A stretch of 64,000 nucleotides of DNA, taken from positions 62,001 through 126,000 of the forward strand of contig NZ_REEZ01000006.1 of assembly GCF_003990445.1 (NCBI RefSeq), read 5' to 3'. The translations under genes were made by a program, and so were the position numbers. Below are positions 1 to 64,000 of the stretch, piece after piece. Positions within the stretch are counted from its first letter, which is position 1. Every line of letters starts with the position of its first letter. This stretch comes from Pararhodobacter zhoushanensis. Its GTDB lineage: Bacteria; Pseudomonadota; Alphaproteobacteria; Rhodobacterales; Rhodobacteraceae. The notes under the pieces were generated by a model. It did not search any database and had not been told where the DNA came from. It saw only the letters and a program-made list of their open reading frames with translations.

Positions 1-7
1 GCTTGTC

Positions 8-134
8 GCGAATTCACCCCCGAGGATATTTAGTGCATAAAGTTGGGGCTTAACTTTTCGTTAACCTTGTCCAACTTTATGCCTGATATATCCCGGGGGC
101 GGGCCGGAACGGCCCGGCGGGGGCAGCGCCCCCG
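8..134. repeat. Composite intergenic hairpin repeat, copy 1
   Basis: The block starts with GCGAATTCACCCCCGAGGAT, which recurs with one extra C at 53245-53264, followed in both places by a TTAAC...GTTAA motif. Here the core is a 12-bp perfect inverted repeat, GCATAAAGTTGG (35-46) and CCAACTTTATGC (71-82), with TTAAC/GTTAA nested inside. Two GC hairpins follow: CGGGCC/GGCCCG (100-105, 111-116) and CGGGGGC/GCCCCCG (118-124, 128-134). The block lies past the 3' end of the leftward sulfur operon, so it may end transcription. No coding frame is convincing. Confidence 0.6.
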
Positions 135-172
135 AGCGGCGCGAAGGCCCTCGATGGGCCTGAGCGCCGCGC

Positions 173-595
173 CTACCCGTTCGCCAGCCGGTCGATCAGC
201 TCGCGGAATTGCCCCAGCTGGTAGCCGTATTGCGCCCCCGCTGCGATCAGGTCATCCGTCGGTTGCCGTCCGGCATTGGCCAGGGCCCAGACGACCGATG
301 ACCGGTTGCCCGACGCGCAATAGGCCAGCACCTTGCCACCGGCGTCGATCGCCTCGCGCTGCGCCTCAACATTCTCCATGGTCAGCGCGCCGCCGACCAC
401 CGGGTTGACCACAAACCCCATCCCCGCCGCCTCGACCGCGCTGCGCAGGGTGTCGGCGTGCAATTCGGGCGGGTTCTCGCCATCGGGGCGGTTGCAGATC
501 ACCGTGGTGTAGCCCGCGGCGGCAATGGCCGGGATATCCTCGGGCAGGATCTGCGGGGTGACGCTGTAGCTGTCGGTCAGCGGACGGATGTCCAT
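173..595 (-). CDS. Rhodanese-like sulfurtransferase (TIGR01244 type)
   Basis: A 140-aa single-domain protein of the phosphatase-like/rhodanese family that is fused to, or encoded beside, persulfide dioxygenases in alphaproteobacteria. The catalytic loop CASGNRSS near residue 92 has the Cys-x4-Arg spacing of a sulfurtransferase loop. The expected role is carrying persulfide sulfur in the cytosol, with the enzyme at 1542-2405. A longer reading frame continues upstream, but the start at 595 is preferred because the extension runs into the YeeE gene and has no family similarity. It is the last gene of the operon, 19 bp after the preceding gene. Confidence 0.85.
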   Translation of the reverse strand: MDIRPLTDSYSVTPQILPEDIPAIAAAGYTTVICNRPDGENPPELHADTLRSAVEAAGMGFVVNPVVGGALTMENVEAQREAIDAGGKVLAYCASGNRSSVVWALANAGRQPTDDLIAAGAQYGYQLGQFRELIDRLANG

Positions 596-614
596 AAGGG
601 CGGCTCCTGGCTCG

Positions 615-1055
615 TTAGCGGATCGCAGCGGCGACGGCGTTGACACGCGTGCGCACGGCGGGTGCAAGCAACATACCGGCGAGCATCGCGGCAAGGAAGA
701 CCAAACCGCCGATCCCGCCCCAGCTGATCGAGGCAATGGCCGGACCCGGGCACAGTCCCACAAGCCCCCAGCCTGCACCGAACATCAGCGACCCGATCAC
801 CAGATTGCCGTCGATCTCGGTGCCCGGCTTGCCCGGCAGCGGGCTGCCCAGCAGCGATTTTGCCCGCCGCGAGGCGATGTTCCACGCGACCGCCATCGGC
901 AGGATCGCGCCGCCCAGCACAAAGGCCAGCGTCGGGTCCCAGTCGCCGAAAATGTCCAGCCAGCCCTGCACCTTGTCGGTGTTGGTCATGCCCGAGATCA
1001 GCAGGCCCGTGCCAAACAGCCCGCCTGCAAAGAGGGAGAAGAGATTGCGCATCAT
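615..1055 (-). CDS. YeeE/YedE-family membrane protein (second half, DUF6691-like)
   Basis: A 146-aa hydrophobic protein with about four membrane spans, similar to the C-terminal half of YeeE/YedE thiosulfate transporters. The segment GWGLVGLCPGPAI holds the conserved Cys-Pro-Gly-Pro element of the half-size partner. It lies one base after the stop of the first half-protein (1057-1485), so the two are probably co-translated and form one transporter, as proposed for PmpA/PmpB pairs. The inferred role is uptake or movement of thiosulfate or another reduced sulfur compound. Confidence 0.85.
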   Translation of the reverse strand: MMRNLFSLFAGGLFGTGLLISGMTNTDKVQGWLDIFGDWDPTLAFVLGGAILPMAVAWNIASRRAKSLLGSPLPGKPGTEIDGNLVIGSLMFGAGWGLVGLCPGPAIASISWGGIGGLVFLAAMLAGMLLAPAVRTRVNAVAAAIR

Positions 1056-1056
1056 G

Positions 1057-1485
1057 TCAGATCACCGAAAGCCAATGGCGGAAAACGATCACGGACACCC
1101 CGCCCGCAATCAGATAGAACACCGTCGCGATGATCCCGCGCATCGACAGCCGCGAGATGCCGCAGACCCCGTGTCCTGAGGTACAGCCGTTGGCCAGCCG
1201 CGTACCGACGCCGACCAGCAGCCCTGCCGCGACGATGGCCGACAGGTTGGTGGTGATGTTGGTCTGCACAGGCTCTGCCATGAACCCGCGCAGCACCATC
1301 GGCACCAGGGCCAGACCGGCGATAAAGCTGAGCCTCTCGGCCCAGGTGCTCCAGCCTGAGCGGTCGACCAGACCGCCGATGATGCCCGACGCGCCCATGA
1401 TCCGGCCGCTGCCCAGCAGATAGAACGACGCCGCAGCGCCGATCATGAGGCCCCCGACGAGGCCCCAGATCCAATCGATATCCAT
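1057..1485 (-). CDS. YeeE/YedE-family thiosulfate/sulfur transporter (first half)
   Basis: A 142-aa integral membrane protein with about four spans and the family signature NGCTSGHGVCG near residue 100, whose cysteines handle the sulfur substrate in characterised YeeE proteins. Full-length YeeE is about 350 aa, so this is a half-size form that pairs with the gene directly downstream. It sits 56 bp after the persulfide dioxygenase gene in the same direction. This is the PmpA/PmpB-type arrangement that BigR/SqrR-family repressors control in other proteobacteria. No such repressor gene is in the window. Confidence 0.88.
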   Translation of the reverse strand: MDIDWIWGLVGGLMIGAAASFYLLGSGRIMGASGIIGGLVDRSGWSTWAERLSFIAGLALVPMVLRGFMAEPVQTNITTNLSAIVAAGLLVGVGTRLANGCTSGHGVCGISRLSMRGIIATVFYLIAGGVSVIVFRHWLSVI

Positions 1486-1541
1486 GGTTATCTTCCCGTT
1501 TCAGTGCCCGGTTCTTGTGCTGACCGGGCTGATCGTGACGT

Positions 1542-2405
1542 TCAAAGCCCGTTCATTGGCACCTTGATATAGCTCACACCGTTGTCTTCCGGCGGCGGCA
1601 TCTGCCCGGCGCGCATGTTCACCTGTAGCGACGGAATGATCAGACGTGGCATCGCCAGCGTGGAATCCCGTTCCGTACGCATGGACACAAACGCCTCGGC
1701 GGGTTTGCCCGCGCCGACGTGAATGTTGAAAGCTTTCTGTTCGGCAACGGTGGTTTCCCAGGCGTATTCGTCGCGCCCCGGCGCCTTGTAGTCATGACCG
1801 ACAAAGATCCGCGTCGCATCGGGCAGCGCAAGGATCTTCTGGATCGACTCATAGAGCGTCTCGGCCGAGCCACCGGGAAAATCACAGCGTGCCGTGCCGA
1901 AATCGGGCATGAACAGCGTGTCACCGACAAAGGCCGCATCGCCCACCACATAGGTCAGGCAGGCCGGCGTATGCCCCGGCGTGTGCAGCACGTCGCCGCG
2001 CATCTGGCCAATATGGAAACTGTCGCCGTTCTTGAACAACCGGTCGAACTGCGAGCCGTCGCGCTGGAACTCGGTCCCTTCGTTGAACACCTTGCCGAAG
2101 GTGTCCTGCACGACCTTGATGTTCTCGCCGATACCGATCTTGCCCCCCAGCGCCTGCTGCAGATACGGCGCTGCCGAGAGATGATCAGCATGGACATGGC
2201 TTTCGAGCAGCCATTCGACCTCGAACCCCTTCTCTTTGACAAAGGCGATCACCGTATCGGCCGAGCGGGTATCGGTCCGCCCCGAGGCATAATCGAAATC
2301 AAGCACGGAATCGACGATGGCGCATTTGGTGCTGGACGGGTCGCGGACGACATAGGTGATGGTGAAGGTCGCTTCGTCGAAAAAGCCGTAAACTTCCGGT
2401 TGCAT
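1542..2405 (-). CDS. MBL-fold persulfide dioxygenase-like hydrolase (Blh/ETHE1 group)
   Basis: A 287-aa metallo-beta-lactamase-fold protein. The metal motif HVHADH near residue 73, and later His and Asp ligands in HTPGHTPA, GDTLF and GHDY, fit the glyoxalase II/persulfide dioxygenase group. The family oxidises glutathione persulfide to sulfite with mononuclear iron, or hydrolyses related thioesters. Its neighbours, sulfurtransferase and YeeE pair, favour sulfide detoxification. The start at 2405 is chosen over an in-frame ATG at 2456: it gives the family N-terminus (MQPEVYGFFDEAT), and the upstream ATG lies inside the putative operator. First gene of the operon. Confidence 0.85.
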   Translation of the reverse strand: MQPEVYGFFDEATFTITYVVRDPSSTKCAIVDSVLDFDYASGRTDTRSADTVIAFVKEKGFEVEWLLESHVHADHLSAAPYLQQALGGKIGIGENIKVVQDTFGKVFNEGTEFQRDGSQFDRLFKNGDSFHIGQMRGDVLHTPGHTPACLTYVVGDAAFVGDTLFMPDFGTARCDFPGGSAETLYESIQKILALPDATRIFVGHDYKAPGRDEYAWETTVAEQKAFNIHVGAGKPAEAFVSMRTERDSTLAMPRLIIPSLQVNMRAGQMPPPEDNGVSYIKVPMNGL

Positions 2406-2450
2406 CGCGGTCTCCCTGCTCTGACTGTTAGGGGCAATATAACCGACAAA

Positions 2451-2474
2451 ATTCACATTGCAAGATTTGAATGT
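2451..2474. promoter_or_regulatory. Candidate operator of the sulfur operon
   Basis: An AT-rich island directly upstream of the first operon gene contains ATTC (2451-2454) and GAAT (2469-2472), and the imperfectly nested inverted repeat ACATT/AATGT (2455-2459, 2470-2474). BigR/SqrR repressors of persulfide genes bind ATTC-N8-GAAT elements. The spacing here is 14, not 8, so this is only a suggestion based on position and half-sites. Confidence 0.3.
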
Positions 2475-2611
2475 TTATTTCTGCCCGGCGTGGCGAACCG
2501 ACGCAGGATGCCCGGTCCTGCGCCGCTGTTACAAAGGCCGTATTGATATGGATCATGCTCTGCGGTGCCTTCCCCCCGTACACTGGCGCAACCCAGCACA
2601 AGGAGGCCCCC

Positions 2612-2944
2612 GTGACCCAGTTGCCCGCCGAAGCTTTGTCCCGCCGAAAAGCCCAACTGATCGCCAGACTGGCCGAACTTGACCAGCGTTTGCATGGGAT
2701 CGAGGATGAACTGCTCTCGCACCAGTCGCGTGACTGGGAAGAGATGGCCACCGAACGCGAAAACGATGAGGTTCTCACCTCGATCGGGGATGACGGACGT
2801 GCCGAGTTGCGCATGATCTTCGCGGCGCTCGCGCGGCTGGACGCAGGCAGCTACGGGGTCTGCGTGACCTGCGCCACCCCCATCGCCGCCGAGCGGCTGG
2901 ACTTGCTGCCCGCAACCCCGTTCTGCCGGGACTGCGCGCCCTAA
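2612..2944 (+). CDS. TraR/DksA-family zinc-finger protein
   Basis: A 110-aa protein: a helical coiled-coil N-terminal half followed by a C4 zinc finger, CVTC...CRDC (about residues 86-107). DksA-family proteins act through the RNA polymerase secondary channel; short members are often stress-linked, and the target is unknown here. The GTG start at 2612 is chosen because AGGAGG lies at 2601-2606 with ideal spacing. A longer frame exists upstream but has no ribosome site and reads through the promoter region. It is divergent from the sulfur operon, so the 200-bp intergenic stretch probably carries both promoters. Confidence 0.8.
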   Translation: MTQLPAEALSRRKAQLIARLAELDQRLHGIEDELLSHQSRDWEEMATERENDEVLTSIGDDGRAELRMIFAALARLDAGSYGVCVTCATPIAAERLDLLPATPFCRDCAP

Positions 2945-2967
2945 GCCTCAACCAGTGTTGATGATTT

Positions 2968-2984
2968 TGGTGGCAGAGCCACCA
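2968..2984. terminator. Hairpin after the DksA-like gene
   Basis: A perfect 7-bp stem TGGTGGC/GCCACCA with an AGA loop, 23 bp past the stop codon. A run of T follows only about 12 bases later, so it is a weak candidate terminator. Confidence 0.35.
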
Positions 2985-3066
2985 CACCAAGCCTCATTTT
3001 CATCAGCAAGTCTTGCCAGCCTGCGTGCTCTTTCGTCTAATGACGAAACAGTAACCAGGAGCCGCA

Positions 3067-4905
3067 GTGAACCGTCAACCCGCGACCGACAGTGATCCGA
3101 AGGCGGAACAAAGCCCTGTTGTCGCGCGTCGCAACCGAAACAGCGTCGCGATCCTGGTCCTGAGCGGACCAGACGGCAATCGCATGAGCCCGACCTTGAT
3201 CACAGCGCTGCACCGGGCGGTGGTCGAGGCGGCGGCAGACCCCGCGGCTCGTGCAATCGTTCTGACGTCGTCCGAGGATTTCTGTCTGGGGCCGCATGAC
3301 GACCTGCCCCCGCCGGGACCGGGCCGCCACAAGACCCCAGCCAGCCTTGCCGCGCTCGCGGCGCTCTGCACCCTGATCGAGCGCGCGCCCAAACCCGTGG
3401 TCTGCGCCCTGCGCGGGCGGGTCTCGGGTGGCGGGCTGATGGTCGCGCTGGCAGCGGCGGGTCGCGTGTCCGGTCCTCGGGCGGTGTTCACCTGCCCCGA
3501 GCTTCGCGCCGGGCGTGTGCCGCCTGCGGGCGGGCCGGTGCGGCTGGCGTGGCGCGTCGGTGCCGGACCGGCACTGCGCCTGATGAACGGCGCGGTATGG
3601 TCCGCCGAAAAGGCACAGAAAGCCGGTCTGATCGACGCCGTGCACAAGGAAGGGTTGCTGGCCGCAGCGATCAACCGCGCGTTGGGGCTGGCCGATGGCA
3701 CCAGCGTTGCCGATCCGCGCCCAGGTCTGGCCGATGCCAACCGCTTCCGCTCCGCCGTGGCCGAGGCGCGGGCCGCCCTGCCCGCGCCGTTTCTCAGTGC
3801 ATCGATGGCCGATCACTGGCTGGTCGACTGTGTCGAGGCCGCGCAATTGCTGCCCCCCGAACAGGCGCTCGACTTTGCCGTCATCCGCGCCGCCGACGCC
3901 GCCAGCCGACCCGAAGCGCGGGCCTTGGCCCATCTCGCCCGGGCCGCGCGCCGTGCCCTGCACCCGGTCCCGCGCCCGGCCAGCGGCGCGGTCATCGTTG
4001 CGCTGGACAAGGAACAGGCCGCGCGCTGGGTGCCGGTGATGCTGCACGAAGGCGCTCCGGTCATCCTGATGGGCCAGGACCGCGCGACGCTGGCCGACGC
4101 GCTGGAAACCGTGGCCGAGGCGCAGCTGGATCTGGTCGAGGCGGGGCGTCTGACCGAGGCCGAGGCCGAAGCCGACTGGACCCGCGTTTCGGGCCGCCTG
4201 GCACTGGAGCCCGATCAGCCCATCGGCGTGGCGCTGGCCGATGCGGCGCACATCGACTGGCTGGCGGCGCAACTGCCCGACGTGGTGCCGCTCGCCTTGT
4301 GGTCACCGGCGGGCGAGCGGCACCCCCGCGCGGTAACCCTCGTGCCCGCACCGACCCGCCCGACCCGGCTGTGCGAGATCGTCAGCAACAAGGCGGCTGC
4401 GATCGACGCCGTCGCCGGGATGGCATTGCAGATGCGGCTCACCCCGCTGCGCGCGCGCGGCGGGCCGCTGCTGGCGCCGTTGATCCGGGCGACGGCGCAG
4501 GCCGCCGCGCGGCTGCGGGCCGCCGGGGTCAGTGTGGGCGAGTTGACCGCGACCGGGATTGTCCCGCCGGGGCTGGACCACGGCGAGGTTGCCGCTGAAC
4601 GCGCCGCCTTGCCGCTGCCTGTCGAGCGGCTGATCCTGCTGGCCGTGGTCAACGCGGCGGCCAAACTATTGGAAGACGGGCATGCGGCGCGTCCCTCAGA
4701 CGTGGATCTGGCGCTGGTGCTTGGGGCGGGCTGGCCGAACTGGCGCGGCGGTCCGCTGGCCGAAGCCGACGCGCTGGGGCCGATGGTCCTGCGGCACGAA
4801 TTGCGCGCCGCCGCGGTGCTGGATGCCGAGCTCTGGACGCCCGAACCGATGCTGGACGAGATGATCCGGCGCGGCTGGCGGTTTGAGGATCTGAACGCGG
4901 GTTGA
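3067..4905 (+). CDS. Degenerate FadB/FadJ-like protein (crotonase plus 3-hydroxyacyl-CoA dehydrogenase remnants)
   Basis: A 612-aa protein with the layout of the fatty-oxidation alpha subunit but eroded catalytic sites. Residues about 25-215 match the crotonase domain. In GGGLMVALAAAGRV the first catalytic Glu (FadB E119) appears as Met, while the second is kept in CPELRAG. The region from about 305 aligns with the NAD domain, but there is no GxGxxG, and the His of the HFF[NS]P motif is missing (ALWSP). The last ~80 residues retain the dehydrogenase C-terminal pattern, with WRGGPLAEADALG near 560. The GTG start has AGGAG at 3057-3061. A regulatory or scaffolding paralogue is possible; catalysis is doubtful. 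No thiolase partner is adjacent. Confidence 0.65.
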   Translation: MNRQPATDSDPKAEQSPVVARRNRNSVAILVLSGPDGNRMSPTLITALHRAVVEAAADPAARAIVLTSSEDFCLGPHDDLPPPGPGRHKTPASLAALAALCTLIERAPKPVVCALRGRVSGGGLMVALAAAGRVSGPRAVFTCPELRAGRVPPAGGPVRLAWRVGAGPALRLMNGAVWSAEKAQKAGLIDAVHKEGLLAAAINRALGLADGTSVADPRPGLADANRFRSAVAEARAALPAPFLSASMADHWLVDCVEAAQLLPPEQALDFAVIRAADAASRPEARALAHLARAARRALHPVPRPASGAVIVALDKEQAARWVPVMLHEGAPVILMGQDRATLADALETVAEAQLDLVEAGRLTEAEAEADWTRVSGRLALEPDQPIGVALADAAHIDWLAAQLPDVVPLALWSPAGERHPRAVTLVPAPTRPTRLCEIVSNKAAAIDAVAGMALQMRLTPLRARGGPLLAPLIRATAQAAARLRAAGVSVGELTATGIVPPGLDHGEVAAERAALPLPVERLILLAVVNAAAKLLEDGHAARPSDVDLALVLGAGWPNWRGGPLAEADALGPMVLRHELRAAAVLDAELWTPEPMLDEMIRRGWRFEDLNAG

Positions 4906-4910
4906 AGGGG

Positions 4911-4927
4911 TGTCCCACGATGGGACA
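4911..4927 (+). terminator. Hairpin after the FadJ-like gene
   Basis: Perfect 7-bp stem TGTCCCA/TGGGACA with a CGA loop, five bases after the stop codon. A T-rich stretch (GATGTTTTTC) follows about 15 bases later. It probably helps end transcription, but is not a canonical terminator. Confidence 0.4.
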
Positions 4928-5247
4928 GCTGACCGGGTTGATGTTTTTCAAGGGCTTACGCGTGAACGTTAACCCTGTCACAACACTTTTCCGGGTGCGA
5001 ACCAGCGGTCGCCCGGCATCGCATCACGCGGGAACAGCGATTCACTTTCGGTAAATGTTTTGGCGGCAGGCTGGAGCGCAGCAGAGGTAACGTCAGCAGA
5101 ATCGCGCCATGAATCCCCTGAAGAAGAACACATACCGGGCTTTTCTGTACGGTTGCCTGCACCGGATTTCGCGGATTCTGATCACGGCCAGCGCTCGCCC
5201 CAAAAGATAAAAATTCCCTTTATAGCCATCGGCTTGCGCAGGGTTCT
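4928..5247. other. Intergenic region between convergent genes
   Basis: About 320 bp between the FadJ-like gene and holC, which converge. Apart from the small reading frame at 5109-5210 I see no supported gene. An AT-rich stretch (5205-5224, including ATAAAAATTCCCTTTATAG) lies just downstream of holC on the minus strand, without a clear stem. Confidence 0.4.
5109..5210 (+). CDS. Possible 33-aa basic peptide
   Basis: A short ATG frame for a basic, partly hydrophobic peptide (MNPLKKNTYRAFLYG at the start, ending in ASARPKR). There is no good ribosome site; AGAGG at 5093-5097 is too far upstream. I do not recognise a family. It is listed because the amino-acid composition looks coherent and no larger gene uses this stretch. 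Confidence 0.2.
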   Translation: MNPLKKNTYRAFLYGCLHRISRILITASARPKR

Positions 5248-5718
5248 TCACTTCGGATGCTTCGCCTTGCACTCCCACCGCCCGGACTCGCGGCTCCAGT
5301 ACTCCGCCTCGATCCCCGCGCCGGTCAGGCTGCGCCATTGCGCCCGTGCGCGGACGACGGCGTCTTCGTCCGTGCCGTCGAAGACCACGCAAAGCCGCTC
5401 GACCGCCGCCGCCTCGATCGCCGCAACTTCGGCCCCGTCAAGGGTCACCAGACATCCCGGCGCGTTGGGCAAAGCGTCGGCCGGGCGCGTATCGCAGACC
5501 AAAAGACACGGCTGGTCCGCGTCATGCGGACCGCCTGCCATGCCATGCGGCAGAAAGCCGTCGCCATGCCAGAGCGTGCGGTCCAGCGCCTCCATCCGCG
5601 CCTGATCGGTGCCCCGCACCGCAACGCGCAACCCGATCTCAATGGCCTTGCCGACCAGCACCGGCAGCAAGGCTTCAACCGGATCGCGCGTCAGGTGGTA
5701 GAATTTGGCAACCGCCAT
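5248..5718 (-). CDS. holC: DNA polymerase III subunit chi
   Basis: A 156-aa protein close to the usual HolC length (about 150). It starts MAVAKFYHLTRDPVEALLP and carries the typical stretch ALDRTLWHGDGFLPHG around residues 45-60. Chi joins psi in the clamp-loader complex and contacts single-strand-binding protein on the lagging strand. It follows pepA by three bases in the same direction, the pepA-holC arrangement common in proteobacteria. Confidence 0.92.
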   Translation of the reverse strand: MAVAKFYHLTRDPVEALLPVLVGKAIEIGLRVAVRGTDQARMEALDRTLWHGDGFLPHGMAGGPHDADQPCLLVCDTRPADALPNAPGCLVTLDGAEVAAIEAAAVERLCVVFDGTDEDAVVRARAQWRSLTGAGIEAEYWSRESGRWECKAKHPK

Positions 5719-5721
5719 GCG

Positions 5722-7173
5722 TCAGCCTTCAAACTTGGCCCGAACCAGCGCGTCCAGCGTGCGCACGCCCCAGCCCGAGGCACCTTTGGGCGCCAATGTG
5801 GTGTCGGTCGACGGATACGCGACGCCCGCGATGTCGATATGCGCCCAGGGCTGTCCGTCCTTGATAAAGCGTTGCAGGAACTGCGCTGCGGTGATCGCCC
5901 CGCCATAGCGTCCGCCAGTGTTCTTCATATCGGCCATGCGGCTCTTGATCAGCGCGTCATACGCCGGGCTCAGCGGCATTCGCCACGCGCCCTCGCCCTG
6001 GGTTTGCGCGGCTTTCAACAGATCCGCGCAGAACGGGTCATCATTAGAGAAAACCGCTGCATTTTCAAAGCCAAGCGCAACAAGACAGGCCCCCGTCAGC
6101 GTCGCCAGATCGACGATGGCGCGGGGCGCGAAGCGTTCCTGCGCGTACCAAAGCACATCGGCCAGCACCAGACGGCCTTCGGCGTCGGTGTTGATGATCT
6201 CAATGGTATCGCCCTTCATCGAGGTGACGACATCGCCGGGGCGCTGCGCCTTGCCGTCGGGCATGTTTTCGACCAGCCCGACCAGCCCGACGACATGCGC
6301 CTTGGCCTTGCGCGCCGCCAGCGCGCGCATGGTCCCGGCGACCACCGCCGCGCCGCCCATGTCCATGATCATCTCTTCCATGCCGCCCGCCGGCTTGATC
6401 GAGATGCCGCCGGTGTCAAACACGACGCCCTTGCCAACCAGTGCCAGCGGCGCGCCTTCGGCGCCTTTCCACTGCATAACGACAACCTTCGTCGGACTTT
6501 CCGACCCCTGCCCGACGCCCAGAAGCGCGCGCATGCCCAGTTTTTCCAGCTCAGGCTCGTCAAGCACCTCGACGCTCAGCCCCATCGCTGTCATCGCCAG
6601 CAGCCGGTCGGCAAATTCGGTCGTGGTCAGGATATTGGCCGGATCATTGACCAGATCGCGGGTGAAATGCACGGCCTCGGCCCGGCCCAGCACCTCGGCG
6701 CAGAGCGTGGCGGTTGCCTCGGGTTCGGGATGCGCAATCTGGATGGTGCCCGGCAGTTTGGGCGCTTCGGCTTTGCGCGAATAGACATAGCTGCGCAGCG
6801 CAAGGCCTTCGATCAGCGCGGGCAGTGGCTTGACCAGACGGGCGAGCACCAGCGCGCCCTCGGGTTTGAGCCCCTTGGCGATGGTGGCCCCGGCCTTGAG
6901 CAGAACCTCGGCATCGGCCTTGCGCGGCAAACGGATCAGCTGCACGGCGCTGGCAGAAAGGCCCGTCGGAAAAGCCAGTGTCAGCCCCTCGCCCGGCTTC
7001 ACGCTGTCCCAGCTGTCGGCTGTAACCGCACGGGTCAGCGCGCCGCGCATCAAGCGGTCGACGCGCTTTGCCTCGGCATCGAGGGTGAGATCGGCGAAGA
7101 CCACGACACGGCCGGTATGCGCGGCAAGCGCGGCGGGATCGGGCGTGATGAACTGAATGTCGGGAAGGGCCAT
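5722..7173 (-). CDS. pepA: Leucyl aminopeptidase (M17)
   Basis: A 483-aa cytosolic metallo-aminopeptidase that removes N-terminal residues from peptides. The M17 signature NTDAEGRL is present near residue 326. The metal and substrate lysine and aspartate lie in VGKGVVFDTGGISIKP near 245. The N-terminal macro-like domain covers about 160 residues. The start at 7173 is chosen because the reading frame upstream (to 7383) has no similarity and GGAGA stands a few bases before this ATG. It is first in a two-gene unit with holC and divergent from lptF. Confidence 0.95.
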   Translation of the reverse strand: MALPDIQFITPDPAALAAHTGRVVVFADLTLDAEAKRVDRLMRGALTRAVTADSWDSVKPGEGLTLAFPTGLSASAVQLIRLPRKADAEVLLKAGATIAKGLKPEGALVLARLVKPLPALIEGLALRSYVYSRKAEAPKLPGTIQIAHPEPEATATLCAEVLGRAEAVHFTRDLVNDPANILTTTEFADRLLAMTAMGLSVEVLDEPELEKLGMRALLGVGQGSESPTKVVVMQWKGAEGAPLALVGKGVVFDTGGISIKPAGGMEEMIMDMGGAAVVAGTMRALAARKAKAHVVGLVGLVENMPDGKAQRPGDVVTSMKGDTIEIINTDAEGRLVLADVLWYAQERFAPRAIVDLATLTGACLVALGFENAAVFSNDDPFCADLLKAAQTQGEGAWRMPLSPAYDALIKSRMADMKNTGGRYGGAITAAQFLQRFIKDGQPWAHIDIAGVAYPSTDTTLAPKGASGWGVRTLDALVRAKFEG

Positions 7174-7826
7174 GCAAGTGTCTCCGGTCGTTGCGGGCAG
7201 AAGGTAGCCCCTGCCCGTCCGGATGGCCAGAGGCGAGACTGGTCGGGTCAGGTCGCCGCCTGAAGCGCGACGGGTGTTGTTGGGGGGCCAGTGATCGGCG
7301 GTGAGGATGACCAACGCCGCGCCTGTATTGATGCGGGTCGGGGCACGTTTCAAAGCTTGGGTCACGGCAGAAAAATGGCGCACGCCAAAGGGCTTGGGAC
7401 ATTGCGGGTATTAATCCCGGTCCTGGTGGCCGTCGTGAGGCAACACAAGATTCCGGCTGTCAGCGTGTACCTGCCCGTCGGCGGCACTGGCTGGGCGGTC
7501 TGCATTTCGGTCACCGGTCTGCGCCGCTGTGTCCGCTTTATCGAAACGCGCAATGAACAGTTCGGTCTGGCCGAAACCGACCTTCGGCCCGCTGCGCTGT
7601 TGCCAGCGCGGCTGGCATTCCTGTCTCACCCGTGTCCGCTCAGAACAAGGCAGCCCCGATGCTCCTGATCCACACACTGGGCAACCCGCCCCGGTCGCGC
7701 AGCCCCGTTATCAGGCCACCGCGGCAACCGCCGCCGCCGGCCCCGCGCGCCACCGATTGACGGTTTCACAGCGCTGATAAACCGATTAGATTGCCCGCAC
7801 TTGGGGACTTTGGTGAAGGGTGTCGC
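7174..7826. other. Long divergent intergenic region, pepA / lptF
   Basis: About 650 bp separating two divergent essential-type units. Short frames exist on both strands (for example 7291-7668 plus and 7411-7677 minus), but none has a convincing ribosome site or recognisable domain. The segment presumably contains the promoters of pepA-holC and of the lpt genes. I could not identify a -35/-10 pair with proper spacing, and I see no strong hairpin. Confidence 0.4.
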
Positions 7827-8930
7827 GTGGCGCGGCTGGATCGTTACATTCTGGCGCAGCTCTTGTGGGTATTCGGTTTTTTCTCGCTTGTGCTGGTGTC
7901 GGTCTATTGGGTGAACCGGGCGGTTCGCCTGTTTGACCAGTTGATCAGCAATGGTCAGCCGATGTCTGTATTTCTGGAGTTCACCGCGCTGAGCCTGCCG
8001 ATGCTGATCCGCACGGTGCTGCCGATTTCGGCCTTTGTCGCGGCGACCTATGTGACGCTCAGCCTGCTCAGAAGCAGTGAAATCACCGTGCTGCAGGCCG
8101 CCGGGATCTCGCCGTTCCGACTGGCGCGGCCGGTGGTGGCCTTTGGGCTGATCGTCACGGCCTTCCTGATCGTGCTGATGCACTTCCTGATCCCCGAGGC
8201 GCGTGCCGAGTTGTCGCGCCGCCAGATGGAGGTGGCGCAGAACCTGACGGCCTCGTTGTTGCAGGACGGGGTTTTTCAGCATCCGGCGAACGGGGTGACG
8301 TTCTTCATTACCGAAATTACAGCCGAGGGCACGATGCGCGGCATCTATCTGTCGGACGCGCGCAGCCAGTTGCAGCGGATCGACTACACCGCGCGCACGG
8401 CGCTGATCGTGCCCGAGGCAACCGGGCCGAAGCTGGTGATGATCGACGGACAGGCGCAGATCTTTGACCGGACCACCGGGCGGTTGTCGGTGACGGGATT
8501 TGGCGATTTCACCTATGATCTCAGCACGATGACCGGCCCGGCTGGTCGGGGACGCTCGGTGCAGGAGCTGGGATCGTCGGAACTGCTCGCCGCCACGCCC
8601 GCGCTGCTGGAGGAAACCCGCGCCAGCGTCGCGCAATTCCGGTTCGAGCTGGTGTCGCGCTTTGTCGACGGCTTTGCCGCCGTGGCCGCCGCGCTGATCG
8701 GCTTTTCTTCGCTGATCGCGGGCGGGTTCAGCCGGCTGGGGTTCTGGCGCGAGGTGGTCGTCGCGGTGGTGCTGATGGCGCTGGTGCAGACGCTGACGAA
8801 CGCGCTTGCCGGACCGGCGATGCGCTCGACCGCGCTGGCATGGCTGGGCATCGTGCCGCTGGGGCTGGCGGTGGCGGTGTCGCTGGGGCTGATCGCCTGG
8901 GCGACGCGCAAGCGGCGGGTCAGGACATGA
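7827..8930 (+). CDS. lptF: LPS export ABC permease LptF
   Basis: A 367-aa inner-membrane permease. Three N-terminal spans (about residues 10-110) are followed by a periplasmic beta-jellyroll (about 130-260) and three C-terminal spans, the LptF/LptG layout. With LptG and the ATPase LptB it extracts lipopolysaccharide from the inner membrane and feeds the bridge to LptD. The GTG start at 7827 is preferred: GAAGGG precedes it at proper spacing and the protein then begins MARLDRYILAQLLWVFGFFS, as in the family. It overlaps lptG by four bases (ATGA). Confidence 0.93.
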   Translation: MARLDRYILAQLLWVFGFFSLVLVSVYWVNRAVRLFDQLISNGQPMSVFLEFTALSLPMLIRTVLPISAFVAATYVTLSLLRSSEITVLQAAGISPFRLARPVVAFGLIVTAFLIVLMHFLIPEARAELSRRQMEVAQNLTASLLQDGVFQHPANGVTFFITEITAEGTMRGIYLSDARSQLQRIDYTARTALIVPEATGPKLVMIDGQAQIFDRTTGRLSVTGFGDFTYDLSTMTGPAGRGRSVQELGSSELLAATPALLEETRASVAQFRFELVSRFVDGFAAVAAALIGFSSLIAGGFSRLGFWREVVVAVVLMALVQTLTNALAGPAMRSTALAWLGIVPLGLAVAVSLGLIAWATRKRRVRT

Positions 8931-10027
8931 CGCTGGGCCTGTATCTGGTGCGCCGCCTTGCGGCGAGCTTTGCGCTGATCGGCTCGGTGTTCTTTGGCAT
9001 GCTGTTGCTGTTCGAGATCGTCGAGATGGTGCGGCGCTTTGGTGGCGGCAGCACCTCGATGAGCGAGATCGTCTGGCTTTCGCTGCTTCGCGTCCCGGCG
9101 ACCTTCTACCAGATCCTGCCGCTGCTCACGATCCTGTCGTCGATGGCGATGACGCTGGGGCTGGCGCGCTCGTCCGAACTGGTGGTGATCCGCTCGGCCG
9201 GGCGCAGTGCGATGCGCATGCTGCGCGAGCCGTTTCTGGCAACAATCCTGTTCGGCGCGGTGCTGGTGGCGCTGCTCAACCCGCTTGTGGCGGGTGCCTC
9301 GCGCGCGTATCAGCAGCGCCTGCAGGCGATGCACAGCCCCGACCAACAGGCGCAGATCTCGCTTGAGGGATCCGCGCTGTGGCTGCGGCAGGGCGATGCG
9401 CTGGGGCAAACGGTGATCCGCGCGCAATCAGTGGACCCTGACGGTCTGGGGTTTGGCGATGTGTCGTTTCAGCTGTTCGAGCGCGATACCGGTCTGCCCC
9501 TGCAACGCATCGAGGCGCGCAGCGCCCGGCTGGAGCCGGGGCGCTGGCTGCTGACCGATGCGAAGATCTGGGATCTGGCCGCCGACAACCCCGAGCGCGA
9601 TGCGCGAAGCCTGATCTCGCTGGACGTGCCCAGCGACCTGACTGGCGAACGCATCCGCGAGAGCTTTAACCGGGCTGGCACGCTGTCGGTCTGGGATCTG
9701 CCCGATTTCATCCGTGCGCTGGACCGGGCGGGCCTGTCGTCTCGACCGCACCGGGCGCAGTTTCAGGCCGAACTGGCGCTGCCGCTGCTGATGGCGGCGA
9801 TGTTGATGGTGGGGGCAGTGTTGTGTTTCAAACACACGCGCGCCGGCGGTGTGGGCACCCGCGTTTTGCTGACGGTTCTGGCCGGTTTTGCCCTGTTCTT
9901 TTTGCGCAATTTCGCGCAAGTTCTGGGTGAGAATGGGCAGATCCCGTTGTCGCTGGCCGTATGGACACCACCGATAGCTTCCATGCTGCTGGCGCTTGGG
10001 GTATTGCTGCATCTGGAGGACGGATAG
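8927..10027 (+). CDS. lptG: LPS export ABC permease LptG
   Basis: A 366-aa partner of LptF with the same 3+3 membrane layout and a central periplasmic jellyroll. It starts MTLGLYLVRRLAASFALIGS at an ATG sharing bases with the lptF stop codon, so the pair is translationally coupled. The C-terminal region (ELALPLLMAAMLMVGAVLCF) matches the conserved fourth span. lptD follows after three bases. Confidence 0.93.
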   Translation: MTLGLYLVRRLAASFALIGSVFFGMLLLFEIVEMVRRFGGGSTSMSEIVWLSLLRVPATFYQILPLLTILSSMAMTLGLARSSELVVIRSAGRSAMRMLREPFLATILFGAVLVALLNPLVAGASRAYQQRLQAMHSPDQQAQISLEGSALWLRQGDALGQTVIRAQSVDPDGLGFGDVSFQLFERDTGLPLQRIEARSARLEPGRWLLTDAKIWDLAADNPERDARSLISLDVPSDLTGERIRESFNRAGTLSVWDLPDFIRALDRAGLSSRPHRAQFQAELALPLLMAAMLMVGAVLCFKHTRAGGVGTRVLLTVLAGFALFFLRNFAQVLGENGQIPLSLAVWTPPIASMLLALGVLLHLEDG

Positions 10028-10030
10028 ACA

Positions 10031-12214
10031 GTGCCACGCACCACGCACAAGACCGGCGCCTTGGGCAGGATCGCGATCGCGACTCTGGTGAAGGTTCATG
10101 CCTGCGTGTTGGTGGCCGGTCTGGCCGCGCCGCTGCTTGCCCCTGCCCCGGCCGTTGCGCAAACGGCAGCAACGGTGATGGCCGATCAGGTCTTTGTTGA
10201 CGGATCGGGCCGGTTGGTGGCCTCGGGCTCGGTGGAGATCTGGCAAGGATCGGTGCGCGTCACCGCCGAGCGGGTGATGTTTGACCGGGTCAGCGACTCG
10301 CTGGATATTCAGGGACCGATCACCATCAGCGACGGCCCTGATCAGGTCGTGATGGCCGATGCCGCACAGCTCAGCCCCAATTTGCGCGCCGGACTGGTGA
10401 CCTCGGCCCGGGTGGTGCTGGATCAACAGATGCAGATTGCCGCCGCGCGGATCGAAGCCGGCGTCAACGGTGTCAGCCAGATGGAGGCCGTGGTTGCGTC
10501 GAGCTGTCCGGTCTGTGCCTCGGACCCGACACCGCTGTGGGAAATCCGCGCCGACCGGGTGATTCACGACAACAACACCGGGCGGATCCAGTTTCAGCGC
10601 GCGCAGTTCCGCTTTGCCGGGGTGCCGATCCTGTACGCGCCGCGCCTGAACCTGCCCGCGCCGGGGACGACCCGGCTGCGCGGCATGCTGCGGCCTGAGG
10701 TCAGTCTGGACAGCGATCTGGGTCTGCAGGCGGGCATTCCCTATTTCATCCCCTTTGGGGACACCAGCGACCTGACGCTGACGCCCCGGGCGTCGTCGCG
10801 GGGCATGGTGTCGCTGGGCTTTCGCTATCGGATGGCGCGGCAGAACGGCGGGATCGAGATTGGCGGTCAGATCTCGCGCGATCAGCTGCTGCCGGGGCAA
10901 ACGCGCGGCTATGGCTATGTGCGCGCGCTGTTTCATCTGGCTAATGACTGGGTGCTCTCGGCCGATGTGCTGGCAGCGTCCGAGCGCAGCTATCTCGAGA
11001 CCTATGACATCACCAGCGAAGCGCGCCTGCACGGTCATATAACGCTGGAGCGTATCCGCCGCGATCAGGCGGTCCGGGCGCGCTTTCTTGGGTTTTATTC
11101 GATGCGTCTGGCGGATGACAACGACACGCTGCCCAACGCCGCCACGCAGGTCGATGCCGAGCATCACCACAGCCTTGCCGGGGGCGAGCTGACGCTGGGC
11201 ATGGGGGCGACGGCCTTTGTGCGCCATTCCTCGCTTGACGGGATTCAGGGGCGTGACGTGGCGCGGGCGAATGTGCGCCTGAGCTGGCGGCGCAGCGAGA
11301 TATTGCCGGGCGGCATCGTCGCCACGGGCGCGCTGGCCGGCCGGTTCGATCATGTCCGCGTCGATGACGACAGCGCCTATCCCGACCCGCTGAACCGGCA
11401 GGCGGCGCAGGCGATGGTCGAGCTGCGCTGGCCCTGGGCCACCACCACCGACAGCGGCGCACGCCATGTGATCGAGCCGGTGATGCAGGTCATCGACAGC
11501 CGCCGCAACGGCGTGACGCTGCCCAATGACGACAACACCATGCCCGAGCTGGACGCGGGCAATCTGTTCGCCCTGACCCGCTCGTCCGCCGAAGGTGCGC
11601 CGGATGACGGCGCGCGGATCAACGCCGGTTTGCGGTGGGCCCGGCAGGATGCGAGCAGCTGGTCGACCGAAGCGCTGGTCGGCCGCATCTGGCGCCGCGA
11701 TACGCTGGCGGGCTTTGATCCGGCGCATGTGCAGCCCCTGGGCGGTGCGCGGTCGGACTGGTTGCTGGCCGGACGCCTGAGCCATTCGGACGGCTATGCG
11801 CTGACCCTGCGGATGCTGCTGGACGATGACGCCAATGTGACCCGGGCCGAGACCAATTTCGCCTGGGCCGGGGACCGGACCGAGGTATCAACGAGCTATC
11901 TGTACCTGCCCGCCAGCAGCTTCGAGGCGCGCACGGTCACGCTGAGCGAATGGTCACTGGACGTGAAGCACGAGTTGAACAACGGCTGGCGAACAACGGT
12001 GGGCTGGGACTATGACGTGGCGCAAAGCATCTTCGCGGCGGCACGGACCGGACTGGCCTATAGCAACGAGTGTCTGGCGGTCAATCTGACGCTGGCGCGG
12101 CACTTTGTGACGGCGACGAATCCCTCGGCCTCGACCCGGTTCAACATGCGGGTCGAGCTGTTGGGAATCGGCGGACGCGCGCCCAACAGCAGCGGGCGCA
12201 CCTGCCGCGCCTGA
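10031..12214 (+). CDS. lptD: LPS-assembly outer-membrane protein LptD
   Basis: A 727-aa outer-membrane protein. A signal peptide, ending around PAPAVAQ near residue 45, is followed by an OstA/LptA-like jellyroll (about 50-190) and a long C-terminal beta-barrel. With the lipoprotein LptE it inserts LPS into the outer leaflet. A Cys pair lies in SSCPVCASDP near residue 158, consistent with the disulfides that control LptD maturation. The start is GTG, three bases after lptG; an N-terminal stretch of about 20 polar residues precedes the hydrophobic core. The next gene, surA, encodes a chaperone for such barrels. Confidence 0.92.
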   Translation: MPRTTHKTGALGRIAIATLVKVHACVLVAGLAAPLLAPAPAVAQTAATVMADQVFVDGSGRLVASGSVEIWQGSVRVTAERVMFDRVSDSLDIQGPITISDGPDQVVMADAAQLSPNLRAGLVTSARVVLDQQMQIAAARIEAGVNGVSQMEAVVASSCPVCASDPTPLWEIRADRVIHDNNTGRIQFQRAQFRFAGVPILYAPRLNLPAPGTTRLRGMLRPEVSLDSDLGLQAGIPYFIPFGDTSDLTLTPRASSRGMVSLGFRYRMARQNGGIEIGGQISRDQLLPGQTRGYGYVRALFHLANDWVLSADVLAASERSYLETYDITSEARLHGHITLERIRRDQAVRARFLGFYSMRLADDNDTLPNAATQVDAEHHHSLAGGELTLGMGATAFVRHSSLDGIQGRDVARANVRLSWRRSEILPGGIVATGALAGRFDHVRVDDDSAYPDPLNRQAAQAMVELRWPWATTTDSGARHVIEPVMQVIDSRRNGVTLPNDDNTMPELDAGNLFALTRSSAEGAPDDGARINAGLRWARQDASSWSTEALVGRIWRRDTLAGFDPAHVQPLGGARSDWLLAGRLSHSDGYALTLRMLLDDDANVTRAETNFAWAGDRTEVSTSYLYLPASSFEARTVTLSEWSLDVKHELNNGWRTTVGWDYDVAQSIFAAARTGLAYSNECLAVNLTLARHFVTATNPSASTRFNMRVELLGIGGRAPNSSGRTCRA

Positions 12215-12288
12215 GCGGACCCTTTTCATCCCGTGCGCGACCGGCTAGGCCGGGGCGAACGGCACGACGAACAGAACGGATTGCTGCA

Positions 12289-13554
12289 ATGCAAGCTATG
12301 CTTTTCCGCCCCACCTTTTTCAAATCCGCACCGCGTGTGCTGCTGGGCCTGGTCATGGCCGCGGCGGTCGCGCTGGCCGCGCCTGCCGCGCGTGCACAGT
12401 CGCCCTTTGCCGCTGCGCTTTACGTCAATGACGACGCGGTCACCAATTACGACATCACGCAGAAGATGCGGTTTCTCGAGTTCATCGGCGTCACCAACGC
12501 CAACATGCGCCAGCTGGCCATCGAAAGGCTAATCGAAGACCGGTTGCAGCTGCAGGAAGCCTCGCGGCTCGGTGGCCGGGTGACGCCCGACATCATGGCA
12601 GCCGGGATGAGCGAATTCGCCGCCCGCGCCGAACTGACCACTGAAGAAATGGTCAGCCGCATGGGTCAGGCCGGTATCGACCGCGAGACCTTCGAGACCT
12701 TCATCCGCTCGGGCGTGTTGTGGCGCGAGCTGATCCAGCAGCTCTATGGCACGCAGGTGTCGATCACCAACGCGCAGATCGATCAGGCGCTGTCGGTTGA
12801 GGGCATCCAGCCGTCGACCGAGGTGTTGATCTCTGAGATTTTCCTGCCCTCGGATCCGCAATTCGCCGAGGCCGTGCAGCGCATCATCCCGCAGATCGAA
12901 CGGATCACGACCGAGGCCGAGTTTGCCAATGCCGCGCGTCAGGTGTCGGCCGCGCCGTCCGGCCCGTCGGGCGGGCGCGTGGACCGCTGGATCAATGTGC
13001 AGGCCGTCCCCGACCCCGTCGGACCGGCCATGGCCACGGCCGCAGTGGGCACCGTGTTCGGCCCGCTGGACATGCCGGGCGCCTATGCGTTCTTCCAGCT
13101 GCGCGCGCGCCGCGATTCGCGCGCGGTCCCGTCCGAGGCGATCGAGCTTGACTACCGCCGCGCCGATATCCCCGGCGGCCTGAGCGACGCCAATCGCGCC
13201 GCCGTGGCCCGCATCCGCGACAACGTGGACAGCTGCGTCGATTTCGACGGCGTCGTTTTGCGCACCTTCCCCGACCTGCCGGTTGCCGCTGTTCAGACCC
13301 TGACCGAGCGTCAGAGCGCCCTGTCCTCGGGCGTGCGCGGCGAGCTGGAGCGGTTGAACGCTGGCGAGCTCAGCGCCAGCATGGTCGAGAACGGCCAGCT
13401 GGCGGTGATGATGCTCTGCGCGCGCCGCGTGGCCTCTGATGCCGCCCCGGCCCGCAGTGCTGTCCGCGCCGGGCTGTTGAATCAGGCGCTTGAAGGTCAG
13501 GCAGCGATCTACCTGCAGCGCCTGCGCGCCGAGGCCGACATCCGGTATCCGTGA
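12289..13554 (+). CDS. surA: SurA-like periplasmic peptidyl-prolyl isomerase
   Basis: A 421-aa secreted chaperone with a signal peptide ending near PAARAQ (about residue 36), a SurA N-terminal helical domain (about 40-170) and a parvulin-type region after it. It escorts outer-membrane proteins, LptD being the classic client, and the gene follows lptD directly. The sequence is divergent from enterobacterial SurA, with a single parvulin-like region. The ATG at 12289 is chosen; ATG 12298 also gives a usable signal peptide, while the open frame to 12070 overlaps lptD. Confidence 0.85.
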   Translation: MQAMLFRPTFFKSAPRVLLGLVMAAAVALAAPAARAQSPFAAALYVNDDAVTNYDITQKMRFLEFIGVTNANMRQLAIERLIEDRLQLQEASRLGGRVTPDIMAAGMSEFAARAELTTEEMVSRMGQAGIDRETFETFIRSGVLWRELIQQLYGTQVSITNAQIDQALSVEGIQPSTEVLISEIFLPSDPQFAEAVQRIIPQIERITTEAEFANAARQVSAAPSGPSGGRVDRWINVQAVPDPVGPAMATAAVGTVFGPLDMPGAYAFFQLRARRDSRAVPSEAIELDYRRADIPGGLSDANRAAVARIRDNVDSCVDFDGVVLRTFPDLPVAAVQTLTERQSALSSGVRGELERLNAGELSASMVENGQLAVMMLCARRVASDAAPARSAVRAGLLNQALEGQAAIYLQRLRAEADIRYP

Positions 13555-14528
13555 TGCCTGACGCCTCGCTGACCGCACCGCTGGCCGTCACCTGTGGCGA
13601 TCCCTCGGGTGTCGGGCCTGAACTGGCTGCCCGGATTGCAGCGCAGGGCGCGCCCGCGCCGATGGTCTGGATCGGCGATCCCCGGCATCTGCCCGAGGGC
13701 ACACGCTGGCAAGCGGTCGGGCATCCCTCACAACCGGTGGACCCCGGTGCGCTGGCCGTGTTGCCGCTGGCCTTTGCAGCCCCGGCCAACCCCGGTCACC
13801 CCGACCCCGCCAATGCCGCCGGAACCATCGCTGCGATCGAACGGGCGGTGGCCTTGTTGCAGGACGGGGCCTGTTCGGCAGTGGTCACCGCACCGATCAA
13901 CAAGAAGGCACTGAAAGACGGCGCAGGCTTTGCGTTTCCCGGTCACACCGAGTTTCTGGCGCATCTCGCCGGCGGTGCGGACGTCGTGATGATGCTCGCC
14001 TGCCCCGAGCTGCGGGTGGTGCCGGCGACGATCCATATCGCGCTGACCGATGTCCCGCAGGCGCTGACCGCCGACCTGTTGCGCCGAACCATCGCAATCA
14101 CCCGCGCGGCGCTGATCCGCGATTTCGGCCTGACCGCGCCGCGCATCGCCGTGGCCGGGCTGAACCCGCATGCGGGTGAAGGCGGGGCGATGGGACGCGA
14201 GGAGCTGTCGATGATCGCGCCGCTGCTGGCCGAGATGCGCGCCGAAGGGTTTGATCTGCAAGGCCCGCTGCCCGCTGACACGATGTTCCACGCTGCGGCA
14301 CGGGCGCGCTATGACGCGGCGGTGTGCATGTATCACGATCAGGCGCTGATCCCGATCAAGACGATTGATTTCTCGGGTGGGGTGAATGTGACGCTGGGGC
14401 TGCCGTTCGTGCGTACCTCGCCGGATCACGGAACCGCCTATGATATAGCCGGGCAAGGGCTGGCCGATCCGACCTCGATGCGGGCGGCGATGGTGATGGC
14501 CTGGGAGATGGCGCAAGCGCGGGGTTAG
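13554..14528 (+). CDS. pdxA: 4-hydroxythreonine-4-phosphate dehydrogenase
   Basis: A 324-aa enzyme of pyridoxal-phosphate synthesis that oxidises 4-phosphohydroxy-threonine with NAD. Diagnostic segments are CGDPSGVGPEL at the N-terminus, the metal-binding region FPGHTEFLAHL near 127, MYHDQALIP near 262, and SPDHGTAYDIAG near the C-terminus. The ATG overlaps the surA stop (TGATG); a GTG one codon earlier is an alternative start. The surA-pdxA-rsmA order is the ancestral proteobacterial one. Confidence 0.95.
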   Translation: MPDASLTAPLAVTCGDPSGVGPELAARIAAQGAPAPMVWIGDPRHLPEGTRWQAVGHPSQPVDPGALAVLPLAFAAPANPGHPDPANAAGTIAAIERAVALLQDGACSAVVTAPINKKALKDGAGFAFPGHTEFLAHLAGGADVVMMLACPELRVVPATIHIALTDVPQALTADLLRRTIAITRAALIRDFGLTAPRIAVAGLNPHAGEGGAMGREELSMIAPLLAEMRAEGFDLQGPLPADTMFHAAARARYDAAVCMYHDQALIPIKTIDFSGGVNVTLGLPFVRTSPDHGTAYDIAGQGLADPTSMRAAMVMAWEMAQARG

Positions 14529-14545
14529 GGTTGGGTGCGGGGTAA

Positions 14546-14564
14546 GGTGGGGTTGAACCCCACC
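14546..14564. terminator. Bidirectional terminator hairpin
   Basis: Stem GGTGGGG/CCCCACC with a TTGAA loop, extendable by a few pairs on each side, between the convergent pdxA and exonuclease genes. It abuts the exonuclease stop codon. Hairpins of this sequence type are common between genes in Rhodobacteraceae (from memory). Confidence 0.5.
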
Positions 14565-15173
14565 CTACGGGCGCTCGAAATCAGCTGCAGAGAGGGTGCC
14601 GGTGCGCAGCAGATGTTGCAGCGTGTAGGCCACGCACAGCGCATCATCCAGCCCGTCATGACCGCGCAGGGGCGGATGATCGACCGCATAATACGCGGCG
14701 AGGGTGTTGCTACGGGTCTTGTGGACATCCTCAAGCGGCATCCCGGCCTTGAGCAGCAGATCACAGGCATTGGCAAAGCGCGCGGGCGTCATGGGCGGCG
14801 TGATCCCGGCGATCCAGCAGCTGACGGCGATCATGTTCAGCTCGTCCTTGCCCCAGGACCAAAGCGTCGCGCCCTCGGAAAAGGTAACGAGGCGGCTCAG
14901 CGCGTCTGCCAAAGCGATGCCGTCGGCATCGAGGATTTCTTCGGTAATGCCGGTCAGGCGGATGAACAGCGGGTCCGGCGTTTGCCGGGTGCCGTCGCGG
15001 CCCACGGGGTGCACATGAAGGCGCAGGGTATCGAGGATCTTTCCGTCCAGCGACAGCTTGACCGCGCCTATCTGCGCGATGATCGGGTCGGGGTCGACGG
15101 GCCCGTTCCAGAAGCGCTGCGGGGCGCCGGGGGCAGTGAGAAACTCGCAATCGTAGACGATGACGTGGGGCAT
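14565..15173 (-). CDS. DEDD-family 3'-5' exonuclease
   Basis: A 202-aa single-domain exonuclease of the DnaQ/RNase T superfamily. Exo I is VYDCEFL at residues 4-10 (catalytic Asp and Glu). An Asp-containing stretch near 115 (SWGKDELNMIA) may be Exo II. HDGLDDALCVAY near residue 180 supplies the His and last Asp of a DEDDh site. The nucleic-acid substrate cannot be predicted. The ATG at 15173 has GGAGA upstream; an in-frame ATG at 15194 is less likely. It faces left between pdxA and rsmA, interrupting their usual adjacency. Confidence 0.8.
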   Translation of the reverse strand: MPHVIVYDCEFLTAPGAPQRFWNGPVDPDPIIAQIGAVKLSLDGKILDTLRLHVHPVGRDGTRQTPDPLFIRLTGITEEILDADGIALADALSRLVTFSEGATLWSWGKDELNMIAVSCWIAGITPPMTPARFANACDLLLKAGMPLEDVHKTRSNTLAAYYAVDHPPLRGHDGLDDALCVAYTLQHLLRTGTLSAADFERP

Positions 15174-15268
15174 GGGGGTCTCCGTTTCGCGCAAAGCCGA
15201 CGGTAGCTCAGGCGCGCGACGGGTCCAGCGCCCTTGCCTTGCGCGCGGTTTTGGCGGATTGAGACAGC

Positions 15269-16105
15269 ATGAGCCAGATTGACGGACTTCCCCCCCTGCG
15301 TGACGTGATTGCCCAGCATGATTTGCAGGCGAAAAAGGCCTTGGGGCAGAATTTCTTGCTGGATCTGAACCTGACCGCGCGGATTGCGCGGGCGGCGGGG
15401 GATCTGAAGGGCTCGGATATTCTGGAGGTCGGCCCTGGCCCCGGTGGCCTGACCCGTGGTTTGTTGGCCGAGGGCGCGCGCCGGGTGCTGGCGATCGAGA
15501 AAGACCCGCGCTGTCTGCCCGCGCTGGCCGAGATCGCGGCGGCCTATCCCGGACGGCTGGAAGTGATCGAGGGCGACGCGCTGCAGATCGACCCGCTGGC
15601 GCATCTGACGCTGCCGATCAAGATCTGCGCCAACCTGCCCTATAATGTCGGCACCGAGTTGCTGGTGCGCTGGCTGACGCCCGCGCAATGGCCGCCGGTC
15701 TGGTCCTCGCTGACGCTGATGTTCCAGAAGGAGGTCGCCGAGCGGATCGTGGCCAAGCCCGGCTCCAAGGCTTACGGGCGGCTGGCGCTGCTGGCGCAAT
15801 GGCGCTGCGAGGCGCGGATTGTGCTGACGCTGCCGCCGAGTGCCTTCACGCCGCCGCCGAAAATCGACAGCGCCGTGGTCCATCTGACCGCCCTGCCCGA
15901 GCCGCGCTTTCCGGCCCCGGCGAAGACGCTGGAACGGGTGGTGGCGGCGGGCTTCAACCAGCGCCGCAAGATGCTGCGCTCGGCGCTCAAGGGGCTGGAC
16001 CCGCAGATCGAGGCCCGTCTGACCCGGTTGGGAATCGCCCCGACGGCGCGGGCCGAAGAGATCGGGCTTGAGCAGTTCTGCGCCCTTGCGCGGGACTTTG
16101 GTTAA
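15269..16105 (+). CDS. rsmA: 16S rRNA dimethyladenosine transferase
   Basis: A 278-aa enzyme (KsgA) that dimethylates two adjacent adenosines in the 3' hairpin of 16S rRNA using S-adenosylmethionine. It shows the start motif [11 protein letters not shown] (about 25-35), the SAM loop [10 protein letters not shown] (about 53-62), and the N6-adenine motif NLPYNV near 122. The C-terminal helical domain has [14 protein letters not shown]. It stands alone in its direction, with a promoter presumably in the 95 bp before it. Confidence 0.95.
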
Positions 16106-16348
16106 GCCCTGACCGGCACGGCGCGGTTGCAGCCGCAGTTTTGCCCAACTTCACAGGCAGGTCGGGTTCATCGGGCGTTAACCCGATTCGGAAACAATCC
16201 TTTTCCCGCTTTCCGGGGTATGCCGTGGGCCATGCCGCTTTCTTGCCACATTTCGGCAAGAGAGCGCCGCATTTCAGCCACCGCGTCACCCTAGAAAGAC
16301 CGGAAGACGAAGCGCGCCTTCGCGTTTCTCAGGTGACAGGTGACCTTT

Positions 16349-17617
16349 ATGCGTAATGCACTCATGGCAAGACACCCGGTACGCGCACGCCGTTTGGCGG
16401 CGCAACTGGCAGGGTTTCGTCGCGGCGAGTCTGGCTCGATGGCGGTGCTCAGCGTGTTCATCTTTGTCGCGATGATCCTGTTTGGCGGGCTGGCGGTCGA
16501 CCTGATGCGCCACGAGAACGAGCGATTGCGCATGCAGGGCGTTGCCGACCGCGCGGTGCTGGCCGCGACAATGCTGCGCGACAATGCCTCGGGCGCGACG
16601 CCCGAGCAGATCCTGCACGCCTATTTCGCCGCTGAGGGGCTTGATGAGCAGTTGGGCGACAATTTCAGCGTGGTCGACGACGAAGACGGCGGGCGCACGG
16701 TCACGGTCGCGCCTGCGGCAACGGTTCCGTCGCTGTTCATGCGCCTGGTGGGGGTCAATGACTTTGCCGTGGCAACCCCGGCGCGGGCCCATGAAACACT
16801 GGGGGCCGGGCTGAAGCTGGAAATCGTCATGGTGCTGGATGTGTCGGGCTCGATGAACGGACAGCAGAAGATCGGCATGATGCAAACGGCGGCAACCCAG
16901 CTGGTCAATTCGCTGCTGACCGATGATATCGAACCCGGCGATGTGGCGATCACCATGGTGCCCTATGACACATGGGTGCTGCCGCCCGCAGGGTTTCTCA
17001 ATCAGTTCACCAACTTGCAGGGCAGCGGTGCGTGCAATGACTGGACGTTGTGGAATTCGGTGGTCAACGGCCTGACCCAATCCTCGCAACGCCGCAATTG
17101 CAACACGGCAAGCTGGCGCACGGTGCGTCCCTATCTGAGCAACGCGGCCACCGCCGAGACGTATATCACCGAACTGCGCGCGTCGGGCACGACCTCGATC
17201 GATCTGGGGATCCGCTATGGGGCGCTGTTCTTCGACCCCTCCCTGCGTCCGGCAATCAGCGCGCTGATCGCCAATGGCGACATCGACCCTGTGTTCGAGG
17301 GTCGGCCTTATGACTGGAACGAGCCGAACGTGGTGCGCGCGCTGATCCTGCTGACGGATGGCGAGAATTGCTGCGGCGAGCGGTATTCCGACGGGATTCA
17401 GGACACCAATTCAACGGCGACCTGCGACGCGCTCAAGGATCAGGGCATCCTGATCTATTCGATCGCCTATCAGGCCCCGCCCGCCGGTGCCGCGCTGATG
17501 CAAAGCTGTGCCTCGTCTGCCAGCCATTACTTCAACACCACCGCTGACGGCATCGTCGACGTGTTTCAGGGCATCGCCAACAGCGTGCAGACGCAAGCGC
17601 TGAGGTTGACGCTGTGA
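16349..17617 (+). CDS. TadG-like pilus protein with von Willebrand A domain
   Basis: A 422-aa protein with a TadE/TadG-type N-terminus: a basic stretch, GESGSMAVLSVFIFVAMILFG around residues 28-48, and one membrane span. A von Willebrand A domain starts near residue 156 with the metal site DVSGSMNG; TDGEN near 337 is a further ligand region. Such proteins belong to tight-adherence (Flp pilus) systems and reach the envelope as minor pilins or adhesins. ATG 16349 is chosen because AGGTGA precedes it by five bases. It overlaps the next gene by GTGA. No core tad gene (ATPase, secretin, prepilin peptidase) is in the window. Confidence 0.85.
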   Translation: MRNALMARHPVRARRLAAQLAGFRRGESGSMAVLSVFIFVAMILFGGLAVDLMRHENERLRMQGVADRAVLAATMLRDNASGATPEQILHAYFAAEGLDEQLGDNFSVVDDEDGGRTVTVAPAATVPSLFMRLVGVNDFAVATPARAHETLGAGLKLEIVMVLDVSGSMNGQQKIGMMQTAATQLVNSLLTDDIEPGDVAITMVPYDTWVLPPAGFLNQFTNLQGSGACNDWTLWNSVVNGLTQSSQRRNCNTASWRTVRPYLSNAATAETYITELRASGTTSIDLGIRYGALFFDPSLRPAISALIANGDIDPVFEGRPYDWNEPNVVRALILLTDGENCCGERYSDGIQDTNSTATCDALKDQGILIYSIAYQAPPAGAALMQSCASSASHYFNTTADGIVDVFQGIANSVQTQALRLTL

Positions 17618-18150
17618 CCGGTCCCCGATCCCTGTGGCGCCGCTTCGCGCGCTCGCAAAGCGGTACTGCGACGATCGAGTTCGTGATCATGGTGCCGCTG
17701 GCGCTGGCGTTCCTGTTCTCGGCCATCGACTATGGCGTGGTGATGATCCGGCAGGTGTTTCTGGATCGCGCGGTTGATATCGCCGTGCGGCAGGTGCGGC
17801 TGGGCAATGTGTCGGCCACCAGCTACGCCGGGTTTCGCGCGCAGGTCTGCGAAAACACCTTCTTGCTGGCCGATTGTGAAAGCAACATCGCCATCGAACT
17901 GCGCCCGGTGAATACCACGACATGGGCCGGGCTGGATCAGCCCGCCCAATGCGTGAACCGCGCGCAGGACATCAGCCCGGTGCTGTCCTTTGTGCCGTCA
18001 AGCGGATCGCAGGTCCTGATGCTGATCCGCGTCTGCGTCGTCGCCGATCCGTTCATCGACCTGACCGGCATCGTTCTGGGCATGCCCGTCGACGAGTCGG
18101 GCGGCTTTTATCTGGTGTCGAACGCCGCCTTTGCCAACGAACCCGCGTGA
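17614..18150 (+). CDS. TadE-family minor pilin
   Basis: A 178-aa protein with the TadE pattern: a basic N-terminus, then SGTATIEFVIMVPLALAFLF (about 16-35) with the conserved Glu after the cleavage-like region, then a small extracellular domain with four Cys. It begins at a GTG sharing bases with the preceding stop codon, so the pair is co-translated. It probably assembles with its two neighbours at the base or tip of an Flp-type pilus. Confidence 0.85.
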   Translation: MTGPRSLWRRFARSQSGTATIEFVIMVPLALAFLFSAIDYGVVMIRQVFLDRAVDIAVRQVRLGNVSATSYAGFRAQVCENTFLLADCESNIAIELRPVNTTTWAGLDQPAQCVNRAQDISPVLSFVPSSGSQVLMLIRVCVVADPFIDLTGIVLGMPVDESGGFYLVSNAAFANEPA

Positions 18151-18158
18151 GGACAATC

Positions 18159-19994
18159 ATGAGACATCTCTTTACGCTCCTCTTCGCCCGCCACCGCCTG
18201 ACCCGTCTGAAAGACGAGCGCGGATCGGTCGCGGTCGAGTTTGTGATCACCCTGCCCCTGCTCTTGTGGGGGCTGGTCGCAACGGTGGTGTTCTTTGAAG
18301 GCTACAAGGCCCGCTACAACGCCCAGATGGCCGCGCAGACCGTGGCCGATATCATGTCGCGTGAAACCGACCTCTTTACCGGCAATTATATCGAAGGCCT
18401 GAACAACGTTTTCGACTTTCTGGCCGACAGCGAGTATCCCACGCGCATCCGTGTGTCGTCGGTGATCTGGGACAGCACGACCGAGCGGAACCGCCTGCAA
18501 TGGTCCTATGCCACGCGCAACATGGCACCGCTGCCCGAGAACACTTTCGAGCTGCTGCAGAACGATGATACCGCGACCTTGCTGGCCGAGTTCGGCGACG
18601 ATACCTCGTTCTCGTTCACCGGCGCTGCCGCGCAGATGCCTGTCAGCGATCTGGCCAGCCGCATTCCCCCGGTTCTGCCGGGCGAGGCGCTGCTGCTGGT
18701 CGAAACCTTCGCACTGTGGGAGCCTTTCGCCAGCGTCGGCGTCGGCAATCTGCGCTTTGCGCCGGTGGTCGTCGTGCGCCCGCGCTTCGCGCCCTGGATC
18801 AATTTTGAGGGCGTCGAGACGATCTATCCCGAGGCCAGTTACGAAGTTGCGTGGACCGGCTCGGGCAATACCTCGCTGCCTGATCCGAACGATCCCGACG
18901 AACCGGTCACCGAGCCGCCGGCCGGGGCGACTTACGCGTTCGAAAACTCAGTGACCACGGGCTTCTCGTCGAACACCGTAACCGCTGGCGGGCCGACGGG
19001 CCGGTATCTGGGGCCGTTCGGGGCCTCAACCTATAACAACCCGGTGACGCTGAGCGTGGCGCTGCCTTCGGCCAACACGAATGCCAGCATCGCTTTTGAT
19101 CTGTTCATCATCGACACCTGGGACGCTTATAACGCCAGCTGGGCCCCCAGCTATGGCGACAACTTCACGCTGATGTACAACGGCCAGCCGATCTCGCTGG
19201 ACCTGTTCAACACCGCGCTAAGCGCCCCCTTCAACAACGCGCGCACCAGCGCCGGGTACATCGCCGGTGTGACCTATGGCGTCACGATGACCCGCACCTC
19301 GTCGGGCACCAATTTCACCGGGTCGGCAGATCATGATTCGGCCTGGCGCGTGGTCGTCACGCTTCAGAACGCCCCGCAAAACTTCACGCTGGGCTTTTCG
19401 GCCTCGGTGCAGGAGTCGTTGGCAAACGAGAGCTTCGGCATCGACAACCTGACCATTGCCTCCTCAGGGACCGGGACGCCGCCACCGTTCACTGCCAACC
19501 CAAGCAATCTGGAAACCCGCGATCCGCACACCCGCTTTGCGCGCTATTCGGGCTGCCCCGAGTATCGGATTTCCGCACCGTGGCTGACGATGACCCGTTC
19601 GGACCTGACCACCGGGATCACCATGCCCCGTGAGGCAGGCGGTCCGACCGATGCCAGCCGGTGCGCCGCCAGCGGCGGGCGCGGGCGGGTTCAGGCGTCG
19701 CCGCACCTTGTTCTCAACTATGATGCGCAAGGGGTGGTCAACAGCAGTTCGGGCCTGCTGATCCGCACCGATGACTACAACAACGGCGGCACCTGTGACA
19801 CGACGCTATACGTGCGCGACCCCAACGGGCAGTGGTGGTTCAACGACGACGTATCCAACACCACCTATGGTCGGGACTATAACTCACGGTTGCAGATCGC
19901 CGGTGCGACATCCGGCCAGTACGAGATCTGGCTGGGCACCTATGGGTCGAGCCGCTGCACGTCGGATCTGAGCATCAGCCGATACACACGCTAA
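18159..19994 (+). CDS. TadE/TadF-like pilin with large C-terminal beta-rich domains
   Basis: A 611-aa protein far longer than normal TadE/TadF (about 180-220 aa). Residues 1-230 have the TadE pattern (GSVAVEFVITLPLLLWGLVA around 23-42). A Pro/Asp-rich linker (LPDPNDPDEPVTEPP) leads to a beta-rich domain at about 258-431, with the repeated look of a secreted jellyroll (RYLGPFG, AFDLFIIDTWD). A final domain (about 435-611) contains four Cys and ends in a pre-peptidase C-terminal-like segment (TLYVRDPNGQWWFNDD, GQYEIWLGTYG). The gene is eight bases after the preceding one. It may display an adhesive or sugar-binding module on the pilus; no catalytic motif is visible. Confidence 0.75.
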   Translation: MRHLFTLLFARHRLTRLKDERGSVAVEFVITLPLLLWGLVATVVFFEGYKARYNAQMAAQTVADIMSRETDLFTGNYIEGLNNVFDFLADSEYPTRIRVSSVIWDSTTERNRLQWSYATRNMAPLPENTFELLQNDDTATLLAEFGDDTSFSFTGAAAQMPVSDLASRIPPVLPGEALLLVETFALWEPFASVGVGNLRFAPVVVVRPRFAPWINFEGVETIYPEASYEVAWTGSGNTSLPDPNDPDEPVTEPPAGATYAFENSVTTGFSSNTVTAGGPTGRYLGPFGASTYNNPVTLSVALPSANTNASIAFDLFIIDTWDAYNASWAPSYGDNFTLMYNGQPISLDLFNTALSAPFNNARTSAGYIAGVTYGVTMTRTSSGTNFTGSADHDSAWRVVVTLQNAPQNFTLGFSASVQESLANESFGIDNLTIASSGTGTPPPFTANPSNLETRDPHTRFARYSGCPEYRISAPWLTMTRSDLTTGITMPREAGGPTDASRCAASGGRGRVQASPHLVLNYDAQGVVNSSSGLLIRTDDYNNGGTCDTTLYVRDPNGQWWFNDDVSNTTYGRDYNSRLQIAGATSGQYEIWLGTYGSSRCTSDLSISRYTR

Positions 19995-20006
19995 ATCCGT
20001 CAACGC

Positions 20007-20033
20007 CAGCCCGTCCCCCACCGGGGCGGGCTG
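20007..20033. terminator. Bidirectional hairpin terminator
   Basis: Stem CAGCCCG/CGGGCTG (20007-20013, 20027-20033), extended inside by CCCC/GGGG with a one-base bulge, between the convergent pilin and TetR genes. No long T-run follows. Confidence 0.5.
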
Positions 20034-20039
20034 CATGTC

Positions 20040-20636
20040 TCAGGCGCGCGCGCCTGCGGCCTTGAGCACCATGTCGACATAGATCTGCTCGACCCGGTCG
20101 CGGCTGAGCCGCCCGCCGTCGCGAAACCACGTGTTCACGCCGGTCAGCATGGCGATCAGGGCCATCGCGGCCAGTTTGGTATCGGGCACCGCCAGCGTGC
20201 CCTCGTCCTGACCGGCGCGCAGGATGGTTTCCAGCTCGGTCTCATAGCGCTTGCGCAAGGCCTCGACGGTAGCGAAATTCTCGGGCGTGAGGTTGCGCAG
20301 CTCCATATAGGCGATGAACACGGCGTCGGCGCGGGCGGCGTGGAAACGAATGTGGAAGCGCGCGAAATGCTGGAGCCGGGCGCGGGCATCGCCCAAGGGC
20401 GGCGTGCTGTCGGCCCATGCGCTCAGCAGCGCATCCATGTGATCCTGCATCAGCTCGAACAACAGGGTCTGCTTGTCGGCGGTGTAGAGATAGATCGCCC
20501 CGGCCTGCACGCCGACCTCGGCGGCGATCTGGCGCATCGAAACGGCGGCATAGCCGTCGCGGGCAAACAGCCGCAGCGCCGCGTCGCGCAGACGCGGGCC
20601 GGTGATCTCGGCGCGGGAACCGGGTTTGCGAGCCAT
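20040..20636 (-). CDS. TetR/AcrR-family transcriptional regulator
   Basis: A 198-aa repressor-type protein with an N-terminal helix-turn-helix (about residues 12-58, including MRQIAAEVGVQAGAIYLY) and a helical ligand domain. The C-terminal region resembles the TetR_C group seen with fatty-acid or efflux control; the ligand is unknown. A strong palindrome 11 bp upstream of its start is the likely operator, implying autoregulation. The nearest divergent gene encodes a small lipoprotein. Confidence 0.9.
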   Translation of the reverse strand: MARKPGSRAEITGPRLRDAALRLFARDGYAAVSMRQIAAEVGVQAGAIYLYTADKQTLLFELMQDHMDALLSAWADSTPPLGDARARLQHFARFHIRFHAARADAVFIAYMELRNLTPENFATVEALRKRYETELETILRAGQDEGTLAVPDTKLAAMALIAMLTGVNTWFRDGGRLSRDRVEQIYVDMVLKAAGARA

Positions 20637-20647
20637 GCGCTATTGTC

Positions 20648-20665
20648 ACTGAACGCTCGTTCAGT
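20648..20665. promoter_or_regulatory. TetR operator palindrome
   Basis: An 18-bp near-perfect palindrome, ACTGAACGCTCGTTCAGT, with 8-bp arms around a CT centre. This is the classic TGAACG-NN-CGTTCA operator form of TetR/AcrR regulators. It lies 11 bp upstream of the TetR start and about 80 bp upstream of the lipoprotein gene, so it could control both. Confidence 0.75.
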
Positions 20666-20745
20666 TCAACCCCTCTCTGGCCTTTGCCGCTTCACAGCGG
20701 GAAGCACGCTTGCTACTCTCGCCCTGTCCAGTCAAAGGTCGCCCT

Positions 20746-21024
20746 ATGCCCCGTTTGCCCGCCCTGCCCCTTTTGTTGCTTGCGCTTGCCGGCTGTGCCG
20801 AGGTGGCGGCGGATGCGCCCGCCCTGCTGACGCGGGACGAAATCGCTGACCGGACGATGAACGCGGCGGATACGGCGCGGGGGACACAGGCCGCGGATGA
20901 GCTGGGCTACCGTGCCGCGCAACTGCGGGCACGGGCGGCACGGTTGCGTCACAACGACCGCGATGCCGCCGAACGGGCCGAATTGCTGCGCCGCGCGCAG
21001 GTGCTGGAAGCACAGCAAACCTGA
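20746..21024 (+). CDS. Small lipoprotein of unknown function
   Basis: A 92-aa protein with a lipoprotein signal (MPRLPALPLLLLALAGC, lipobox LAGC with Cys at about 17) and a mature helical part rich in Ala, Arg and Glu. AAAGG stands 5-10 bases before this ATG; an in-frame start at 20710 is less likely. It is divergent from the TetR gene and shares its promoter region with the palindrome. No family recognised. Confidence 0.75.
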   Translation: MPRLPALPLLLLALAGCAEVAADAPALLTRDEIADRTMNAADTARGTQAADELGYRAAQLRARAARLRHNDRDAAERAELLRRAQVLEAQQT

Positions 21025-21121
21025 TCGCGCGCATCCGCGCATTGCACCCAAGACGCGCCTCCGCTAATCCTGCGACAACGCCACGCGGCACGGCCCGTGG
21101 CCTGATCTTGCGGAGTTTCTT

Positions 21122-22423
21122 ATGACCACCCCCTCACATCCCGGCCCGTTGCGTTTGGCGATTGCCGGTCTTGGCACCGTCGGCATCGGTGTGGTCAAGA
21201 TCGTCCAGACCCATGCCGCGCTGATTGCCCGGCGCGGGGGACGCCCGATCGAGATCGTCGCGGTCAGCGCCAATTCGCGCTCGAAAAAGCGCAGCGCCGA
21301 TATTTCCGCCTACGCGTGGGAGGATGATCCCGTCGCGCTGGGTCGCCGCGATGACGTCGATGTGGTGCTCGAGCTGATGGGCGGCGAGAATGGCGCGGCC
21401 AAGGCGCTGGTCGAAACCGCGCTCAAGAACGGCAAGGATGTGGTCACTGCCAACAAGGCGCTGCTGGCGCATCACGGCACCGCGCTGGCCCGGCTGGCCG
21501 AGGCCAATGGCCGCGTACTGCGCTTCGAGGCAGCGGTCGCAGGCGGTATCCCGGTGATCAAGGCACTGACCGAGGGTTTGGCGGGCAACCAGATCAAGCG
21601 CGTCATGGGCGTGATGAACGGCACCTGCAACTATATCCTGACGCGGATGGAAAGCGCCGGGCTGCCCTATGACACGGTGTTCGAGGAAGCCCGCAAGCTG
21701 GGCTATCTGGAGGCCGATCCCAATCTGGACGTGGGCGGCATCGACGCGGGCCACAAGCTGAGCCTTCTCAGCGCGATTGCCTTCGGCACCGAGGTCGATT
21801 TCGACGCGGTGGTGCTGCAGGGCATCGGCTCGATCTCGACCGATGATATCCGGCTGGCGCGCGATATGGGCTATTCGATCAAGCTTCTGGGCGTGGCGCA
21901 GATGACCGGGCGCGGGCTGGAACAGCGCATGACCCCCTGTCTGGTCCCCGAAACGCACCCGCTGGGCCAGCTGCAGGGCGGCACCAACATGGTGGTGATC
22001 GAGGGCGACATGGTCGGCCAGATCGTGCTGCGCGGCGCGGGCGCGGGCGAAGGCCCGACGGCCAGCGCGGTGATGGGCGACGTGATCGACATCGCGCGCG
22101 GTTTCCGTCTGCCGGTGTTCGGCCAGCCCGCCGCCGATTTGGTTGACGCGCCGCCCGCCGTGGTGAGCACCGGCGCGCCGTGGTATCTGCGCATGACGCT
22201 GCTGGACAAACCCGGTGCACTGGCGAAGATCGCCACGCTTCTGGGCGAAAGCGGCATTTCCATCGACCGGATGCGGCAGTATTCGCATGACGGCACCGAT
22301 GCGCCGGTGCTGATTGTCACACATAAGGCAACCTCGGATGATATCAGCCACGCACTGGACCGCTTTGCGGCCACCGGGGTGGTGGTCGGCGAGCCGGTCG
22401 CGATGCGGATCGAGGAAGTTTAA
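21122..22423 (+). CDS. hom: Homoserine dehydrogenase
   Basis: A 433-aa NAD(P)-dependent enzyme that reduces aspartate semialdehyde to homoserine on the way to threonine and methionine. The Rossmann loop GLGTVGIGVVK lies at about 15-25, the substrate and metal region MGVMNGTCNYILTRM at about 161-175, and the motif GYLEADPNLDVGGIDAGHKL near 197. A C-terminal ACT domain (about 355-433, starting at WYLRMTLLDKPGALAKIA) suggests allosteric control by threonine. GGAG is present before the ATG. Confidence 0.96.
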   Translation: MTTPSHPGPLRLAIAGLGTVGIGVVKIVQTHAALIARRGGRPIEIVAVSANSRSKKRSADISAYAWEDDPVALGRRDDVDVVLELMGGENGAAKALVETALKNGKDVVTANKALLAHHGTALARLAEANGRVLRFEAAVAGGIPVIKALTEGLAGNQIKRVMGVMNGTCNYILTRMESAGLPYDTVFEEARKLGYLEADPNLDVGGIDAGHKLSLLSAIAFGTEVDFDAVVLQGIGSISTDDIRLARDMGYSIKLLGVAQMTGRGLEQRMTPCLVPETHPLGQLQGGTNMVVIEGDMVGQIVLRGAGAGEGPTASAVMGDVIDIARGFRLPVFGQPAADLVDAPPAVVSTGAPWYLRMTLLDKPGALAKIATLLGESGISIDRMRQYSHDGTDAPVLIVTHKATSDDISHALDRFAATGVVVGEPVAMRIEEV

Positions 22424-22426
22424 CCC

Positions 22427-23131
22427 ATGGCCTGGACCGACCCCGTAGACATCTATTGCGAGCGGGTTTCGGCGGCCTTCTGGGCCGAGCCAGTCAACGC
22501 GCTGACCAACGCCGCCTTCGTGCTGGCGGCACTGTGGGGCGCGGCTGAGGCGCGCAAGCGCGGAGTACGCTCACCCATGGTCTGGGTGCTGATCGTGATG
22601 GCCGGGGTGATTGGCGTGGGCAGTTTCCTGTTCCACACCTTCGCAACCCGCTGGTCCGAACTGGCCGATACCCTGCCGATCTGGAGCTTTGTCGCGGCGT
22701 TCGTACTGGCCGCAATGCATTTCATCGGCGGGATGCCGGTCAAGCGCGTGCTGCGGGTGGCGGTGATCATCGTGGTCGCGGCGGTGGGCGCGATCTGGCT
22801 GGCTGGCGGCGAGGGCGCGGATGTGGCGACAGCGGCCCCCGACCCGCTCAACGGCTCGGGCCAATACGCGCCCGCAGTGCTGGCGCTGGCGGTTTTCACC
22901 GGCATCGCCTTCTGGCGCAAGCATCCGGGGGCGCCGTGGATTCTGGCCGCGTTCATCACCTTCCTGATCTCGCTCAGCCTGCGCACGCTGGACCGTGACA
23001 TCTGCACAAGCTTCCCGCTGGGCACGCATTTCGCGTGGCATACGCTGAACGGCCTGATGATCGGCTTGCTGCTGCAAATGCTGATCCGTACCGGGCATTT
23101 CGGGAAAATACCCTCAGACTCAGCCCGTTAG
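22427..23131 (+). CDS. Ceramidase-like (CREST superfamily) membrane protein
   Basis: A 234-aa protein with about seven membrane spans. It matches the alkaline-ceramidase/CREST family of membrane hydrolases: DIYCERV at the N-terminus (conserved Cys-Glu), SFLFHTFATRWSELAD near 64-80 (metal His and Asp), and GTHFAWHTLNG near 203-213 (two His). The catalytic Zn ligands therefore appear intact. The bacterial substrate is not known, and sphingolipid is only one possibility. It starts three bases after hom. Confidence 0.8.
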   Translation: MAWTDPVDIYCERVSAAFWAEPVNALTNAAFVLAALWGAAEARKRGVRSPMVWVLIVMAGVIGVGSFLFHTFATRWSELADTLPIWSFVAAFVLAAMHFIGGMPVKRVLRVAVIIVVAAVGAIWLAGGEGADVATAAPDPLNGSGQYAPAVLALAVFTGIAFWRKHPGAPWILAAFITFLISLSLRTLDRDICTSFPLGTHFAWHTLNGLMIGLLLQMLIRTGHFGKIPSDSAR

Positions 23132-23234
23132 CGGCACCAAAGTTGTTCGCTCCGACGCCAAGGGGTATGCAAGACGCGCAACCCTATTTCGAATCCGGCC
23201 CGTCCGCGGCCCTGCCCCTATTCAAGGAATCACC

Positions 23235-24200
23235 ATGTCCGACTCTCCCCTGTTTCACGACCGCCTGCTGTCGCTGGGTCTTGCCCGCGTTTCCGAAGCG
23301 GCGGCGCTTGAATCGGCCGCGTGGATCGGCCGTGGCGACGAGAAAGCCGCCGACCAGGCCGCTGTGAACGCCATGCGCAACCAGCTGAACATGCTGGACA
23401 TCAAGGGCGTCGTGGTCATCGGTGAGGGCGAGCGCGACGAAGCGCCGATGCTGTTCATCGGCGAAGAGGTCGGCACCGGCAACGGCCCCGCCGTCGACAT
23501 CGCGCTGGACCCGCTGGAAGGCACCACGCTGACCGCCAAGGACATGCCCAACGCCCTGACCGTGATCGCCATGGCCCCGCGCGGCACCCTGCTGCACGCG
23601 CCGGACGTCTATATGGACAAGCTGGCTATCGGGCCGGGCTATGCCGTGGACACCGTGACGCTGGCCATGACGCCCGCCGAACGCGTGCACGCGCTGGCCA
23701 AAGCCAAGGGCTGCGAGGCGGGCGACATTACCGTGTGCATCCTTGAGCGCCCGCGTCATGAGGATCTGATCGCCGAGGTCCGCTCGACCGGGGCGTCGAT
23801 CCGCCTGATCACCGATGGCGACGTCGCCGGTGTCATGCACTGCGCCGAAGCCGCGATCACCGGCATCGACATGTATATGGGTTCGGGCGGCGCGCCTGAG
23901 GGGGTTCTGGCCGCTGCGGCGCTCAAATGCATGGGCGGGCAAATGTACGGCCGCCTTATGTTCCGCAATGATGATGAGCGGGGCCGTGCCGCCAAGGCCG
24001 GGATCACCGATCTGGACCGCATCTATACCCGCGATGAGCTGGTCACGGCGGATGTGATCTTCTCAGCGACCGGCGTGACCACCGGCAATATCGTGCACGG
24101 TATCAAGCGCGAGCCGGGCTGGCTGACCACCGAGACGATCCTGATGCGCTCGAAAACCGGCTCGGTGCGGCGCATGAGCTATCGCACGCCCGTTAAGTAA
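23235..24200 (+). CDS. glpX: Fructose-1,6-bisphosphatase, class II
   Basis: A 321-aa Mg/Mn-dependent phosphatase of gluconeogenesis (GlpX type). Diagnostic segments are the metal motif DPLEGTTL near residue 96, VVIGEGERDEAPML near 58, and GSGGAPEGVLAAAALKCMGG near 217. The hom-glpX order recurs in related alphaproteobacteria. The gene has its own 100-bp upstream region after the ceramidase-like gene. Confidence 0.95.
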   Translation: MSDSPLFHDRLLSLGLARVSEAAALESAAWIGRGDEKAADQAAVNAMRNQLNMLDIKGVVVIGEGERDEAPMLFIGEEVGTGNGPAVDIALDPLEGTTLTAKDMPNALTVIAMAPRGTLLHAPDVYMDKLAIGPGYAVDTVTLAMTPAERVHALAKAKGCEAGDITVCILERPRHEDLIAEVRSTGASIRLITDGDVAGVMHCAEAAITGIDMYMGSGGAPEGVLAAAALKCMGGQMYGRLMFRNDDERGRAAKAGITDLDRIYTRDELVTADVIFSATGVTTGNIVHGIKREPGWLTTETILMRSKTGSVRRMSYRTPVK

Positions 24201-24205
24201 GCCTC

Positions 24206-24958
24206 TCAGCGCGCCAGCCGGTAGAGCACCGGCATGGCCGCTGTGCGGTTGGCGGCGAAATGCGCCAGCACGTAGGCGCGAAAGCTGCGCTTGAAGATCA
24301 GCGCGGGCAGGATCTCGGACAGCCCGTCCCATCGACAGTGATTGACGATGGGCCAGTCCGGCGCCTGCCCCGCTTGCGGTTGCAAGACCGTGGAATTGTC
24401 GAGGCCGGTCTGGTCGGTGAACCAGCCCGCCGTGTAGTTCCAGACAGCGAGGTTCTGGTCGAGGTCATCGGCGGTGAACCAGTTGAACAAAAACACCCCT
24501 TGCCGCGCGTGATCCACCGGGCCGATATGGCGGATATTGGTCGCGCTGAACGCTGCCTGCCGCCGGGCGAGCGGGGCCGTGGCCGCCAGCAGCGCCTGCC
24601 AGTCATCGCTGGCTTGCAGGGTTTGTGCCGCTTCGGGCGTCGCCGTTTCCACCAACAGCACCAGATCAAACCGCGCCGGGCGGATCTGCGGGCGCTGCCG
24701 CAGATACGCGCCCTGCCCCGGTGGGATCAGCAAGGCAGTGAAGACATGCGCGTCGGGCTGCCGGACGGCGAAGGCGCGCAGGCGTTCGGTCGCTTTGCGC
24801 TTGGCGGCTGAGGCGAGGCCGAACAGGAACGGCGGCCGGTGGTCGATCTCCAACGCCAGCACCAGATAGCCCGCGCCGGTAACCGGTTGCAGCACCACCT
24901 GTGGGAACTGCCCTGCCCCTTCGAGCAGGACGAGGTCTTGCGAAACGGTTTGGGTCAT
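24206..24958 (-). CDS. Uncharacterised protein next to a MarR regulator
   Basis: A 250-aa protein without a signal peptide or membrane span. It appears to contain two similar alpha/beta segments: one around FDLVLLVETATPEAAQ, another around GVFLFNWFTADDLDQ. The aromatic-rich region VWNYTAGWFTDQTGLDNSTV precedes a conserved-looking end (FRAYVLAHFAANRTAAMPVLYRLAR). This could be a dimeric alpha/beta-barrel protein, but no catalytic motif can be named. The start at 24958 is chosen over 25000, which would run through the divergent promoter. It probably belongs to the regulon of the MarR gene. Confidence 0.65.
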   Translation of the reverse strand: MTQTVSQDLVLLEGAGQFPQVVLQPVTGAGYLVLALEIDHRPPFLFGLASAAKRKATERLRAFAVRQPDAHVFTALLIPPGQGAYLRQRPQIRPARFDLVLLVETATPEAAQTLQASDDWQALLAATAPLARRQAAFSATNIRHIGPVDHARQGVFLFNWFTADDLDQNLAVWNYTAGWFTDQTGLDNSTVLQPQAGQAPDWPIVNHCRWDGLSEILPALIFKRSFRAYVLAHFAANRTAAMPVLYRLAR

Positions 24959-24998
24959 GCGAGTCTCTCCCGTGCTGACTACACTATGTGCTATATAC

Positions 24999-25010
24999 AC
25001 CTAAATAGGT
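24999..25010. promoter_or_regulatory. Candidate MarR operator
   Basis: The inverted repeat ACCTA-AA-TAGGT lies seven bases before the MarR start, in a 58-bp AT-rich divergent gap that also contains GTGCTATATACAC (24988-25000). Position and symmetry fit an autoregulatory operator also covering the promoter of the unknown gene. Confidence 0.5.
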
Positions 25011-25016
25011 CAACCC

Positions 25017-25454
25017 ATGTTCGATTACACCCAGTCCCTCGGGCACTGGATCAACCGCGCCGGTTTCGCCCTGCGCGCCCATCTGCGCGACCGGCTGGCG
25101 GCGCAGGGCATCGCCCTGACGCCCGAAGAATGGTCGCTGCTGATGGTGCTCTGGCGCGACGGGCCGCGCGGAATGAACGAGCTGGCGGCGGTGACCCTGC
25201 GCGACCGGACCACGGTGACGCGGCTGGTGGACCGGATGGTCGCCAAGGACCTTTTGCGCCGCGAAACGCCCGACGGTGACCGCCGCGCCGTGCGCATCGC
25301 CCCGACCGAGGCGGGCGCGGCGCTGGAGGGGCCGGTGCTGGCGGTGGTCAGCGGCGTGCTGTCGGATGCGGCGGGCGGACTGGATCCGGCGCAGCTGGAG
25401 GCGACGCGCGGGTTGTTGCAACAGATGGTCGCCAATCTGGATGGCTCGGCGTAA
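25017..25454 (+). CDS. MarR-family transcriptional regulator
   Basis: A 145-aa winged-helix protein with the MarR layout. The recognition helix region is MNELAAVTLRDRTTVTRLVDRMVAKDLL (about 58-85), with the wing at RRETPDGDRRAVRIAPTEAG. It probably represses itself and the divergent gene at 24206-24958 until a phenolic or similar ligand binds; the ligand is unknown. No ribosome site is obvious in the short leader. Confidence 0.88.
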   Translation: MFDYTQSLGHWINRAGFALRAHLRDRLAAQGIALTPEEWSLLMVLWRDGPRGMNELAAVTLRDRTTVTRLVDRMVAKDLLRRETPDGDRRAVRIAPTEAGAALEGPVLAVVSGVLSDAAGGLDPAQLEATRGLLQQMVANLDGSA

Positions 25455-25521
25455 GGACCTATCCGCTGGCGCTCACCCGCCCGCAGCCCTATCCTGCGCG
25501 CAAAAGGACGGCTTTCTGACG

Positions 25522-27282
25522 ATGGACACCCAAACCGACATCGCCGCTTATCTGGGCGTGACCGCCTCGTTCACCGGACGGCGCTGGGTTGGTCCCGGCG
25601 TCGAGCTTGAGCGGCAGGCCGAAGCCCTGACGCAGGCGACGCGGCTGCCGATGGCGCTGTGTGCGGTGCTGGCGCGGCGGCAGGTCGCGGCGGAAGGCGT
25701 TGACGATTACCTCGCCCCCAGCCTGCGCGCGCTGTTGCCCGATCCGCTGCTGATGCGCGACATGGATGTGGCGGCGGACCGGCTGCTGGCGGCGCTGAAG
25801 GCGCGCGAGAAGATCGCGGTCTTTGCCGATTACGACGTGGATGGAGGCACCTCGGCGGCGCTGGTGCTGACCTGGCTGCGCGCGATGGGCCATGACGCGA
25901 CGCTCTACATCCCCGACCGGATTGATGAGGGCTACGGGCCGAATGAGCCCGCGATGGAAGCGCTGGCGCGCGAGCATACGCTGATCATCTGCGTGGATTG
26001 CGGGACGCTCTCGCACGGGCCGATTGCGGCGGCGGTCGGGGCGGATGTGGTGGTGGTGGATCACCACCTGGGCAGCGAGACCCTGCCGCCCGCGCTGGCC
26101 GTGGTGAACCCCAACCGGCAGGACGAATCGGGTGATCTGGGGCATCTGTGCGCGGCGGGCGTGGTGTTCCTGCTGCTGGTCGAGGCGAACCGGCGGCTGC
26201 GGGGTAGCGGCCTGCAAACCCCTGATCTGATGAGCTATCTCGATCTGGTAGCGCTGGCGACGGTGGCCGATGTCGCGCCGCTGATCGGGGTGAACCGCGC
26301 CTTTGTGCGTCAGGGGCTGAAGGTCATGGCCAAGCGCGGGCGGCCCGGTCTGGTGGCACTGTCGGACGTGGGACGGATCGATTCGGCCCCGACGCCCTAC
26401 CATCTGGGCTTTGTGCTGGGACCGCGTGTGAACGCAGGCGGGCGGATTGGTGCAGCGGATCTGGGGGCACGGTTGTTGTCCACCAACGACCCGATGGAGG
26501 CGCAGCGCATCGCGGCGCGGCTCGATCAGTTGAACGACGAACGGCGGGCGATTGAAGCGGCGGTGCGCGAGGAAGCCATGGCGCAGGCCGAGGCGCGCGG
26601 CATGGACGGCCCGCTGGTGTGGGCTGCAGCCGAAGGCTGGCACCCCGGCGTGATCGGCATCGTTGCCGCGCGGCTGAAAGAGGCCACCAACCGCCCCGCC
26701 GTGGTCATCGCGCTGGATGGCGGTGAGGGCAAGGGTTCGGGCCGGTCTGTGGCGGGCGTGGATCTGGGCGCGGCGATCCAGCGGCTGGCGAGCGAAGGAC
26801 TGCTGATCAAGGGCGGCGGGCACCGCATGGCCGCCGGGCTGACGCTGGCGCAGGACCAGCTGGAACCCGCGATGGCGCGGCTGGGTGAGTTGCTGGCGCG
26901 GCAGGGTGCCGGTGTCGGCGGCGCGGGCGATCTGCGGGTCGACGGCCTGCTGATGCCGGGCGCGGCAACGGTCGAGCTGATCGAGTCGCTGGAACAGGCG
27001 GGGCCTTTTGGACAGGCGGCCCCTGCCCCGCGCTTTGCCTTCCCGTCGATGATGATTCTCGACGCGCGCAAGATCGGCACCAACCATCTCAAGCTGCGCT
27101 TTGGCGAGCCTGCCGGGCCTGCGTTGGAAGCGATTGCCTTTGGCGCATATGACGGCCCGCTGGGACCGGCGCTTGAACGGCGCGGGCCGGGCCGTGTTCA
27201 TCTGGCGGGCAAGGTCGAAGTGAACAGCTGGGGCGGGCGCAACCGCGTGCAGCTGCGGCTGGACGACGCCGCAAGTGCTTGA
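25522..27282 (+). CDS. recJ: Single-stranded-DNA-specific exonuclease RecJ
   Basis: A 586-aa DHH-family nuclease that degrades single-stranded DNA 5' to 3' in repair and recombination. Motifs: FADYDVDGGTSAAL (about 104-117), CVDCGTLSHGP near 157, VVDHHLGSE near 179, the DHHA1 motif GGGHRMAAGLTL near 431, and a C-terminal OB-like part. The ATG at 25522 follows AAAGGA; the open frame further upstream overlaps marR. The gene has 67 bp after marR. Confidence 0.95.
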   Translation: MDTQTDIAAYLGVTASFTGRRWVGPGVELERQAEALTQATRLPMALCAVLARRQVAAEGVDDYLAPSLRALLPDPLLMRDMDVAADRLLAALKAREKIAVFADYDVDGGTSAALVLTWLRAMGHDATLYIPDRIDEGYGPNEPAMEALAREHTLIICVDCGTLSHGPIAAAVGADVVVVDHHLGSETLPPALAVVNPNRQDESGDLGHLCAAGVVFLLLVEANRRLRGSGLQTPDLMSYLDLVALATVADVAPLIGVNRAFVRQGLKVMAKRGRPGLVALSDVGRIDSAPTPYHLGFVLGPRVNAGGRIGAADLGARLLSTNDPMEAQRIAARLDQLNDERRAIEAAVREEAMAQAEARGMDGPLVWAAAEGWHPGVIGIVAARLKEATNRPAVVIALDGGEGKGSGRSVAGVDLGAAIQRLASEGLLIKGGGHRMAAGLTLAQDQLEPAMARLGELLARQGAGVGGAGDLRVDGLLMPGAATVELIESLEQAGPFGQAAPAPRFAFPSMMILDARKIGTNHLKLRFGEPAGPALEAIAFGAYDGPLGPALERRGPGRVHLAGKVEVNSWGGRNRVQLRLDDAASA

Positions 27283-27452
27283 AATGCCTTTGTATCAAGG
27301 GCTTTGCGGGTCTCCATGGCCGCGCTGTCATGCAACGGTAAAAAAACACGCGACGGGGCAAAAAACCCTCTTGCGCCCACCGCACCGCTGGCCTAAATAC
27401 CGCCTCACACCGGAGGCAAACAGCTGAAAAGCAACGCAGACGGTGAGACAGT

Positions 27453-27527
27453 GGCCCGTTCGTCTATCGGTTAGGACGCTAGGTTTTCAACCTAGAAAGA
27501 GGGGTTCGACTCCCCTACGGGCTGCCA
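27453..27527 (+). tRNA. tRNA-Glu (TTC anticodon)
   Basis: A 75-nt cloverleaf with encoded CCA. Acceptor arms GGCCCGT/ACGGGCT pair with a G-T first pair; the anticodon stem CTAGG/CCTAG encloses loop TTTTCAA with anticodon TTC; the T arm is GGGG-TTCGACT-CCCC. This reads GAA/GAG (Glu). Confidence 0.95.
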
Positions 27528-27555
27528 CGTCTTCCTGAAAGATCAGCGGAAATTC

Positions 27556-27587
27556 AGCGCCTTGGCCCCCGGCTTTGGCGCTTTTTT
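27556..27587 (+). terminator. Terminator of tRNA-Glu
   Basis: Stem AGCGCC/GGCGCT (27556-27561, 27577-27582) with additional GCC/GGC pairing inside, followed at once by six T. A canonical intrinsic terminator 29 bp after the tRNA. Confidence 0.85.
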
Positions 27588-27686
27588 GTTTTGGTCACAA
27601 CGCGGGTTTCCCGGCGCGGGCACTTCAGGCACACCAAAACGGGCGGCGCTGGGGAAGCGCCGCCCGTGGTCATTCTGCCGTCAGGG

Positions 27687-29324
27687 TCAGGCGTCGACGT
27701 CTGCCGGGGTGGTGACGAAACCCGGGAAGCCGTTGGCAACCTCGTCGGCGCACATCTCGCGGTATTTGTTCAGCCCGCCCGCAAAGATCGGGAAGAAGCG
27801 CGGTTTGCCAGCGATGTTGGTGCCGGTGTACCAGGTGTTGGCCTTGGGCATCAGCGATTGCTCGGCGATGGCGACGACCTTGTGCATATAAGCAGATTCG
27901 GCCTCGGGGCGGGGTTCGATGCCGGGCAGCGCGTGGGTGCGCAGGTGGTCGATGCAGTCGCAGATCCAGTCAGCGTTCTGCTCGTTCAGCAGCACGAAAT
28001 TAGCCAGCGCCGAAGGGCCGTTGGCCCCGGCGATCATGAAGAGATTGGGGAAGCCCTCCATCATCAGACCCAGATACGATTGCGCCCCGCCCGCCCATTT
28101 CTCGCGCAGGCTGCGCCCGTCGCGGCCGGTAATATCGACCGCCATCATCGCGCCGGTCAGCCCGTCATAGCCGGTCGCGCCGATGATCACGTCCAGCTCG
28201 ATATGCGCGGTGGCGGTGCGGATACCGGTGGCGGTGATTTCCTGAATCGGATCGGTCAGGCAATCGACAAGGGTGACGTTGTCGCGGTTGAAGGCCTCGT
28301 AATAGCCGCTGTCCAGACAGGGGCGACGGGCAAAGATCGGATAGCCGTGAGGGGTCAGGACCGCGGCGGTTTTCGGGTCGTGGACGGTTTCAGCGATCTT
28401 GCGGCGGACGAAATCGGCAACGATATCATTGGCCTGCTGGTTGAACAGCAGATCCGAGAAAAGGCCGAGGAACTCCAGCCCGCCCCGGTCCCACGCGTCT
28501 GACATCAAACGCTCGCGCTCGGCCACAGACACGCTGAACAGCGGGCGGCTGGTGATGGCGCGCACGCCGCCGGTGAACGAGTTGCGGGCCAGGGCACGCA
28601 GCTGGGGGTAATGTTCCTTGATCTGGGCGACGTAAGCGGCATCCAGTTTGCGGTTGCGCATCGGCAGGGTGAAGCTGGGCGTGCGCTGGAACACGGTAAG
28701 CGCCTGCGCCTGCTGCGCGACGACGGGAACGATCTGGATCCCCGTCGAGCCGGTGCCAATGACGCCGACGCGCTTGCCTGCGAAATCGACGGTGTGGTGG
28801 GGCCAGCGGCCCGAGAGATACAGCTCGCCGGCAAAGCGGTCGGCCCCCGGCACGTCGATGCCCTTGGGGACGGACAGCGGGCCGGTGGCCATGACCAGAT
28901 AGGTGACCTCGAAGACCTCGCCGCCCTCGGTCTCGACCCGCCACAAGGCGCGGGCGTCATCATAGCGCATCGTCGTGGCGCGGGTGTTGAACTGCACGTC
29001 GCGGCGCAGGTCCAGTTTGTCGGCGACGTAATTGGCGTAGGCCAGAATTTCGGGCTGGGCCGCGAATTGCTCAGACCAGGTCCAGTCCTGCATGATCTCG
29101 TTCGAGAAGGAATAGCAGTAGTCGATGCTCATCACGTCGCAGCGCGCGCCCGGATAGCGGTTCCAGTACCACACGCCGCCGACGTTATCGCCCGCCTCGA
29201 TCGCACGCACCGACAGCCCCATACCGCGCGCCTTGTGCAGCATGTACATGCCGCCAAAGCCCTGCCCGATGATCAGCATGTCGAGCTGCGTTGCGCCCCC
29301 GGTTTGCCCGCCTGTGTTGGTCAT
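27687..29324 (-). CDS. Flavin-containing (Baeyer-Villiger-type) monooxygenase
   Basis: A 545-aa class B flavoprotein resembling cyclohexanone and phenylacetone monooxygenases. The FAD loop is GQGFGG (20-25), the NADPH loop GTGSTG near 190. Between them the Baeyer-Villiger fingerprint FxGxxxHxxxWP reads FAGELYLSGRWP (about 164-175): the central His is Leu. The enzyme would insert oxygen next to a ketone to give an ester or lactone, or has changed chemistry. It stands alone facing left, with the shared 14-bp operator 84 bp upstream of its start, placing it in the island regulon with the hydrolase, SMP-30 and beta-oxidation genes. Confidence 0.88.
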   Translation of the reverse strand: MTNTGGQTGGATQLDMLIIGQGFGGMYMLHKARGMGLSVRAIEAGDNVGGVWYWNRYPGARCDVMSIDYCYSFSNEIMQDWTWSEQFAAQPEILAYANYVADKLDLRRDVQFNTRATTMRYDDARALWRVETEGGEVFEVTYLVMATGPLSVPKGIDVPGADRFAGELYLSGRWPHHTVDFAGKRVGVIGTGSTGIQIVPVVAQQAQALTVFQRTPSFTLPMRNRKLDAAYVAQIKEHYPQLRALARNSFTGGVRAITSRPLFSVSVAERERLMSDAWDRGGLEFLGLFSDLLFNQQANDIVADFVRRKIAETVHDPKTAAVLTPHGYPIFARRPCLDSGYYEAFNRDNVTLVDCLTDPIQEITATGIRTATAHIELDVIIGATGYDGLTGAMMAVDITGRDGRSLREKWAGGAQSYLGLMMEGFPNLFMIAGANGPSALANFVLLNEQNADWICDCIDHLRTHALPGIEPRPEAESAYMHKVVAIAEQSLMPKANTWYTGTNIAGKPRFFPIFAGGLNKYREMCADEVANGFPGFVTTPADVDA

Positions 29325-29408
29325 TCTCCGCCCCTTGATCGCTGTTTCCTCTCTTCGCTAGGGGCTGGGGCGGGCGCGGGCAACACAAGCGGGCTGCGGG
29401 CGCACAAC

Positions 29409-29422
29409 ATCACATCCGTGAA
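29409..29422. promoter_or_regulatory. Island operator site E (monooxygenase)
   Basis: ATCACATCCGTGAA has the arms ATCAC/GTGA(T) of the palindrome found at 41908, with two changes. It lies 84 bp upstream of the monooxygenase start, the same distance as the sites at 37752 and 43670. Weaker than the other sites in sequence, supported by position. Confidence 0.5.
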
Positions 29423-29461
29423 GTTACGCGGGCGGAAAACAGTGCGATTTCAGTGCACAAG

Positions 29462-29497
29462 GCAAGGCCCCGGCAGGGTCATCTGCCGGGGCCTTGC
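29462..29497 (-). terminator. Terminator of the liv operon
   Basis: A perfect 15-bp stem, GCAAGGCCCCGGCAG/CTGCCGGGGCCTTGC, with a 6-base loop, 18 bp past the stop codon of livM. A T-run is lacking, but the stem is very stable and it separates livM from the monooxygenase promoter. Confidence 0.7.
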
Positions 29498-29515
29498 TGT
29501 ACGAGGGGACCGCGA

Positions 29516-30487
29516 TCAGCGGCGCGCGCGCAGGCGGATGAGCAATCCGCGCACAAAGCCCACCACCCCCGTTGGCATGAAGAATACCATGATCAGCAAG
29601 AAGCCCGCGTAGATCGCCGAGGTGGCAGATTGCGAGACCTGCTCGGCCAGATTGGGCACGAACTGGATGAACACCGCCCCCACCAGCGGCCCCAGAATGG
29701 TCCCTGCCCCGCCGACCATGACCGCAACCAGAAGCAGGATTGATTTCATCAGATCGAAGCTGTCGGGCGAGACGTATTCGGTGATCAGCGTATAGAGCGC
29801 GCCTGCCAGCCCGGTGAGCAGGCAGCTGAGCGCGAAGGTGGCCAGCTTGGTACGCGTGACATTCACCCCCATCGAGGCGGCGGCGATCTGGTTCTCCTTC
29901 ACCGCGATGATCGCGCGGCCCATGCGGCTGCGAAACAGCGCGGCGGTGCCAAAGAAGGCGATCAGCACCACGGCAAGCACGAGGTAGAACACGAAGACCT
30001 CGCGCGACAGCGGCAGCCAGTCGGGCACGGGCGAGTTGAACACCATCACCCCCTGCACGCCGCCGGTCCATGTCTCGATGCTGCGATGTTTCAGGATCTG
30101 CGGCATGGCCAGCGCCAGCGCGAAGGTGGCCAGCGCCAGATGGTGCCCCTTGAGCCGCAGCGAAGGCCAGCCGAAGAGCACACCGAAGGCCAGACAGACC
30201 AGCCCCGCGATCACCACCGCAGGCAACCAATGCAGCGCAAAGCTGTCCATGCCGACGGCCGCGACATAGGCCCCGATGGCAAACACCGCGCCGTGACCAA
30301 GGGACAATTGCCCGCCGTAGCCGACGACGATGTTGAGCCCCATCACCGCCAGCGCCATGCACAACACCATGGTGATCTGGAACAGAAAGAAGCCTTTGAC
30401 CAGCATCGGCAGGGCGACAAGCAGCGCAATCGCCGCGACGATCAGCAGCGCGCCAATGCGACGCGAGGAAGAGTTCGGGGTTTGCAT
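29516..30487 (-). CDS. livM: Branched-chain amino acid-type ABC permease LivM
   Basis: A 323-aa inner-membrane permease with about nine to ten spans and the LivM signature GYGGQLSLGHGAVFAIGAYVA near 55-75. It pairs with LivH (one base upstream) to form the channel of a hydrophobic-substrate importer. Liv-type systems in catabolic clusters often carry aromatic, alicyclic or fatty acids rather than leucine; the neighbours favour that here. Last gene of livK-G-F-H-M. Confidence 0.9.
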   Translation of the reverse strand: MQTPNSSSRRIGALLIVAAIALLVALPMLVKGFFLFQITMVLCMALAVMGLNIVVGYGGQLSLGHGAVFAIGAYVAAVGMDSFALHWLPAVVIAGLVCLAFGVLFGWPSLRLKGHHLALATFALALAMPQILKHRSIETWTGGVQGVMVFNSPVPDWLPLSREVFVFYLVLAVVLIAFFGTAALFRSRMGRAIIAVKENQIAAASMGVNVTRTKLATFALSCLLTGLAGALYTLITEYVSPDSFDLMKSILLLVAVMVGGAGTILGPLVGAVFIQFVPNLAEQVSQSATSAIYAGFLLIMVFFMPTGVVGFVRGLLIRLRARR

Positions 30488-30488
30488 C

Positions 30489-31361
30489 TCAGACCCTCGT
30501 TGCGGTTTTGCGGCCCAGCAGGCCCTGTGGCAGCAGCATCAGCACGGCCACGATGATCAGCAGCGCCAGCGAGAGTTTCATGTCGTTGCCAACCACATAG
30601 GCCCCCGCGAGGTTCTCGATCACACCGATCAGGATGCCGCCGACAATCGCGCCCCAGGGGCTGTCGAGCCCGCCCAGAAGCGCGGCGGCGAAGGCGTAGA
30701 TCAGCACACCGATCATCATGTTGGGGTCCAGAAACACGATGGGCGCGACCAGAAGCGCGGCCACCGCACCGACGGCGGCGGCGATGCCCCAGCCCAGCGT
30801 CAGCAGCCAGTCGACCGGCACACCGCTGAGCCGGGCCGAGACCGGGTTATCCGCCGTCGCGCGCATGGCAAGGCCAAGGCTGGTGTGCGACAGGAACAGG
30901 TAGAGCAAGCCTGCGATGACCACGACGGTCACGATGCTGCCTACTTCATGCGCGCTCAGGAAGGGGACGACCGACGAGGTGCCCGCGCCAAAGATCGACG
31001 GGAACGCCTTGAGATCATGGCCGAAGATCCAGCCCGACAGGGAGTTTATACCGATAAAGAGCGCGATGCAGGCGACGACAAAGGTTGTCGCCGACGCGCT
31101 GTGAAAGCGGCGGATCACCACCCGTTCGATCACCATGCCCGACACAAAGGCAAAGAGCACCGCCACGACAGCGGCCAGCCACAGCGGCAGGCCCAGGCCC
31201 ACGGCGAACAGCGCGACATAGGCCGAGAAGGTCGCCATTTCGCCTTGGGCGAAATTGACGTGATGGGTGGTTTTGTAGATCAGCACCAGCGCCACCGCGA
31301 GGCAGGCATAGATGCTGCCGATCGCGATGCCCGAGAGCGTCAGTTGGATGACTTGTTGCAT
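30489..31361 (-). CDS. livH: Branched-chain amino acid-type ABC permease LivH
   Basis: A 290-aa permease with about eight spans. The family segment VNFAQGEMATFSAYVALFAV (about 34-54) and a C-terminal GAIVGGILIGVIENLAGAYV region identify LivH. It lies six bases after livF and one base before livM, so all are co-transcribed. Forms the membrane channel with LivM. Confidence 0.92.
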   Translation of the reverse strand: MQQVIQLTLSGIAIGSIYACLAVALVLIYKTTHHVNFAQGEMATFSAYVALFAVGLGLPLWLAAVVAVLFAFVSGMVIERVVIRRFHSASATTFVVACIALFIGINSLSGWIFGHDLKAFPSIFGAGTSSVVPFLSAHEVGSIVTVVVIAGLLYLFLSHTSLGLAMRATADNPVSARLSGVPVDWLLTLGWGIAAAVGAVAALLVAPIVFLDPNMMIGVLIYAFAAALLGGLDSPWGAIVGGILIGVIENLAGAYVVGNDMKLSLALLIIVAVLMLLPQGLLGRKTATRV

Positions 31362-31367
31362 GGCTTC

Positions 31368-32076
<709 letters not shown>

Positions 32077-32084
<8 letters not shown>

Positions 32085-32883
32085 CGGGGGCCCCCAGATA
32101 GGCTTGGACGACAGCCTCGGAGCCCTGCACCTGCGCAGGGGTTCCGTCAGCGATCTTGCGGCCAAAGTTGATGGCGACGACCTGCTCGGCCACGCGCATG
32201 ATCAGGTCGAGATGGTGCTCGACCAGCAGCACGCTGACGCCGAACGCATCGCGCATTTTCAGGATGAAGGCGCGCAGATCCTCGACGCCTTCGTGGTTCA
32301 GACCGGCGGCGGGTTCATCCAGAAGCAAAAGCTTTGGCTGCATGACCAGCGCGCGGGCAAATTCGACCCGCTTTTGCGCGCCGAAATTCAACTGGCTGAC
32401 CAGCGTGTCGGCCTGATGGGCCATGCCCAGCCGCTCGAGCGTTTCCAACGCGGCCTTACGGCCTGCGGCTTCATCGCGGCGCGCGCGTGGCAGGCCCAGC
32501 ATTGCGGTGACAAAGCCGCTGCGCATGCGGACGTGATTGCCGACCAGCACGTTCTCCAGCACCGACATGCCCGGAAACAGCGCGATGTTCTGGAACGTGC
32601 GCCCGATGCCCAGCGCCGCCATACGGTGCTGCGGCAGGGACAGGATGTCGGTGCCATCAAAGCGGATGCGCCCCGCGCTGGGGCTGTAGATCCGCGAAAG
32701 CACATTGAAAAGCGAGGTCTTGCCCGCCCCGTTCGGCCCGATGATGCCGCAAATCTGGCGCGGGGCGACGCGAAAGGAAATATCGTCGAGGGCTGTGATC
32801 CCGCCAAACTTGAGCGAGATCCCCTCGACACTCAGCAAGGCCTCTGGTTTCAGCAGGGCCTCTGGCCGGCTGGTGTCGGTCAT
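32077..32883 (-). CDS. livG: ABC transporter ATP-binding protein LivG
   Basis: A 268-aa ATPase with Walker A GPNGAGKTS near 48-56, the LivG-specific region IGRTFQNIALFPGMSVLENV near 95, the signature region LNFGAQKRVEFARAL (an unusual variant of LSYGxQRRLEIARAL) and Walker B LLLLDEPAAGL. Partner of LivF. The first 16 residues contain a short repeat (PEALLKPEALLSVEG). Confidence 0.93.
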
Positions 32884-32946
32884 GGATTGTCCCCGGATTT
32901 GGAAAATATACGGGCCGGCATGGCCTTGGCCAGCCGCCCCGCAGGA

Positions 32947-34149
32947 TCAGAATTCGACGACGTCGCCGAAGAGATCATAGCTCTGGCCGTTGAACCGCTC
33001 GAGCTGGATGCCGCGGATCATCTGATAGTTGTCGGGGCTGGTGGCCAGCGGGATACCGGGCAGCATCAGCGGGGCATTGACCGTGGACAGGTTGCGGGCG
33101 ACATCGAGGATGTTCTGCCGTGTCAGGGTATCGCCCGCCTCGCGCAGGATCTGCAGCAGCACATGGCCGGTGTTATAGCCGCTGATCACCGAGCCGTTGG
33201 TGGGTTCGGCATCGGGGTAATACCCTTCGATCGTGTCCATGTAATCGCGATAGGCCTGCGTCTGCTGGAAGGCTTCATCCGAGGCATCCTGCTGCGTGGC
33301 GCTGGTGATGATCCCGGTCGAGATCTCGACCCCTGCCGGCACCAGCGAGGTCTGGATCACGCTGGCGACCGACCCCATGTAGCGCGCAGGCGTCCAGCCC
33401 AGATCGGCGGCCTTGCGGATCGCCTGTGCCACCGCGCGCGGCACGCCGAACAGCATCAGCGTGTCGGCCCCCGTCGCCTGCAGGCTGACGATCTGGCCAT
33501 CAACCGAGGGGTCCACCACTTCAAAGCTGAGCGCGCTGGCGATGGTCGCGCCGGTGCCTTCGATCCCGCGTTCGACCCCCTCCAGGTATTCGCGGCCCAG
33601 ATCGTCGTTCTGATACAGCACGGCTATCGACGCCGTGGGGTTCTCGGCCACGGCGTTCTGCGCGAAGGCATAGCCTTCCAGCCCATAGGGCGACAGCAGG
33701 CCCGAAACGGTCCACGGGTACGTCTGCGGGTCGTTCCAGCGGGTGCCCCCGGCCAGCAACAACAGATGCGGCACCTCGCGTTGGTTCAGGTAGCGCTGAA
33801 TGGCGATATTATGCGCCGATCCGACGGGTGCCGCGATGAACAGGACTTCATCGCGCTCGACCAGACGGCGGGTCTGTTCCATCGTGCGCGCCGGGTTGTA
33901 GGCGTCATCATAGCTGATGAAGTTGATCTGACGGCCGTTGATCCCGCCCTCGGCATTGGCGCGGGCGATCACGGCGGCGATCATGCGGCCATTGACCGCA
34001 AAGACCGAGGCCGGGCCGGAATAGGGCATGGTGTTGCCGATGCGGATCTCGGTGTCCGAGGCACCGGGGCCGTATTGCGCCTGCGCCAGCGCCGGACCGG
34101 CCGCCATGGCGAGCATCGCAAGAGCCCCTAGCGTGTTCTTGATGGTCAT
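32947..34149 (-). CDS. ABC transporter substrate-binding protein (LivK-like)
   Basis: A 400-aa periplasmic receptor of the Leu/Ile/Val-binding (PBP1) fold. The signal peptide ends near PALAQAQ (about 23); the mature start is SDTEIRIGNTMPYSGPASVF. Length and sequence suggest a divergent subgroup seen with aromatic or alicyclic substrates, so the ligand is unlikely to be an amino acid. The start at 34149 is preferred over 34155 because GGAGG is then eight bases away. First gene of the liv operon, divergent from the SMP-30 gene. Confidence 0.9.
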   Translation of the reverse strand: MTIKNTLGALAMLAMAAGPALAQAQYGPGASDTEIRIGNTMPYSGPASVFAVNGRMIAAVIARANAEGGINGRQINFISYDDAYNPARTMEQTRRLVERDEVLFIAAPVGSAHNIAIQRYLNQREVPHLLLLAGGTRWNDPQTYPWTVSGLLSPYGLEGYAFAQNAVAENPTASIAVLYQNDDLGREYLEGVERGIEGTGATIASALSFEVVDPSVDGQIVSLQATGADTLMLFGVPRAVAQAIRKAADLGWTPARYMGSVASVIQTSLVPAGVEISTGIITSATQQDASDEAFQQTQAYRDYMDTIEGYYPDAEPTNGSVISGYNTGHVLLQILREAGDTLTRQNILDVARNLSTVNAPLMLPGIPLATSPDNYQMIRGIQLERFNGQSYDLFGDVVEF

Positions 34150-34314
34150 GGTCATTTCCTCCCTGTTGTGGCCCTTGCAGGCCGGTCGTTCCGCGCCAGA
34201 CGCCCAAGCGGCACGGGTCAGCGGGCTGACCGGGGGTAGCTGGGGGGCTGGTGTCGTCTCCTCGACCCGGAGTATTGCGAGGGGCTGGCAGCTTGCCAAT
34301 TTGGGGCGGCGACA

Positions 34315-34328
34315 ATCACACTTATGAT
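34315..34328. promoter_or_regulatory. Island operator site A2 (weak)
   Basis: ATCACACTTATGAT keeps the outer ATCA/TGAT arms and matches 11 of 14 positions of the perfect site at 41908. It lies 165 bp upstream of the liv binding-protein gene and 31 bp from site A1, so it may be a second, weaker binding site. Confidence 0.4.
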
Positions 34329-34359
34329 TGCACCCTGCGTCCGCCTTGCTCGGCGCGAT

Positions 34360-34373
34360 ATCCCATGCGTGAT
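34360..34373. promoter_or_regulatory. Island operator site A1
   Basis: ATCCCATGCGTGAT fits the shared consensus ATCNCATRYGYGAT. It lies 98 bp before the SMP-30 start and 210 bp before the liv operon start. Confidence 0.6.
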
Positions 34374-34471
34374 ATGGCGCGGTCCCCGGCCAAAATACTT
34401 GAGTCCCCTCCCCCTGCGGGCCGATCCACGCTCAAGCCCCGCTGAGTGGCGGGCACGACGAGGGAGGCTTC

Positions 34472-35374
34472 ATGACCATCCGTATTGACCTGCATTCACC
34501 GCAAACGGCGTTGCTGGGCGAAAGCCCGCTGTGGGATGTCGAGCGCCAGCGCCTGTGGTGGGTGGATGCGCGCGCGGCCTCGATCCGCTGCGCCGATGCT
34601 GACGGCACGGTGCTCAGCGACTGGACGATGCCGGGGCAAGTGGGCAGCATCGGGCTGGCGCAGGGCGGGCTGATCGCCGCGCTTGAGGACGGGTTTTATC
34701 ACATCGACGGTCAGACCGGCGCCGCGCATTGCGTGGCCCGCGTGACGCCCCCCGCACCGGGCCTGCGCCTGAACGACGGCAAGGCCGACCGCGACGGACG
34801 GTTTGTGAGCGGGCACATGCACCCCGGCGGCGGCACGGCGGGCGAGCTGTGGCAACTGGGTCTGGACGGGCGCGTGACGCAGCTGGAGACCGGTCTGGGC
34901 ATCACCAACGCGCTGTGCGTCTCGCCCGATGGCCGCCAGCTCTATCTGGCGGATTCGATGGACGGGGTGATCCGGCGCTATGACTATGACGGCGCGGCCG
35001 GGCGGCTGTCGAACCGGATCGATCTGATCGACTGCCGCGCGCAGGGCTCGGGACCGGACGGCGCGACGGTCGACAGCGATGGGCGGCTGTGGGTGGCGCT
35101 GGTGCTGGCGCACAAGATCGCCTGCTATGCGCCCGATGGCAGCTTGCTGCAGCTGATCGACAGCCCGGTGCAGTATCCGTCGTGCCCGGCCTTTGGCGGC
35201 GCAGCGATGGACACGCTCTTTGTCACCACCATCGCGCATTCCGGTCACAGCCTGATCAGCACCAGCGCTGACGCGGGCCGCGTCATGGCGATCCGGGGCC
35301 TTGGGGCCACGGGTCTGCCCGAAGCGGTCTGGCACCCCACCCCCGCCCGCCAAGGAGCCGCACCATGGAGCTGA
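34472..35374 (+). CDS. SMP-30/gluconolactonase/LRE-family protein
   Basis: A 300-aa six-bladed beta-propeller hydrolase. The conserved metal ligands appear in place: Glu in LLGESPLWD (about 17), Asn in GLGITNALCVSPDG (about 149) and Asp in GSGPDGATVDSDG (about 197). The family opens lactones or related esters with Ca or Zn. In this island it could open the lactone made by the monooxygenase at 27687-29324. It begins a plus-strand unit that continues into the acyl-CoA dehydrogenases (10-bp overlap). Confidence 0.88.
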   Translation: MTIRIDLHSPQTALLGESPLWDVERQRLWWVDARAASIRCADADGTVLSDWTMPGQVGSIGLAQGGLIAALEDGFYHIDGQTGAAHCVARVTPPAPGLRLNDGKADRDGRFVSGHMHPGGGTAGELWQLGLDGRVTQLETGLGITNALCVSPDGRQLYLADSMDGVIRRYDYDGAAGRLSNRIDLIDCRAQGSGPDGATVDSDGRLWVALVLAHKIACYAPDGSLLQLIDSPVQYPSCPAFGGAAMDTLFVTTIAHSGHSLISTSADAGRVMAIRGLGATGLPEAVWHPTPARQGAAPWS

Positions 35375-36543
35375 GCCTCGACGCCAAAGACACCGCCTTT
35401 CGCGACGAGGTGCGGGAATTCTTCAGCACCGGCGTGCCCGATAGCTGGCGCGACCGCGTGCGTGCCGGGCTGCGCCTGTCACCTGACGAGCTGACCGGCT
35501 ACCAGCAGCGCTTGGCCGCGCGTGGTTGGGGCGCACCGACATGGCCGGTTGAATACGGCGGCACCGGCTGGACGCCAACGCAGCTGTGCGTCTTCTGGTC
35601 CGAAGCCGCGCGCGCCGACGCGCCGCATCAGTTCCATCAGGGGTTGGAGCTGATCGGGCCGATCATCTTCTCATACGGGTCGCCCGAGCAGAAAGACTAC
35701 TACCTGCCGCGCATCATTCAGGCGCAGGACTGGTGGTGTCAGGGCTATTCCGAACCCGGTGCCGGGTCGGATCTGGCCAGCCTGCGCGCGCGCGCCGACC
35801 GCGACGGCGATGACTATGTGCTCAACGGCCAGAAGACATGGACCAGCTACGCGCATGTCGCCTCGCAAGTGTTCCTGCTGGCGCGCACCTCGCACGAGGC
35901 ACGGCGGCAGCAGGGGATTTCGCTGATCCTCGCGCCGATGGACACCCCTGGCTTCCGTATCAATCCCATCGCCACGATGGATGAGAAGTACCACACCAAC
36001 GAGCTGTTCATGGACAACGCCCGCGTCCCGGTCGCCAACCGTGTCGGGGACGAAGGGCGCGGATGGGAATATGGCAAGGTGCTGCTGGACCGCGAGCGGA
36101 TGGTGGCGGCGGCGAATGTGATCTTTCTGGGCCAGATCGTGCGCGGCATCACCGACGCGGCGCGGCGGCGGAAGATCCGGGGTCGCGCCCTGGCCGATGA
36201 TCCGGGGTTCGCGGCAAAGCTGGCGCAGTTCACGGTCGAGCTGACGACACTGCAAGCGATGGTGCTGCGGTTGCTCGACGACATGACGCGCGGCGCGGAT
36301 TCGGGACCGCGGGGATCGATGGTCAAACTGCGCTGGTCACAGCTCTATCAGGCGGGCACCGCCCTGTGGGTCGAGGCCCTGGGACCAGAGGCCGCGCAGT
36401 TCGCCGCGCTGGACGGGGCCACCCTGCCCGCCGACATGCCCGCCGCGCTGCAAGGCGCGCTCTATGCGCGGGTGACGTCGATCTATGGCGGGTCCAGCGA
36501 GATCCAGCACAACATCATCGCGCGCCGCGCGCTGGGTCTTTGA
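35365..36543 (+). CDS. Acyl-CoA dehydrogenase, catalytic-type subunit
   Basis: A 392-aa flavoenzyme of the large acyl-CoA dehydrogenase type. The flavin/substrate motif GYSEPGAGSDLASL lies near 127-140, the C-terminal YGGSSEIQHNIIARRAL near 374-390. AAGGAG precedes the ATG, which lies inside the end of the SMP-30 gene. Followed nine bases later by a second, more divergent dehydrogenase. Such pairs (PimC/PimD, steroid FadE pairs) form mixed tetramers acting on cyclic or branched acyl-CoA. Confidence 0.92.
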   Translation: MELSLDAKDTAFRDEVREFFSTGVPDSWRDRVRAGLRLSPDELTGYQQRLAARGWGAPTWPVEYGGTGWTPTQLCVFWSEAARADAPHQFHQGLELIGPIIFSYGSPEQKDYYLPRIIQAQDWWCQGYSEPGAGSDLASLRARADRDGDDYVLNGQKTWTSYAHVASQVFLLARTSHEARRQQGISLILAPMDTPGFRINPIATMDEKYHTNELFMDNARVPVANRVGDEGRGWEYGKVLLDRERMVAAANVIFLGQIVRGITDAARRRKIRGRALADDPGFAAKLAQFTVELTTLQAMVLRLLDDMTRGADSGPRGSMVKLRWSQLYQAGTALWVEALGPEAAQFAALDGATLPADMPAALQGALYARVTSIYGGSSEIQHNIIARRALGL

Positions 36544-36552
36544 GGGGGTGCT

Positions 36553-37668
36553 ATGGAACTGACTTTCAACAGCGAACAGATCATGCTGGCCGACAGCGTG
36601 GGACGCTATGGGCTGGACAAATGGCCCGCCATCAACCGCCACAAGCTGCTGGCCGGGGAACAGGACGGCTTCCGAGAGCGCTGGCGCGAGATGGCCGAAC
36701 TTGGCTGGACCCTGTTGCCCATCGCCGAAGACGACGGCGGGCTGGGCGGTAGCGCGGTCGATGTCATGGCGCTGGCCGAGGGGCTGGGCCGTCACCTGAT
36801 CGCGGTGCCCTATGTCACCAGCTGTGTGTTGGTGCCCGCGCTGATCGGTGGGGTGCCCGGGGGCGAGGATCTGCTGGGCGCGCTGGGTGAAGGCAAGGCT
36901 TTCGCCGCCGCCGGGGTGCTTGAGGCCGAGGGCGGCGGCGATCCGGCATGGGTGACAACGCGGGCCGAGAAGGTCGGCGGGGCGTGGCAGCTGACCGGGA
37001 TTAAGGAACACGTCGAGGACGGCGGCTGCGCCGATGCGTTTGTGGTCTCGGCCCGTGTGGAGGGCGAGGCGGGCGACGCCGAGGGGATCGGGCTGTTTCT
37101 GGTCGACCGCGCCGCCCTCGGCGACGGTGTCGCGCGGTTCCGCGCGGTCGACGGGCACCTGCACGCGCGGTTGACGCTGCAGGGCACGCCCGCGCTGGCA
37201 CTGGGTGAGCCGGGACAAGCCCTGCCCCGGATCGTTGCAGCGCTGGACCGTGCGATCTGCGCGCATCTGGCCGAGGCGACCGGCTCGATGGAAGCCGCCA
37301 CCGCTGCAACGGTCGAGTACCTTAAAACCCGCGAGCAGTTCGGCCAGCGCATCGGCAGCTTTCAGGCGCTCCAGCACCGCGCGGTGGACATGACCGTCGC
37401 CTGCGAGGAAGCGCGCGCGATCACCTGGCACGCGACGCTGTCGCTGGACGCCGCCCCCGGCAGCCGCCAACGCGCGGTCTCGGCGGGCAAGGTGCGTGTC
37501 GGGCAAAGCGGCGTCTATGTCGCCCAGCAGGCGGTGCAACTGCACGGCGGTGTGGGCTTTTGCGAAGAGCTGATCGTCAGCCACCACCTGCGCCGCCAGA
37601 TGATGCTGGACATGGCAATGGGCGGGCAAGGCCACCATCTCAGCCGGGTTGCGCAGCTGTCGGTCTGA
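36553..37668 (+). CDS. Acyl-CoA dehydrogenase, divergent partner subunit
   Basis: A 371-aa acyl-CoA dehydrogenase-fold protein. The TEPGAGSD-type flavin motif is not recognisable at its usual place (GVLEAEGGGDPAWVTTRAEK instead), but the C-terminal region YLKTREQFGQRIGSFQALQH and LHGGVGFCEELIVSHHLRRQ is well kept. This mosaic is typical of the partner subunit of heteromeric dehydrogenases. Probably assembles with the product of 35365-36543. A strong hairpin follows the gene. Confidence 0.88.
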   Translation: MELTFNSEQIMLADSVGRYGLDKWPAINRHKLLAGEQDGFRERWREMAELGWTLLPIAEDDGGLGGSAVDVMALAEGLGRHLIAVPYVTSCVLVPALIGGVPGGEDLLGALGEGKAFAAAGVLEAEGGGDPAWVTTRAEKVGGAWQLTGIKEHVEDGGCADAFVVSARVEGEAGDAEGIGLFLVDRAALGDGVARFRAVDGHLHARLTLQGTPALALGEPGQALPRIVAALDRAICAHLAEATGSMEAATAATVEYLKTREQFGQRIGSFQALQHRAVDMTVACEEARAITWHATLSLDAAPGSRQRAVSAGKVRVGQSGVYVAQQAVQLHGGVGFCEELIVSHHLRRQMMLDMAMGGQGHHLSRVAQLSV

Positions 37669-37695
37669 CCCTCCCCGGACCCGAAACGCAGCGCC

Positions 37696-37724
37696 AAGGC
37701 CCCGTCTGGCAGGACGGGGCCTTT
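37696..37724 (+). terminator. Terminator of the SMP-30/dehydrogenase unit
   Basis: A perfect 11-bp stem AAGGCCCCGTC/GACGGGGCCTT with a 6-base loop ending in TTT, 27 bp after the stop codon. Confidence 0.7.
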
Positions 37725-37751
37725 CGCCTGCCCGCCTTGGTGCCTGCGACT

Positions 37752-37765
37752 ATCGCGTATGGGAT
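37752..37765. promoter_or_regulatory. Island operator site B
   Basis: ATCGCGTATGGGAT; read on the other strand it is ATCCCATACGCGAT, matching the consensus. It lies 82 bp before the enoyl-CoA hydratase start and just after the terminator of the previous unit, so it marks a new promoter. Confidence 0.65.
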
Positions 37766-37847
37766 TAAGTGCGTAAAAACAGGTCTTTGCATGCCCTTGG
37801 CCGGGGCCGCTGGTAAGCTGACCTCCGAACCATCTGGAGGAAAACCC

Positions 37848-38612
37848 ATGAGCAAGATCCGCCTCGACGTGAAGGATTTCGTCGCCGTCGTCACCCTCGA
37901 CAACCCGCCGGTCAACGCGCAGCCCATGGAGGTTCTGGAAGAACTGACCGCGGTGTTCGACAGCTTCAACGACCGCGACGATGTCCGCGTCGTGGTGCTG
38001 ACCGGTGCGGGCAAGATGTTCTCGGCGGGTGCTGACCTGAAGCAGCGCCCCGATCTGAGCATTCCCGGCGCCCGCTGGCGGCGCAACCGCATCGTGCGCG
38101 AGGTCTCGTATGCCATCGCCGACAACGCCAAGCCGGTGATCGCTGCCGTCAACGGCCCGGCCTTGGGCGCGGGTCTGGGGCTGGTGGCCAGCTGTGATGT
38201 CATCGTCGCCTCGGAAACCGCCGTGTTCGGCCTGCCCGAGGTGGACGTGGGTCTGATGGGCGGGGGCAAGCACGCCGGACGGATCTTCCCGCATTCACTG
38301 GTGCGCCGGATGATGCTGACCGGCTACCGCGTGCCCGCCGCCGAAGCTTTCCGCCGCGGCGTGATCGAAGCCTGCCTGCCCGCTGACGAGCTGATGCCCT
38401 GGGTGATGGACATGGCGACGCAGATTGCATCGAAAAGCCCGCTGGCGACCAAGATGGCCAAGGACAGCATGCGCACCATCGAGAACATGACACTGCGCGA
38501 CGGCTATATCTATGAACAGGGCAACACCGCCAAGCTGTCGACGACGCATGATGCCGCCGAAGCCGTGCGCGCCTTCGTCGAAAAGCGCGCGCCGCAGTTC
38601 ATCGGATCGTAA
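37848..38612 (+). CDS. Enoyl-CoA hydratase/isomerase family protein
   Basis: A 254-aa crotonase. The oxyanion segment MFSAGADLKQRP is near 59-70, the second glycine-rich loop NGPALGAGLGLVASCD near 98-113, and the catalytic Glu in FGLPEVDVGLMGGG near 126. It would hydrate or isomerise an unsaturated CoA ester made by the dehydrogenase pair. The ATG has TGGAGG upstream at good spacing. It begins a four-gene run with the ligase, second crotonase and hydrolase. Confidence 0.92.
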   Translation: MSKIRLDVKDFVAVVTLDNPPVNAQPMEVLEELTAVFDSFNDRDDVRVVVLTGAGKMFSAGADLKQRPDLSIPGARWRRNRIVREVSYAIADNAKPVIAAVNGPALGAGLGLVASCDVIVASETAVFGLPEVDVGLMGGGKHAGRIFPHSLVRRMMLTGYRVPAAEAFRRGVIEACLPADELMPWVMDMATQIASKSPLATKMAKDSMRTIENMTLRDGYIYEQGNTAKLSTTHDAAEAVRAFVEKRAPQFIGS

Positions 38613-38617
38613 GCGCG

Positions 38618-40198
38618 ATGGGCTATCCCTGGAATTTTGGCGATCTGCTGGATGCGACCGCCGCTCAGGTGCCGCCCGACCGCCCTGCCATCGTGCAGGG
38701 CGACCGGGTGATCGCGTGGCCGGCCTTTGACCAAGCCACCAACCGGCTGGCCCGCGCGATGATCGCCGCCGGGCTGGAGCCGGGCGCGCGGGTGGCCATT
38801 CTCGCGCGCAACGTGCCGGAATATATCGAGATTTCTGCCGCCGCCTTCAAGGCACGGATGGCCAGCGTCAACGTCAACTACCGCTACACCACGCCTGAAG
38901 TCGCGCATCTGATGAGCGATTCTCAGGCCGCGATGCTGCTCTATCAGCCTGAGTTCGCTGCCGTTGTCGCCCCCCTGGCCGAAAGCCATCCAGACCTGCA
39001 ACTGGTCGAGATCGAGGCGGGCGGTCGGTATGGCGACTGGGTCGCGCAGGGCGACGGTGCGCCTCTGGGCATCGCGCGCTCGGGCGATGACGGGTATCTG
39101 ATCTACACCGGCGGGACCACCGGCAAACCCAAGGGCGTCGTCTGGCGCGCTGCCGATGCGCGGACAACGCAGCTGGAATCCCCGGCGGCCAGTTCGGTGC
39201 CGCAGTCGCTTGAGGACCACATCGCCGTCGTGCGCGCCAATACCGCGCCGCACCGGGTGCTGCCCGCCTGCCCGCTGATGCATGGGGCGGGGATGACCTC
39301 GTCGCTGGCGGAACTGGTCAACGGTGGCACGGTGGTCTTGCTGCCGGACGGGCCCTTCGATGCCGAGGTTCTGCTGGACACGGTGCAACAGCACCGCGTC
39401 ACGCGGATCCTGATCGTCGGCGATGTGTTCGCCCGCCCGATGGTCGAGGCCCTGCAGCGCGATCCCGGGCGCTGGGACACGTCGTCGCTGCGTATCATCT
39501 CGTCCGCTGGGTTGATGTGGAGCCGTGAGATGAAACAGGCGCTGATTGCAGCGGTACCGCAGGTGATGCTGGTGGATATTCTGGGCGCGTCCGAGGCGTC
39601 GGGGTTGGGCTATGCCGTCACCTCGGCCACACGCGAGACCCCGACCGGCTGGTTCGAGCCCGGTCCCAAGACGGTGCTGATCGATCCCGAAACGCTGCGC
39701 GTTCTGCGCCCTGACGAGCCCGGCACCGGCTGGATCGCGCGGCATGGGGCGGTCGGCAGCGGCTATTTCGGTGATCCGGAAAAGACCGCTGCAACCTACC
39801 GCGAGATTGACGGCATTCGCTATGCGATCCCCGGCGATCTGGCGGCGCGTGATACCGACGGGCGGCTGCGTCTGATCGGGCGCGGCAGTCAGGTGATCAA
39901 CACCGGCGGTGAAAAGGTTTTCGCCGAAGAGGTCGAAGAGGCGCTCAAACGCGCGCCGGGCGTCACCGATGCCATCGTGATCGGTGTCCCCGATGAGACA
40001 TGGGGCAAGGCTGTGGTGGCGGTGATTGCGGTGCGCGAGGGCTATGATGAGGCGACGGCGCGGTTGGCGCTGCAGGCGGATCTGGCGCGCTACAAGCTGC
40101 CCAAACGCATCGTGGTGGTCGACACCCTGCCCCGCCATCCCAGCGGCAAGAGCGACTATCGCGCGGCGCTGGACATCGTTCTGGGCGGCGCGGCCTGA
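38618..40198 (+). CDS. Acyl-CoA ligase (AMP-binding)
   Basis: A 526-aa adenylate-forming enzyme that activates a carboxylic acid to its CoA thioester. The ATP loop YTGGTTGKPKG is near 162-172, the hinge GRGSQVINTGGEKVFAEEVE near 425-444, and the catalytic Lys in HPSGKSDYRAAL at the end. It resembles FadD3/steroid-side-chain and medium-chain ligases; the substrate is unknown. Five bases after the hydratase. In the proposed pathway it activates the acid released by ester or lactone opening. Confidence 0.93.
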   Translation: MGYPWNFGDLLDATAAQVPPDRPAIVQGDRVIAWPAFDQATNRLARAMIAAGLEPGARVAILARNVPEYIEISAAAFKARMASVNVNYRYTTPEVAHLMSDSQAAMLLYQPEFAAVVAPLAESHPDLQLVEIEAGGRYGDWVAQGDGAPLGIARSGDDGYLIYTGGTTGKPKGVVWRAADARTTQLESPAASSVPQSLEDHIAVVRANTAPHRVLPACPLMHGAGMTSSLAELVNGGTVVLLPDGPFDAEVLLDTVQQHRVTRILIVGDVFARPMVEALQRDPGRWDTSSLRIISSAGLMWSREMKQALIAAVPQVMLVDILGASEASGLGYAVTSATRETPTGWFEPGPKTVLIDPETLRVLRPDEPGTGWIARHGAVGSGYFGDPEKTAATYREIDGIRYAIPGDLAARDTDGRLRLIGRGSQVINTGGEKVFAEEVEEALKRAPGVTDAIVIGVPDETWGKAVVAVIAVREGYDEATARLALQADLARYKLPKRIVVVDTLPRHPSGKSDYRAALDIVLGGAA

Positions 40199-40239
40199 GC
40201 GCCGCCCGCCCATTCCCTGCCCCCCTGAAAGGATCGCCG

Positions 40240-41019
40240 ATGGCCCCGTTCGAGCACATTCGTCTGACGCGTGACGGCGCGATTGCCCGGCTGACACTGA
40301 ACCGTCCCGCACGGCTGAATGCGCTGATCCGGCCGATGCAGGCTGAACTCTCCGCCGCGCTGGATCTGCTGGAGGCCGAGCCACCGCAGGTGCTGATCCT
40401 GACCGGCGAAGGGCGCGGGTTCTGCGCGGGGCAGGATCTGACCGAACGCTATCCGCAGATCGCGGCGGGTGAGGCTGTGCATCTGGGGGCGTCGCTGACA
40501 CAGACGTATAACCCTTTGATCCGGCGCCTGAATGCGCTGCCCTGCGTGATCATCGCGGCGGTAAATGGCGTTGCGGCGGGGGCCGGAATCGGGCTGGCAC
40601 TGACGGCGGACATCATTCTGGCGGCACGCGAGGCGCGGTTCCTGATGGCCTTTGGCAAGGTCGGTCTGGGACCGGATGCCGGCGTCAGCTGGGCGCTTCC
40701 CGAGCGGATCGGCAGCCGCCGCGCGCTGGCACTGGCGCTGACCGGTGGCGGGATCGACGCGCAGACCGCGCTGGACTGGGGGCTGGTCTGGGCACTGCAT
40801 GACGCGGGTGAACTGGCAGCGGCGACGCAAGAGCTGGCGCTGGTGCTGGTGGCGGGCTCGGCGCAAGCACAGCGCGCCGCCAAGCAGCTGCTGCGCGAAA
40901 AGGCCCCCAGTCTGGAGGCTGCCCTTGCGCGCGAAAGTGCGTGTCAGGACGCGCTGGGGCACACCGATTTCTACCGCGACGCCGTTCTGGCCTTCGCCGC
41001 GCCCAAACCTGCCCGCTGA
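40240..41019 (+). CDS. Enoyl-CoA hydratase/isomerase (PaaG-like)
   Basis: A 259-aa crotonase closest to PaaG. The loop GFCAGQDLTERYP is near 64-76; the PaaG-type Asp is kept in KVGLGPDAGVSWALPERIG (about 142-160), where hydratases carry Glu. PaaG moves double bonds in ring-derived CoA esters, so an isomerase role is plausible. Forty bp after the ligase. Confidence 0.9.
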   Translation: MAPFEHIRLTRDGAIARLTLNRPARLNALIRPMQAELSAALDLLEAEPPQVLILTGEGRGFCAGQDLTERYPQIAAGEAVHLGASLTQTYNPLIRRLNALPCVIIAAVNGVAAGAGIGLALTADIILAAREARFLMAFGKVGLGPDAGVSWALPERIGSRRALALALTGGGIDAQTALDWGLVWALHDAGELAAATQELALVLVAGSAQAQRAAKQLLREKAPSLEAALARESACQDALGHTDFYRDAVLAFAAPKPAR

Positions 41020-41035
41020 CCGGATCACAGACGCC

Positions 41036-41902
41036 ATGCCCTATGCCCACAACGGACCCGTCGCGGTCCATTACGACACGCAGGGTACCGGGGTGCCGGT
41101 GGTGATGCTCGCGGGCGCGGGGCGTCCGGCGTCGGATTTCGACGCGCTGTTTTGCGCGCCGCTGCTGGCGCAGGGGTTCATGCCGCTCAGGATCGACAGC
41201 CGCGATACCGGGCGTTCGGCCAGCTTTGCCGGGCAGCCCGCGCGGCTGGCGCAGGTCCGGCAACGCGCGCTGGGACAGGATGGTGCGCCGCCGCCCTACG
41301 CGCTGGATGATATGGCCGGGGATGTGCTGGCGGTGCTGGACCACGCCGGGATAGAGCGCGCGCATCTGGTCGGGCGGTCGCTGGGGGCGATGGTGGCGCA
41401 GGCGGTGGCGATTGCCGCGCCCGCACGGGTGTTGAGCCTGTCACTGATCATGGCCTCAAGCCGCACCCTGCCCGCGCAGGTGCCCGATGCGGTGCTGGAC
41501 CGGCTGGAGGCCGAACAGGTCACGACCGCCGATGACTATATCGCCCGCCAGTTGCGCGTGGCGGCGGCGAATGGGCTGGCGCAGGATTATGACGCGGCGC
41601 GGATCGCCGGGGAAGCGCGCCTTGCCTGGGCGCATGGCATAGCGCCGGGCGCGACGGCACGGCATTTCGCCGTCAGTCTGGCGGCAGGCGATCTGCGGCC
41701 CGGTCTGACGGGCCTGCACCTGCCCGCGCTGGTTCTGCACGGGCGACAGGATGCGCTGATCCCGCTGATCCGCGCCGAGGAATGCGCCGCCGCCCTGCCC
41801 CACGCGCAGCTTGAGGTGATCGAGGACATGGTCCATGACGGCCCCCCGCGCCTGCGCCGCCGCTGGGGTATGCGGATTGCGGCGCATCTGGGCAGCCTCT
41901 GA
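41036..41902 (+). CDS. Alpha/beta hydrolase
   Basis: A 288-aa alpha/beta-hydrolase-fold protein. Nucleophile elbow GRSLGAM near 116-122, acid candidate HGRQDALIP near 240, and catalytic His in DMVHDGPP near 267. N-terminal MLAGAGRPASDFD gives the oxyanion hole. In the island it could hydrolyse the ester or lactone from the monooxygenase. Sixteen bases after the PaaG-like gene; the open frame reaching back into that gene is not used. Confidence 0.88.
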   Translation: MPYAHNGPVAVHYDTQGTGVPVVMLAGAGRPASDFDALFCAPLLAQGFMPLRIDSRDTGRSASFAGQPARLAQVRQRALGQDGAPPPYALDDMAGDVLAVLDHAGIERAHLVGRSLGAMVAQAVAIAAPARVLSLSLIMASSRTLPAQVPDAVLDRLEAEQVTTADDYIARQLRVAAANGLAQDYDAARIAGEARLAWAHGIAPGATARHFAVSLAAGDLRPGLTGLHLPALVLHGRQDALIPLIRAEECAAALPHAQLEVIEDMVHDGPPRLRRRWGMRIAAHLGSL

Positions 41903-41907
41903 CCTGC

Positions 41908-41921
41908 CATCACATATGTGA
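41908..41921. promoter_or_regulatory. Island operator site C (perfect palindrome)
   Basis: ATCACATATGTGAT is a perfect 14-bp palindrome five bases after the hydrolase stop and 111 bp before the IclR start. It is the most symmetrical of the island sites and suggests autoregulation. Confidence 0.7.
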
Positions 41922-42032
41922 TTCCCCCTCGCCCCGCGCCGATACTTCGCGCATGGTCGAAAAGCTGCCGTAAGCTCATCCCAGAGGACCGGCCAGCACC
42001 GGGAGAGGCCAGCACCGTGGGAGGAGCGTGTG

Positions 42033-42815
42033 ATGCAGGGACTTGCAGTGAAATCAACGTTGCGGACGTTCGAGGTTCTCGAATTCTTCCGCGAACAGCG
42101 GCGGCCCCTCAGGCTGAATGAGATCTACAAAGCCCTGAACTATCCGCAGTCGAGCACGACGAACCTGCTCAAGAGCATGGTGATGACGGGCTATCTCAAC
42201 TACAACCGCAAGACGCGGATGTACCTGCCGACGATGCGGGTGAGCAGTCTGGGCAGCTGGCTGCACAGCGTCATCCATAACGACGGCGATCTGCGCAAGC
42301 TGGTCGATACGGTTCAGGCGCGCACCGACGAAACCGTCGGGGTCGTGGCGCAGAACGATCTGTTCATCCAATACATCATGCTCAAGACCCCGACGCATGA
42401 GTTCAAGATGCCGCCCAGCGAAGGGGATATGCGGCTGCTGATCGACTCGTCGGCCGGGCTGACGATCCTCAGCCGGTTGCGTGACAGCGCCATCGAGAAA
42501 TTCTACCGCTTCACCAAGTATCATTACCCTCGGCTGGAGTACTTCGCCAGTTACGCCGACCTGATGAAAGAGATCCGCTGGGTGCGCTATATCGGCCATT
42601 GCTACATGCCGATGCTCCCGACACCCGAGGTTGCCTCGGTTGCGATTCCGCTTGAGGAAGAGATGTTCGGCATCCCGCTGGCGCTGGGGGTGGGCGGGCT
42701 GCAACCGCGCATTGCCGCACGCAAGGAAGAACTGCTGGCGATCATGCACGAGGCGGTGGCCGAGTTCCACGAAACCAGCCGCCAGAACAGCAGCGGGGCT
42801 ATGGCCGCCGAATAG
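42033..42815 (+). CDS. IclR-family transcriptional regulator
   Basis: A 260-aa regulator: winged helix at about 5-65 (LRLNEIYKALNYPQSSTTNL) and an IclR effector domain from about 75. GGAGGAG precedes the ATG; a GTG one codon earlier is possible. IclR proteins sense catabolic intermediates and act as repressors or activators at short palindromes. This is the only regulator inside the island, and the only candidate seen for the repeated 14-bp palindrome. Confidence 0.9.
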   Translation: MQGLAVKSTLRTFEVLEFFREQRRPLRLNEIYKALNYPQSSTTNLLKSMVMTGYLNYNRKTRMYLPTMRVSSLGSWLHSVIHNDGDLRKLVDTVQARTDETVGVVAQNDLFIQYIMLKTPTHEFKMPPSEGDMRLLIDSSAGLTILSRLRDSAIEKFYRFTKYHYPRLEYFASYADLMKEIRWVRYIGHCYMPMLPTPEVASVAIPLEEEMFGIPLALGVGGLQPRIAARKEELLAIMHEAVAEFHETSRQNSSGAMAAE

Positions 42816-42827
42816 GCGGCCAAAGGG

Positions 42828-43586
42828 TCAGCGGTTGAAGGCGTGCCCCATCCCGCCATCGACGGCAAGCGACTGGCCGGTGACAAAACCCGCGCGTTCT
42901 GACGCCAGCCAGAGCACGGCCTGCGCGATGTCCTCTTCGGTGCCGATGCGACCCAGCGGCGTGCTGGCCTTGCGCGCGGCGAAGGTCTCGGCGTCAAGCA
43001 TGGCGCGCACTGCGTCGGTTGCGATGGTCGAGGGGGCGACGGCGTTGACGCGGATACCGTGCGGCCCCAGCTCGACCGAGGCCGCGCGGGTCATGCCATC
43101 GACCGCTGCCTTGACGCCGGAATAGAGCAGCGTGTTGGCGCTGGCGATCCGCCCGGCCATCGAGCCGATGTTGACCACACTGCCCCCGCCCCGCGCGCGC
43201 ATCGCCGGCACGGCGGCTTGCAGGCCCCAGACGATCCCCGCCATGCCGACGCCGACCATGCGCGACAAGACGTCGGGCTCGATCTGCTCGATCGGCTCGT
43301 AGCGGTTCCACATCGCGTTATTGACCAGAATATCCAGCCCGCCGAACGCCTCGACGCAGCGTGCCACGGCCCGCTGCATCGCCGCGCGGTCGGACACATC
43401 GGCACCGATGCCGATCGCGGTGCCCCCTGTGGCCGTAATCCCCTCGGCAGCGGTCTGCGCCCAAGCGTCTTTCAGATCGACCAGCACCACCGACGCCCCG
43501 GCCTCGGCCAGTGTGGTGGCGATGGCGCGGCCCAACCCGCGAGACGCGCCGGTAACCAGCGCGATTTTGTTGCTCAACTCAGTCAT
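42828..43586 (-). CDS. SDR-family oxidoreductase
   Basis: A 252-aa short-chain dehydrogenase. Cofactor loop TGASRGLG (about 12-19), Asp in VVLVDLKD pointing to NAD preference, NNAMW near 88, Ser in NIGSMAG and Tyr/Lys in YSGVKAA (catalytic triad). It could oxidise a cyclic alcohol to the ketone used by the monooxygenase, or a hydroxyacyl intermediate. The start at 43586 is preferred over 43643. It converges on the IclR gene; the shared operator is 83 bp upstream. Confidence 0.9.
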   Translation of the reverse strand: MTELSNKIALVTGASRGLGRAIATTLAEAGASVVLVDLKDAWAQTAAEGITATGGTAIGIGADVSDRAAMQRAVARCVEAFGGLDILVNNAMWNRYEPIEQIEPDVLSRMVGVGMAGIVWGLQAAVPAMRARGGGSVVNIGSMAGRIASANTLLYSGVKAAVDGMTRAASVELGPHGIRVNAVAPSTIATDAVRAMLDAETFAARKASTPLGRIGTEEDIAQAVLWLASERAGFVTGQSLAVDGGMGHAFNR

Positions 43587-43669
43587 GGTTTCCCCAACCC
43601 GGTACACTGGGGCAAACCTTGCCCCTCCCGCGATCCGGCGCAAAGCGCGCAGCCTTTCGGCGCGTCACA

Positions 43670-43683
43670 ATCGCATACGCGAT
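43670..43683. promoter_or_regulatory. Island operator site D
   Basis: ATCGCATACGCGAT, arms ATCGC/GCGAT around four bases, fits the consensus exactly. It lies 83 bp upstream of the SDR start. Confidence 0.65.
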
Positions 43684-43980
43684 TAATGGGCGCGGCGGCG
43701 GGGAAGCGATTGTTGACGCGTCCGACCCTCTGAGGCATGCCCGCCACCTTCGGTCTGCCGCGTTGCGATGCTTGCAATGCGCCGGGGACGGCCTTATCCT
43801 GCTGCAAAGAGTATGGAGATTTAATGTCCCGTTGAGGTGGGGAGGCAAGGCGCCCTCCCAAAACAAGATCGAACCACGCAAAGCCCCTGCATGCCGCCGG
43901 GGCGCTGGTTTCTTGTAGACCCCTATCGAGTATTTGCGGCGCGGATCGGATCCGCTGCCGGGACATGAAAGCCTGAACCC
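43684..43980. other. Intergenic region, SDR / rsgA
   Basis: Divergent gap of about 390 bp in total together with the operator above. No supported gene. The stretch near 43845-43860 (GGAGGCAAGGCGCCCTCC) is a small inverted repeat. The rsgA promoter should lie in the last 100 bp; no clear box pair is visible. Confidence 0.35.
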
Positions 43981-45048
43981 ATGACTCGGGATTTTTCCCA
44001 ATTCCTGCCCCTTGCCACCCCGCCCAAACGCGAGCGCAGCCTGCTCGAACGCTTGGGCTGGACCCCGTTCTTCAGCCAGCAGATCGACCCCGAAGCGCTG
44101 ATCAACACGCCTCCGGTGCGTGTTACAGCCGTGCACCGCAGCGGCTTGCATGTGATGGGCAATGGCATCGACACGATGATCCCGCCAGGGCCGAATGCCA
44201 CGGTGGGCGACTGGTTGCTTTATGACGCCGCCCTGCCCGCCAACAGCGAAGTGCTCGAGCGCAAGAGCCTGATCGAGCGGCGCGCGGCGGGTCACGACCG
44301 CCGCAAGCAGAAGATCGCGGCCAATCTGGACACGGCGTTTCTGGTCTCCTCGTGCAATGATGACTTCAACGTCGCCCGACTGGAACGCTATATCGCACTG
44401 ACCTTCGAGGCCGGTGTGCAGCCGGTGATCATTCTGACCAAGCCCGACCTGTGCGACGATACCACCCCCTATGTCGAGCAGGCTTCGGCGATCTCGGACC
44501 GGGTGCCGGTCGAGGTGCTCGATGCGCTGGCCGGGGACGTGACGGGACGTCTGGCGCAATGGTGCCGGCCGGGACAGACGGTGGGGTTTCTGGGCTCGTC
44601 GGGCGTGGGGAAATCCACGCTGGTCAACGCGCTGTTCAACGCGCAGGTCGCCGAAACGCAGGGCATCCGCGAGGATGACAGCCGGGGCCGGCACACCACC
44701 ACCCACCGCCAGCTGCACCTGACGCCCGAGGGCTGCGCGGTGCTGGATACGCCGGGGATGCGGGAAATCCAGCTGACGGACACCGAATCAGGCATCGCCG
44801 AGGTGTTTGATGATCTGAGCGAGCTGGCGCTGCGCTGCCGGTTCCGCGATTGCCGCCACGAGTCCGAACCGGGCTGCGCGGTGCAGGCCGCGCTGGCCAG
44901 CGGCGAGATCGACAAGGTGCGGCTGGAGCGCTGGAAGAAGCTGGGGACCGAGGATCGCTCGAACACTAAGGCGCTGCACGAGCGCAAGAGTGAGGGCAAG
45001 GCGTTGCGCAAGCAGATCAAGGCAGCGCTGAAGTCCAAGCGCGAGTGA
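43981..45048 (+). CDS. rsgA: Ribosome small-subunit-dependent GTPase RsgA
   Basis: A 355-aa circularly permuted GTPase that helps mature the 30S subunit. Motif order is permuted as expected: LTKPDL (G4, about 157) precedes GSSGVGKST (G1, about 203) and DTPGMREIQ (G3, about 258). N-terminal OB fold; C-terminal zinc site with Cys-x4-Cys-x-His and a later Cys (CRFRDCRHESEPGC, about 281-294). Basic tail. Unrelated to the neighbouring catabolic island. Confidence 0.94.
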   Translation: MTRDFSQFLPLATPPKRERSLLERLGWTPFFSQQIDPEALINTPPVRVTAVHRSGLHVMGNGIDTMIPPGPNATVGDWLLYDAALPANSEVLERKSLIERRAAGHDRRKQKIAANLDTAFLVSSCNDDFNVARLERYIALTFEAGVQPVIILTKPDLCDDTTPYVEQASAISDRVPVEVLDALAGDVTGRLAQWCRPGQTVGFLGSSGVGKSTLVNALFNAQVAETQGIREDDSRGRHTTTHRQLHLTPEGCAVLDTPGMREIQLTDTESGIAEVFDDLSELALRCRFRDCRHESEPGCAVQAALASGEIDKVRLERWKKLGTEDRSNTKALHERKSEGKALRKQIKAALKSKRE

Positions 45049-45158
45049 TGAGGGCAACGCCTTTGGCAATTCGGCCCGGGTTTCGCGCTTGTGGCTTGAC
45101 CTCGGCCCAGTGCCTGCGGTCTTAAGAAGCAATGTTTACACGCCGTAGAGGGCCTTGA

Positions 45159-45428
45159 ATGATGTATAACCGCAGTTTGGCAGTCGCGGCACTGCTGCTC
45201 GTTTCCGCCTGTGTCTCGACCCCGGAAAACCCCAACGGCCCCAGCTATCTGGCTGAATTGCCCGAAGGTCTGGCCCAGACCGCTGCACCCGGTCAGGATC
45301 TGGACCGCGTCCGCATCATGCCCGATGATGGCTGTTACTGGTACGAATACACCAACATCGTCGAAACCACGATGCTGCCGCTGCGCACCAGTGAAGGTCG
45401 CCCGATCTGCTCGCGCGCTCAAAGCTGA
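45159..45428 (+). CDS. Small lipoprotein of unknown function
   Basis: An 89-aa protein with a lipoprotein signal (lipobox VSAC, Cys about 18) and a mature part containing DGCYWYEYTNIVETT and RPICSRAQS, two cysteines that could pair. AGAGGG lies before two adjacent ATG codons. This short Cys-containing lipoprotein type is seen in related genomes (from memory) but has no assigned role. A terminator follows directly. Confidence 0.75.
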   Translation: MMYNRSLAVAALLLVSACVSTPENPNGPSYLAELPEGLAQTAAPGQDLDRVRIMPDDGCYWYEYTNIVETTMLPLRTSEGRPICSRAQS

Positions 45429-45452
45429 CGCGGGGGCCAGAGGGCCAATGAA

Positions 45453-45485
45453 AAACCGGGCACTGCGTAAAGCGGTGCCCGGTTT
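45453..45485. terminator. Bidirectional terminator, lipoprotein / L,D-transpeptidase
   Basis: Stem AAACCGGGCAC/GTGCCCGGTTT, extended by three more pairs, with AAA on one side and TTT on the other, between two convergent genes. It works in either direction. Confidence 0.85.
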
Positions 45486-45505
45486 GTTCATTTCAGCACA
45501 AGCGC

Positions 45506-46141
45506 TTACTCGGCGTCGTAAAGATGCGCGACGGCGCCCAGTTCAACCTGCTCGAACAGGTCGATGATATGCGCCATCACCATGCGCACGCAGCCCGAGC
45601 TGGCGCGCTGGCCAATGGACCACGGCTGCGGTGTGCCGTGAATGCGCAGATAGGTGTCGCGATCGCCGACATAGAGATACAGCGCCCGGGCCCCCAGCGG
45701 GTTCTCGGGACCGCCGGGCATACCCCCGGCGAATTCCTCATACGACGGCGTATGACGGATCATGTTCGCCGTCGGCGTCCAAGAGGGCCAGCGCACCTTG
45801 CGGCGGATCGTGTAGACGCCCGGCTCATACAGGTCATCGCGCCCGATGGCGACGCCGTAGCGCATCGCCGTGCCGTCGTTCTGGATGTGATACAGATAGC
45901 GCGCCACGGCATCGACGTGGATGTCGCCGGCCCGCAAATTCGGGTTCGCCTGCACCCGGCGCGGCAAGAACCGCGAGGCCAGACCCCAGGGATTGGAGAA
46001 CGCAGGATCATAGCCTGCGGGAATGACTTGCTCGTCCCAGGCGTCCCACTCGGCCTGATCCGCCTTGGCGCGACGCGGCGCGAGGAACGGAGCGGCGAGC
46101 GCCCCGGCGCTGGTCATGATGAAGTGACGTCTAGTCGACAC
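45506..46141 (-). CDS. L,D-transpeptidase (YkuD domain), Tat-exported
   Basis: A 211-aa cell-wall enzyme. The N-terminus STRRHFIMTSAGALAAPF is a twin-arginine signal. The YkuD catalytic motif appears as RIHGTPQPWSIG followed by SSGCVRM near residues 175-193 (His and Cys). It forms 3-3 peptidoglycan cross-links or attaches proteins to peptidoglycan. The GTG at 46141 has AAGGA upstream and gives a compact Tat signal; an ATG at 46183 would add 14 residues and lacks a ribosome site. Confidence 0.88.
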   Translation of the reverse strand: MSTRRHFIMTSAGALAAPFLAPRRAKADQAEWDAWDEQVIPAGYDPAFSNPWGLASRFLPRRVQANPNLRAGDIHVDAVARYLYHIQNDGTAMRYGVAIGRDDLYEPGVYTIRRKVRWPSWTPTANMIRHTPSYEEFAGGMPGGPENPLGARALYLYVGDRDTYLRIHGTPQPWSIGQRASSGCVRMVMAHIIDLFEQVELGAVAHLYDAE

Positions 46142-46431
46142 AGATCTTATTCCTTGCCTGCAAGGGCTACCATTGCCGTTCAATATGCTCAGGACGGGGT
46201 CAGAGGCAAACCCTTAGGTCAAAAAGCCTGATCACTGTTGCGCAAACTGGACGCCCTGTGTCGTTGTCGCTTCGACCCGCGCCCTGCCGCGTTCCAAGGC
46301 CGGGAAGAAAGTTTAGAGCGATTTTAGCCGCTTGCGCGATGGCTTGGCGATTCTCCTCGCAATCACGGTGGATTAAGTCCATACCAAACGAACCCGCGCG
46401 GTAGCTCTGCGTGGCGTCAGGAAGGGCCATC

Positions 46432-46626
46432 ATGGGCGCCGAGACGACCGCGATCCGCCGCAGCAGCGCCGATGATTTGGCACTGTCGCCCCAACAGACA
46501 CCAAGATCCGAGCGCGCGAGCGCCGAGGTGATCGGCCGCCAATGGTCCGATTTCTTTGCGCGGTTCGCCCATGGCCCCGTTGCCGCGCCGGAGCAAGACA
46601 CCCTGCCACCCCCCGATCGCAAGTGA
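46432..46626 (+). CDS. Possible small protein, 64 aa
   Basis: A short frame with AGGAAGGG five bases before the ATG. The product is polar and Ala/Arg/Ser-rich, with an aromatic patch (RQWSDFFARFAHGP) near its end. No family recognised. The surrounding 650 bp has no larger plausible gene, which favours it slightly. Confidence 0.4.
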   Translation: MGAETTAIRRSSADDLALSPQQTPRSERASAEVIGRQWSDFFARFAHGPVAAPEQDTLPPPDRK

Positions 46627-46736
46627 CGGGACCTGCACGCAAGCGCTGTGGGGTGGGGTTTTCCTGAGCGACACGACCGAAGCGGCGATCTGGCCCCCAA
46701 GGCCATTGATCCTGATTCGTGCGGCGACGCCGGGAA

Positions 46737-46766
46737 GGAAGCGGCGGGGTCAGCTCCGCCGCTTCC
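46737..46766 (+). terminator. Strong hairpin before the 67-aa gene
   Basis: A perfect 11-bp stem GGAAGCGGCGG/CCGCCGCTTCC with an 8-base loop, 34 bp before the start at 46800. It could end the upstream transcript or sit in the leader of the next gene; no T-run follows. Confidence 0.45.
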
Positions 46767-46799
46767 GGCAATTTGACCTATGTTCGGAAAGGAACACAG

Positions 46800-47003
46800 A
46801 TGGGTATTTCGACACCGAAAAAGCCGTTCGACCTGAAGGAATTCCTCAGCGAGAAGGGCAAGCCGCGCAATGTGCGGCGCAATTTCGCCATGCGCGGCGC
46901 GGCCAGTGCTGCCCCCGCCGAGACCGTGGCCGAGCCCGAGGCAGATGTCGACTCCGACGCCGAGCCCTCGACCGAGGCAAAGCCGGACGCGACCGAGAAA
47001 TAA
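46800..47003 (+). CDS. Small basic/acidic protein, 67 aa
   Basis: Begins MGISTPKKPFDLKEFLSEKG with AAAGGA six bases before the ATG. The N-terminal half is basic (KPRNVRRNFAMRG); the C-terminal third is a low-complexity acidic tail (Glu/Ala/Asp). The charge split suggests a nucleic-acid or ribosome contact, but no family is recognised. It precedes the cold-shock gene in the same direction by about 190 bp. Confidence 0.55.
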   Translation: MGISTPKKPFDLKEFLSEKGKPRNVRRNFAMRGAASAAPAETVAEPEADVDSDAEPSTEAKPDATEK

Positions 47004-47194
47004 CAGGGGCTTGCGATGCCTGTTGGCGGGCCGGTGGCTGGTGCGGGGTAAACCAGCGCTAGCTATTTGCCGCGATACGGTGTAGAGAGTGCGGGCATCT
47101 CTATTTTCGGACTGTTCCTTTCGGCTCAGCCTTCGATCTTTAGCTCTGCCGAGTCGCTGCGCTGTGTGGGCGACACAAAAGAAGGAATAACACG
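47004..47194 (+). promoter_or_regulatory. Long leader of the cold-shock gene
   Basis: A 190-bp region before the cold-shock gene. It contains CGGCTCAG...CTCTGCCG-type complementarity (about 47115-47150) and a good ribosome site, GAAGGA. Long structured 5' leaders are normal for csp mRNAs; the exact transcript start is not visible. Confidence 0.4.
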
Positions 47195-47401
47195 ATGGCT
47201 AATGGCACCGTGAAATGGTTCAACCAGACCAAAGGTTTCGGCTTCATCGCTCCGGCTGAAGGCGGCAAAGACGTGTTCGTGCACATCTCGGCCCTGGAGC
47301 GCGCTGGCATCCGTCACCTCGACGACGGCCAGGCTGTGACCTACAACGTCGAAAACGGCCGTGACGGTCGTCAGTCGGCGATGGATCTCGCGCTGGCCTG
47401 A
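47195..47401 (+). CDS. Cold-shock domain protein
   Basis: A 68-aa single CSD protein, the usual CspA size. RNA-binding motifs KGFGFI (about 13-18) and DVFVHIS (about 26-32) are intact. It binds single-stranded RNA as a chaperone. GAAGGA precedes the ATG and a strong terminator follows. Confidence 0.95.
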
Positions 47402-47440
47402 TCGGCCCCGAGACCGCGCCAACCGGCGTCAGACAGTTTG

Positions 47441-47471
47441 AAGGGCCTGGCACATCGTGCCGGGCCCTTTT
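47441..47471 (+). terminator. Terminator of the cold-shock gene
   Basis: A 13-bp stem (47441-47453 with 47457-47469, one G-T pair) with a three-base ATC loop and a TTTT end. Confidence 0.9.
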
Positions 47472-47523
47472 GCTTTGCGGCGGTTAAGCGCTAGCATCGC
47501 CCTGCCCTTGTGAAAGTTCCCGC

Positions 47524-48453
47524 ATGCCCCCCTCCCGCCCCGCCTTGCCGCCGCTCAACGCGCTCAGGGCCTTTGATGCGGTGGTGCGGCTGGGCAGCGT
47601 GAGTGCGGCAGCCTCGGCGCTGGATGTTGCGCCCTCGACCGTCACCCAGCATCTGCGCAATCTTGAGGACCATCTGGGCGCGTCCCTGTTCGAGCGCTCG
47701 GCCAACGCGATCACCCCAAACGCACGCGCTCTAGCCTATGCCGAGGCCGTGCGCGCAGGGTTCGATCAGTTGTTCGCGGCCAGCGAGGCGGTGTCAGCGG
47801 ATCTGAGCCAAGCGCCGATCCGGCTGAGCGCCGCGCCGACGCTGGCGGGTGTGTGGCTGGCGCGGCTGATCGCGCAGGTAGAAGCCGAGTTTCCCGGTGT
47901 GGCGATCCGATGCGATTTCTCAACGCAGCCTGCCGATGTGGACGCCGATCAGGTGGATATCGCGCTGCGCTATGGGGCGGGGCCGTATCCGGGCGCGGTG
48001 GTCGAGCCGCTCTATACCGATGTGATGGCTCCCGTGTGTTCCCCGCAGATGGCGGCGGGGTTGGCCGCGCCTGAGGATCTGCTGAACGCCCTGCGCATCG
48101 AAACCGCCGAGACCGCGCCGGACGGGCGGTCCTTGTGGGCATGGTGGGCACAACAGGCCGTGGGAGATGATCTGGCGCAGGCTCTGGGGCAGCCGGGCCG
48201 CTGGCAGGTGCAGGGGTCGGGGTTTACGCAGGCACTATTGCTGGAGGCCCCCGCCGTTGCGGTGATGGAGCGCGGCCTGATTGCCGGGGCGCTGGCCAGC
48301 GGCGCGCTGGTTGCTCCCTTTGCCGTGTGGGTGCCTGCGCCCTGTGGTTATGCACTGGTGACCTCGCGCAGGCGGGTGTTAAGACCGGCGGCGAAGCGGT
48401 TGAAAGCACTGATCAAACGCCACGCGTCGCAAGCGCTACGCCGGCCAGAATAA
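47524..48453 (+). CDS. LysR-family transcriptional regulator (GcvA-like)
   Basis: A 309-aa LysR protein: helix-turn-helix at about 10-66 (FDAVVRLGSVSAAASALDVAPSTV) and a substrate-binding-like effector domain from about 92. The start MPPSRPALPPLNALRAFDAV matches the GcvA subgroup. Effector unknown. It converges with the EamA transporter gene, overlapping it by 41 bp at the 3' end. Confidence 0.9.
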   Translation: MPPSRPALPPLNALRAFDAVVRLGSVSAAASALDVAPSTVTQHLRNLEDHLGASLFERSANAITPNARALAYAEAVRAGFDQLFAASEAVSADLSQAPIRLSAAPTLAGVWLARLIAQVEAEFPGVAIRCDFSTQPADVDADQVDIALRYGAGPYPGAVVEPLYTDVMAPVCSPQMAAGLAAPEDLLNALRIETAETAPDGRSLWAWWAQQAVGDDLAQALGQPGRWQVQGSGFTQALLLEAPAVAVMERGLIAGALASGALVAPFAVWVPAPCGYALVTSRRRVLRPAAKRLKALIKRHASQALRRPE

Positions 48454-49261
48454 GCCCGCCACCGATCAGGGTGAGGGTTGAGAGCGTCTCGCCCAGCAGC
48501 AGCACGCCCCCCAGCAGTGACCAGACCGGCACCAGCAGCAGATAAGGCGCGACGCGATGCAGCGGGTAGCGGACGATCAGCGCGTACCAGCTGCCGACGC
48601 CAAAAGCGGTCATCGCCAACCCCAGATACCCCAACTGCGCCCAGGCAAGCAGCGTCGCGGCAGCGGCGGCGGGCATAGGTGCCTCAAGCAGTAGCGAGGC
48701 GAGCAGCAGCTGCGGGGCCGCGACCAGCGACATCGCCCCCAGCAACGCAAAGCCACTGCCCTGCCCGCCCAGTCCCAGCTTGCGCACAAGGATCTGACCG
48801 ACCGCCCAGATCATCATGCTCAGCACCACCAGCCCCACCGCCGCACCCTGCCCGGCTGCGCCCGGCGGTCCGGCTACAAGCGCGACGCCCGCCAGCGTTA
48901 GCGCAATCCCCGTCCATGCGGCGCGCGAGGGATGCTCGCCCAGCCAGAGCGCCGAGAGGATCAGCAACAGCGGCGCTTCGAGTTGCACCAGCATCACCGT
49001 GGTGGACACGTCCAACCGGCTGAGGCCGATGTAGCTGAGGCTATAGGGCAGCGAGATCGCGCAGGTCGAGGCGATAAGGATCGCCCTGAACGGCGCGCGC
49101 GGCCAGCGGGTGACGGCGCGGATCGCCAGCCCGGCTATACAGAAGCGCAGGGCGGCGGTGAAAATGGGCGGGAAGCTGTCGGTCGCGGTCTTTCCCAGCA
49201 CCCAGCCCGCGCCCAGGACGAGCGACAGCAACAGGGCGAGGGCGATGTCTTTGCGGTGCAT
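48413..49261 (-). CDS. EamA/DMT-family transporter
   Basis: A 282-aa membrane protein with ten predicted spans in two EamA repeats (about 8-130 and 145-280). The family exports or imports small metabolites; the substrate cannot be inferred. It overlaps the end of the LysR gene by 41 bp on the opposite strand. Confidence 0.9.
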   Translation of the reverse strand: MHRKDIALALLLSLVLGAGWVLGKTATDSFPPIFTAALRFCIAGLAIRAVTRWPRAPFRAILIASTCAISLPYSLSYIGLSRLDVSTTVMLVQLEAPLLLILSALWLGEHPSRAAWTGIALTLAGVALVAGPPGAAGQGAAVGLVVLSMMIWAVGQILVRKLGLGGQGSGFALLGAMSLVAAPQLLLASLLLEAPMPAAAAATLLAWAQLGYLGLAMTAFGVGSWYALIVRYPLHRVAPYLLLVPVWSLLGGVLLLGETLSTLTLIGGGLILAGVALATRGV

Positions 49262-49352
49262 TCTGGCGTCCCCGGTTGGTCCGGGTTGCAGAATGGCGCG
49301 GCCCGAGCCCGGCCACAGCCGCGCAAATACCGGGGCAGCGCAGGGAAAACAC

Positions 49353-51035
49353 TCAGTGCGACGACGGGCGGTCCATCGCGCGGCTGAGCAGCACGACCGG
49401 AATGATCCCCAGCGCCACGATCATCAGCGCCGAGGTCGAGGCCTCGTCCAGCCGCCCGTCCGAGGCCAGCCGATAGGTGCGGATTGCCAGCGTATCCAGA
49501 TTGAACGGACGGACGATCAGCGTGGCCGGCAGTTCCTTCATCACATCGGCAAAAATGAAGATCGCCGCCGACAGCAGCCCGCCGCGCAGCAGCGGGAGAT
49601 GCACCGTCAACAGGGTGCGCCCCGGCCCCGAGCCAAGCCCGCGCGCGGCATCATCCAGCGAGGGCGGAATGCGTTGGAGCGAGGCCTCGATGGTGCTCAG
49701 GCTGATCGACAGGAAGCGCACGGTATAGGCGAATATCAGGCCGACATAAGAGCCGGTCAGCAACAGCCCGGTTGAGTAGTCAAACGTCGCGCGCATCCAC
49801 GCATCCAGCGTCTGATCCGCCCAGCTGAGCGGCAGCAGGATGCCGACGGCGATCACCGCACCCGGCATGGCATAGCCGATCCCCGCCACGCCCAGAGCAG
49901 CCTTGACCAGCGGCCCGCCGTCCATCCGCCGCGCATAGCCAAGGAAGAGCCCCAGCGTCAGCAGCACCAACGCGGCCAGCCCGGCCAGCATCAGCGAGTT
50001 GCCAGCAAACGCATAGAAACGCGGGCCCCACATCGGATCGCCGACCAGCACGGCGCGGCGGATCAGATCCCAGACCGGATAGAGGAACCCGGCAAAGACC
50101 GGAAAGGCACAAAGCGCCATGACGATCAGAGCCCGCGCTCCGGTCAGCGGTTGGCGCGCAGCGGCGCTGGCGGATTTGCCCGCGGGATCCCCGACATAGC
50201 GCCGCGAGCCACGCAGGATGCGTTCCAGCACCAGAGCCAGCGCGACAAAACCGATGAGCAGCGCCGCCAGCTGCGCCGCCGCCACCGGCTCACCGCGCGC
50301 GAACCACGTGCGGAAGATGCCGCTGGTCAGCGTCTGCACGCCCAGATGCGAAACGGTGCCGAAATCGGCCAGCGTCTCCATCGCGACAAAGGCGGCCCCG
50401 GCGACCATCGCCGGGCGCGCCATCGGCAGCGCCACGCGAAAGAAAGCCCCGCGCGGGGATTGGCCGAGGGCACGCGCGGCCTCCATCAGATGCAGCGACT
50501 GGGTGGCGAAGGCAGCGCGGGTCAAAAGGTATATATAGGGGTAGAGCACCAGCGCCAGCAGCACCGCCGCGCCGGGCAAGGAGGCGACCTGCGGGAACCA
50601 GTAGTCATGCCGACCCCAACCAAAAATCTCGCGCAGAGTGGTTTGCAGCGGCCCGGCATAGGCCAGCCGGTCGTAATAGACATAGGCGATGACATAGCCC
50701 GGCATGGTCATCGGCAGCATCAGCGCCCATTGCAGCATGCCCCTGCCCTTGAACTGGAACCCGGCGATCAGCCAGCCCGCGCCCACCCCGATGGCCGAGG
50801 CCAGCGCGACGGTCAGCACCACCAACAGCAGCGAATTGCGCAGATAGAGCGGCAGCACGGTCGAGGCCAGATGCGACCACGCCCCGCCCGAAGGGATGAA
50901 CACCTGCGCCACCACCGTGACGATGGGCAGGGCGATCAGGGCGGCGATGAGCAGCGCCCCCAGGCTCCAGGCACTCAGGGGGCGGCGGCGCGTTTTGACG
51001 GGCGCGCGGGTGTGCACGGCAGCTGTCTGTGCCAT
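49353..51035 (-). CDS. Ferric-iron ABC transporter permease (FbpB-like)
   Basis: A 560-aa double permease with about twelve spans and two copies of the binding-protein-dependent transport domain; EAA-type loops lie at EAARALGQSPRGAFFRVALP (about 185) and DDAARGLGSGPGRTLLTVHLP (about 470). This is the FbpB/SfuB fusion type for Fe3+. It is divergent from the matching binding protein (51224-52231). No ATPase gene accompanies the pair. Confidence 0.9.
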   Translation of the reverse strand: MAQTAAVHTRAPVKTRRRPLSAWSLGALLIAALIALPIVTVVAQVFIPSGGAWSHLASTVLPLYLRNSLLLVVLTVALASAIGVGAGWLIAGFQFKGRGMLQWALMLPMTMPGYVIAYVYYDRLAYAGPLQTTLREIFGWGRHDYWFPQVASLPGAAVLLALVLYPYIYLLTRAAFATQSLHLMEAARALGQSPRGAFFRVALPMARPAMVAGAAFVAMETLADFGTVSHLGVQTLTSGIFRTWFARGEPVAAAQLAALLIGFVALALVLERILRGSRRYVGDPAGKSASAAARQPLTGARALIVMALCAFPVFAGFLYPVWDLIRRAVLVGDPMWGPRFYAFAGNSLMLAGLAALVLLTLGLFLGYARRMDGGPLVKAALGVAGIGYAMPGAVIAVGILLPLSWADQTLDAWMRATFDYSTGLLLTGSYVGLIFAYTVRFLSISLSTIEASLQRIPPSLDDAARGLGSGPGRTLLTVHLPLLRGGLLSAAIFIFADVMKELPATLIVRPFNLDTLAIRTYRLASDGRLDEASTSALMIVALGIIPVVLLSRAMDRPSSH

Positions 51036-51095
51036 AGGCTTCCTCTACTCTCGCCTTGGCCGTAGCCGATCAGCGGCACAGTGTCCAGTTATCCG

Positions 51096-51112
51096 ATTCT
51101 TATTGTCAGAAT
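51096..51112. promoter_or_regulatory. Candidate iron-responsive operator
   Basis: Inverted repeat ATTCT-N7-AGAAT in the AT-richest part of the 188-bp divergent gap between the ferric permease and binding-protein genes. Fur/Irr-type control is usual for such genes, but the sequence does not match a consensus I can name with certainty. Confidence 0.35.
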
Positions 51113-51223
51113 AGCGCCTGTCGGCTATCCACGACCCGTCGCGCCATTCTAGGGCGCGTGCTTGACGCCACCCAACCGCCCCCGCGCGGTCCAGGCAGGC
51201 AAGACACAACCGGAGTTAACCCC

Positions 51224-52231
51224 ATGTTTCGTTCCCTGACCGCCCTCGGCATCGTCCTGATGGCCTCGGCCCCTGCGATGGCCGAAGAGCTGAACCTCTA
51301 TTCGGCCCGCCACTATGACACCGACCTGCGGATTTATGAGAACTTCACCAATGAGACCGGCATCCAGATCAACCTGATCGAAGGCTCGGGCGAGCAGCTG
51401 ATGGAACGCATCCTGACCGAGGGCGCCAACAGCCCGGCGGATCTGTACATCACCGTCGATGGCGGCCGCCTGCACCGTGCCGTCGAAGCGGGGATCTTCC
51501 AGCCGGTTGAGAGCGCCGTGCTCGACGCGCGGATCCCGGCCAATTTCCGCCACCCCGACAATCTTTGGTTCGGCCTCTCGGCCCGCGCCCGGGTGATCTT
51601 TACCCGCACCGGCGAGCGTCCCGACTGGTTGAACGATTACGAGGATCTGGCCGATCCCCGCCTTGAGGGCGAAATCTGCATCCGCTCGTCGGGCAGCATC
51701 TATAACATCTCGCTGATGGCCGAGCTGATCGAGGTTCTGGGCGCTGATGCGGCGCAGGACTGGGCGGCGGGCGTCAACAACAACCTCGCACGTGCGCCAC
51801 AGGGCGGTGACCGCGATCAGCTGCGCGCGCTGGCTGCAGGCGAGTGCTCGGTTGCGGTGTCCAACACCTACTACTGGGGCGCGCTGGCAGCTTCGGATAA
51901 CCCCGATGACGTCGCCGTCGCCAATGCGGTCGAGTTCTTCTACCCCAACCAGGAAGGTCGCGGCGCGCATGTGAACATCTCTGGTGCCGGTGTGGTGGTG
52001 AATGCCCCCAACCGGGACAACGCCGTGCGGTTCCTCGAATATCTGGTGTCCGATGAAGCGCAGGCGATCTTTGCCGACAGCAACAACGAATTCCCGATCG
52101 TGCCGGGGGTCGAGATCCACGGGCCGGTGGCCCCGTTCACCGAGTTCAAGAACTCGGGCGTCAACGTCTCGGTCTACGGGCTGAACGCGGCAGAGGCGAC
52201 CGAGATCTTCGACCGCGTCGGCTTCCCGTAA
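51224..52231 (+). CDS. Fe(3+) ABC transporter substrate-binding protein (FbpA-like)
   Basis: A 335-aa periplasmic ferric-binding protein. Signal peptide of about 20 residues ending AMAEE; mature start LNLYSARHYDTDLRIYENF is typical of FbpA/FutA, and the Tyr pair for iron lies in SNTYYWGAL near 212. The longer frame back to 51056 includes the promoter and is rejected; GGAG precedes this ATG. Ends with a strong terminator. Confidence 0.93.
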   Translation: MFRSLTALGIVLMASAPAMAEELNLYSARHYDTDLRIYENFTNETGIQINLIEGSGEQLMERILTEGANSPADLYITVDGGRLHRAVEAGIFQPVESAVLDARIPANFRHPDNLWFGLSARARVIFTRTGERPDWLNDYEDLADPRLEGEICIRSSGSIYNISLMAELIEVLGADAAQDWAAGVNNNLARAPQGGDRDQLRALAAGECSVAVSNTYYWGALAASDNPDDVAVANAVEFFYPNQEGRGAHVNISGAGVVVNAPNRDNAVRFLEYLVSDEAQAIFADSNNEFPIVPGVEIHGPVAPFTEFKNSGVNVSVYGLNAAEATEIFDRVGFP

Positions 52232-52257
52232 GCCCTGCGGCTTTGAGTGGATTTCAG

Positions 52258-52287
52258 CGGGCCGGGGTCAACCCCGGCCCGTTTTTT
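52258..52287 (+). terminator. Terminator of the ferric-binding protein gene
   Basis: Stem CGGGCCGGGGT/ACCCCGGCCCG with a very short loop, followed by six T. Canonical. Confidence 0.9.
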
Positions 52288-52356
52288 ATCGCTATGGCAT
52301 CTTGACCTTTTGGTGCACAGGTTCAGGTTCAGGGAGCCAAAAAAAAAGGAAATCCG

Positions 52357-53196
52357 ATGCCGACTGATACAGCCTACGTGCCGCCCAAGGTCTGGACCTG
52401 GGACCAGGAAAGCGGCGGACGCTTCGCCTCAATCAACCGGCCCGTTTCGGGGCCGACGCATGACAAGGTGCTGCCGGTCGGCGAGCACCCGTTCCAGCTC
52501 TACTCGCTGGGCACGCCCAATGGCGTCAAGGTGACGATCATGCTCGAAGAGCTGCTCGCCGCTGGTCATAAGGGCGCGGAATACGACGCGTGGCTGATCA
52601 ACATCGGTGATGGCGATCAGTTCGGCTCGGGTTTTGTCGAGATTAACCCGAACTCGAAAATCCCGGCGATGATGGACCGCTCGGGCAGTGAACCCGTGCG
52701 CCTTTTTGAGAGCGCCTCGATCCTGTTCCATCTGGCCGAACGCTTTGGTGAATTCCTGCCCGCCTCGGGCCCCGCGCGCGCCGAGGTGATGAACTGGTTG
52801 TTCTGGCAGATGGGCGCGGCACCCTATCTGGGCGGCGGTTTCGGGCATTTCTACGCCTATGCGCCCGAGAAGATGGAATACCCGATCAACCGCTTCGCGA
52901 TGGAAGTGAAACGCCAGCTCGACGTGCTGGACCGCACTCTGGCGGATCGCAAGTTCATCGCGGGCGACGCGTATTCCATCGCCGATATCGCGATCTATCC
53001 ATGGTACGGGCGGCTGGTCGAGGGCGGGGCGTATGACTCGGCCGAATTCCTCGCCGTGCATGAATACACCAACGTGATCCGCTGGGCCGCCGACGTCGCT
53101 GCCCGCCCGGCTGTGCAGCGTGGGAAACGGGTGAACAAACCCGGCGACAGCGCGGATGCGGTGAAAGAACGGCACGCAGCCTCTGACCTCGACTGA
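52357..53196 (+). CDS. yghU: Glutathione S-transferase, YghU type
   Basis: A 279-aa protein with a thioredoxin-like N-terminal domain (about 45-135; LYSLGTPNGVKVTIMLEEL) and a helical C-terminal domain. The N-terminal extension and INIGDGDQFGSGFVEINPNSKIPA match YghU, a GST that binds two glutathiones and reduces organic peroxides or disulfides. No membrane signal. An A-rich ribosome region (AAAAAAAAGGAAA) precedes the ATG. Confidence 0.92.
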   Translation: MPTDTAYVPPKVWTWDQESGGRFASINRPVSGPTHDKVLPVGEHPFQLYSLGTPNGVKVTIMLEELLAAGHKGAEYDAWLINIGDGDQFGSGFVEINPNSKIPAMMDRSGSEPVRLFESASILFHLAERFGEFLPASGPARAEVMNWLFWQMGAAPYLGGGFGHFYAYAPEKMEYPINRFAMEVKRQLDVLDRTLADRKFIAGDAYSIADIAIYPWYGRLVEGGAYDSAEFLAVHEYTNVIRWAADVAARPAVQRGKRVNKPGDSADAVKERHAASDLD

Positions 53197-53244
53197 GGCT
53201 GAGATCGGTGCAAGGGGGGCTGTCAGCCCCCCTCTTCGCTTTCA

Positions 53245-53410
53245 GCGAATTCACCCCCCGAGGATATTTTCAGACAGAAAATGCGCGGTTAACCTTTCGT
53301 TAACGCCCCTCTTTGCTCTGTTAAATATCCTCCAAGAGGGTCCGGGAGGATGGAAAATCCTCCCGGGCGGGTGCGGGTGGCAACCCGCGCGGGCCGAGGG
53401 GGCTCGATGC
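53245..53410. repeat. Composite intergenic hairpin repeat, copy 2
   Basis: This copy joins both modules. Module A (53245-53307) is GCGAATTCACC...GAGGATATTTT with the TTAAC/GTTAAC stem. Module B (53314-53366) is TTTGCTCTGTTAAATATCCT... followed by a perfect 10-bp hairpin CCGGGAGGAT/ATCCTCCCGG with loop GGAAA. The ends GAGGATATTT (53260-53269) and AAATATCCTC (53323-53332) form an outer inverted repeat. GC-rich hairpins follow. It fills the convergent gap between yghU and nrdJ, so it may be a terminator for both. Confidence 0.65.
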
Positions 53411-53508
53411 CCCCGAGGCCCGCCACCACCGCGCCGCAGAAACTGCGCCACAGAAAAGGGCCGGGGTTTCCCCCGGCCCTTTCGCACGTCACCGCCTTGG
53501 GTTGCGGA

Positions 53509-56500
53509 TCAGCTGCAACCGCTCGTCGACCCGCAGGTGTTGCACTTCATGCAGGTGCCGTTGCGCACCAGCGTGTAGTTGCCGCACTCGCCGCAGGGGT
53601 CGCCCTCGTAGCCTTGCATCTTGGCCTTGGTGCGCGGGTCCATGCTGACCGCGACCGCCTCGACCGAGGTCTCTACGCGCGCAGCGACCGCGAGGTTCCC
53701 GGCGACTGCGCTGACCGCCGCGCCGCTGTCCAGCGCGCGGGGTTGCGAGCCGCCTTGCAACACCAGCAGCTCTTGCGGCAGGCGTTTGCGCAGGTAGCCC
53801 GTCGACGAGATCTGGCGCAGCACTTCCAGTCCGCGCGTGGCCGCTTCGTCGGACACTTGCGAGACGTTCTTCTGGCCTTCTTTCTCGCCAGCGCCCAGAT
53901 CGTCGAACGCAGCACCCGTCGGTTTGACATGGGCCAGATCGGTGCGGTCCAGATACGAGATCGCCAGTTCGCGGAAGATATAGTCAAGGATCGAGGTGGC
54001 GTTCTTGATCGCCTCGTTGCCCTGCACCATGCCCGCCGGTTCGAACCGGGTGAAGGTGAAGGCGTCGACGAATTCCTCCAGCGGCACGCCGTATTGCAGG
54101 CCAACCGACACCGCGATGGCGAAGTTGTTCATCATCGCGCGGAAGCCAGCACCTTCCTTGTGCATGTCGATGAAGATCTCGCCCAGCTTGCCGCCGTCGT
54201 ATTCGCCGGTGCGCAGATAGACCTTGTGACCGCCGACGATGGCTTTCTGGGTATAGCCCTTGCGACGCTCGGGCAGCTTTTCGCGGCCGCGGGCAACTTC
54301 CTTGACGATGATCTTCTCGACGATTTTCTCGGCGATCAGCGCGGCTTTTTCCTGGGTCGAGCCGGTGGCGAGGATCTCTTCGGCCTCTTCATCGTCCTCG
54401 ATCAGCGCCGAGGCCAGCGGCTGCGACAGTTTCGAGCCGTCGCGGTAGAGCGCGTTGGCCTTGATGCCCAGCGACCAGCTGAGTTCATAGGCTGCCAGCG
54501 TTTCTTCGATCGAGGCCGAGTTCGGCATGTTGATCGTTTTCGAGATCGCGCCCGAGATGAACGACTGGGCCGCCGCCATCATGCGGATGTGGCTGTCTAC
54601 CGACAGGTAGCGTTTACCCTTCTTGCCGCAGGCATTGGCGCAATCGAAGATCGAATAATGCTCGCCCTTCAGGTGCGGCGCGCCTTCCAGCGTCATGGTG
54701 CCGACGACGTGGTCATTGGCATCCTCGACCTGGGTCTTCGTGAAGCCGAGGTGGCGCAGCAGGTCGAACGACGGGTCGTTCAGCTTGGCCTGCGGGATGC
54801 CCAGATTTTCGCGGCAGAACTCTTCGCCCAGCGTCCACTGGTTGAACACGAAGCGGATGTCGAAGGCCGTTGCCAGCGCGGTTTCGATCTTCTTGATCTC
54901 GGCCGGGCCAAAGCCGTGGCCGATCAGCGAGGTATGGTTGATGCCGGGCGCTTGCCCCAGCGTCCCGTGGCCCACGGCATAGGCGACGATCTCTTCGATC
55001 TGTGCGGGTTTGTAGCCCAGCTTGGTCAGCGCGGCCGGGACCGACTGGTTGATGATCTTGAAATAGCCGCCGCCGGCCAGTTTCTTGAACTTCACCAGCG
55101 CGAAATCGGGCTCGATGCCGGTGGTGTCGCAATCCATCACCAGACCGATGGTGCCGGTCGGCGCGATCACGGTGGATTGTGCGTTGCGGTAGCCATGGGC
55201 TTCGCCGAGGGTCAGCGCCTCGTCCCAGGCGGTGCGGGCCAGAGCGACAAGGCTGGCATCGGGGCAGTTGGCCGCGTCGAGCACGACGGGGTTAACGTTA
55301 ACGCCTTCGAAATCGGTCAGGCCTTGTGCGGCGCGGCGGTGGTTGCGGATGACGCGCAGCATATGTTCGCGGTTGCGGGCGTAGCCCGGGAAAGCGCCCA
55401 GCTCAGCCGCCATCTCGGCCGAGGTGGCATAGGCAACACCCGTCATCAGCGCGGTCAGCGCACCGGCCAGCGCGCGGCCCTCATCGCTGTCATAGCCAAA
55501 GCCCATGTTCATCAGCAGACCGCCGATGTTGGCATAGCCCAGACCCAGCGTGCGGTAGTCATAGGACCGCTGGGCGATTTCCTTGGAGGGGAACTGCGCC
55601 ATCATCACGCTGATTTCCAGCGTCACGGTCCACAGGCGGGTGGCGTGCATGTAGGTTTCGGCGTCGAACTGGCCGTTGCCGAAGAATTTCAGCAGGTTCA
55701 TCGAGGCAAGGTTACAGGCCGTGTCATCGAGGAACATGTATTCCGAACACGGGTTCGAGCCGCGGATCGGGCCGTCTGCCGGGCAGGTGTGCCACGCGTT
55801 GACGGTGTCGTGGAACTGGATGCCGGGATCGGCGCAGGCCCAGGCGGCGTGGCCGACCTGTTCCCACAGATCACGGGCTTTGACGGTCTTGGCGACCTTG
55901 CCGTCGGTACGGCGCAGCAGTTCCCAGTCGGCGTCGTTCTTGACGGCGGTCAGGAAAGCGTCGGTGACGCGCACCGAGTTGTTCGAGTTCTGACCCGAAA
56001 CCGAGACATAGGCCTCGGAATCCCAGTCGGTGTCGTAGGTCGGGAATTCGATCGAGGTATAGCCCTGCTTGGCGTATTGCAGAATGCGGTTGGTGTAGGT
56101 GTCGGGGATCATGGCCTTTTTGGCCGCCTTGATCGCCGTTTTCAGCTCAGCATTCAGCGAGGGATCGACCGATCCTTCGGACGCGCCGTCAAACTCGCGG
56201 ATCGCGGTGAAGATGGCGTTCAGGCGCTGCTCATGGGCCTTGGAGCCCGCCACCAGCGAGGCGACCTTCTGTTCTTCGATGACCTTCCAGTTGATGAAGG
56301 CTTCGACATCGGGGTGATCCATGTCGCAGATCACCATCTTGGCGGCGCGGCGCGTGGTGCCGCCCGATTTGATCGCACCGGCAGCGCGGTCACCGATTTT
56401 CAAAAAGCCCATCAGGCCCGAGGATTTGCCGCCGCCCGACAGGCTTTCGCCCTCGCCGCGCAGGCTGGAGAAGTTGGTGCCGGTGCCCGAGCCGTATTTG

Positions 56501-57174
56501 AACAGACGCGCCTCGCGGACCCAGAGGTCCATGATGCCACCCTCATTCACCAGGTCGTCCGAAACCGACTGGATAAAGCAGGCATGGGGCTGCGGGTGCT
56601 CATACGAGGATTTCGATTTCACCAGCTTGTGGGTGAAGGGGTCGACATAGAAGTGGCCCTGCGACGGACCGTCGATGCCGTAAGCCCAGTGCAGGCCGGT
56701 GTTGAACCATTGCGGCGAGTTGGGGGCGGCCATCTGACGGGCCAGCATCACGCGCATCTCGTCGTAATAAGCCTGGGCGTCGGCCTCGGTGGTGAAATAG
56801 CCGCCCTTCCAGCCCCAATAGGCCCAGGCACCGGCCAGACGGTCGAACACCTGCCGGGCCGAGGTTTCGCCGACGAAACGCTCGGCTTCGGGCAGGTCGG
56901 CCAGCGCCTTGTCATCGGGGATCGAGCGCCACAGGAATTCGGGGACGTTCTTTTCAGCGACTTTCTTCAGGCGCGCGGGGACGCCGGCCTTGCGAAAATA
57001 CTTCTGCGCGATCACGTCCGAGGCGACCTGGCTCCAGCCCTGCGGAACCTCGACCGATTCGTTGCGGAAGACGATCTTCCCGTCGGGGTTGCGGATCTCG
57101 GATACGGTCGTCGTAAACGCCAGCGCCGCGTAGGCGTCCTGGCCCTCGGTGGTAAGTTTGCGCTCGATCTTCAT
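53509..57174 (-). CDS. nrdJ: Vitamin B12-dependent (class II) ribonucleotide reductase
   Basis: A 1221-aa adenosylcobalamin-dependent reductase that makes deoxyribonucleotides with or without oxygen. The substrate-site motif [19 protein letters not shown] (active Cys and Glu) lies near 480. The C-terminal tail carries a Cys-rich zinc region, [10 protein letters not shown] and CMKCNTCG, and is long as in other alphaproteobacterial NrdJ. The ATG at 57174 gives the family N-terminus [18 protein letters not shown]; the frame to 57285 is not used. Two NrdR-like boxes lie upstream. Confidence 0.96.
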
Positions 57175-57357
57175 AATGCCTGTCCCCTTATGTCCCAATG
57201 CGTCGTTTCTTGGACCACTGTTGACGGAAAGCAGGCTCGCGGTGGGCGGGGTGCGGTGCATAGATCCGCAGCGGCACGCTATCAAACGTGTCGAAAACCA
57301 CGGTAAATCCGTGGCTGCTGCCTGTTCCTGCTACTCTAAACCCTGCCCCAGCGAGCC

Positions 57358-57404
57358 TTACTATATCTAGTGGCCCTTTTGTCGGCCTACACAATCTGGC
57401 GTAG
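57358..57404 (-). promoter_or_regulatory. Candidate NrdR box pair upstream of nrdJ
   Basis: TTACTATATCTAGTGG (57358-57373) matches the NrdR consensus ACACWATATCTWGTGT at 13 of 16 positions. A weaker copy, ACACAATCTGGCGTAG (57389-57404), lies 31 bp away centre to centre, which is the spacing of NrdR tandem boxes. NrdR represses ribonucleotide reductase genes when dATP is high. No nrdR gene is in the window. Confidence 0.6.
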
Positions 57405-57557
57405 GTAGCGCCCGGTCGCAAGTGGTTTTTGTTCGCGTCGGCGGCTGTAAGCGTCTTGACTTGGGCGTGCCTGAAGAAGGGGCAAAAGCGACTCAGAATG
57501 CTTGTCTAAAGTTTCTTAGAAATCAGCCACACTTGGCGGCATTGCTTAACGGCTAAC

Positions 57558-57587
57558 AAAAAAAATCGGAGCGCCGAAGCGCTCCGA
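57558..57587 (-). terminator. Terminator of the pyrimidine/ABC operon
   Basis: On the minus strand TCGGAGCGC, loop TTCG, GCGCTCCGA, then eight T: a stable 9-bp stem with a UUCG tetraloop and perfect T-run, about 30 bp after the binding-protein stop codon. Confidence 0.95.
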
Positions 57588-57617
57588 GATTCGTCATCAT
57601 ACTGTTGCAGTCAGGCC

Positions 57618-58607
57618 TCACTGCATCGCAGCATCGGTCACGACATGGGTGAAAGCCCCGGTCGGCTCGGCTGTGATCACCGGGTCCGAGCCGCCGCCCA
57701 GCAGCGTAGCAACGGTGCGGGCATAGGCTTCTTCGTCCAGCGCTCCCGTGGAACCCTGCGTCAGCAGCGCCACTTCGCCCATCATGCGAATCTGGTGGGA
57801 TTCGGTCTGCGCGCCGGTCTCGTCGTTATCGAGAACGATCATCGCCGCTTCTTCGGGATGCTCTTCGGCCCAATGCCAGCCGCGCATCGATGCCCGGACG
57901 AATCGCGCCATGCGGTCAACAAACGCCGGGTCGTTGAGGTTGTCCTCAAGCACATAGAGCCCGTCTTCCAGCGTGGCGACGCCCTGATCCTCATACTTGA
58001 AGGTCACCAGCTGCTCGGGCGTGATGCCCGCGTCGATGACCTGCCAGTATTCGTTATAGGTCATGGTCGACACGCAATCGGCCTGACGCTGCAGCAGCGG
58101 ATCGACGTTGAAGCCCTGACGCAGCACTTCGACGCCGTCGTCACCGCCCTCGGTCGGGATGCCCAGATGCGCCATCCACGACAGGAACGGGTATTCATTG
58201 CCAAAGAACCAGACGCCCAGCGTGCGGCCGGGGAAGTCATCGGGCGAGGTGATGCCCGATTCGGCCAGACAGGTCAGCATCATGCCCGAGCGCACGAAGG
58301 GTTGCGCGATGTTGACCACCGGGGCCCCCTGCTCGCGCGCGGCCAGCGCCGAGGGCATCCAGTCGACCATGACATCGGCACCGCCGCCCATCAGCACCTG
58401 CACCGGCGCGATGTCGGGGCCACCGGGACGGATGGTGACGTCGAGGCCTTCCTCGTCGTAATAGCCGTTCTCTAGCGCGACGTAGTAGCCGGCGAACTGC
58501 GCCTGCGTGACCCATTTCAGCTGCAGCGTGACCTCGTCATTGGCCTGCGCCATGCCGCCGACCAACGCCAGTGCCGAGGTTACCCCGGCCAGAACTAGTT
58601 TAGACAT
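57618..58607 (-). CDS. ABC transporter substrate-binding protein (NMT1/SsuA-like)
   Basis: A 329-aa periplasmic protein with a short signal peptide ending GGMAQAND (about 23) and the NMT1/ThiY-like start LQLKWVTQAQFAGYYVALEN, followed by GYYDEEGLDVTI. This fold binds thiamine precursors, sulfonates and pyrimidines. Linkage to dihydropyrimidinase suggests a pyrimidine, hydantoin or riboflavin-like ring as ligand. Last gene of the operon, 44 bp after the permease. Confidence 0.9.
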   Translation of the reverse strand: MSKLVLAGVTSALALVGGMAQANDEVTLQLKWVTQAQFAGYYVALENGYYDEEGLDVTIRPGGPDIAPVQVLMGGGADVMVDWMPSALAAREQGAPVVNIAQPFVRSGMMLTCLAESGITSPDDFPGRTLGVWFFGNEYPFLSWMAHLGIPTEGGDDGVEVLRQGFNVDPLLQRQADCVSTMTYNEYWQVIDAGITPEQLVTFKYEDQGVATLEDGLYVLEDNLNDPAFVDRMARFVRASMRGWHWAEEHPEEAAMIVLDNDETGAQTESHQIRMMGEVALLTQGSTGALDEEAYARTVATLLGGGSDPVITAEPTGAFTHVVTDAAMQ

Positions 58608-58651
58608 TCATCAACCTCCTTGTTGGCCGACCCCTTTTGGCGGGGCCGGAA

Positions 58652-59761
58652 TTATCTGCTGCGCTGCGACGGGTGCCAGAAGGTCACCCGTCGTTCGAGC
58701 AGAGCCCAGACACCATAGAACGCTGAACCCAGCAGCGCGGCTACGGCGATTTCTGCCCAGACCATGTCGAGCTGCAAGCGCCCGACCTCGGTGGAAATGC
58801 GAAAGCCCATGCCATAGGTGGGCGAGCCGAAGAACTCGGCCACGATAGCCCCGATCAGGGCAAGGGTCGCACAGATTTTCAGCCCGTTGAAGACAAAGGG
58901 CATCGCCGCCGGCAGGCGCAGGCGCAGCAGCGTCTGGCCCCAGCTGGCGGAATAGGTGCGCATCAAATCGCGCTGCATGCTGTCGGTCGCGGTCAGGCCC
59001 TGCACGGTGTTGACCAGCATGGGAAAGAACACCATCGCCACCACAACCGCCGCTTTGGACGGCCAGTCAAAGCCGAACCACATGACGAAAATGGGGGCCG
59101 TGCCGATGATGGGCAGCGCGGCCAGAAAGTTGCCGACCGGCAGCAGGCCCTGACGCAGGAAGCGGTAGCGATCGACCACCAGCGCAAACACAAAGGCCGA
59201 GCCGCAGCCGATGACATAGCCGCTGAGCGCGCCACGCCCGAAGGTCTGCACAAGGTCGATCCACAGCGTATCGGTGGAATCGGCCAATCGTGCGGCGATC
59301 GAGGACGGTGCGGGCAGGATCACCCGTGGCACCCCCAGCGCATGCACCACGCATTCCCACGCCCACAGGATCGTCGCGCCAAAGATCAAGGGCGCGATCA
59401 GCCCCATCAGCCCGCCCTTGCGCGGCAATTCGGCCACGAAGGCCACCAGCATCCACGCGCCCAGCCAGACGGCGATCATCGCGGCCCAGAAGGCCCCGGC
59501 CTCGCCCCCCTGTTGCACGGCGGCCAGATCGACGGCAGCGAAGCCCAGGGCGAGGCCAAGGGCGATCAGCAGCGCGACCCGCTCAGGCGTCCCGCGCAAG
59601 GCGTCAAAGGCAAAGCCGAGCGCCACCGCAACGAGCAGCGCCACCAGCACGGCAGTCGTCGGCTGCGCCGCGCCCGCCTTGGGCAACCATGCTGCCAACA
59701 GCACGGCGGCGCTCAGCCCCAGCCGCAACCACCCGCCGTTTACACGCATCAGCCCGCTCAT
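58652..59761 (-). CDS. ABC transporter permease
   Basis: A 369-aa permease of the SsuC/TauC type. An N-terminal extension with about three to four extra spans (residues 1-110) precedes the usual six-span domain; the coupling loop is RTYSASWGQTLLRLRLPAAMP near 262. Overlaps the preceding permease gene by four bases. The two permeases probably form a heterodimer. Confidence 0.9.
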   Translation of the reverse strand: MSGLMRVNGGWLRLGLSAAVLLAAWLPKAGAAQPTTAVLVALLVAVALGFAFDALRGTPERVALLIALGLALGFAAVDLAAVQQGGEAGAFWAAMIAVWLGAWMLVAFVAELPRKGGLMGLIAPLIFGATILWAWECVVHALGVPRVILPAPSSIAARLADSTDTLWIDLVQTFGRGALSGYVIGCGSAFVFALVVDRYRFLRQGLLPVGNFLAALPIIGTAPIFVMWFGFDWPSKAAVVVAMVFFPMLVNTVQGLTATDSMQRDLMRTYSASWGQTLLRLRLPAAMPFVFNGLKICATLALIGAIVAEFFGSPTYGMGFRISTEVGRLQLDMVWAEIAVAALLGSAFYGVWALLERRVTFWHPSQRSR

Positions 59762-60654
59762 TGCGCCATCCCCATCCGCTTGAGCACCCGCCGCTCGATC
59801 AGCGCCACGATGCCCACCAGCCCCGCTGCCAGAATCGCCGCGGCAAACAGCGCGGCCCAGATCTGGATGGTCTGGCCGTAATAGCTGCCCGACAACAGAC
59901 GCACGCCAAGCCCCCCCTCCTGCACCGGCAGCTCGCCAACAATGGTGCCGACCAGCGCGGCGGCGATACCGACTTTGAGCGAGGCGAAGAGATAGGGCAT
60001 CGAGGTCGGCAGCCGCAACTTGGCAAACACATCATTGCCCGAGGCCGAATAGGTCTTCATCAGATCCAGCTGCATCGCATCCGGCGCGCGCAACCCCTTC
60101 ACCATGCCAACAACGACCGGGAAGAAGCTGAGATAGGCCGCAATGATCGCCTTGGGCACCAGCCCGGAAATCCCCACCGAATTGAGTACCACGATAATCA
60201 TCGGTGCCAGCGCGATGATCGGAATCGTCTGGCTGGCAATCGCCCAGGGCATCACGCTGGTATCCATCGCCTTGTTATACACGATGCCGATGGCCAGCAG
60301 GATACCGCCGCCGGTGCCGATGACAAAGCCCAGCATCGTGGCGCTGAGCGTGATCAGCCCGTGGTAAACCAAGCTGCGGTTCGACAGCGAGCCGCTGCGC
60401 CACAGGCCCCGGCGGCCGGTGGCTTCCTCGACCACGGTCGAGCGCCAGAGCTCGGCCACCACCTGATGCGGCGCGGGCAGCACCGGGCGCTCTTGTGCCA
60501 TCGTATTGGCGACCATCTCGCCAAACGGCAGATCGCGCCCGGCGCGGCTGGCCTGATCGTATTCCCATTGCGCGTTCATCGGGATGACCGCGATGTACCA
60601 CAGCGCCAGCAATGCTGCGACGACGGTGAGGACGGGGAAGCTGCGTGACTTCAA
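59758..60654 (-). CDS. ABC transporter permease
   Basis: A 298-aa permease with about six to seven spans; coupling loop KTYSASGNDVFAKLRLPTSM near 195. It starts with TTG sharing bases with the stop of the small winged-helix gene (TTGA), and its stop overlaps the next permease start (ATGA), so translation is coupled on both sides. Confidence 0.88.
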   Translation of the reverse strand: MKSRSFPVLTVVAALLALWYIAVIPMNAQWEYDQASRAGRDLPFGEMVANTMAQERPVLPAPHQVVAELWRSTVVEEATGRRGLWRSGSLSNRSLVYHGLITLSATMLGFVIGTGGGILLAIGIVYNKAMDTSVMPWAIASQTIPIIALAPMIIVVLNSVGISGLVPKAIIAAYLSFFPVVVGMVKGLRAPDAMQLDLMKTYSASGNDVFAKLRLPTSMPYLFASLKVGIAAALVGTIVGELPVQEGGLGVRLLSGSYYGQTIQIWAALFAAAILAAGLVGIVALIERRVLKRMGMAQ

Positions 60655-60896
60655 GGCAATAGCCTCCAGTATCCACGCCTGCTTGTTTTATCAAGCTTTC
60701 CTGCCTTCACGAGCACGTTGCCCGCCCAACGCATTTCGTACTGCCACTTGTATAGGAGATCCCCGGACGCAAGGATATCTCGCTCATGGTTTACCCAAAT
60801 GTGTTTGGCGATTTCGACGATGCTTGCCGTACCACCTTTGGCTGCAACGGCGTCGCTCACCCATGGGACCATGTCAGCTCTCGTGACCATCGTCAC
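60651..60896 (-). CDS. Small winged-helix-like protein inside the ABC operon
   Basis: An 81-aa protein whose second half (residues about 48-80) contains WQYEMRWAGNVLVKAGKLDK and ends SRRGYWRLLP. This matches the pattern of the Mrr N-terminal winged-helix domain (helices, then a wing ending in RRGxWRL). No nuclease domain is attached. Its GTG start overlaps the ATPase stop (GTGA) and its stop overlaps the permease start (TTGA), so it is a fixed part of the operon. It may be an operon-encoded regulator or a protein-binding module; function unknown. Confidence 0.7.
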   Translation of the reverse strand: MTMVTRADMVPWVSDAVAAKGGTASIVEIAKHIWVNHERDILASGDLLYKWQYEMRWAGNVLVKAGKLDKTSRRGYWRLLP

Positions 60897-61696
60897 ACCC
60901 CCTCGTGTTGATCATACCCCGCCCGCAGCCCTTCGCGCACGCGGTGCGCAATCGCGATAAACTCGGGACTGTCGCGGATTTCCAGCGGGCGTTCCTTGGG
61001 CAGCGGGCTGTCGATGATGTCGGTGATCCGGCCCGGACGCGGCGACATGACGACGATCTTGGTGCTCAGATAGACCGCCTCGGGGATCGAGTGCGTGACA
61101 AAACCGATGGTCTTCTGGGTGCGCGCCCAGAGCTTGAGCAGCTCCTCGTTCAGCCGGTCGCGCACGATCTCGTCGAGCGCGCCGAAGGGTTCGTCCATCA
61201 GCAGGATGTCGGCGTCAAAGGCCAGCGCGCGGGCGATGGAGGCGCGCTGCTGCATGCCCCCCGACAGCTGCCAGGGGAATTTCTTCTCGAACCCTGACAG
61301 CTCGACCAGCTCCAGCACCCGCTTGGCGCGCTCGGCCTGATCGGCTTTGGAAAACCCCATGATTTCAAGCGGAAGCCGGACATTTCCCTCGATCGTGCGC
61401 CAGGGATACAGCCCCGCCGCCTGAAACACATAGCCGTAAGCGCGCGCCTTGCGGGCCGCGGAGGCGCTCATCCCGTTGACGCTGAGCGTCCCCCCGGTGG
61501 GCTGCTCCAGATCGGCAATCGTGCGCAGAAAAGTCGTCTTGCCACAGCCCGAGGGGCCGATGAAGCTGACGAACTCGCCTTTGTGGATGCTCAGGTTGAT
61601 ATCCTTGAGCGCATGGACGGGGCCGTCATTCGTGGTGAAGGTCAGGTTCAGACCTTGAGCTTCGATGACAACAGGCGGGGCAGCGACATCGCTCAC
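60893..61696 (-). CDS. ABC transporter ATP-binding protein (SsuB/TauB-like)
   Basis: A 267-aa ATPase: Walker A GPSGCGKTT near 45-53, signature LSGGMQQRASIARAL near 143, Walker B ILLMDEPFGALDE. It drives the two permeases downstream. The GTG start at 61696 overlaps the VOC gene stop (GTGA); a longer start at 61711 lies inside that gene. Confidence 0.92.
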   Translation of the reverse strand: MSDVAAPPVVIEAQGLNLTFTTNDGPVHALKDINLSIHKGEFVSFIGPSGCGKTTFLRTIADLEQPTGGTLSVNGMSASAARKARAYGYVFQAAGLYPWRTIEGNVRLPLEIMGFSKADQAERAKRVLELVELSGFEKKFPWQLSGGMQQRASIARALAFDADILLMDEPFGALDEIVRDRLNEELLKLWARTQKTIGFVTHSIPEAVYLSTKIVVMSPRPGRITDIIDSPLPKERPLEIRDSPEFIAIAHRVREGLRAGYDQHEGV

Positions 61697-62112
61697 GCAG
61701 GGATCTCCCAAAGTTTCGGTTCGGCGAATTCGACGGAATTGCCCGCCGGGTCGCGCACATAAATCGACCGCGCCCCGTTGGGCCAGCGAAAGTCGGCTTC
61801 TATGGCGACCCCCGCCGCCCTCAGGTGCGATGCCCAGTGGTCAAGCGCCGGCCCCTCTGCGGCAAAGCAGATATGCCCTGCCCCCTCAGCCCCGTGCGGC
61901 GGAACCGGCAGCGGCCCCTTCCCCGCTTGTGCGCGGGTAAAGCCGGGAAGAAAGGTCAGCACGATCGTGCGCCCGCAGCGGAAAAAGACGTGCTGGCCGG
62001 GCGTCTTGAGGACGATTTCAAGGCCCAGCACGCCAGCGTAAAACGCCTCGGCGGTGTCGAGGTCATCGACATAGACCGCCGTCTCCAGCACCCTGTCCAG
62101 CGTCGGGCGCAT
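61693..62112 (-). CDS. VOC-family (glyoxalase/bleomycin resistance-like) protein
   Basis: A 139-aa vicinal-oxygen-chelate protein with the two beta-alpha-beta-beta-beta repeats: AVYVDDLDTAEAFYAGVLGLE near 12-32 and IYVRDPAGNSVEFAEP near the end. Metal ligands are plausible, including His in GAGHICFAA and Glu in VEFAEP. Possibly a lyase or isomerase acting on a ring-opened product. ATG 62112 overlaps the dihydropyrimidinase stop region; a GTG one codon earlier (62115) is an alternative start. Confidence 0.85.
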   Translation of the reverse strand: MRPTLDRVLETAVYVDDLDTAEAFYAGVLGLEIVLKTPGQHVFFRCGRTIVLTFLPGFTRAQAGKGPLPVPPHGAEGAGHICFAAEGPALDHWASHLRAAGVAIEADFRWPNGARSIYVRDPAGNSVEFAEPKLWEIPA

Positions 62113-63566
62113 CACACCCCCGTCGCCGGAATGCCCGCGCGCTGCACCGGGCGCGGCGCGGTCAGTTCTTTCCAGCTGGACAGCGCCTGACTGACCGAGC
62201 TGTTGGGATCGCGCTTGACGAATTTGCCATGGCCCTCTTCGGTGCGGATCTCACCGTCATGCACGGCTACCTTGCCCCGCGTCAGGGTAAAGCGCGGCAG
62301 GCCCTTGACCGAATGCCCCTCGAACACGTTGTAATCAATCGCAGATTGCTGGTTGCCCGCGCTGATCGTCTTTTCCTTGGCCGGGTCCCAGACCACCAGA
62401 TCGGCATCGGCACCGACCAGAACCGCACCCTTTTTGGGGTACATGTTCATGATCTTGGCAATGTTGGTCGAGGTCACGGCGACAAACTCGTTCATCGTCA
62501 ACCGCCCGGTGTTGACGCCGTAGGTCCACAGCATCGGCAGCCGGTCCTCAAGGCCGCCAGTGCCGTTGGGGATCTTCGAGAAGTCACCGACGCCATAGCG
62601 TTTCTGTTCGGTGGTAAAGGCACAATGGTCGGTCGCCACGCAGCTCAGGCTGCCTGACTGAAGCCCCGCCCACAGGCTGTCCTGATGCTGTTTGTTGCGG
62701 AACGGCGGGCTCATCACCCGGCGGGCTGCATGGTCCCAGTCGGGGTTGAAATACTCACTCTCGTCCAGCGTCAGGTGCTGGATCAGCGGCTCACCCCAGA
62801 CGCGCTTACCGGCCTGCTTGGCACGGCGGATGGCCTCGTGGCTCTCCTCGCAGCTGGTGTGCACGACATAGAGCGGGACGCCGGCCATATCGGCGATCAT
62901 GATCGCGCGGTTGGTCGCCTCGCCCTCAACCTGCGGCGGGCGGGAATAGGCATGGCCCTCGGGCCCGGTGTTGCCTTGGGCCAGCAGCTTGGTGGTCAGC
63001 TCGGCCACCACATCGCCGTTCTCGGCATGCACCATCGCGATCGCGCCCAGCTCGGCCAGCCGCTGGAACGAGGCGAACATCTCGTCGTCGTTCACCATCA
63101 GCGAGCCCTTATAGGCCATGAAATGCTTGAACGTGTTGATGCCGCGGTCCTGCACCACCGTCTTCATCTCATCAAAGACCTGCTCACCCCACCATGTCAC
63201 CGCCATGTGGAAACTGTAGTCGCAATTGGCCCGCGTCGATTTGTTGTCCCACATCTGCAGCGCATCCAGCAGCCCCTGCCCCGGACTGGGCAGCGCAAAA
63301 TCGACCACCATCGTGGTGCCCCCGGCCAATGCCGCTCGCGTGCCGCTTTCGAAATCATCGGTGGAATAGGTGCCCATGAAGGGCATCTCCAGATGCGTGT
63401 GCGGATCAATGCCGCCGGGCATCACGTAACACCCCGTCGCGTCCAGCTCGGTGTCACCCGTCAGGCCCTGCCCGATCTGGGTGATCACGCCGCCCTCGAC
63501 CACCACGTCGGCCTTATAGGTCAGATCCGCTGTTACGATGGTGCCGTTCTTGATGACCGTGCTCAT
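62112..63566 (-). CDS. hydA: Dihydropyrimidinase (D-hydantoinase)
   Basis: A 484-aa amidohydrolase that opens dihydrouracil, dihydrothymine or 5-substituted hydantoins to N-carbamoyl amino acids. Metal His in DPHTH (54-58), the carboxylated Lys in FMAYKGSLM near 152, later His in MVHAENGD and VVHTSCEES, and Asp in ATDHCAF near 320. The start at 63566 has GGGAG upstream; the open frame to 63662 overlaps the preceding gene. The adjoining ABC importer likely supplies substrate. No dihydropyrimidine dehydrogenase or ureidopropionase is in view. Confidence 0.93.
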   Translation of the reverse strand: MSTVIKNGTIVTADLTYKADVVVEGGVITQIGQGLTGDTELDATGCYVMPGGIDPHTHLEMPFMGTYSTDDFESGTRAALAGGTTMVVDFALPSPGQGLLDALQMWDNKSTRANCDYSFHMAVTWWGEQVFDEMKTVVQDRGINTFKHFMAYKGSLMVNDDEMFASFQRLAELGAIAMVHAENGDVVAELTTKLLAQGNTGPEGHAYSRPPQVEGEATNRAIMIADMAGVPLYVVHTSCEESHEAIRRAKQAGKRVWGEPLIQHLTLDESEYFNPDWDHAARRVMSPPFRNKQHQDSLWAGLQSGSLSCVATDHCAFTTEQKRYGVGDFSKIPNGTGGLEDRLPMLWTYGVNTGRLTMNEFVAVTSTNIAKIMNMYPKKGAVLVGADADLVVWDPAKEKTISAGNQQSAIDYNVFEGHSVKGLPRFTLTRGKVAVHDGEIRTEEGHGKFVKRDPNSSVSQALSSWKELTAPRPVQRAGIPATGV

Positions 63567-63586
63567 TGTCGCTCCCCTGTTCTTCG

Positions 63587-63916
63587 TCAAACCGATGCAA
63601 AACAGCCCAAGGCCGCGCCATGCACCCCAATGTCCAGCGGACCGAAATCGCTGTCCACGCACAGCGAGAAATAGCCCGCGTCGGGCAGAAAAATCACGCT
63701 GTAGCAGCCATCCGACCGGATCACCGTCCAGCAGGTCTGCGTGATCCCGCCCGAGAAATTCACCGTAATCGCCCGGTGCCGCTTCACCCGGCGTCGCTGG
63801 AACGCTTCCAGCGTCAGCACCGCAACCGCTGAGGACGCATCGAACGTCGCGATCTCGGCGGCCAAGAGCCGCCCGATCCGCCGTTCCATCCCGTCACTCA
63901 CCGCCTGCTGCGCCAT
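63587..63916 (-). CDS. Uncharacterised 109-aa protein at the head of the hydA operon
   Basis: A soluble protein: a helical N-terminal part (MAQQAVSDGMERRIGRLLAA) followed by a beta-rich region with SGGITQTCWTVIRSDGCYSV and three Cys. No family recognised. It lies 20 bp before hydA in the same direction, so it should be co-transcribed. The start follows GAAGAGCAAAG, which belongs to the repeat at the window edge. Confidence 0.65.
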   Translation of the reverse strand: MAQQAVSDGMERRIGRLLAAEIATFDASSAVAVLTLEAFQRRRVKRHRAITVNFSGGITQTCWTVIRSDGCYSVIFLPDAGYFSLCVDSDFGPLDIGVHGAALGCFASV

Positions 63917-64000
63917 CTTTGCTCTTCAAATATCCTCCAGGAGGGTCCGGGAGGATGGAAAATCCTCCCGGCGGGGGTGTGGGGGCCTGCGCCCCCACCG
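63917..64000. repeat. Composite intergenic hairpin repeat, copy 3 (truncated by the window)
   Basis: TTTGCTCTTCAAATATCCTC, GAGGGTCCGGGAGGATGGAA and the 10-bp hairpin CCGGGAGGAT (63947-63956) / ATCCTCCCGG (63962-63971) match copy 2 almost base for base over about 55 bp. A further GC hairpin, GGGGGC/GCCCCC, follows. The left edge touches the start codon of the 109-aa gene, so the repeat forms its leader. Confidence 0.7.

Follow-up and report, generated by a model that had tools for sequence, protein, structure and literature searches.

A shared palindrome as the predicted operator of an IclR-type regulator in a probable ketone-degradation island of Pararhodobacter zhoushanensis

The recurrence of one 14-bp palindrome in front of a set of catabolic genes in Pararhodobacter zhoushanensis raises the question of which protein reads it, and to what effect. 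We have addressed this for a stretch of 64,000 nucleotides, hereafter the window, in which a first-pass annotation had proposed that the palindrome joins genes on both strands into a single IclR regulon. The one-regulon reading is supported by the concentration of the motif in the island, by its conservation before iclR and enzyme genes and by the fit of its core to group 1 of the IclR family, and we consider it highly probable that the island's own IclR regulator uses the palindrome as its operator, which is shared by genes for uptake and breakdown and most likely serves to activate the enzyme promoters. Since it fronts the main operons and is preserved together with the regulator gene in many other bacteria, the island is very likely one co-regulated unit, which the regulator probably switches on rather than off. 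As biology such a regulon is of an ordinary kind, and it is well supported; the site, its genomic concentration, its conservation, the gene set and the spacing were all computed directly.

The island is a probable ketone-degradation gene set. Its minus strand carries the gene for a Baeyer-Villiger-type flavin monooxygenase (BVMO, 27687..29324) of the phenylacetone/steroid-monooxygenase-like kind (closest PDB entry 1w4x, a phenylacetone monooxygenase, at E 2e-171; FMO-like Pfam) and those for a LivM-like ABC permease (29516..30487, below the LivM model cut-off), a LivH-like ABC permease (30489..31361), a LivF-like ATPase (31368..32084, likely start 32084) and a LivG-like ATPase (32077..32883), the last three named by eye from sequence, as well as a LivK-like periplasmic binding protein (32947..34155, likely start 34155; Peripla_BP_6, 164.6 bits). 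Divergently, on the plus strand, follow an SMP-30/gluconolactonase-like hydrolase (34472..35374; SGL Pfam, 240.1 bits), a PimC-like and a PimD-like acyl-CoA dehydrogenase (35365..36543 and 36553..37668; each by Pfam and a family model below cut-off), enoyl-CoA hydratase 1 (37848..38612; NF005073 above cut-off), an acyl-CoA synthetase (38618..40198; NF005863 above cut-off), enoyl-CoA hydratase/isomerase 2 (40240..41019; by family scan, no model shown above cut-off), an alpha/beta hydrolase (41036..41902; Pfam) and the IclR-family transcription factor (42030..42815). A short-chain dehydrogenase (SDR, 42828..43586, minus strand; Pfam) completes the set. The regulator, a protein of 261 aa where about 250 aa is usual, belongs to the IclR family by its N-terminal HTH_IclR domain (45.3 bits, cut-off 22) and, marginally, by its C-terminal IclR_C domain (24.3 over a cut-off of 24), and it lies outside the PcaR/PcaU/PobR family (34.8 bits vs a cut-off of 284.75 for TIGR02431, NCBIfam).

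Four strong palindromes, all predicted operators, are found at 34360..34373 (ATCCCATGCGTGAT, in the divergent livK/SMP-30 gap, by word match and matrix score), 37752..37765 (ATCGCGTATGGGAT, upstream of the hydratase operon), 41909..41922 (ATCACATATGTGAT, upstream of iclR, the strongest, with the identical word before the orthologous iclR in other loci) and 43670..43683 (ATCGCATACGCGAT, upstream of the SDR gene). Two weak operators are predicted upstream of BVMO at 29409..29422 (TTCACGGATGTGAT on the minus strand, 13.5 bits) and in the livK/SMP-30 gap at 34315..34328 (12.7 bits). Five of the six starts agree with the first-pass annotation, the third being at 41909 and not at 41908, and its consensus ATCNCATRYGYGAT is matched exactly on the plus strand at 34360, 41909 and 43670 and on the minus strand at 37752. 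The distances of 82, 83 and 84 bp that it gave were borne out, with 82 bases from the 37752 site to the hydratase ATG (37848), 83 between the 43670 site and the SDR ATG (43586), and 84 between the 29409 site and the monooxygenase ATG (29324). Exact matches to ATCNCRTRYGNGAT on either strand of the window number four, against a mean of 0.08 and a maximum of 1 in 100 dinucleotide shuffles. Because no enrichment is seen at three mismatches (79 observed vs 84 expected), the weak copies at 29409 and 34315 are insignificant as words; they are supported by position and conservation. Note that a word at 41024, fifth by matrix score and located at the boundary of hydratase 2 and the hydrolase, was treated as chance.

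On the scale of the 4.83-Mb genome, a scan that had been suggested earlier found the exact motif concentrated in the island rather than at random frequency throughout. Four of its 11 exact places fall inside 9.3 kb of the island, which rules out an even scatter, and the TA-centred form ATCNCRTAYGNGAT has all three of its exact places there. The seven exact places off the island all read ...TGCGCGAT and none is TA-centred, nor is the island's own site at 34360. Among 32 off-island places with at most one mismatch to the TA-centred form 14 were inspected, and 12 of these lie inside open frames, called by a simple rule so that some may be antisense; the remaining two are C1:466470 and C23:526374. 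A control with the reversed word (13 vs 177; 2 vs 72) was set aside as unfair and left unused, since this word contains TAG/CTA, which we expect to be infrequent in a genome of this kind.

A single-protein scan of genome contigs with the IclR sequence yielded no relative, and a match at E 1e-50 occurred in 0 of 393 other genomes of the family; a search with a three-sequence alignment did find IclR relatives, and the clade with BVMO/SMP-30/acyl-CoA-dehydrogenase clusters extends over many alphaproteobacteria, strains of Sphingopyxis and Novosphingobium among the carriers, and Aestuariicella. For these a matrix was trained on only the four strong window sites, the other loci forming an independent test set. 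Conservation and match counts were taken over all related loci, close relatives included, leaving out L091-L105, L030 (apparently one locus with L077, which was counted) and L058 (sharing a contig with L043), the last also from the distance and spacing counts. As evidenced by this comparison, likewise suggested with the first-pass annotation, sites are conserved before orthologous iclR and the same enzyme genes. The regulon has thereby withstood two of the three refuting conditions given with that annotation. In 25 of 36 other loci the orthologous iclR is preceded by a site scoring 14 bits or more, vs none of 12 loci with a distant IclR; such a site is absent in 11 of the 36, and four (L048, L051, L066, L078) have no site at all before iclR. 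At 16 bits or more the count is 19 of 36, where 300 permuted palindromic matrices gave a mean of 0.04 and a maximum of 2, and at 18 bits two of the 300 reached the real count. Upstream of island-gene homologues lie 69 of the 109 matches in the 36 loci (8.7 expected); 40 do not, and 15 of the 109 are inside the coding sequence of such homologues. When those before iclR are disregarded, 44 of 84 matches are still upstream of other island-gene homologues. Five of the 69 are coding words at the end of the preceding island gene, leaving 64, or 39 without iclR. The predicted operator is hence present before iclR and the neighbouring operons and conserved in orthologous loci. In a 95.5%-identical relative (G018) all six sites are unchanged, with 0 of 84 site bases differing vs 95 of 1123 other intergenic bases; as random placement gave no difference in 409 of 20000 cases (about 2%), this test is modest when taken alone.

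From these data we infer IclR binding, activation, an inducer, the substrate and the start points. Proteins of the IclR family bind DNA as dimers or tetramers, together with an effector. In the island, a dimer of the IclR protein would bind ATCAC-N4-GTGAT before iclR, the SDR gene and the hydratase-synthetase-hydratase-hydrolase operon, and also before the SMP-30/acyl-CoA dehydrogenase operon and the divergent liv transporter, and the BVMO gene is probably under an IclR operator as well. The regulated genes would serve the uptake and breakdown of a probable ketone or cyclic ketone, by a putative pathway in which an alcohol is converted to a ketone (SDR) and further to an ester or lactone (BVMO), followed by hydrolysis, CoA activation and beta-oxidation. 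The inducer-bound regulator would most likely activate the enzyme promoters, because the operator stands at fixed spacing upstream of a -10-like element, with no conserved -35 and its centre near -67. This regulon model predicts activation and would help to find the substrate.

The fixed spacing, new here with respect to the first-pass annotation, is evident at 25 of the 42 sites before enzyme genes, or 25 of 40 once two coding words are set aside, where a -10-like TA lies 61-63 bases past the operator's first base; 162 other windows of the same three-base width at the 40 sites average 1.4, with a maximum of 9. Over all 60 sites 29 have TA at 61-63, other windows having a mean of 2.4 and a maximum of 9. 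Relative to the start point expected here, the operator centre would therefore be at about -67, an activator-type position. A conserved -35 (TTG) was looked for at the operator-bearing promoters and none was found. Class I-like activation, with an operator held at one position ahead of a poor -35, may be the mode of action. The spacing counts are restricted to sites located 60-160 bp ahead of a gene and thinned at 75% identity or above over 234 bases. At iclR promoters sharp spacing is absent (TA at 61-63 in four of 18, at 51-53 in five of 18). In the window, candidate -10 elements lie 62 bases beyond the first base of the operator for BVMO (TAGCGA, 29355..29360, minus strand), the hydratase operon (TAAGCT, 37814..37819, plus strand) and iclR (TAAGCT, 41971..41976, plus strand). 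A weak candidate for the SDR gene (CAAGGT, 43616..43621, minus strand) is spaced as at other sites, and at 61-63 no good -10 is present in the SMP-30 promoter. Toward livK there is a sigma-70-like promoter, TTGGCA-17-AATACT (34271..34299, minus strand), of a type found near chance level (four found, 1.9 expected). For the IclR clade with BVMO/SMP-30/acyl-CoA-dehydrogenase clusters, operator, regulon membership and promoter geometry are thus made testable.

The same regulon could be controlled by a repressor that blocks or loops the promoters until an inducer releases it, a reading that we regard as unlikely while giving it some weight. The IclR family contains repressors, activators and dual regulators, and PheR of the sphingomonad Sphingobium sp. 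SHPJ-2, an IclR-family protein in control of a catabolic cluster, as is predicted for the island regulator, is described in PMC13273656 as a repressor, unlike the predicted activator of the island, with a GC-rich operator of GCAACG core. The variable spacing at iclR's own promoters would also suit repression, as would the position near the start codon of the related palindrome in the sister clade described below. Against this stand the absence of a conserved -35 and the location of the enzyme-gene operators, which lie at a fixed distance well ahead of the -10-like TA and which precede the start codon by 70-99 bp in 44 of 82 site-gene pairs (thinned when at least 80% identical over 194 bases). 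In the survey by Suvorova and Gelfand 2021 (PMC8222616), most IclR-family site centres fall between -20 and -80 relative to the gene start, with a peak at -22.

Activation by the island regulator would have precedents. With PcaU, PobR, MhpR and PbaR, as is predicted for the island, one IclR protein presides over catabolic genes, with operator words that differ from that of the island. MhpR is an activator. The titles of the respective references assign the same role to PcaU, PobR and PbaR.

A second alternative, in which the palindrome is read by another DNA-binding protein of the cell with the IclR gene as a mere bystander, is very improbable. In its favour is the far-upstream position, unusual for the IclR family in that survey (PMC8222616), where group 1 sites are closer to the gene than island-type sites. 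However, site presence tracks the IclR clade, and exact copies of the word cluster in the island, unlike the scattered sites of a general regulator. No other regulator was seen among 20 annotated recurrent non-island neighbour families (12 of the 20 without Pfam match; 17 of 45 listed families outside the annotation). The core, moreover, fits the consensus given in that survey for group 1, GKTYCRYW3-4RYGRAMC: by eye, the inner 12 bases of the island consensus, TCACATATGTGA, agree with YCRYW4RYGR, although window sites except 41909 depart from this core at some positions. As in group 1 the site is palindromic, of even length, and placed before iclR and neighbouring catabolic operons. Unlike group 1, the island consensus lacks the outer K-T / A-M and G/C, having A and not T at position 3 (ATC..GAT vs TTC..GAA) and, in the 82 island-type site-gene pairs, A/T-rich flanks in place of the outermost G/C. 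The word is in none of the 20 motifs of Table 1 of PMC8222616, compared by eye. Neither this word nor that of the sister clade occurs as a text string in the open-licence PMC literature (0 papers; the site supplements of PMC8222616, where a prediction is possible, lie outside this scope), in which we also found no published report of an island-type operator or its IclR clade.

Chance likeness of GC-rich intergenic words, for which the missing enrichment at three mismatches and the 177 strand matches with at most one mismatch in the genome could be adduced, is scarcely credible given four exact matches in the window where 0.08 are expected and the same sites in independent loci, and is ruled out for the four strong sites, while it may still apply to 29409 and 34315.

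A second system, present in the same genome and genus, goes beyond the first-pass annotation. A paralogous BVMO/IclR/SDR/SMP-30/liv cluster (L024, L033-L039) has gene types as in the island and a palindrome before iclR, which in the same genome reads TTCACACTTGTGAA; it differs in the location of this operator close to the start codon and in an IclR only about 32% identical to that of the island. Across this sister clade a related palindrome precedes iclR in eight of nine loci, L024 (own genome) and L039 (G018) being near-duplicates. Its TTCAC has the group-1 T, but C at a central W position, and its placement just before the start codon is more like repression. We tentatively combine these observations in a joint reading, to which we lend somewhat less than even credence: an inducer-dependent activator regulon with operators acting from about -67 (at livK and some iclR promoters, from roughly a helical turn nearer), in a host with two parallel monooxygenase/IclR regulons, one on the acquired island and one shared with other members of the genus, whose separation would depend mainly on a single base pair in each half-site (ATCAC vs TTCAC), the mixed BVMO site TTCAC...GTGAT being a possible point of cross-talk. 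Two paralogous regulators that naturally share a cell and have similar operators would be a system for studying how specificity is kept.

Matches also occur further afield. Three of the 12 distant-IclR loci have one of at least 16 bits anywhere, and seven of 14 loci centred on more distant IclR proteins have matches of at least 14 bits (four with one, three with two). In two loci of more distant IclR proteins, L040 and L042, matches reach 18-19 bits.

The 14-bp palindrome that the first-pass annotation had reported as recurrent in the island was recovered in the window in all six copies, with the strong operators reading ATCCCATGCGTGAT at 34360, ATCGCGTATGGGAT at 37752, ATCACATATGTGAT at 41909 and ATCGCATACGCGAT at 43670. 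One start, now 41909, had been off by a single base, and the spacings to the start codons of the hydratase, short-chain dehydrogenase (SDR) and monooxygenase genes (82, 83 and 84 bases, respectively) are correct. The exact word ATCNCRTRYGNGAT, on either strand, occurs at 4 places in the window, whereas 100 dinucleotide-shuffled versions contain 0.08 on average. Across the genome (4,834,952 bases, 56 contigs) the exact operator word is found at 11 places, 4 of them within 9.3 kb of island sequence, and all three genomic instances of the TA-centred form are in the island. With three mismatches allowed, the operator is not enriched in the window (79 matches versus 84 expected), and the weak copies at 29409 and 34315 can thus not be claimed from the word alone.

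Among 19 genomes of the genus, the island IclR (42030..42815, + strand) is present only in the own genome and in the near relative G018 (98% identical), the other IclR matches being 24-39% identical. The G018 island is colinear with that of the window at a DNA identity of 95.5%. Between the two, 0 of 84 operator bases differ versus 95 of 1123 other intergenic bases, and six 14-mers placed randomly in the same gaps gave zero differences in 409 of 20000 trials. Both weak sites are among the unchanged operators.

A Novosphingobium plasmid encodes an IclR of 54.9% identity adjoining SMP-30, both dehydrogenases and the Baeyer-Villiger-type monooxygenase (BVMO), with ATCACATATGTGAT upstream of iclR. 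A scan with a three-sequence alignment as query yielded 48 named loci. The set analyzed comprises 36 loci with an IclR of 42-61% identity (L058 left out, the Novosphingobium plasmid locus included), mostly from sphingomonads, Caulobacter and Phenylobacterium, with one from Aestuariicella. A motif matrix trained on the four window sites only placed a site of at least 16 bits within 300 bp upstream of iclR in 19 of the 36 loci, compared with a mean of 0.04 and a maximum of 2 loci for 300 permuted palindromic matrices. At 18 bits the count was 17/36, matched by 2 of the 300 permuted matrices; at 14 bits or more it was 25/36, versus none of 12 loci with an IclR of 31-36% identity, and four of the 36 lacked any match of at least 14 bits. 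Altogether, 69 of 109 matches of at least 14 bits lie within 300 bp upstream of island-gene homologues, where 8.7 were expected. On recheck, five of these turned out to lie in coding sequence where the preceding island gene ends, leaving 64: 25 for iclR, 10 each for BVMO and hydratase 1, 7 each for SDR and the dehydrogenases, 3 for the synthetase and 2 for SMP-30. Gene order varies among the loci; as the sites precede the same gene types elsewhere, the regulon is conserved despite this change. The genes sharing the palindrome very probably form one predicted IclR regulon, as first proposed, with operators conserved at related loci; this reading is well supported by computation.

The - strand of the island carries, in order, BVMO, livM, livH, livF, livG and livK (livH, livF and livG named by eye), and the + strand SMP-30, two acyl-CoA dehydrogenases, hydratase 1, an acyl-CoA synthetase, hydratase 2, an alpha/beta hydrolase and iclR, beyond which the SDR gene lies on the - strand. 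Among solved structures, the BVMO is closest to phenylacetone and steroid monooxygenases. From general family knowledge, we assume that the SDR would yield a ketone, that the BVMO would turn it into an ester or lactone to be opened by the hydrolases, and that the remaining enzymes serve beta-oxidation.

The operator lies 70-99 bp before the start codon in 44 of 82 site-gene pairs, at most seven of which are from the window. In a thinned set of 60 sites from other loci, TA occurs 61-63 bases after the first operator base in 29, versus a mean of 2.4 and a maximum of 9 in the remaining 162 three-wide windows. This splits into 25/42 enzyme-gene sites versus 4/18 iclR sites, the latter having TA at 51-53 in 5/18; with two coding words removed, the enzyme-gene count is 25/40 (other windows: mean 1.4, maximum 9). 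Candidate -10 elements in the window are TAAGCT at +62 for hydratase 1 and iclR, TAGCGA for BVMO and CAAGGT for SDR; SMP-30 has no clear -10-like element at this spacing, and no -35 conservation was seen across sites. If the TA is taken as the -10, the operator centre would lie near -67 from the predicted start points. With the promoter-like pair of livK (TTGGCA-17-AATACT, 34299-34271), site 34315 would be about one turn closer than this. Such a layout, with start points so placed, is that expected of an upstream-acting activator. We consider the island regulator more likely to be an activator than a repressor; that it represses is rather improbable, and removing the coding words did not alter this assessment. 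The likely activator mode extends the first-pass annotation, as does the finding that the same cell contains a second such cluster, whose operator is related to that of the island.

The genus carries paralogous BVMO/IclR/SDR/SMP-30/liv clusters whose IclR is about 32% identical to that of the island. One of them, L024 on contig C54 of the own genome, is common to other genus members, and its own operator reads TTCACACTTGTGAA. In 8 of 9 aligned loci TTCACACTTGTGAA or TTCACATTTGTGAA lies upstream of the sister iclR, directly before the start codon; the ninth, from Pseudosulfitobacter, deviates. The pattern TTCACANWTGTGAA, with at most one mismatch, occurs at 5 places in the own genome, and three of these share an 11-kb stretch of C54. 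Two belong to the sister cluster, one preceding its iclR and the other separating iclR from BVMO; the third, C54:78547, is beyond the stretch read around that cluster.

A survey of IclR-family motifs, which includes PbaR of Sphingobium, gives in its main text a group-1 consensus of GKTYCRYW3-4RYGRAMC (PMC8222616). By eye, the island consensus operator fits it over the inner 12 bases but not in the outer ones. In the sister operator, position 3 does carry T, but one central W position is taken by C. The island word matches none of the 20 motifs tabulated there. In the survey, most site centres fall between -20 and -80 relative to the gene start, peaking at -22 (PMC8222616), whereas those of the present set are mostly near -90. 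The main text of the survey, its supplement apart, does not contain the terms sphingomonad, Caulobacter, Rhodobacter, Baeyer or monooxygenase, and searches of open-licence PMC papers turned up nothing relevant on either operator word or on IclR with Baeyer-Villiger enzymes.

Motif-like words (ATCGGATATGYGAT, ATCACATACATGAT) are also found at L040:8583, L040:12663 and L042:10684, near IclR genes of 24-32% identity, and may be operators of a related type used by neighbouring clades. A family of SnoaL-like proteins is found repeatedly in related clusters (17 loci, e.g. L058:13908-14573); none was noticed among the genes of the window island.

The island starts directly after a tRNA-Glu gene (window 27453-27687). 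The block of recJ end and tRNA-Glu has matches in 18/19 genus genomes, in some closely over the tRNA part only, and the island IclR is present in 2/19, which points to a possible insertion of the island at this gene. ARAGORN also placed a tRNA-His at 45952-46043, inside an open frame, and a tRNA-Lys at 63826-63896; both fall below the threshold of the Rfam tRNA model and are probably false. An RsgA-like GTPase gene adjoins the island (43981-45048). At E 1e-60 it has matches in 8/19 genus genomes, the own included, with 99% identity in G018 and 45-61% in the others, and on this distribution it may be an accessory copy.
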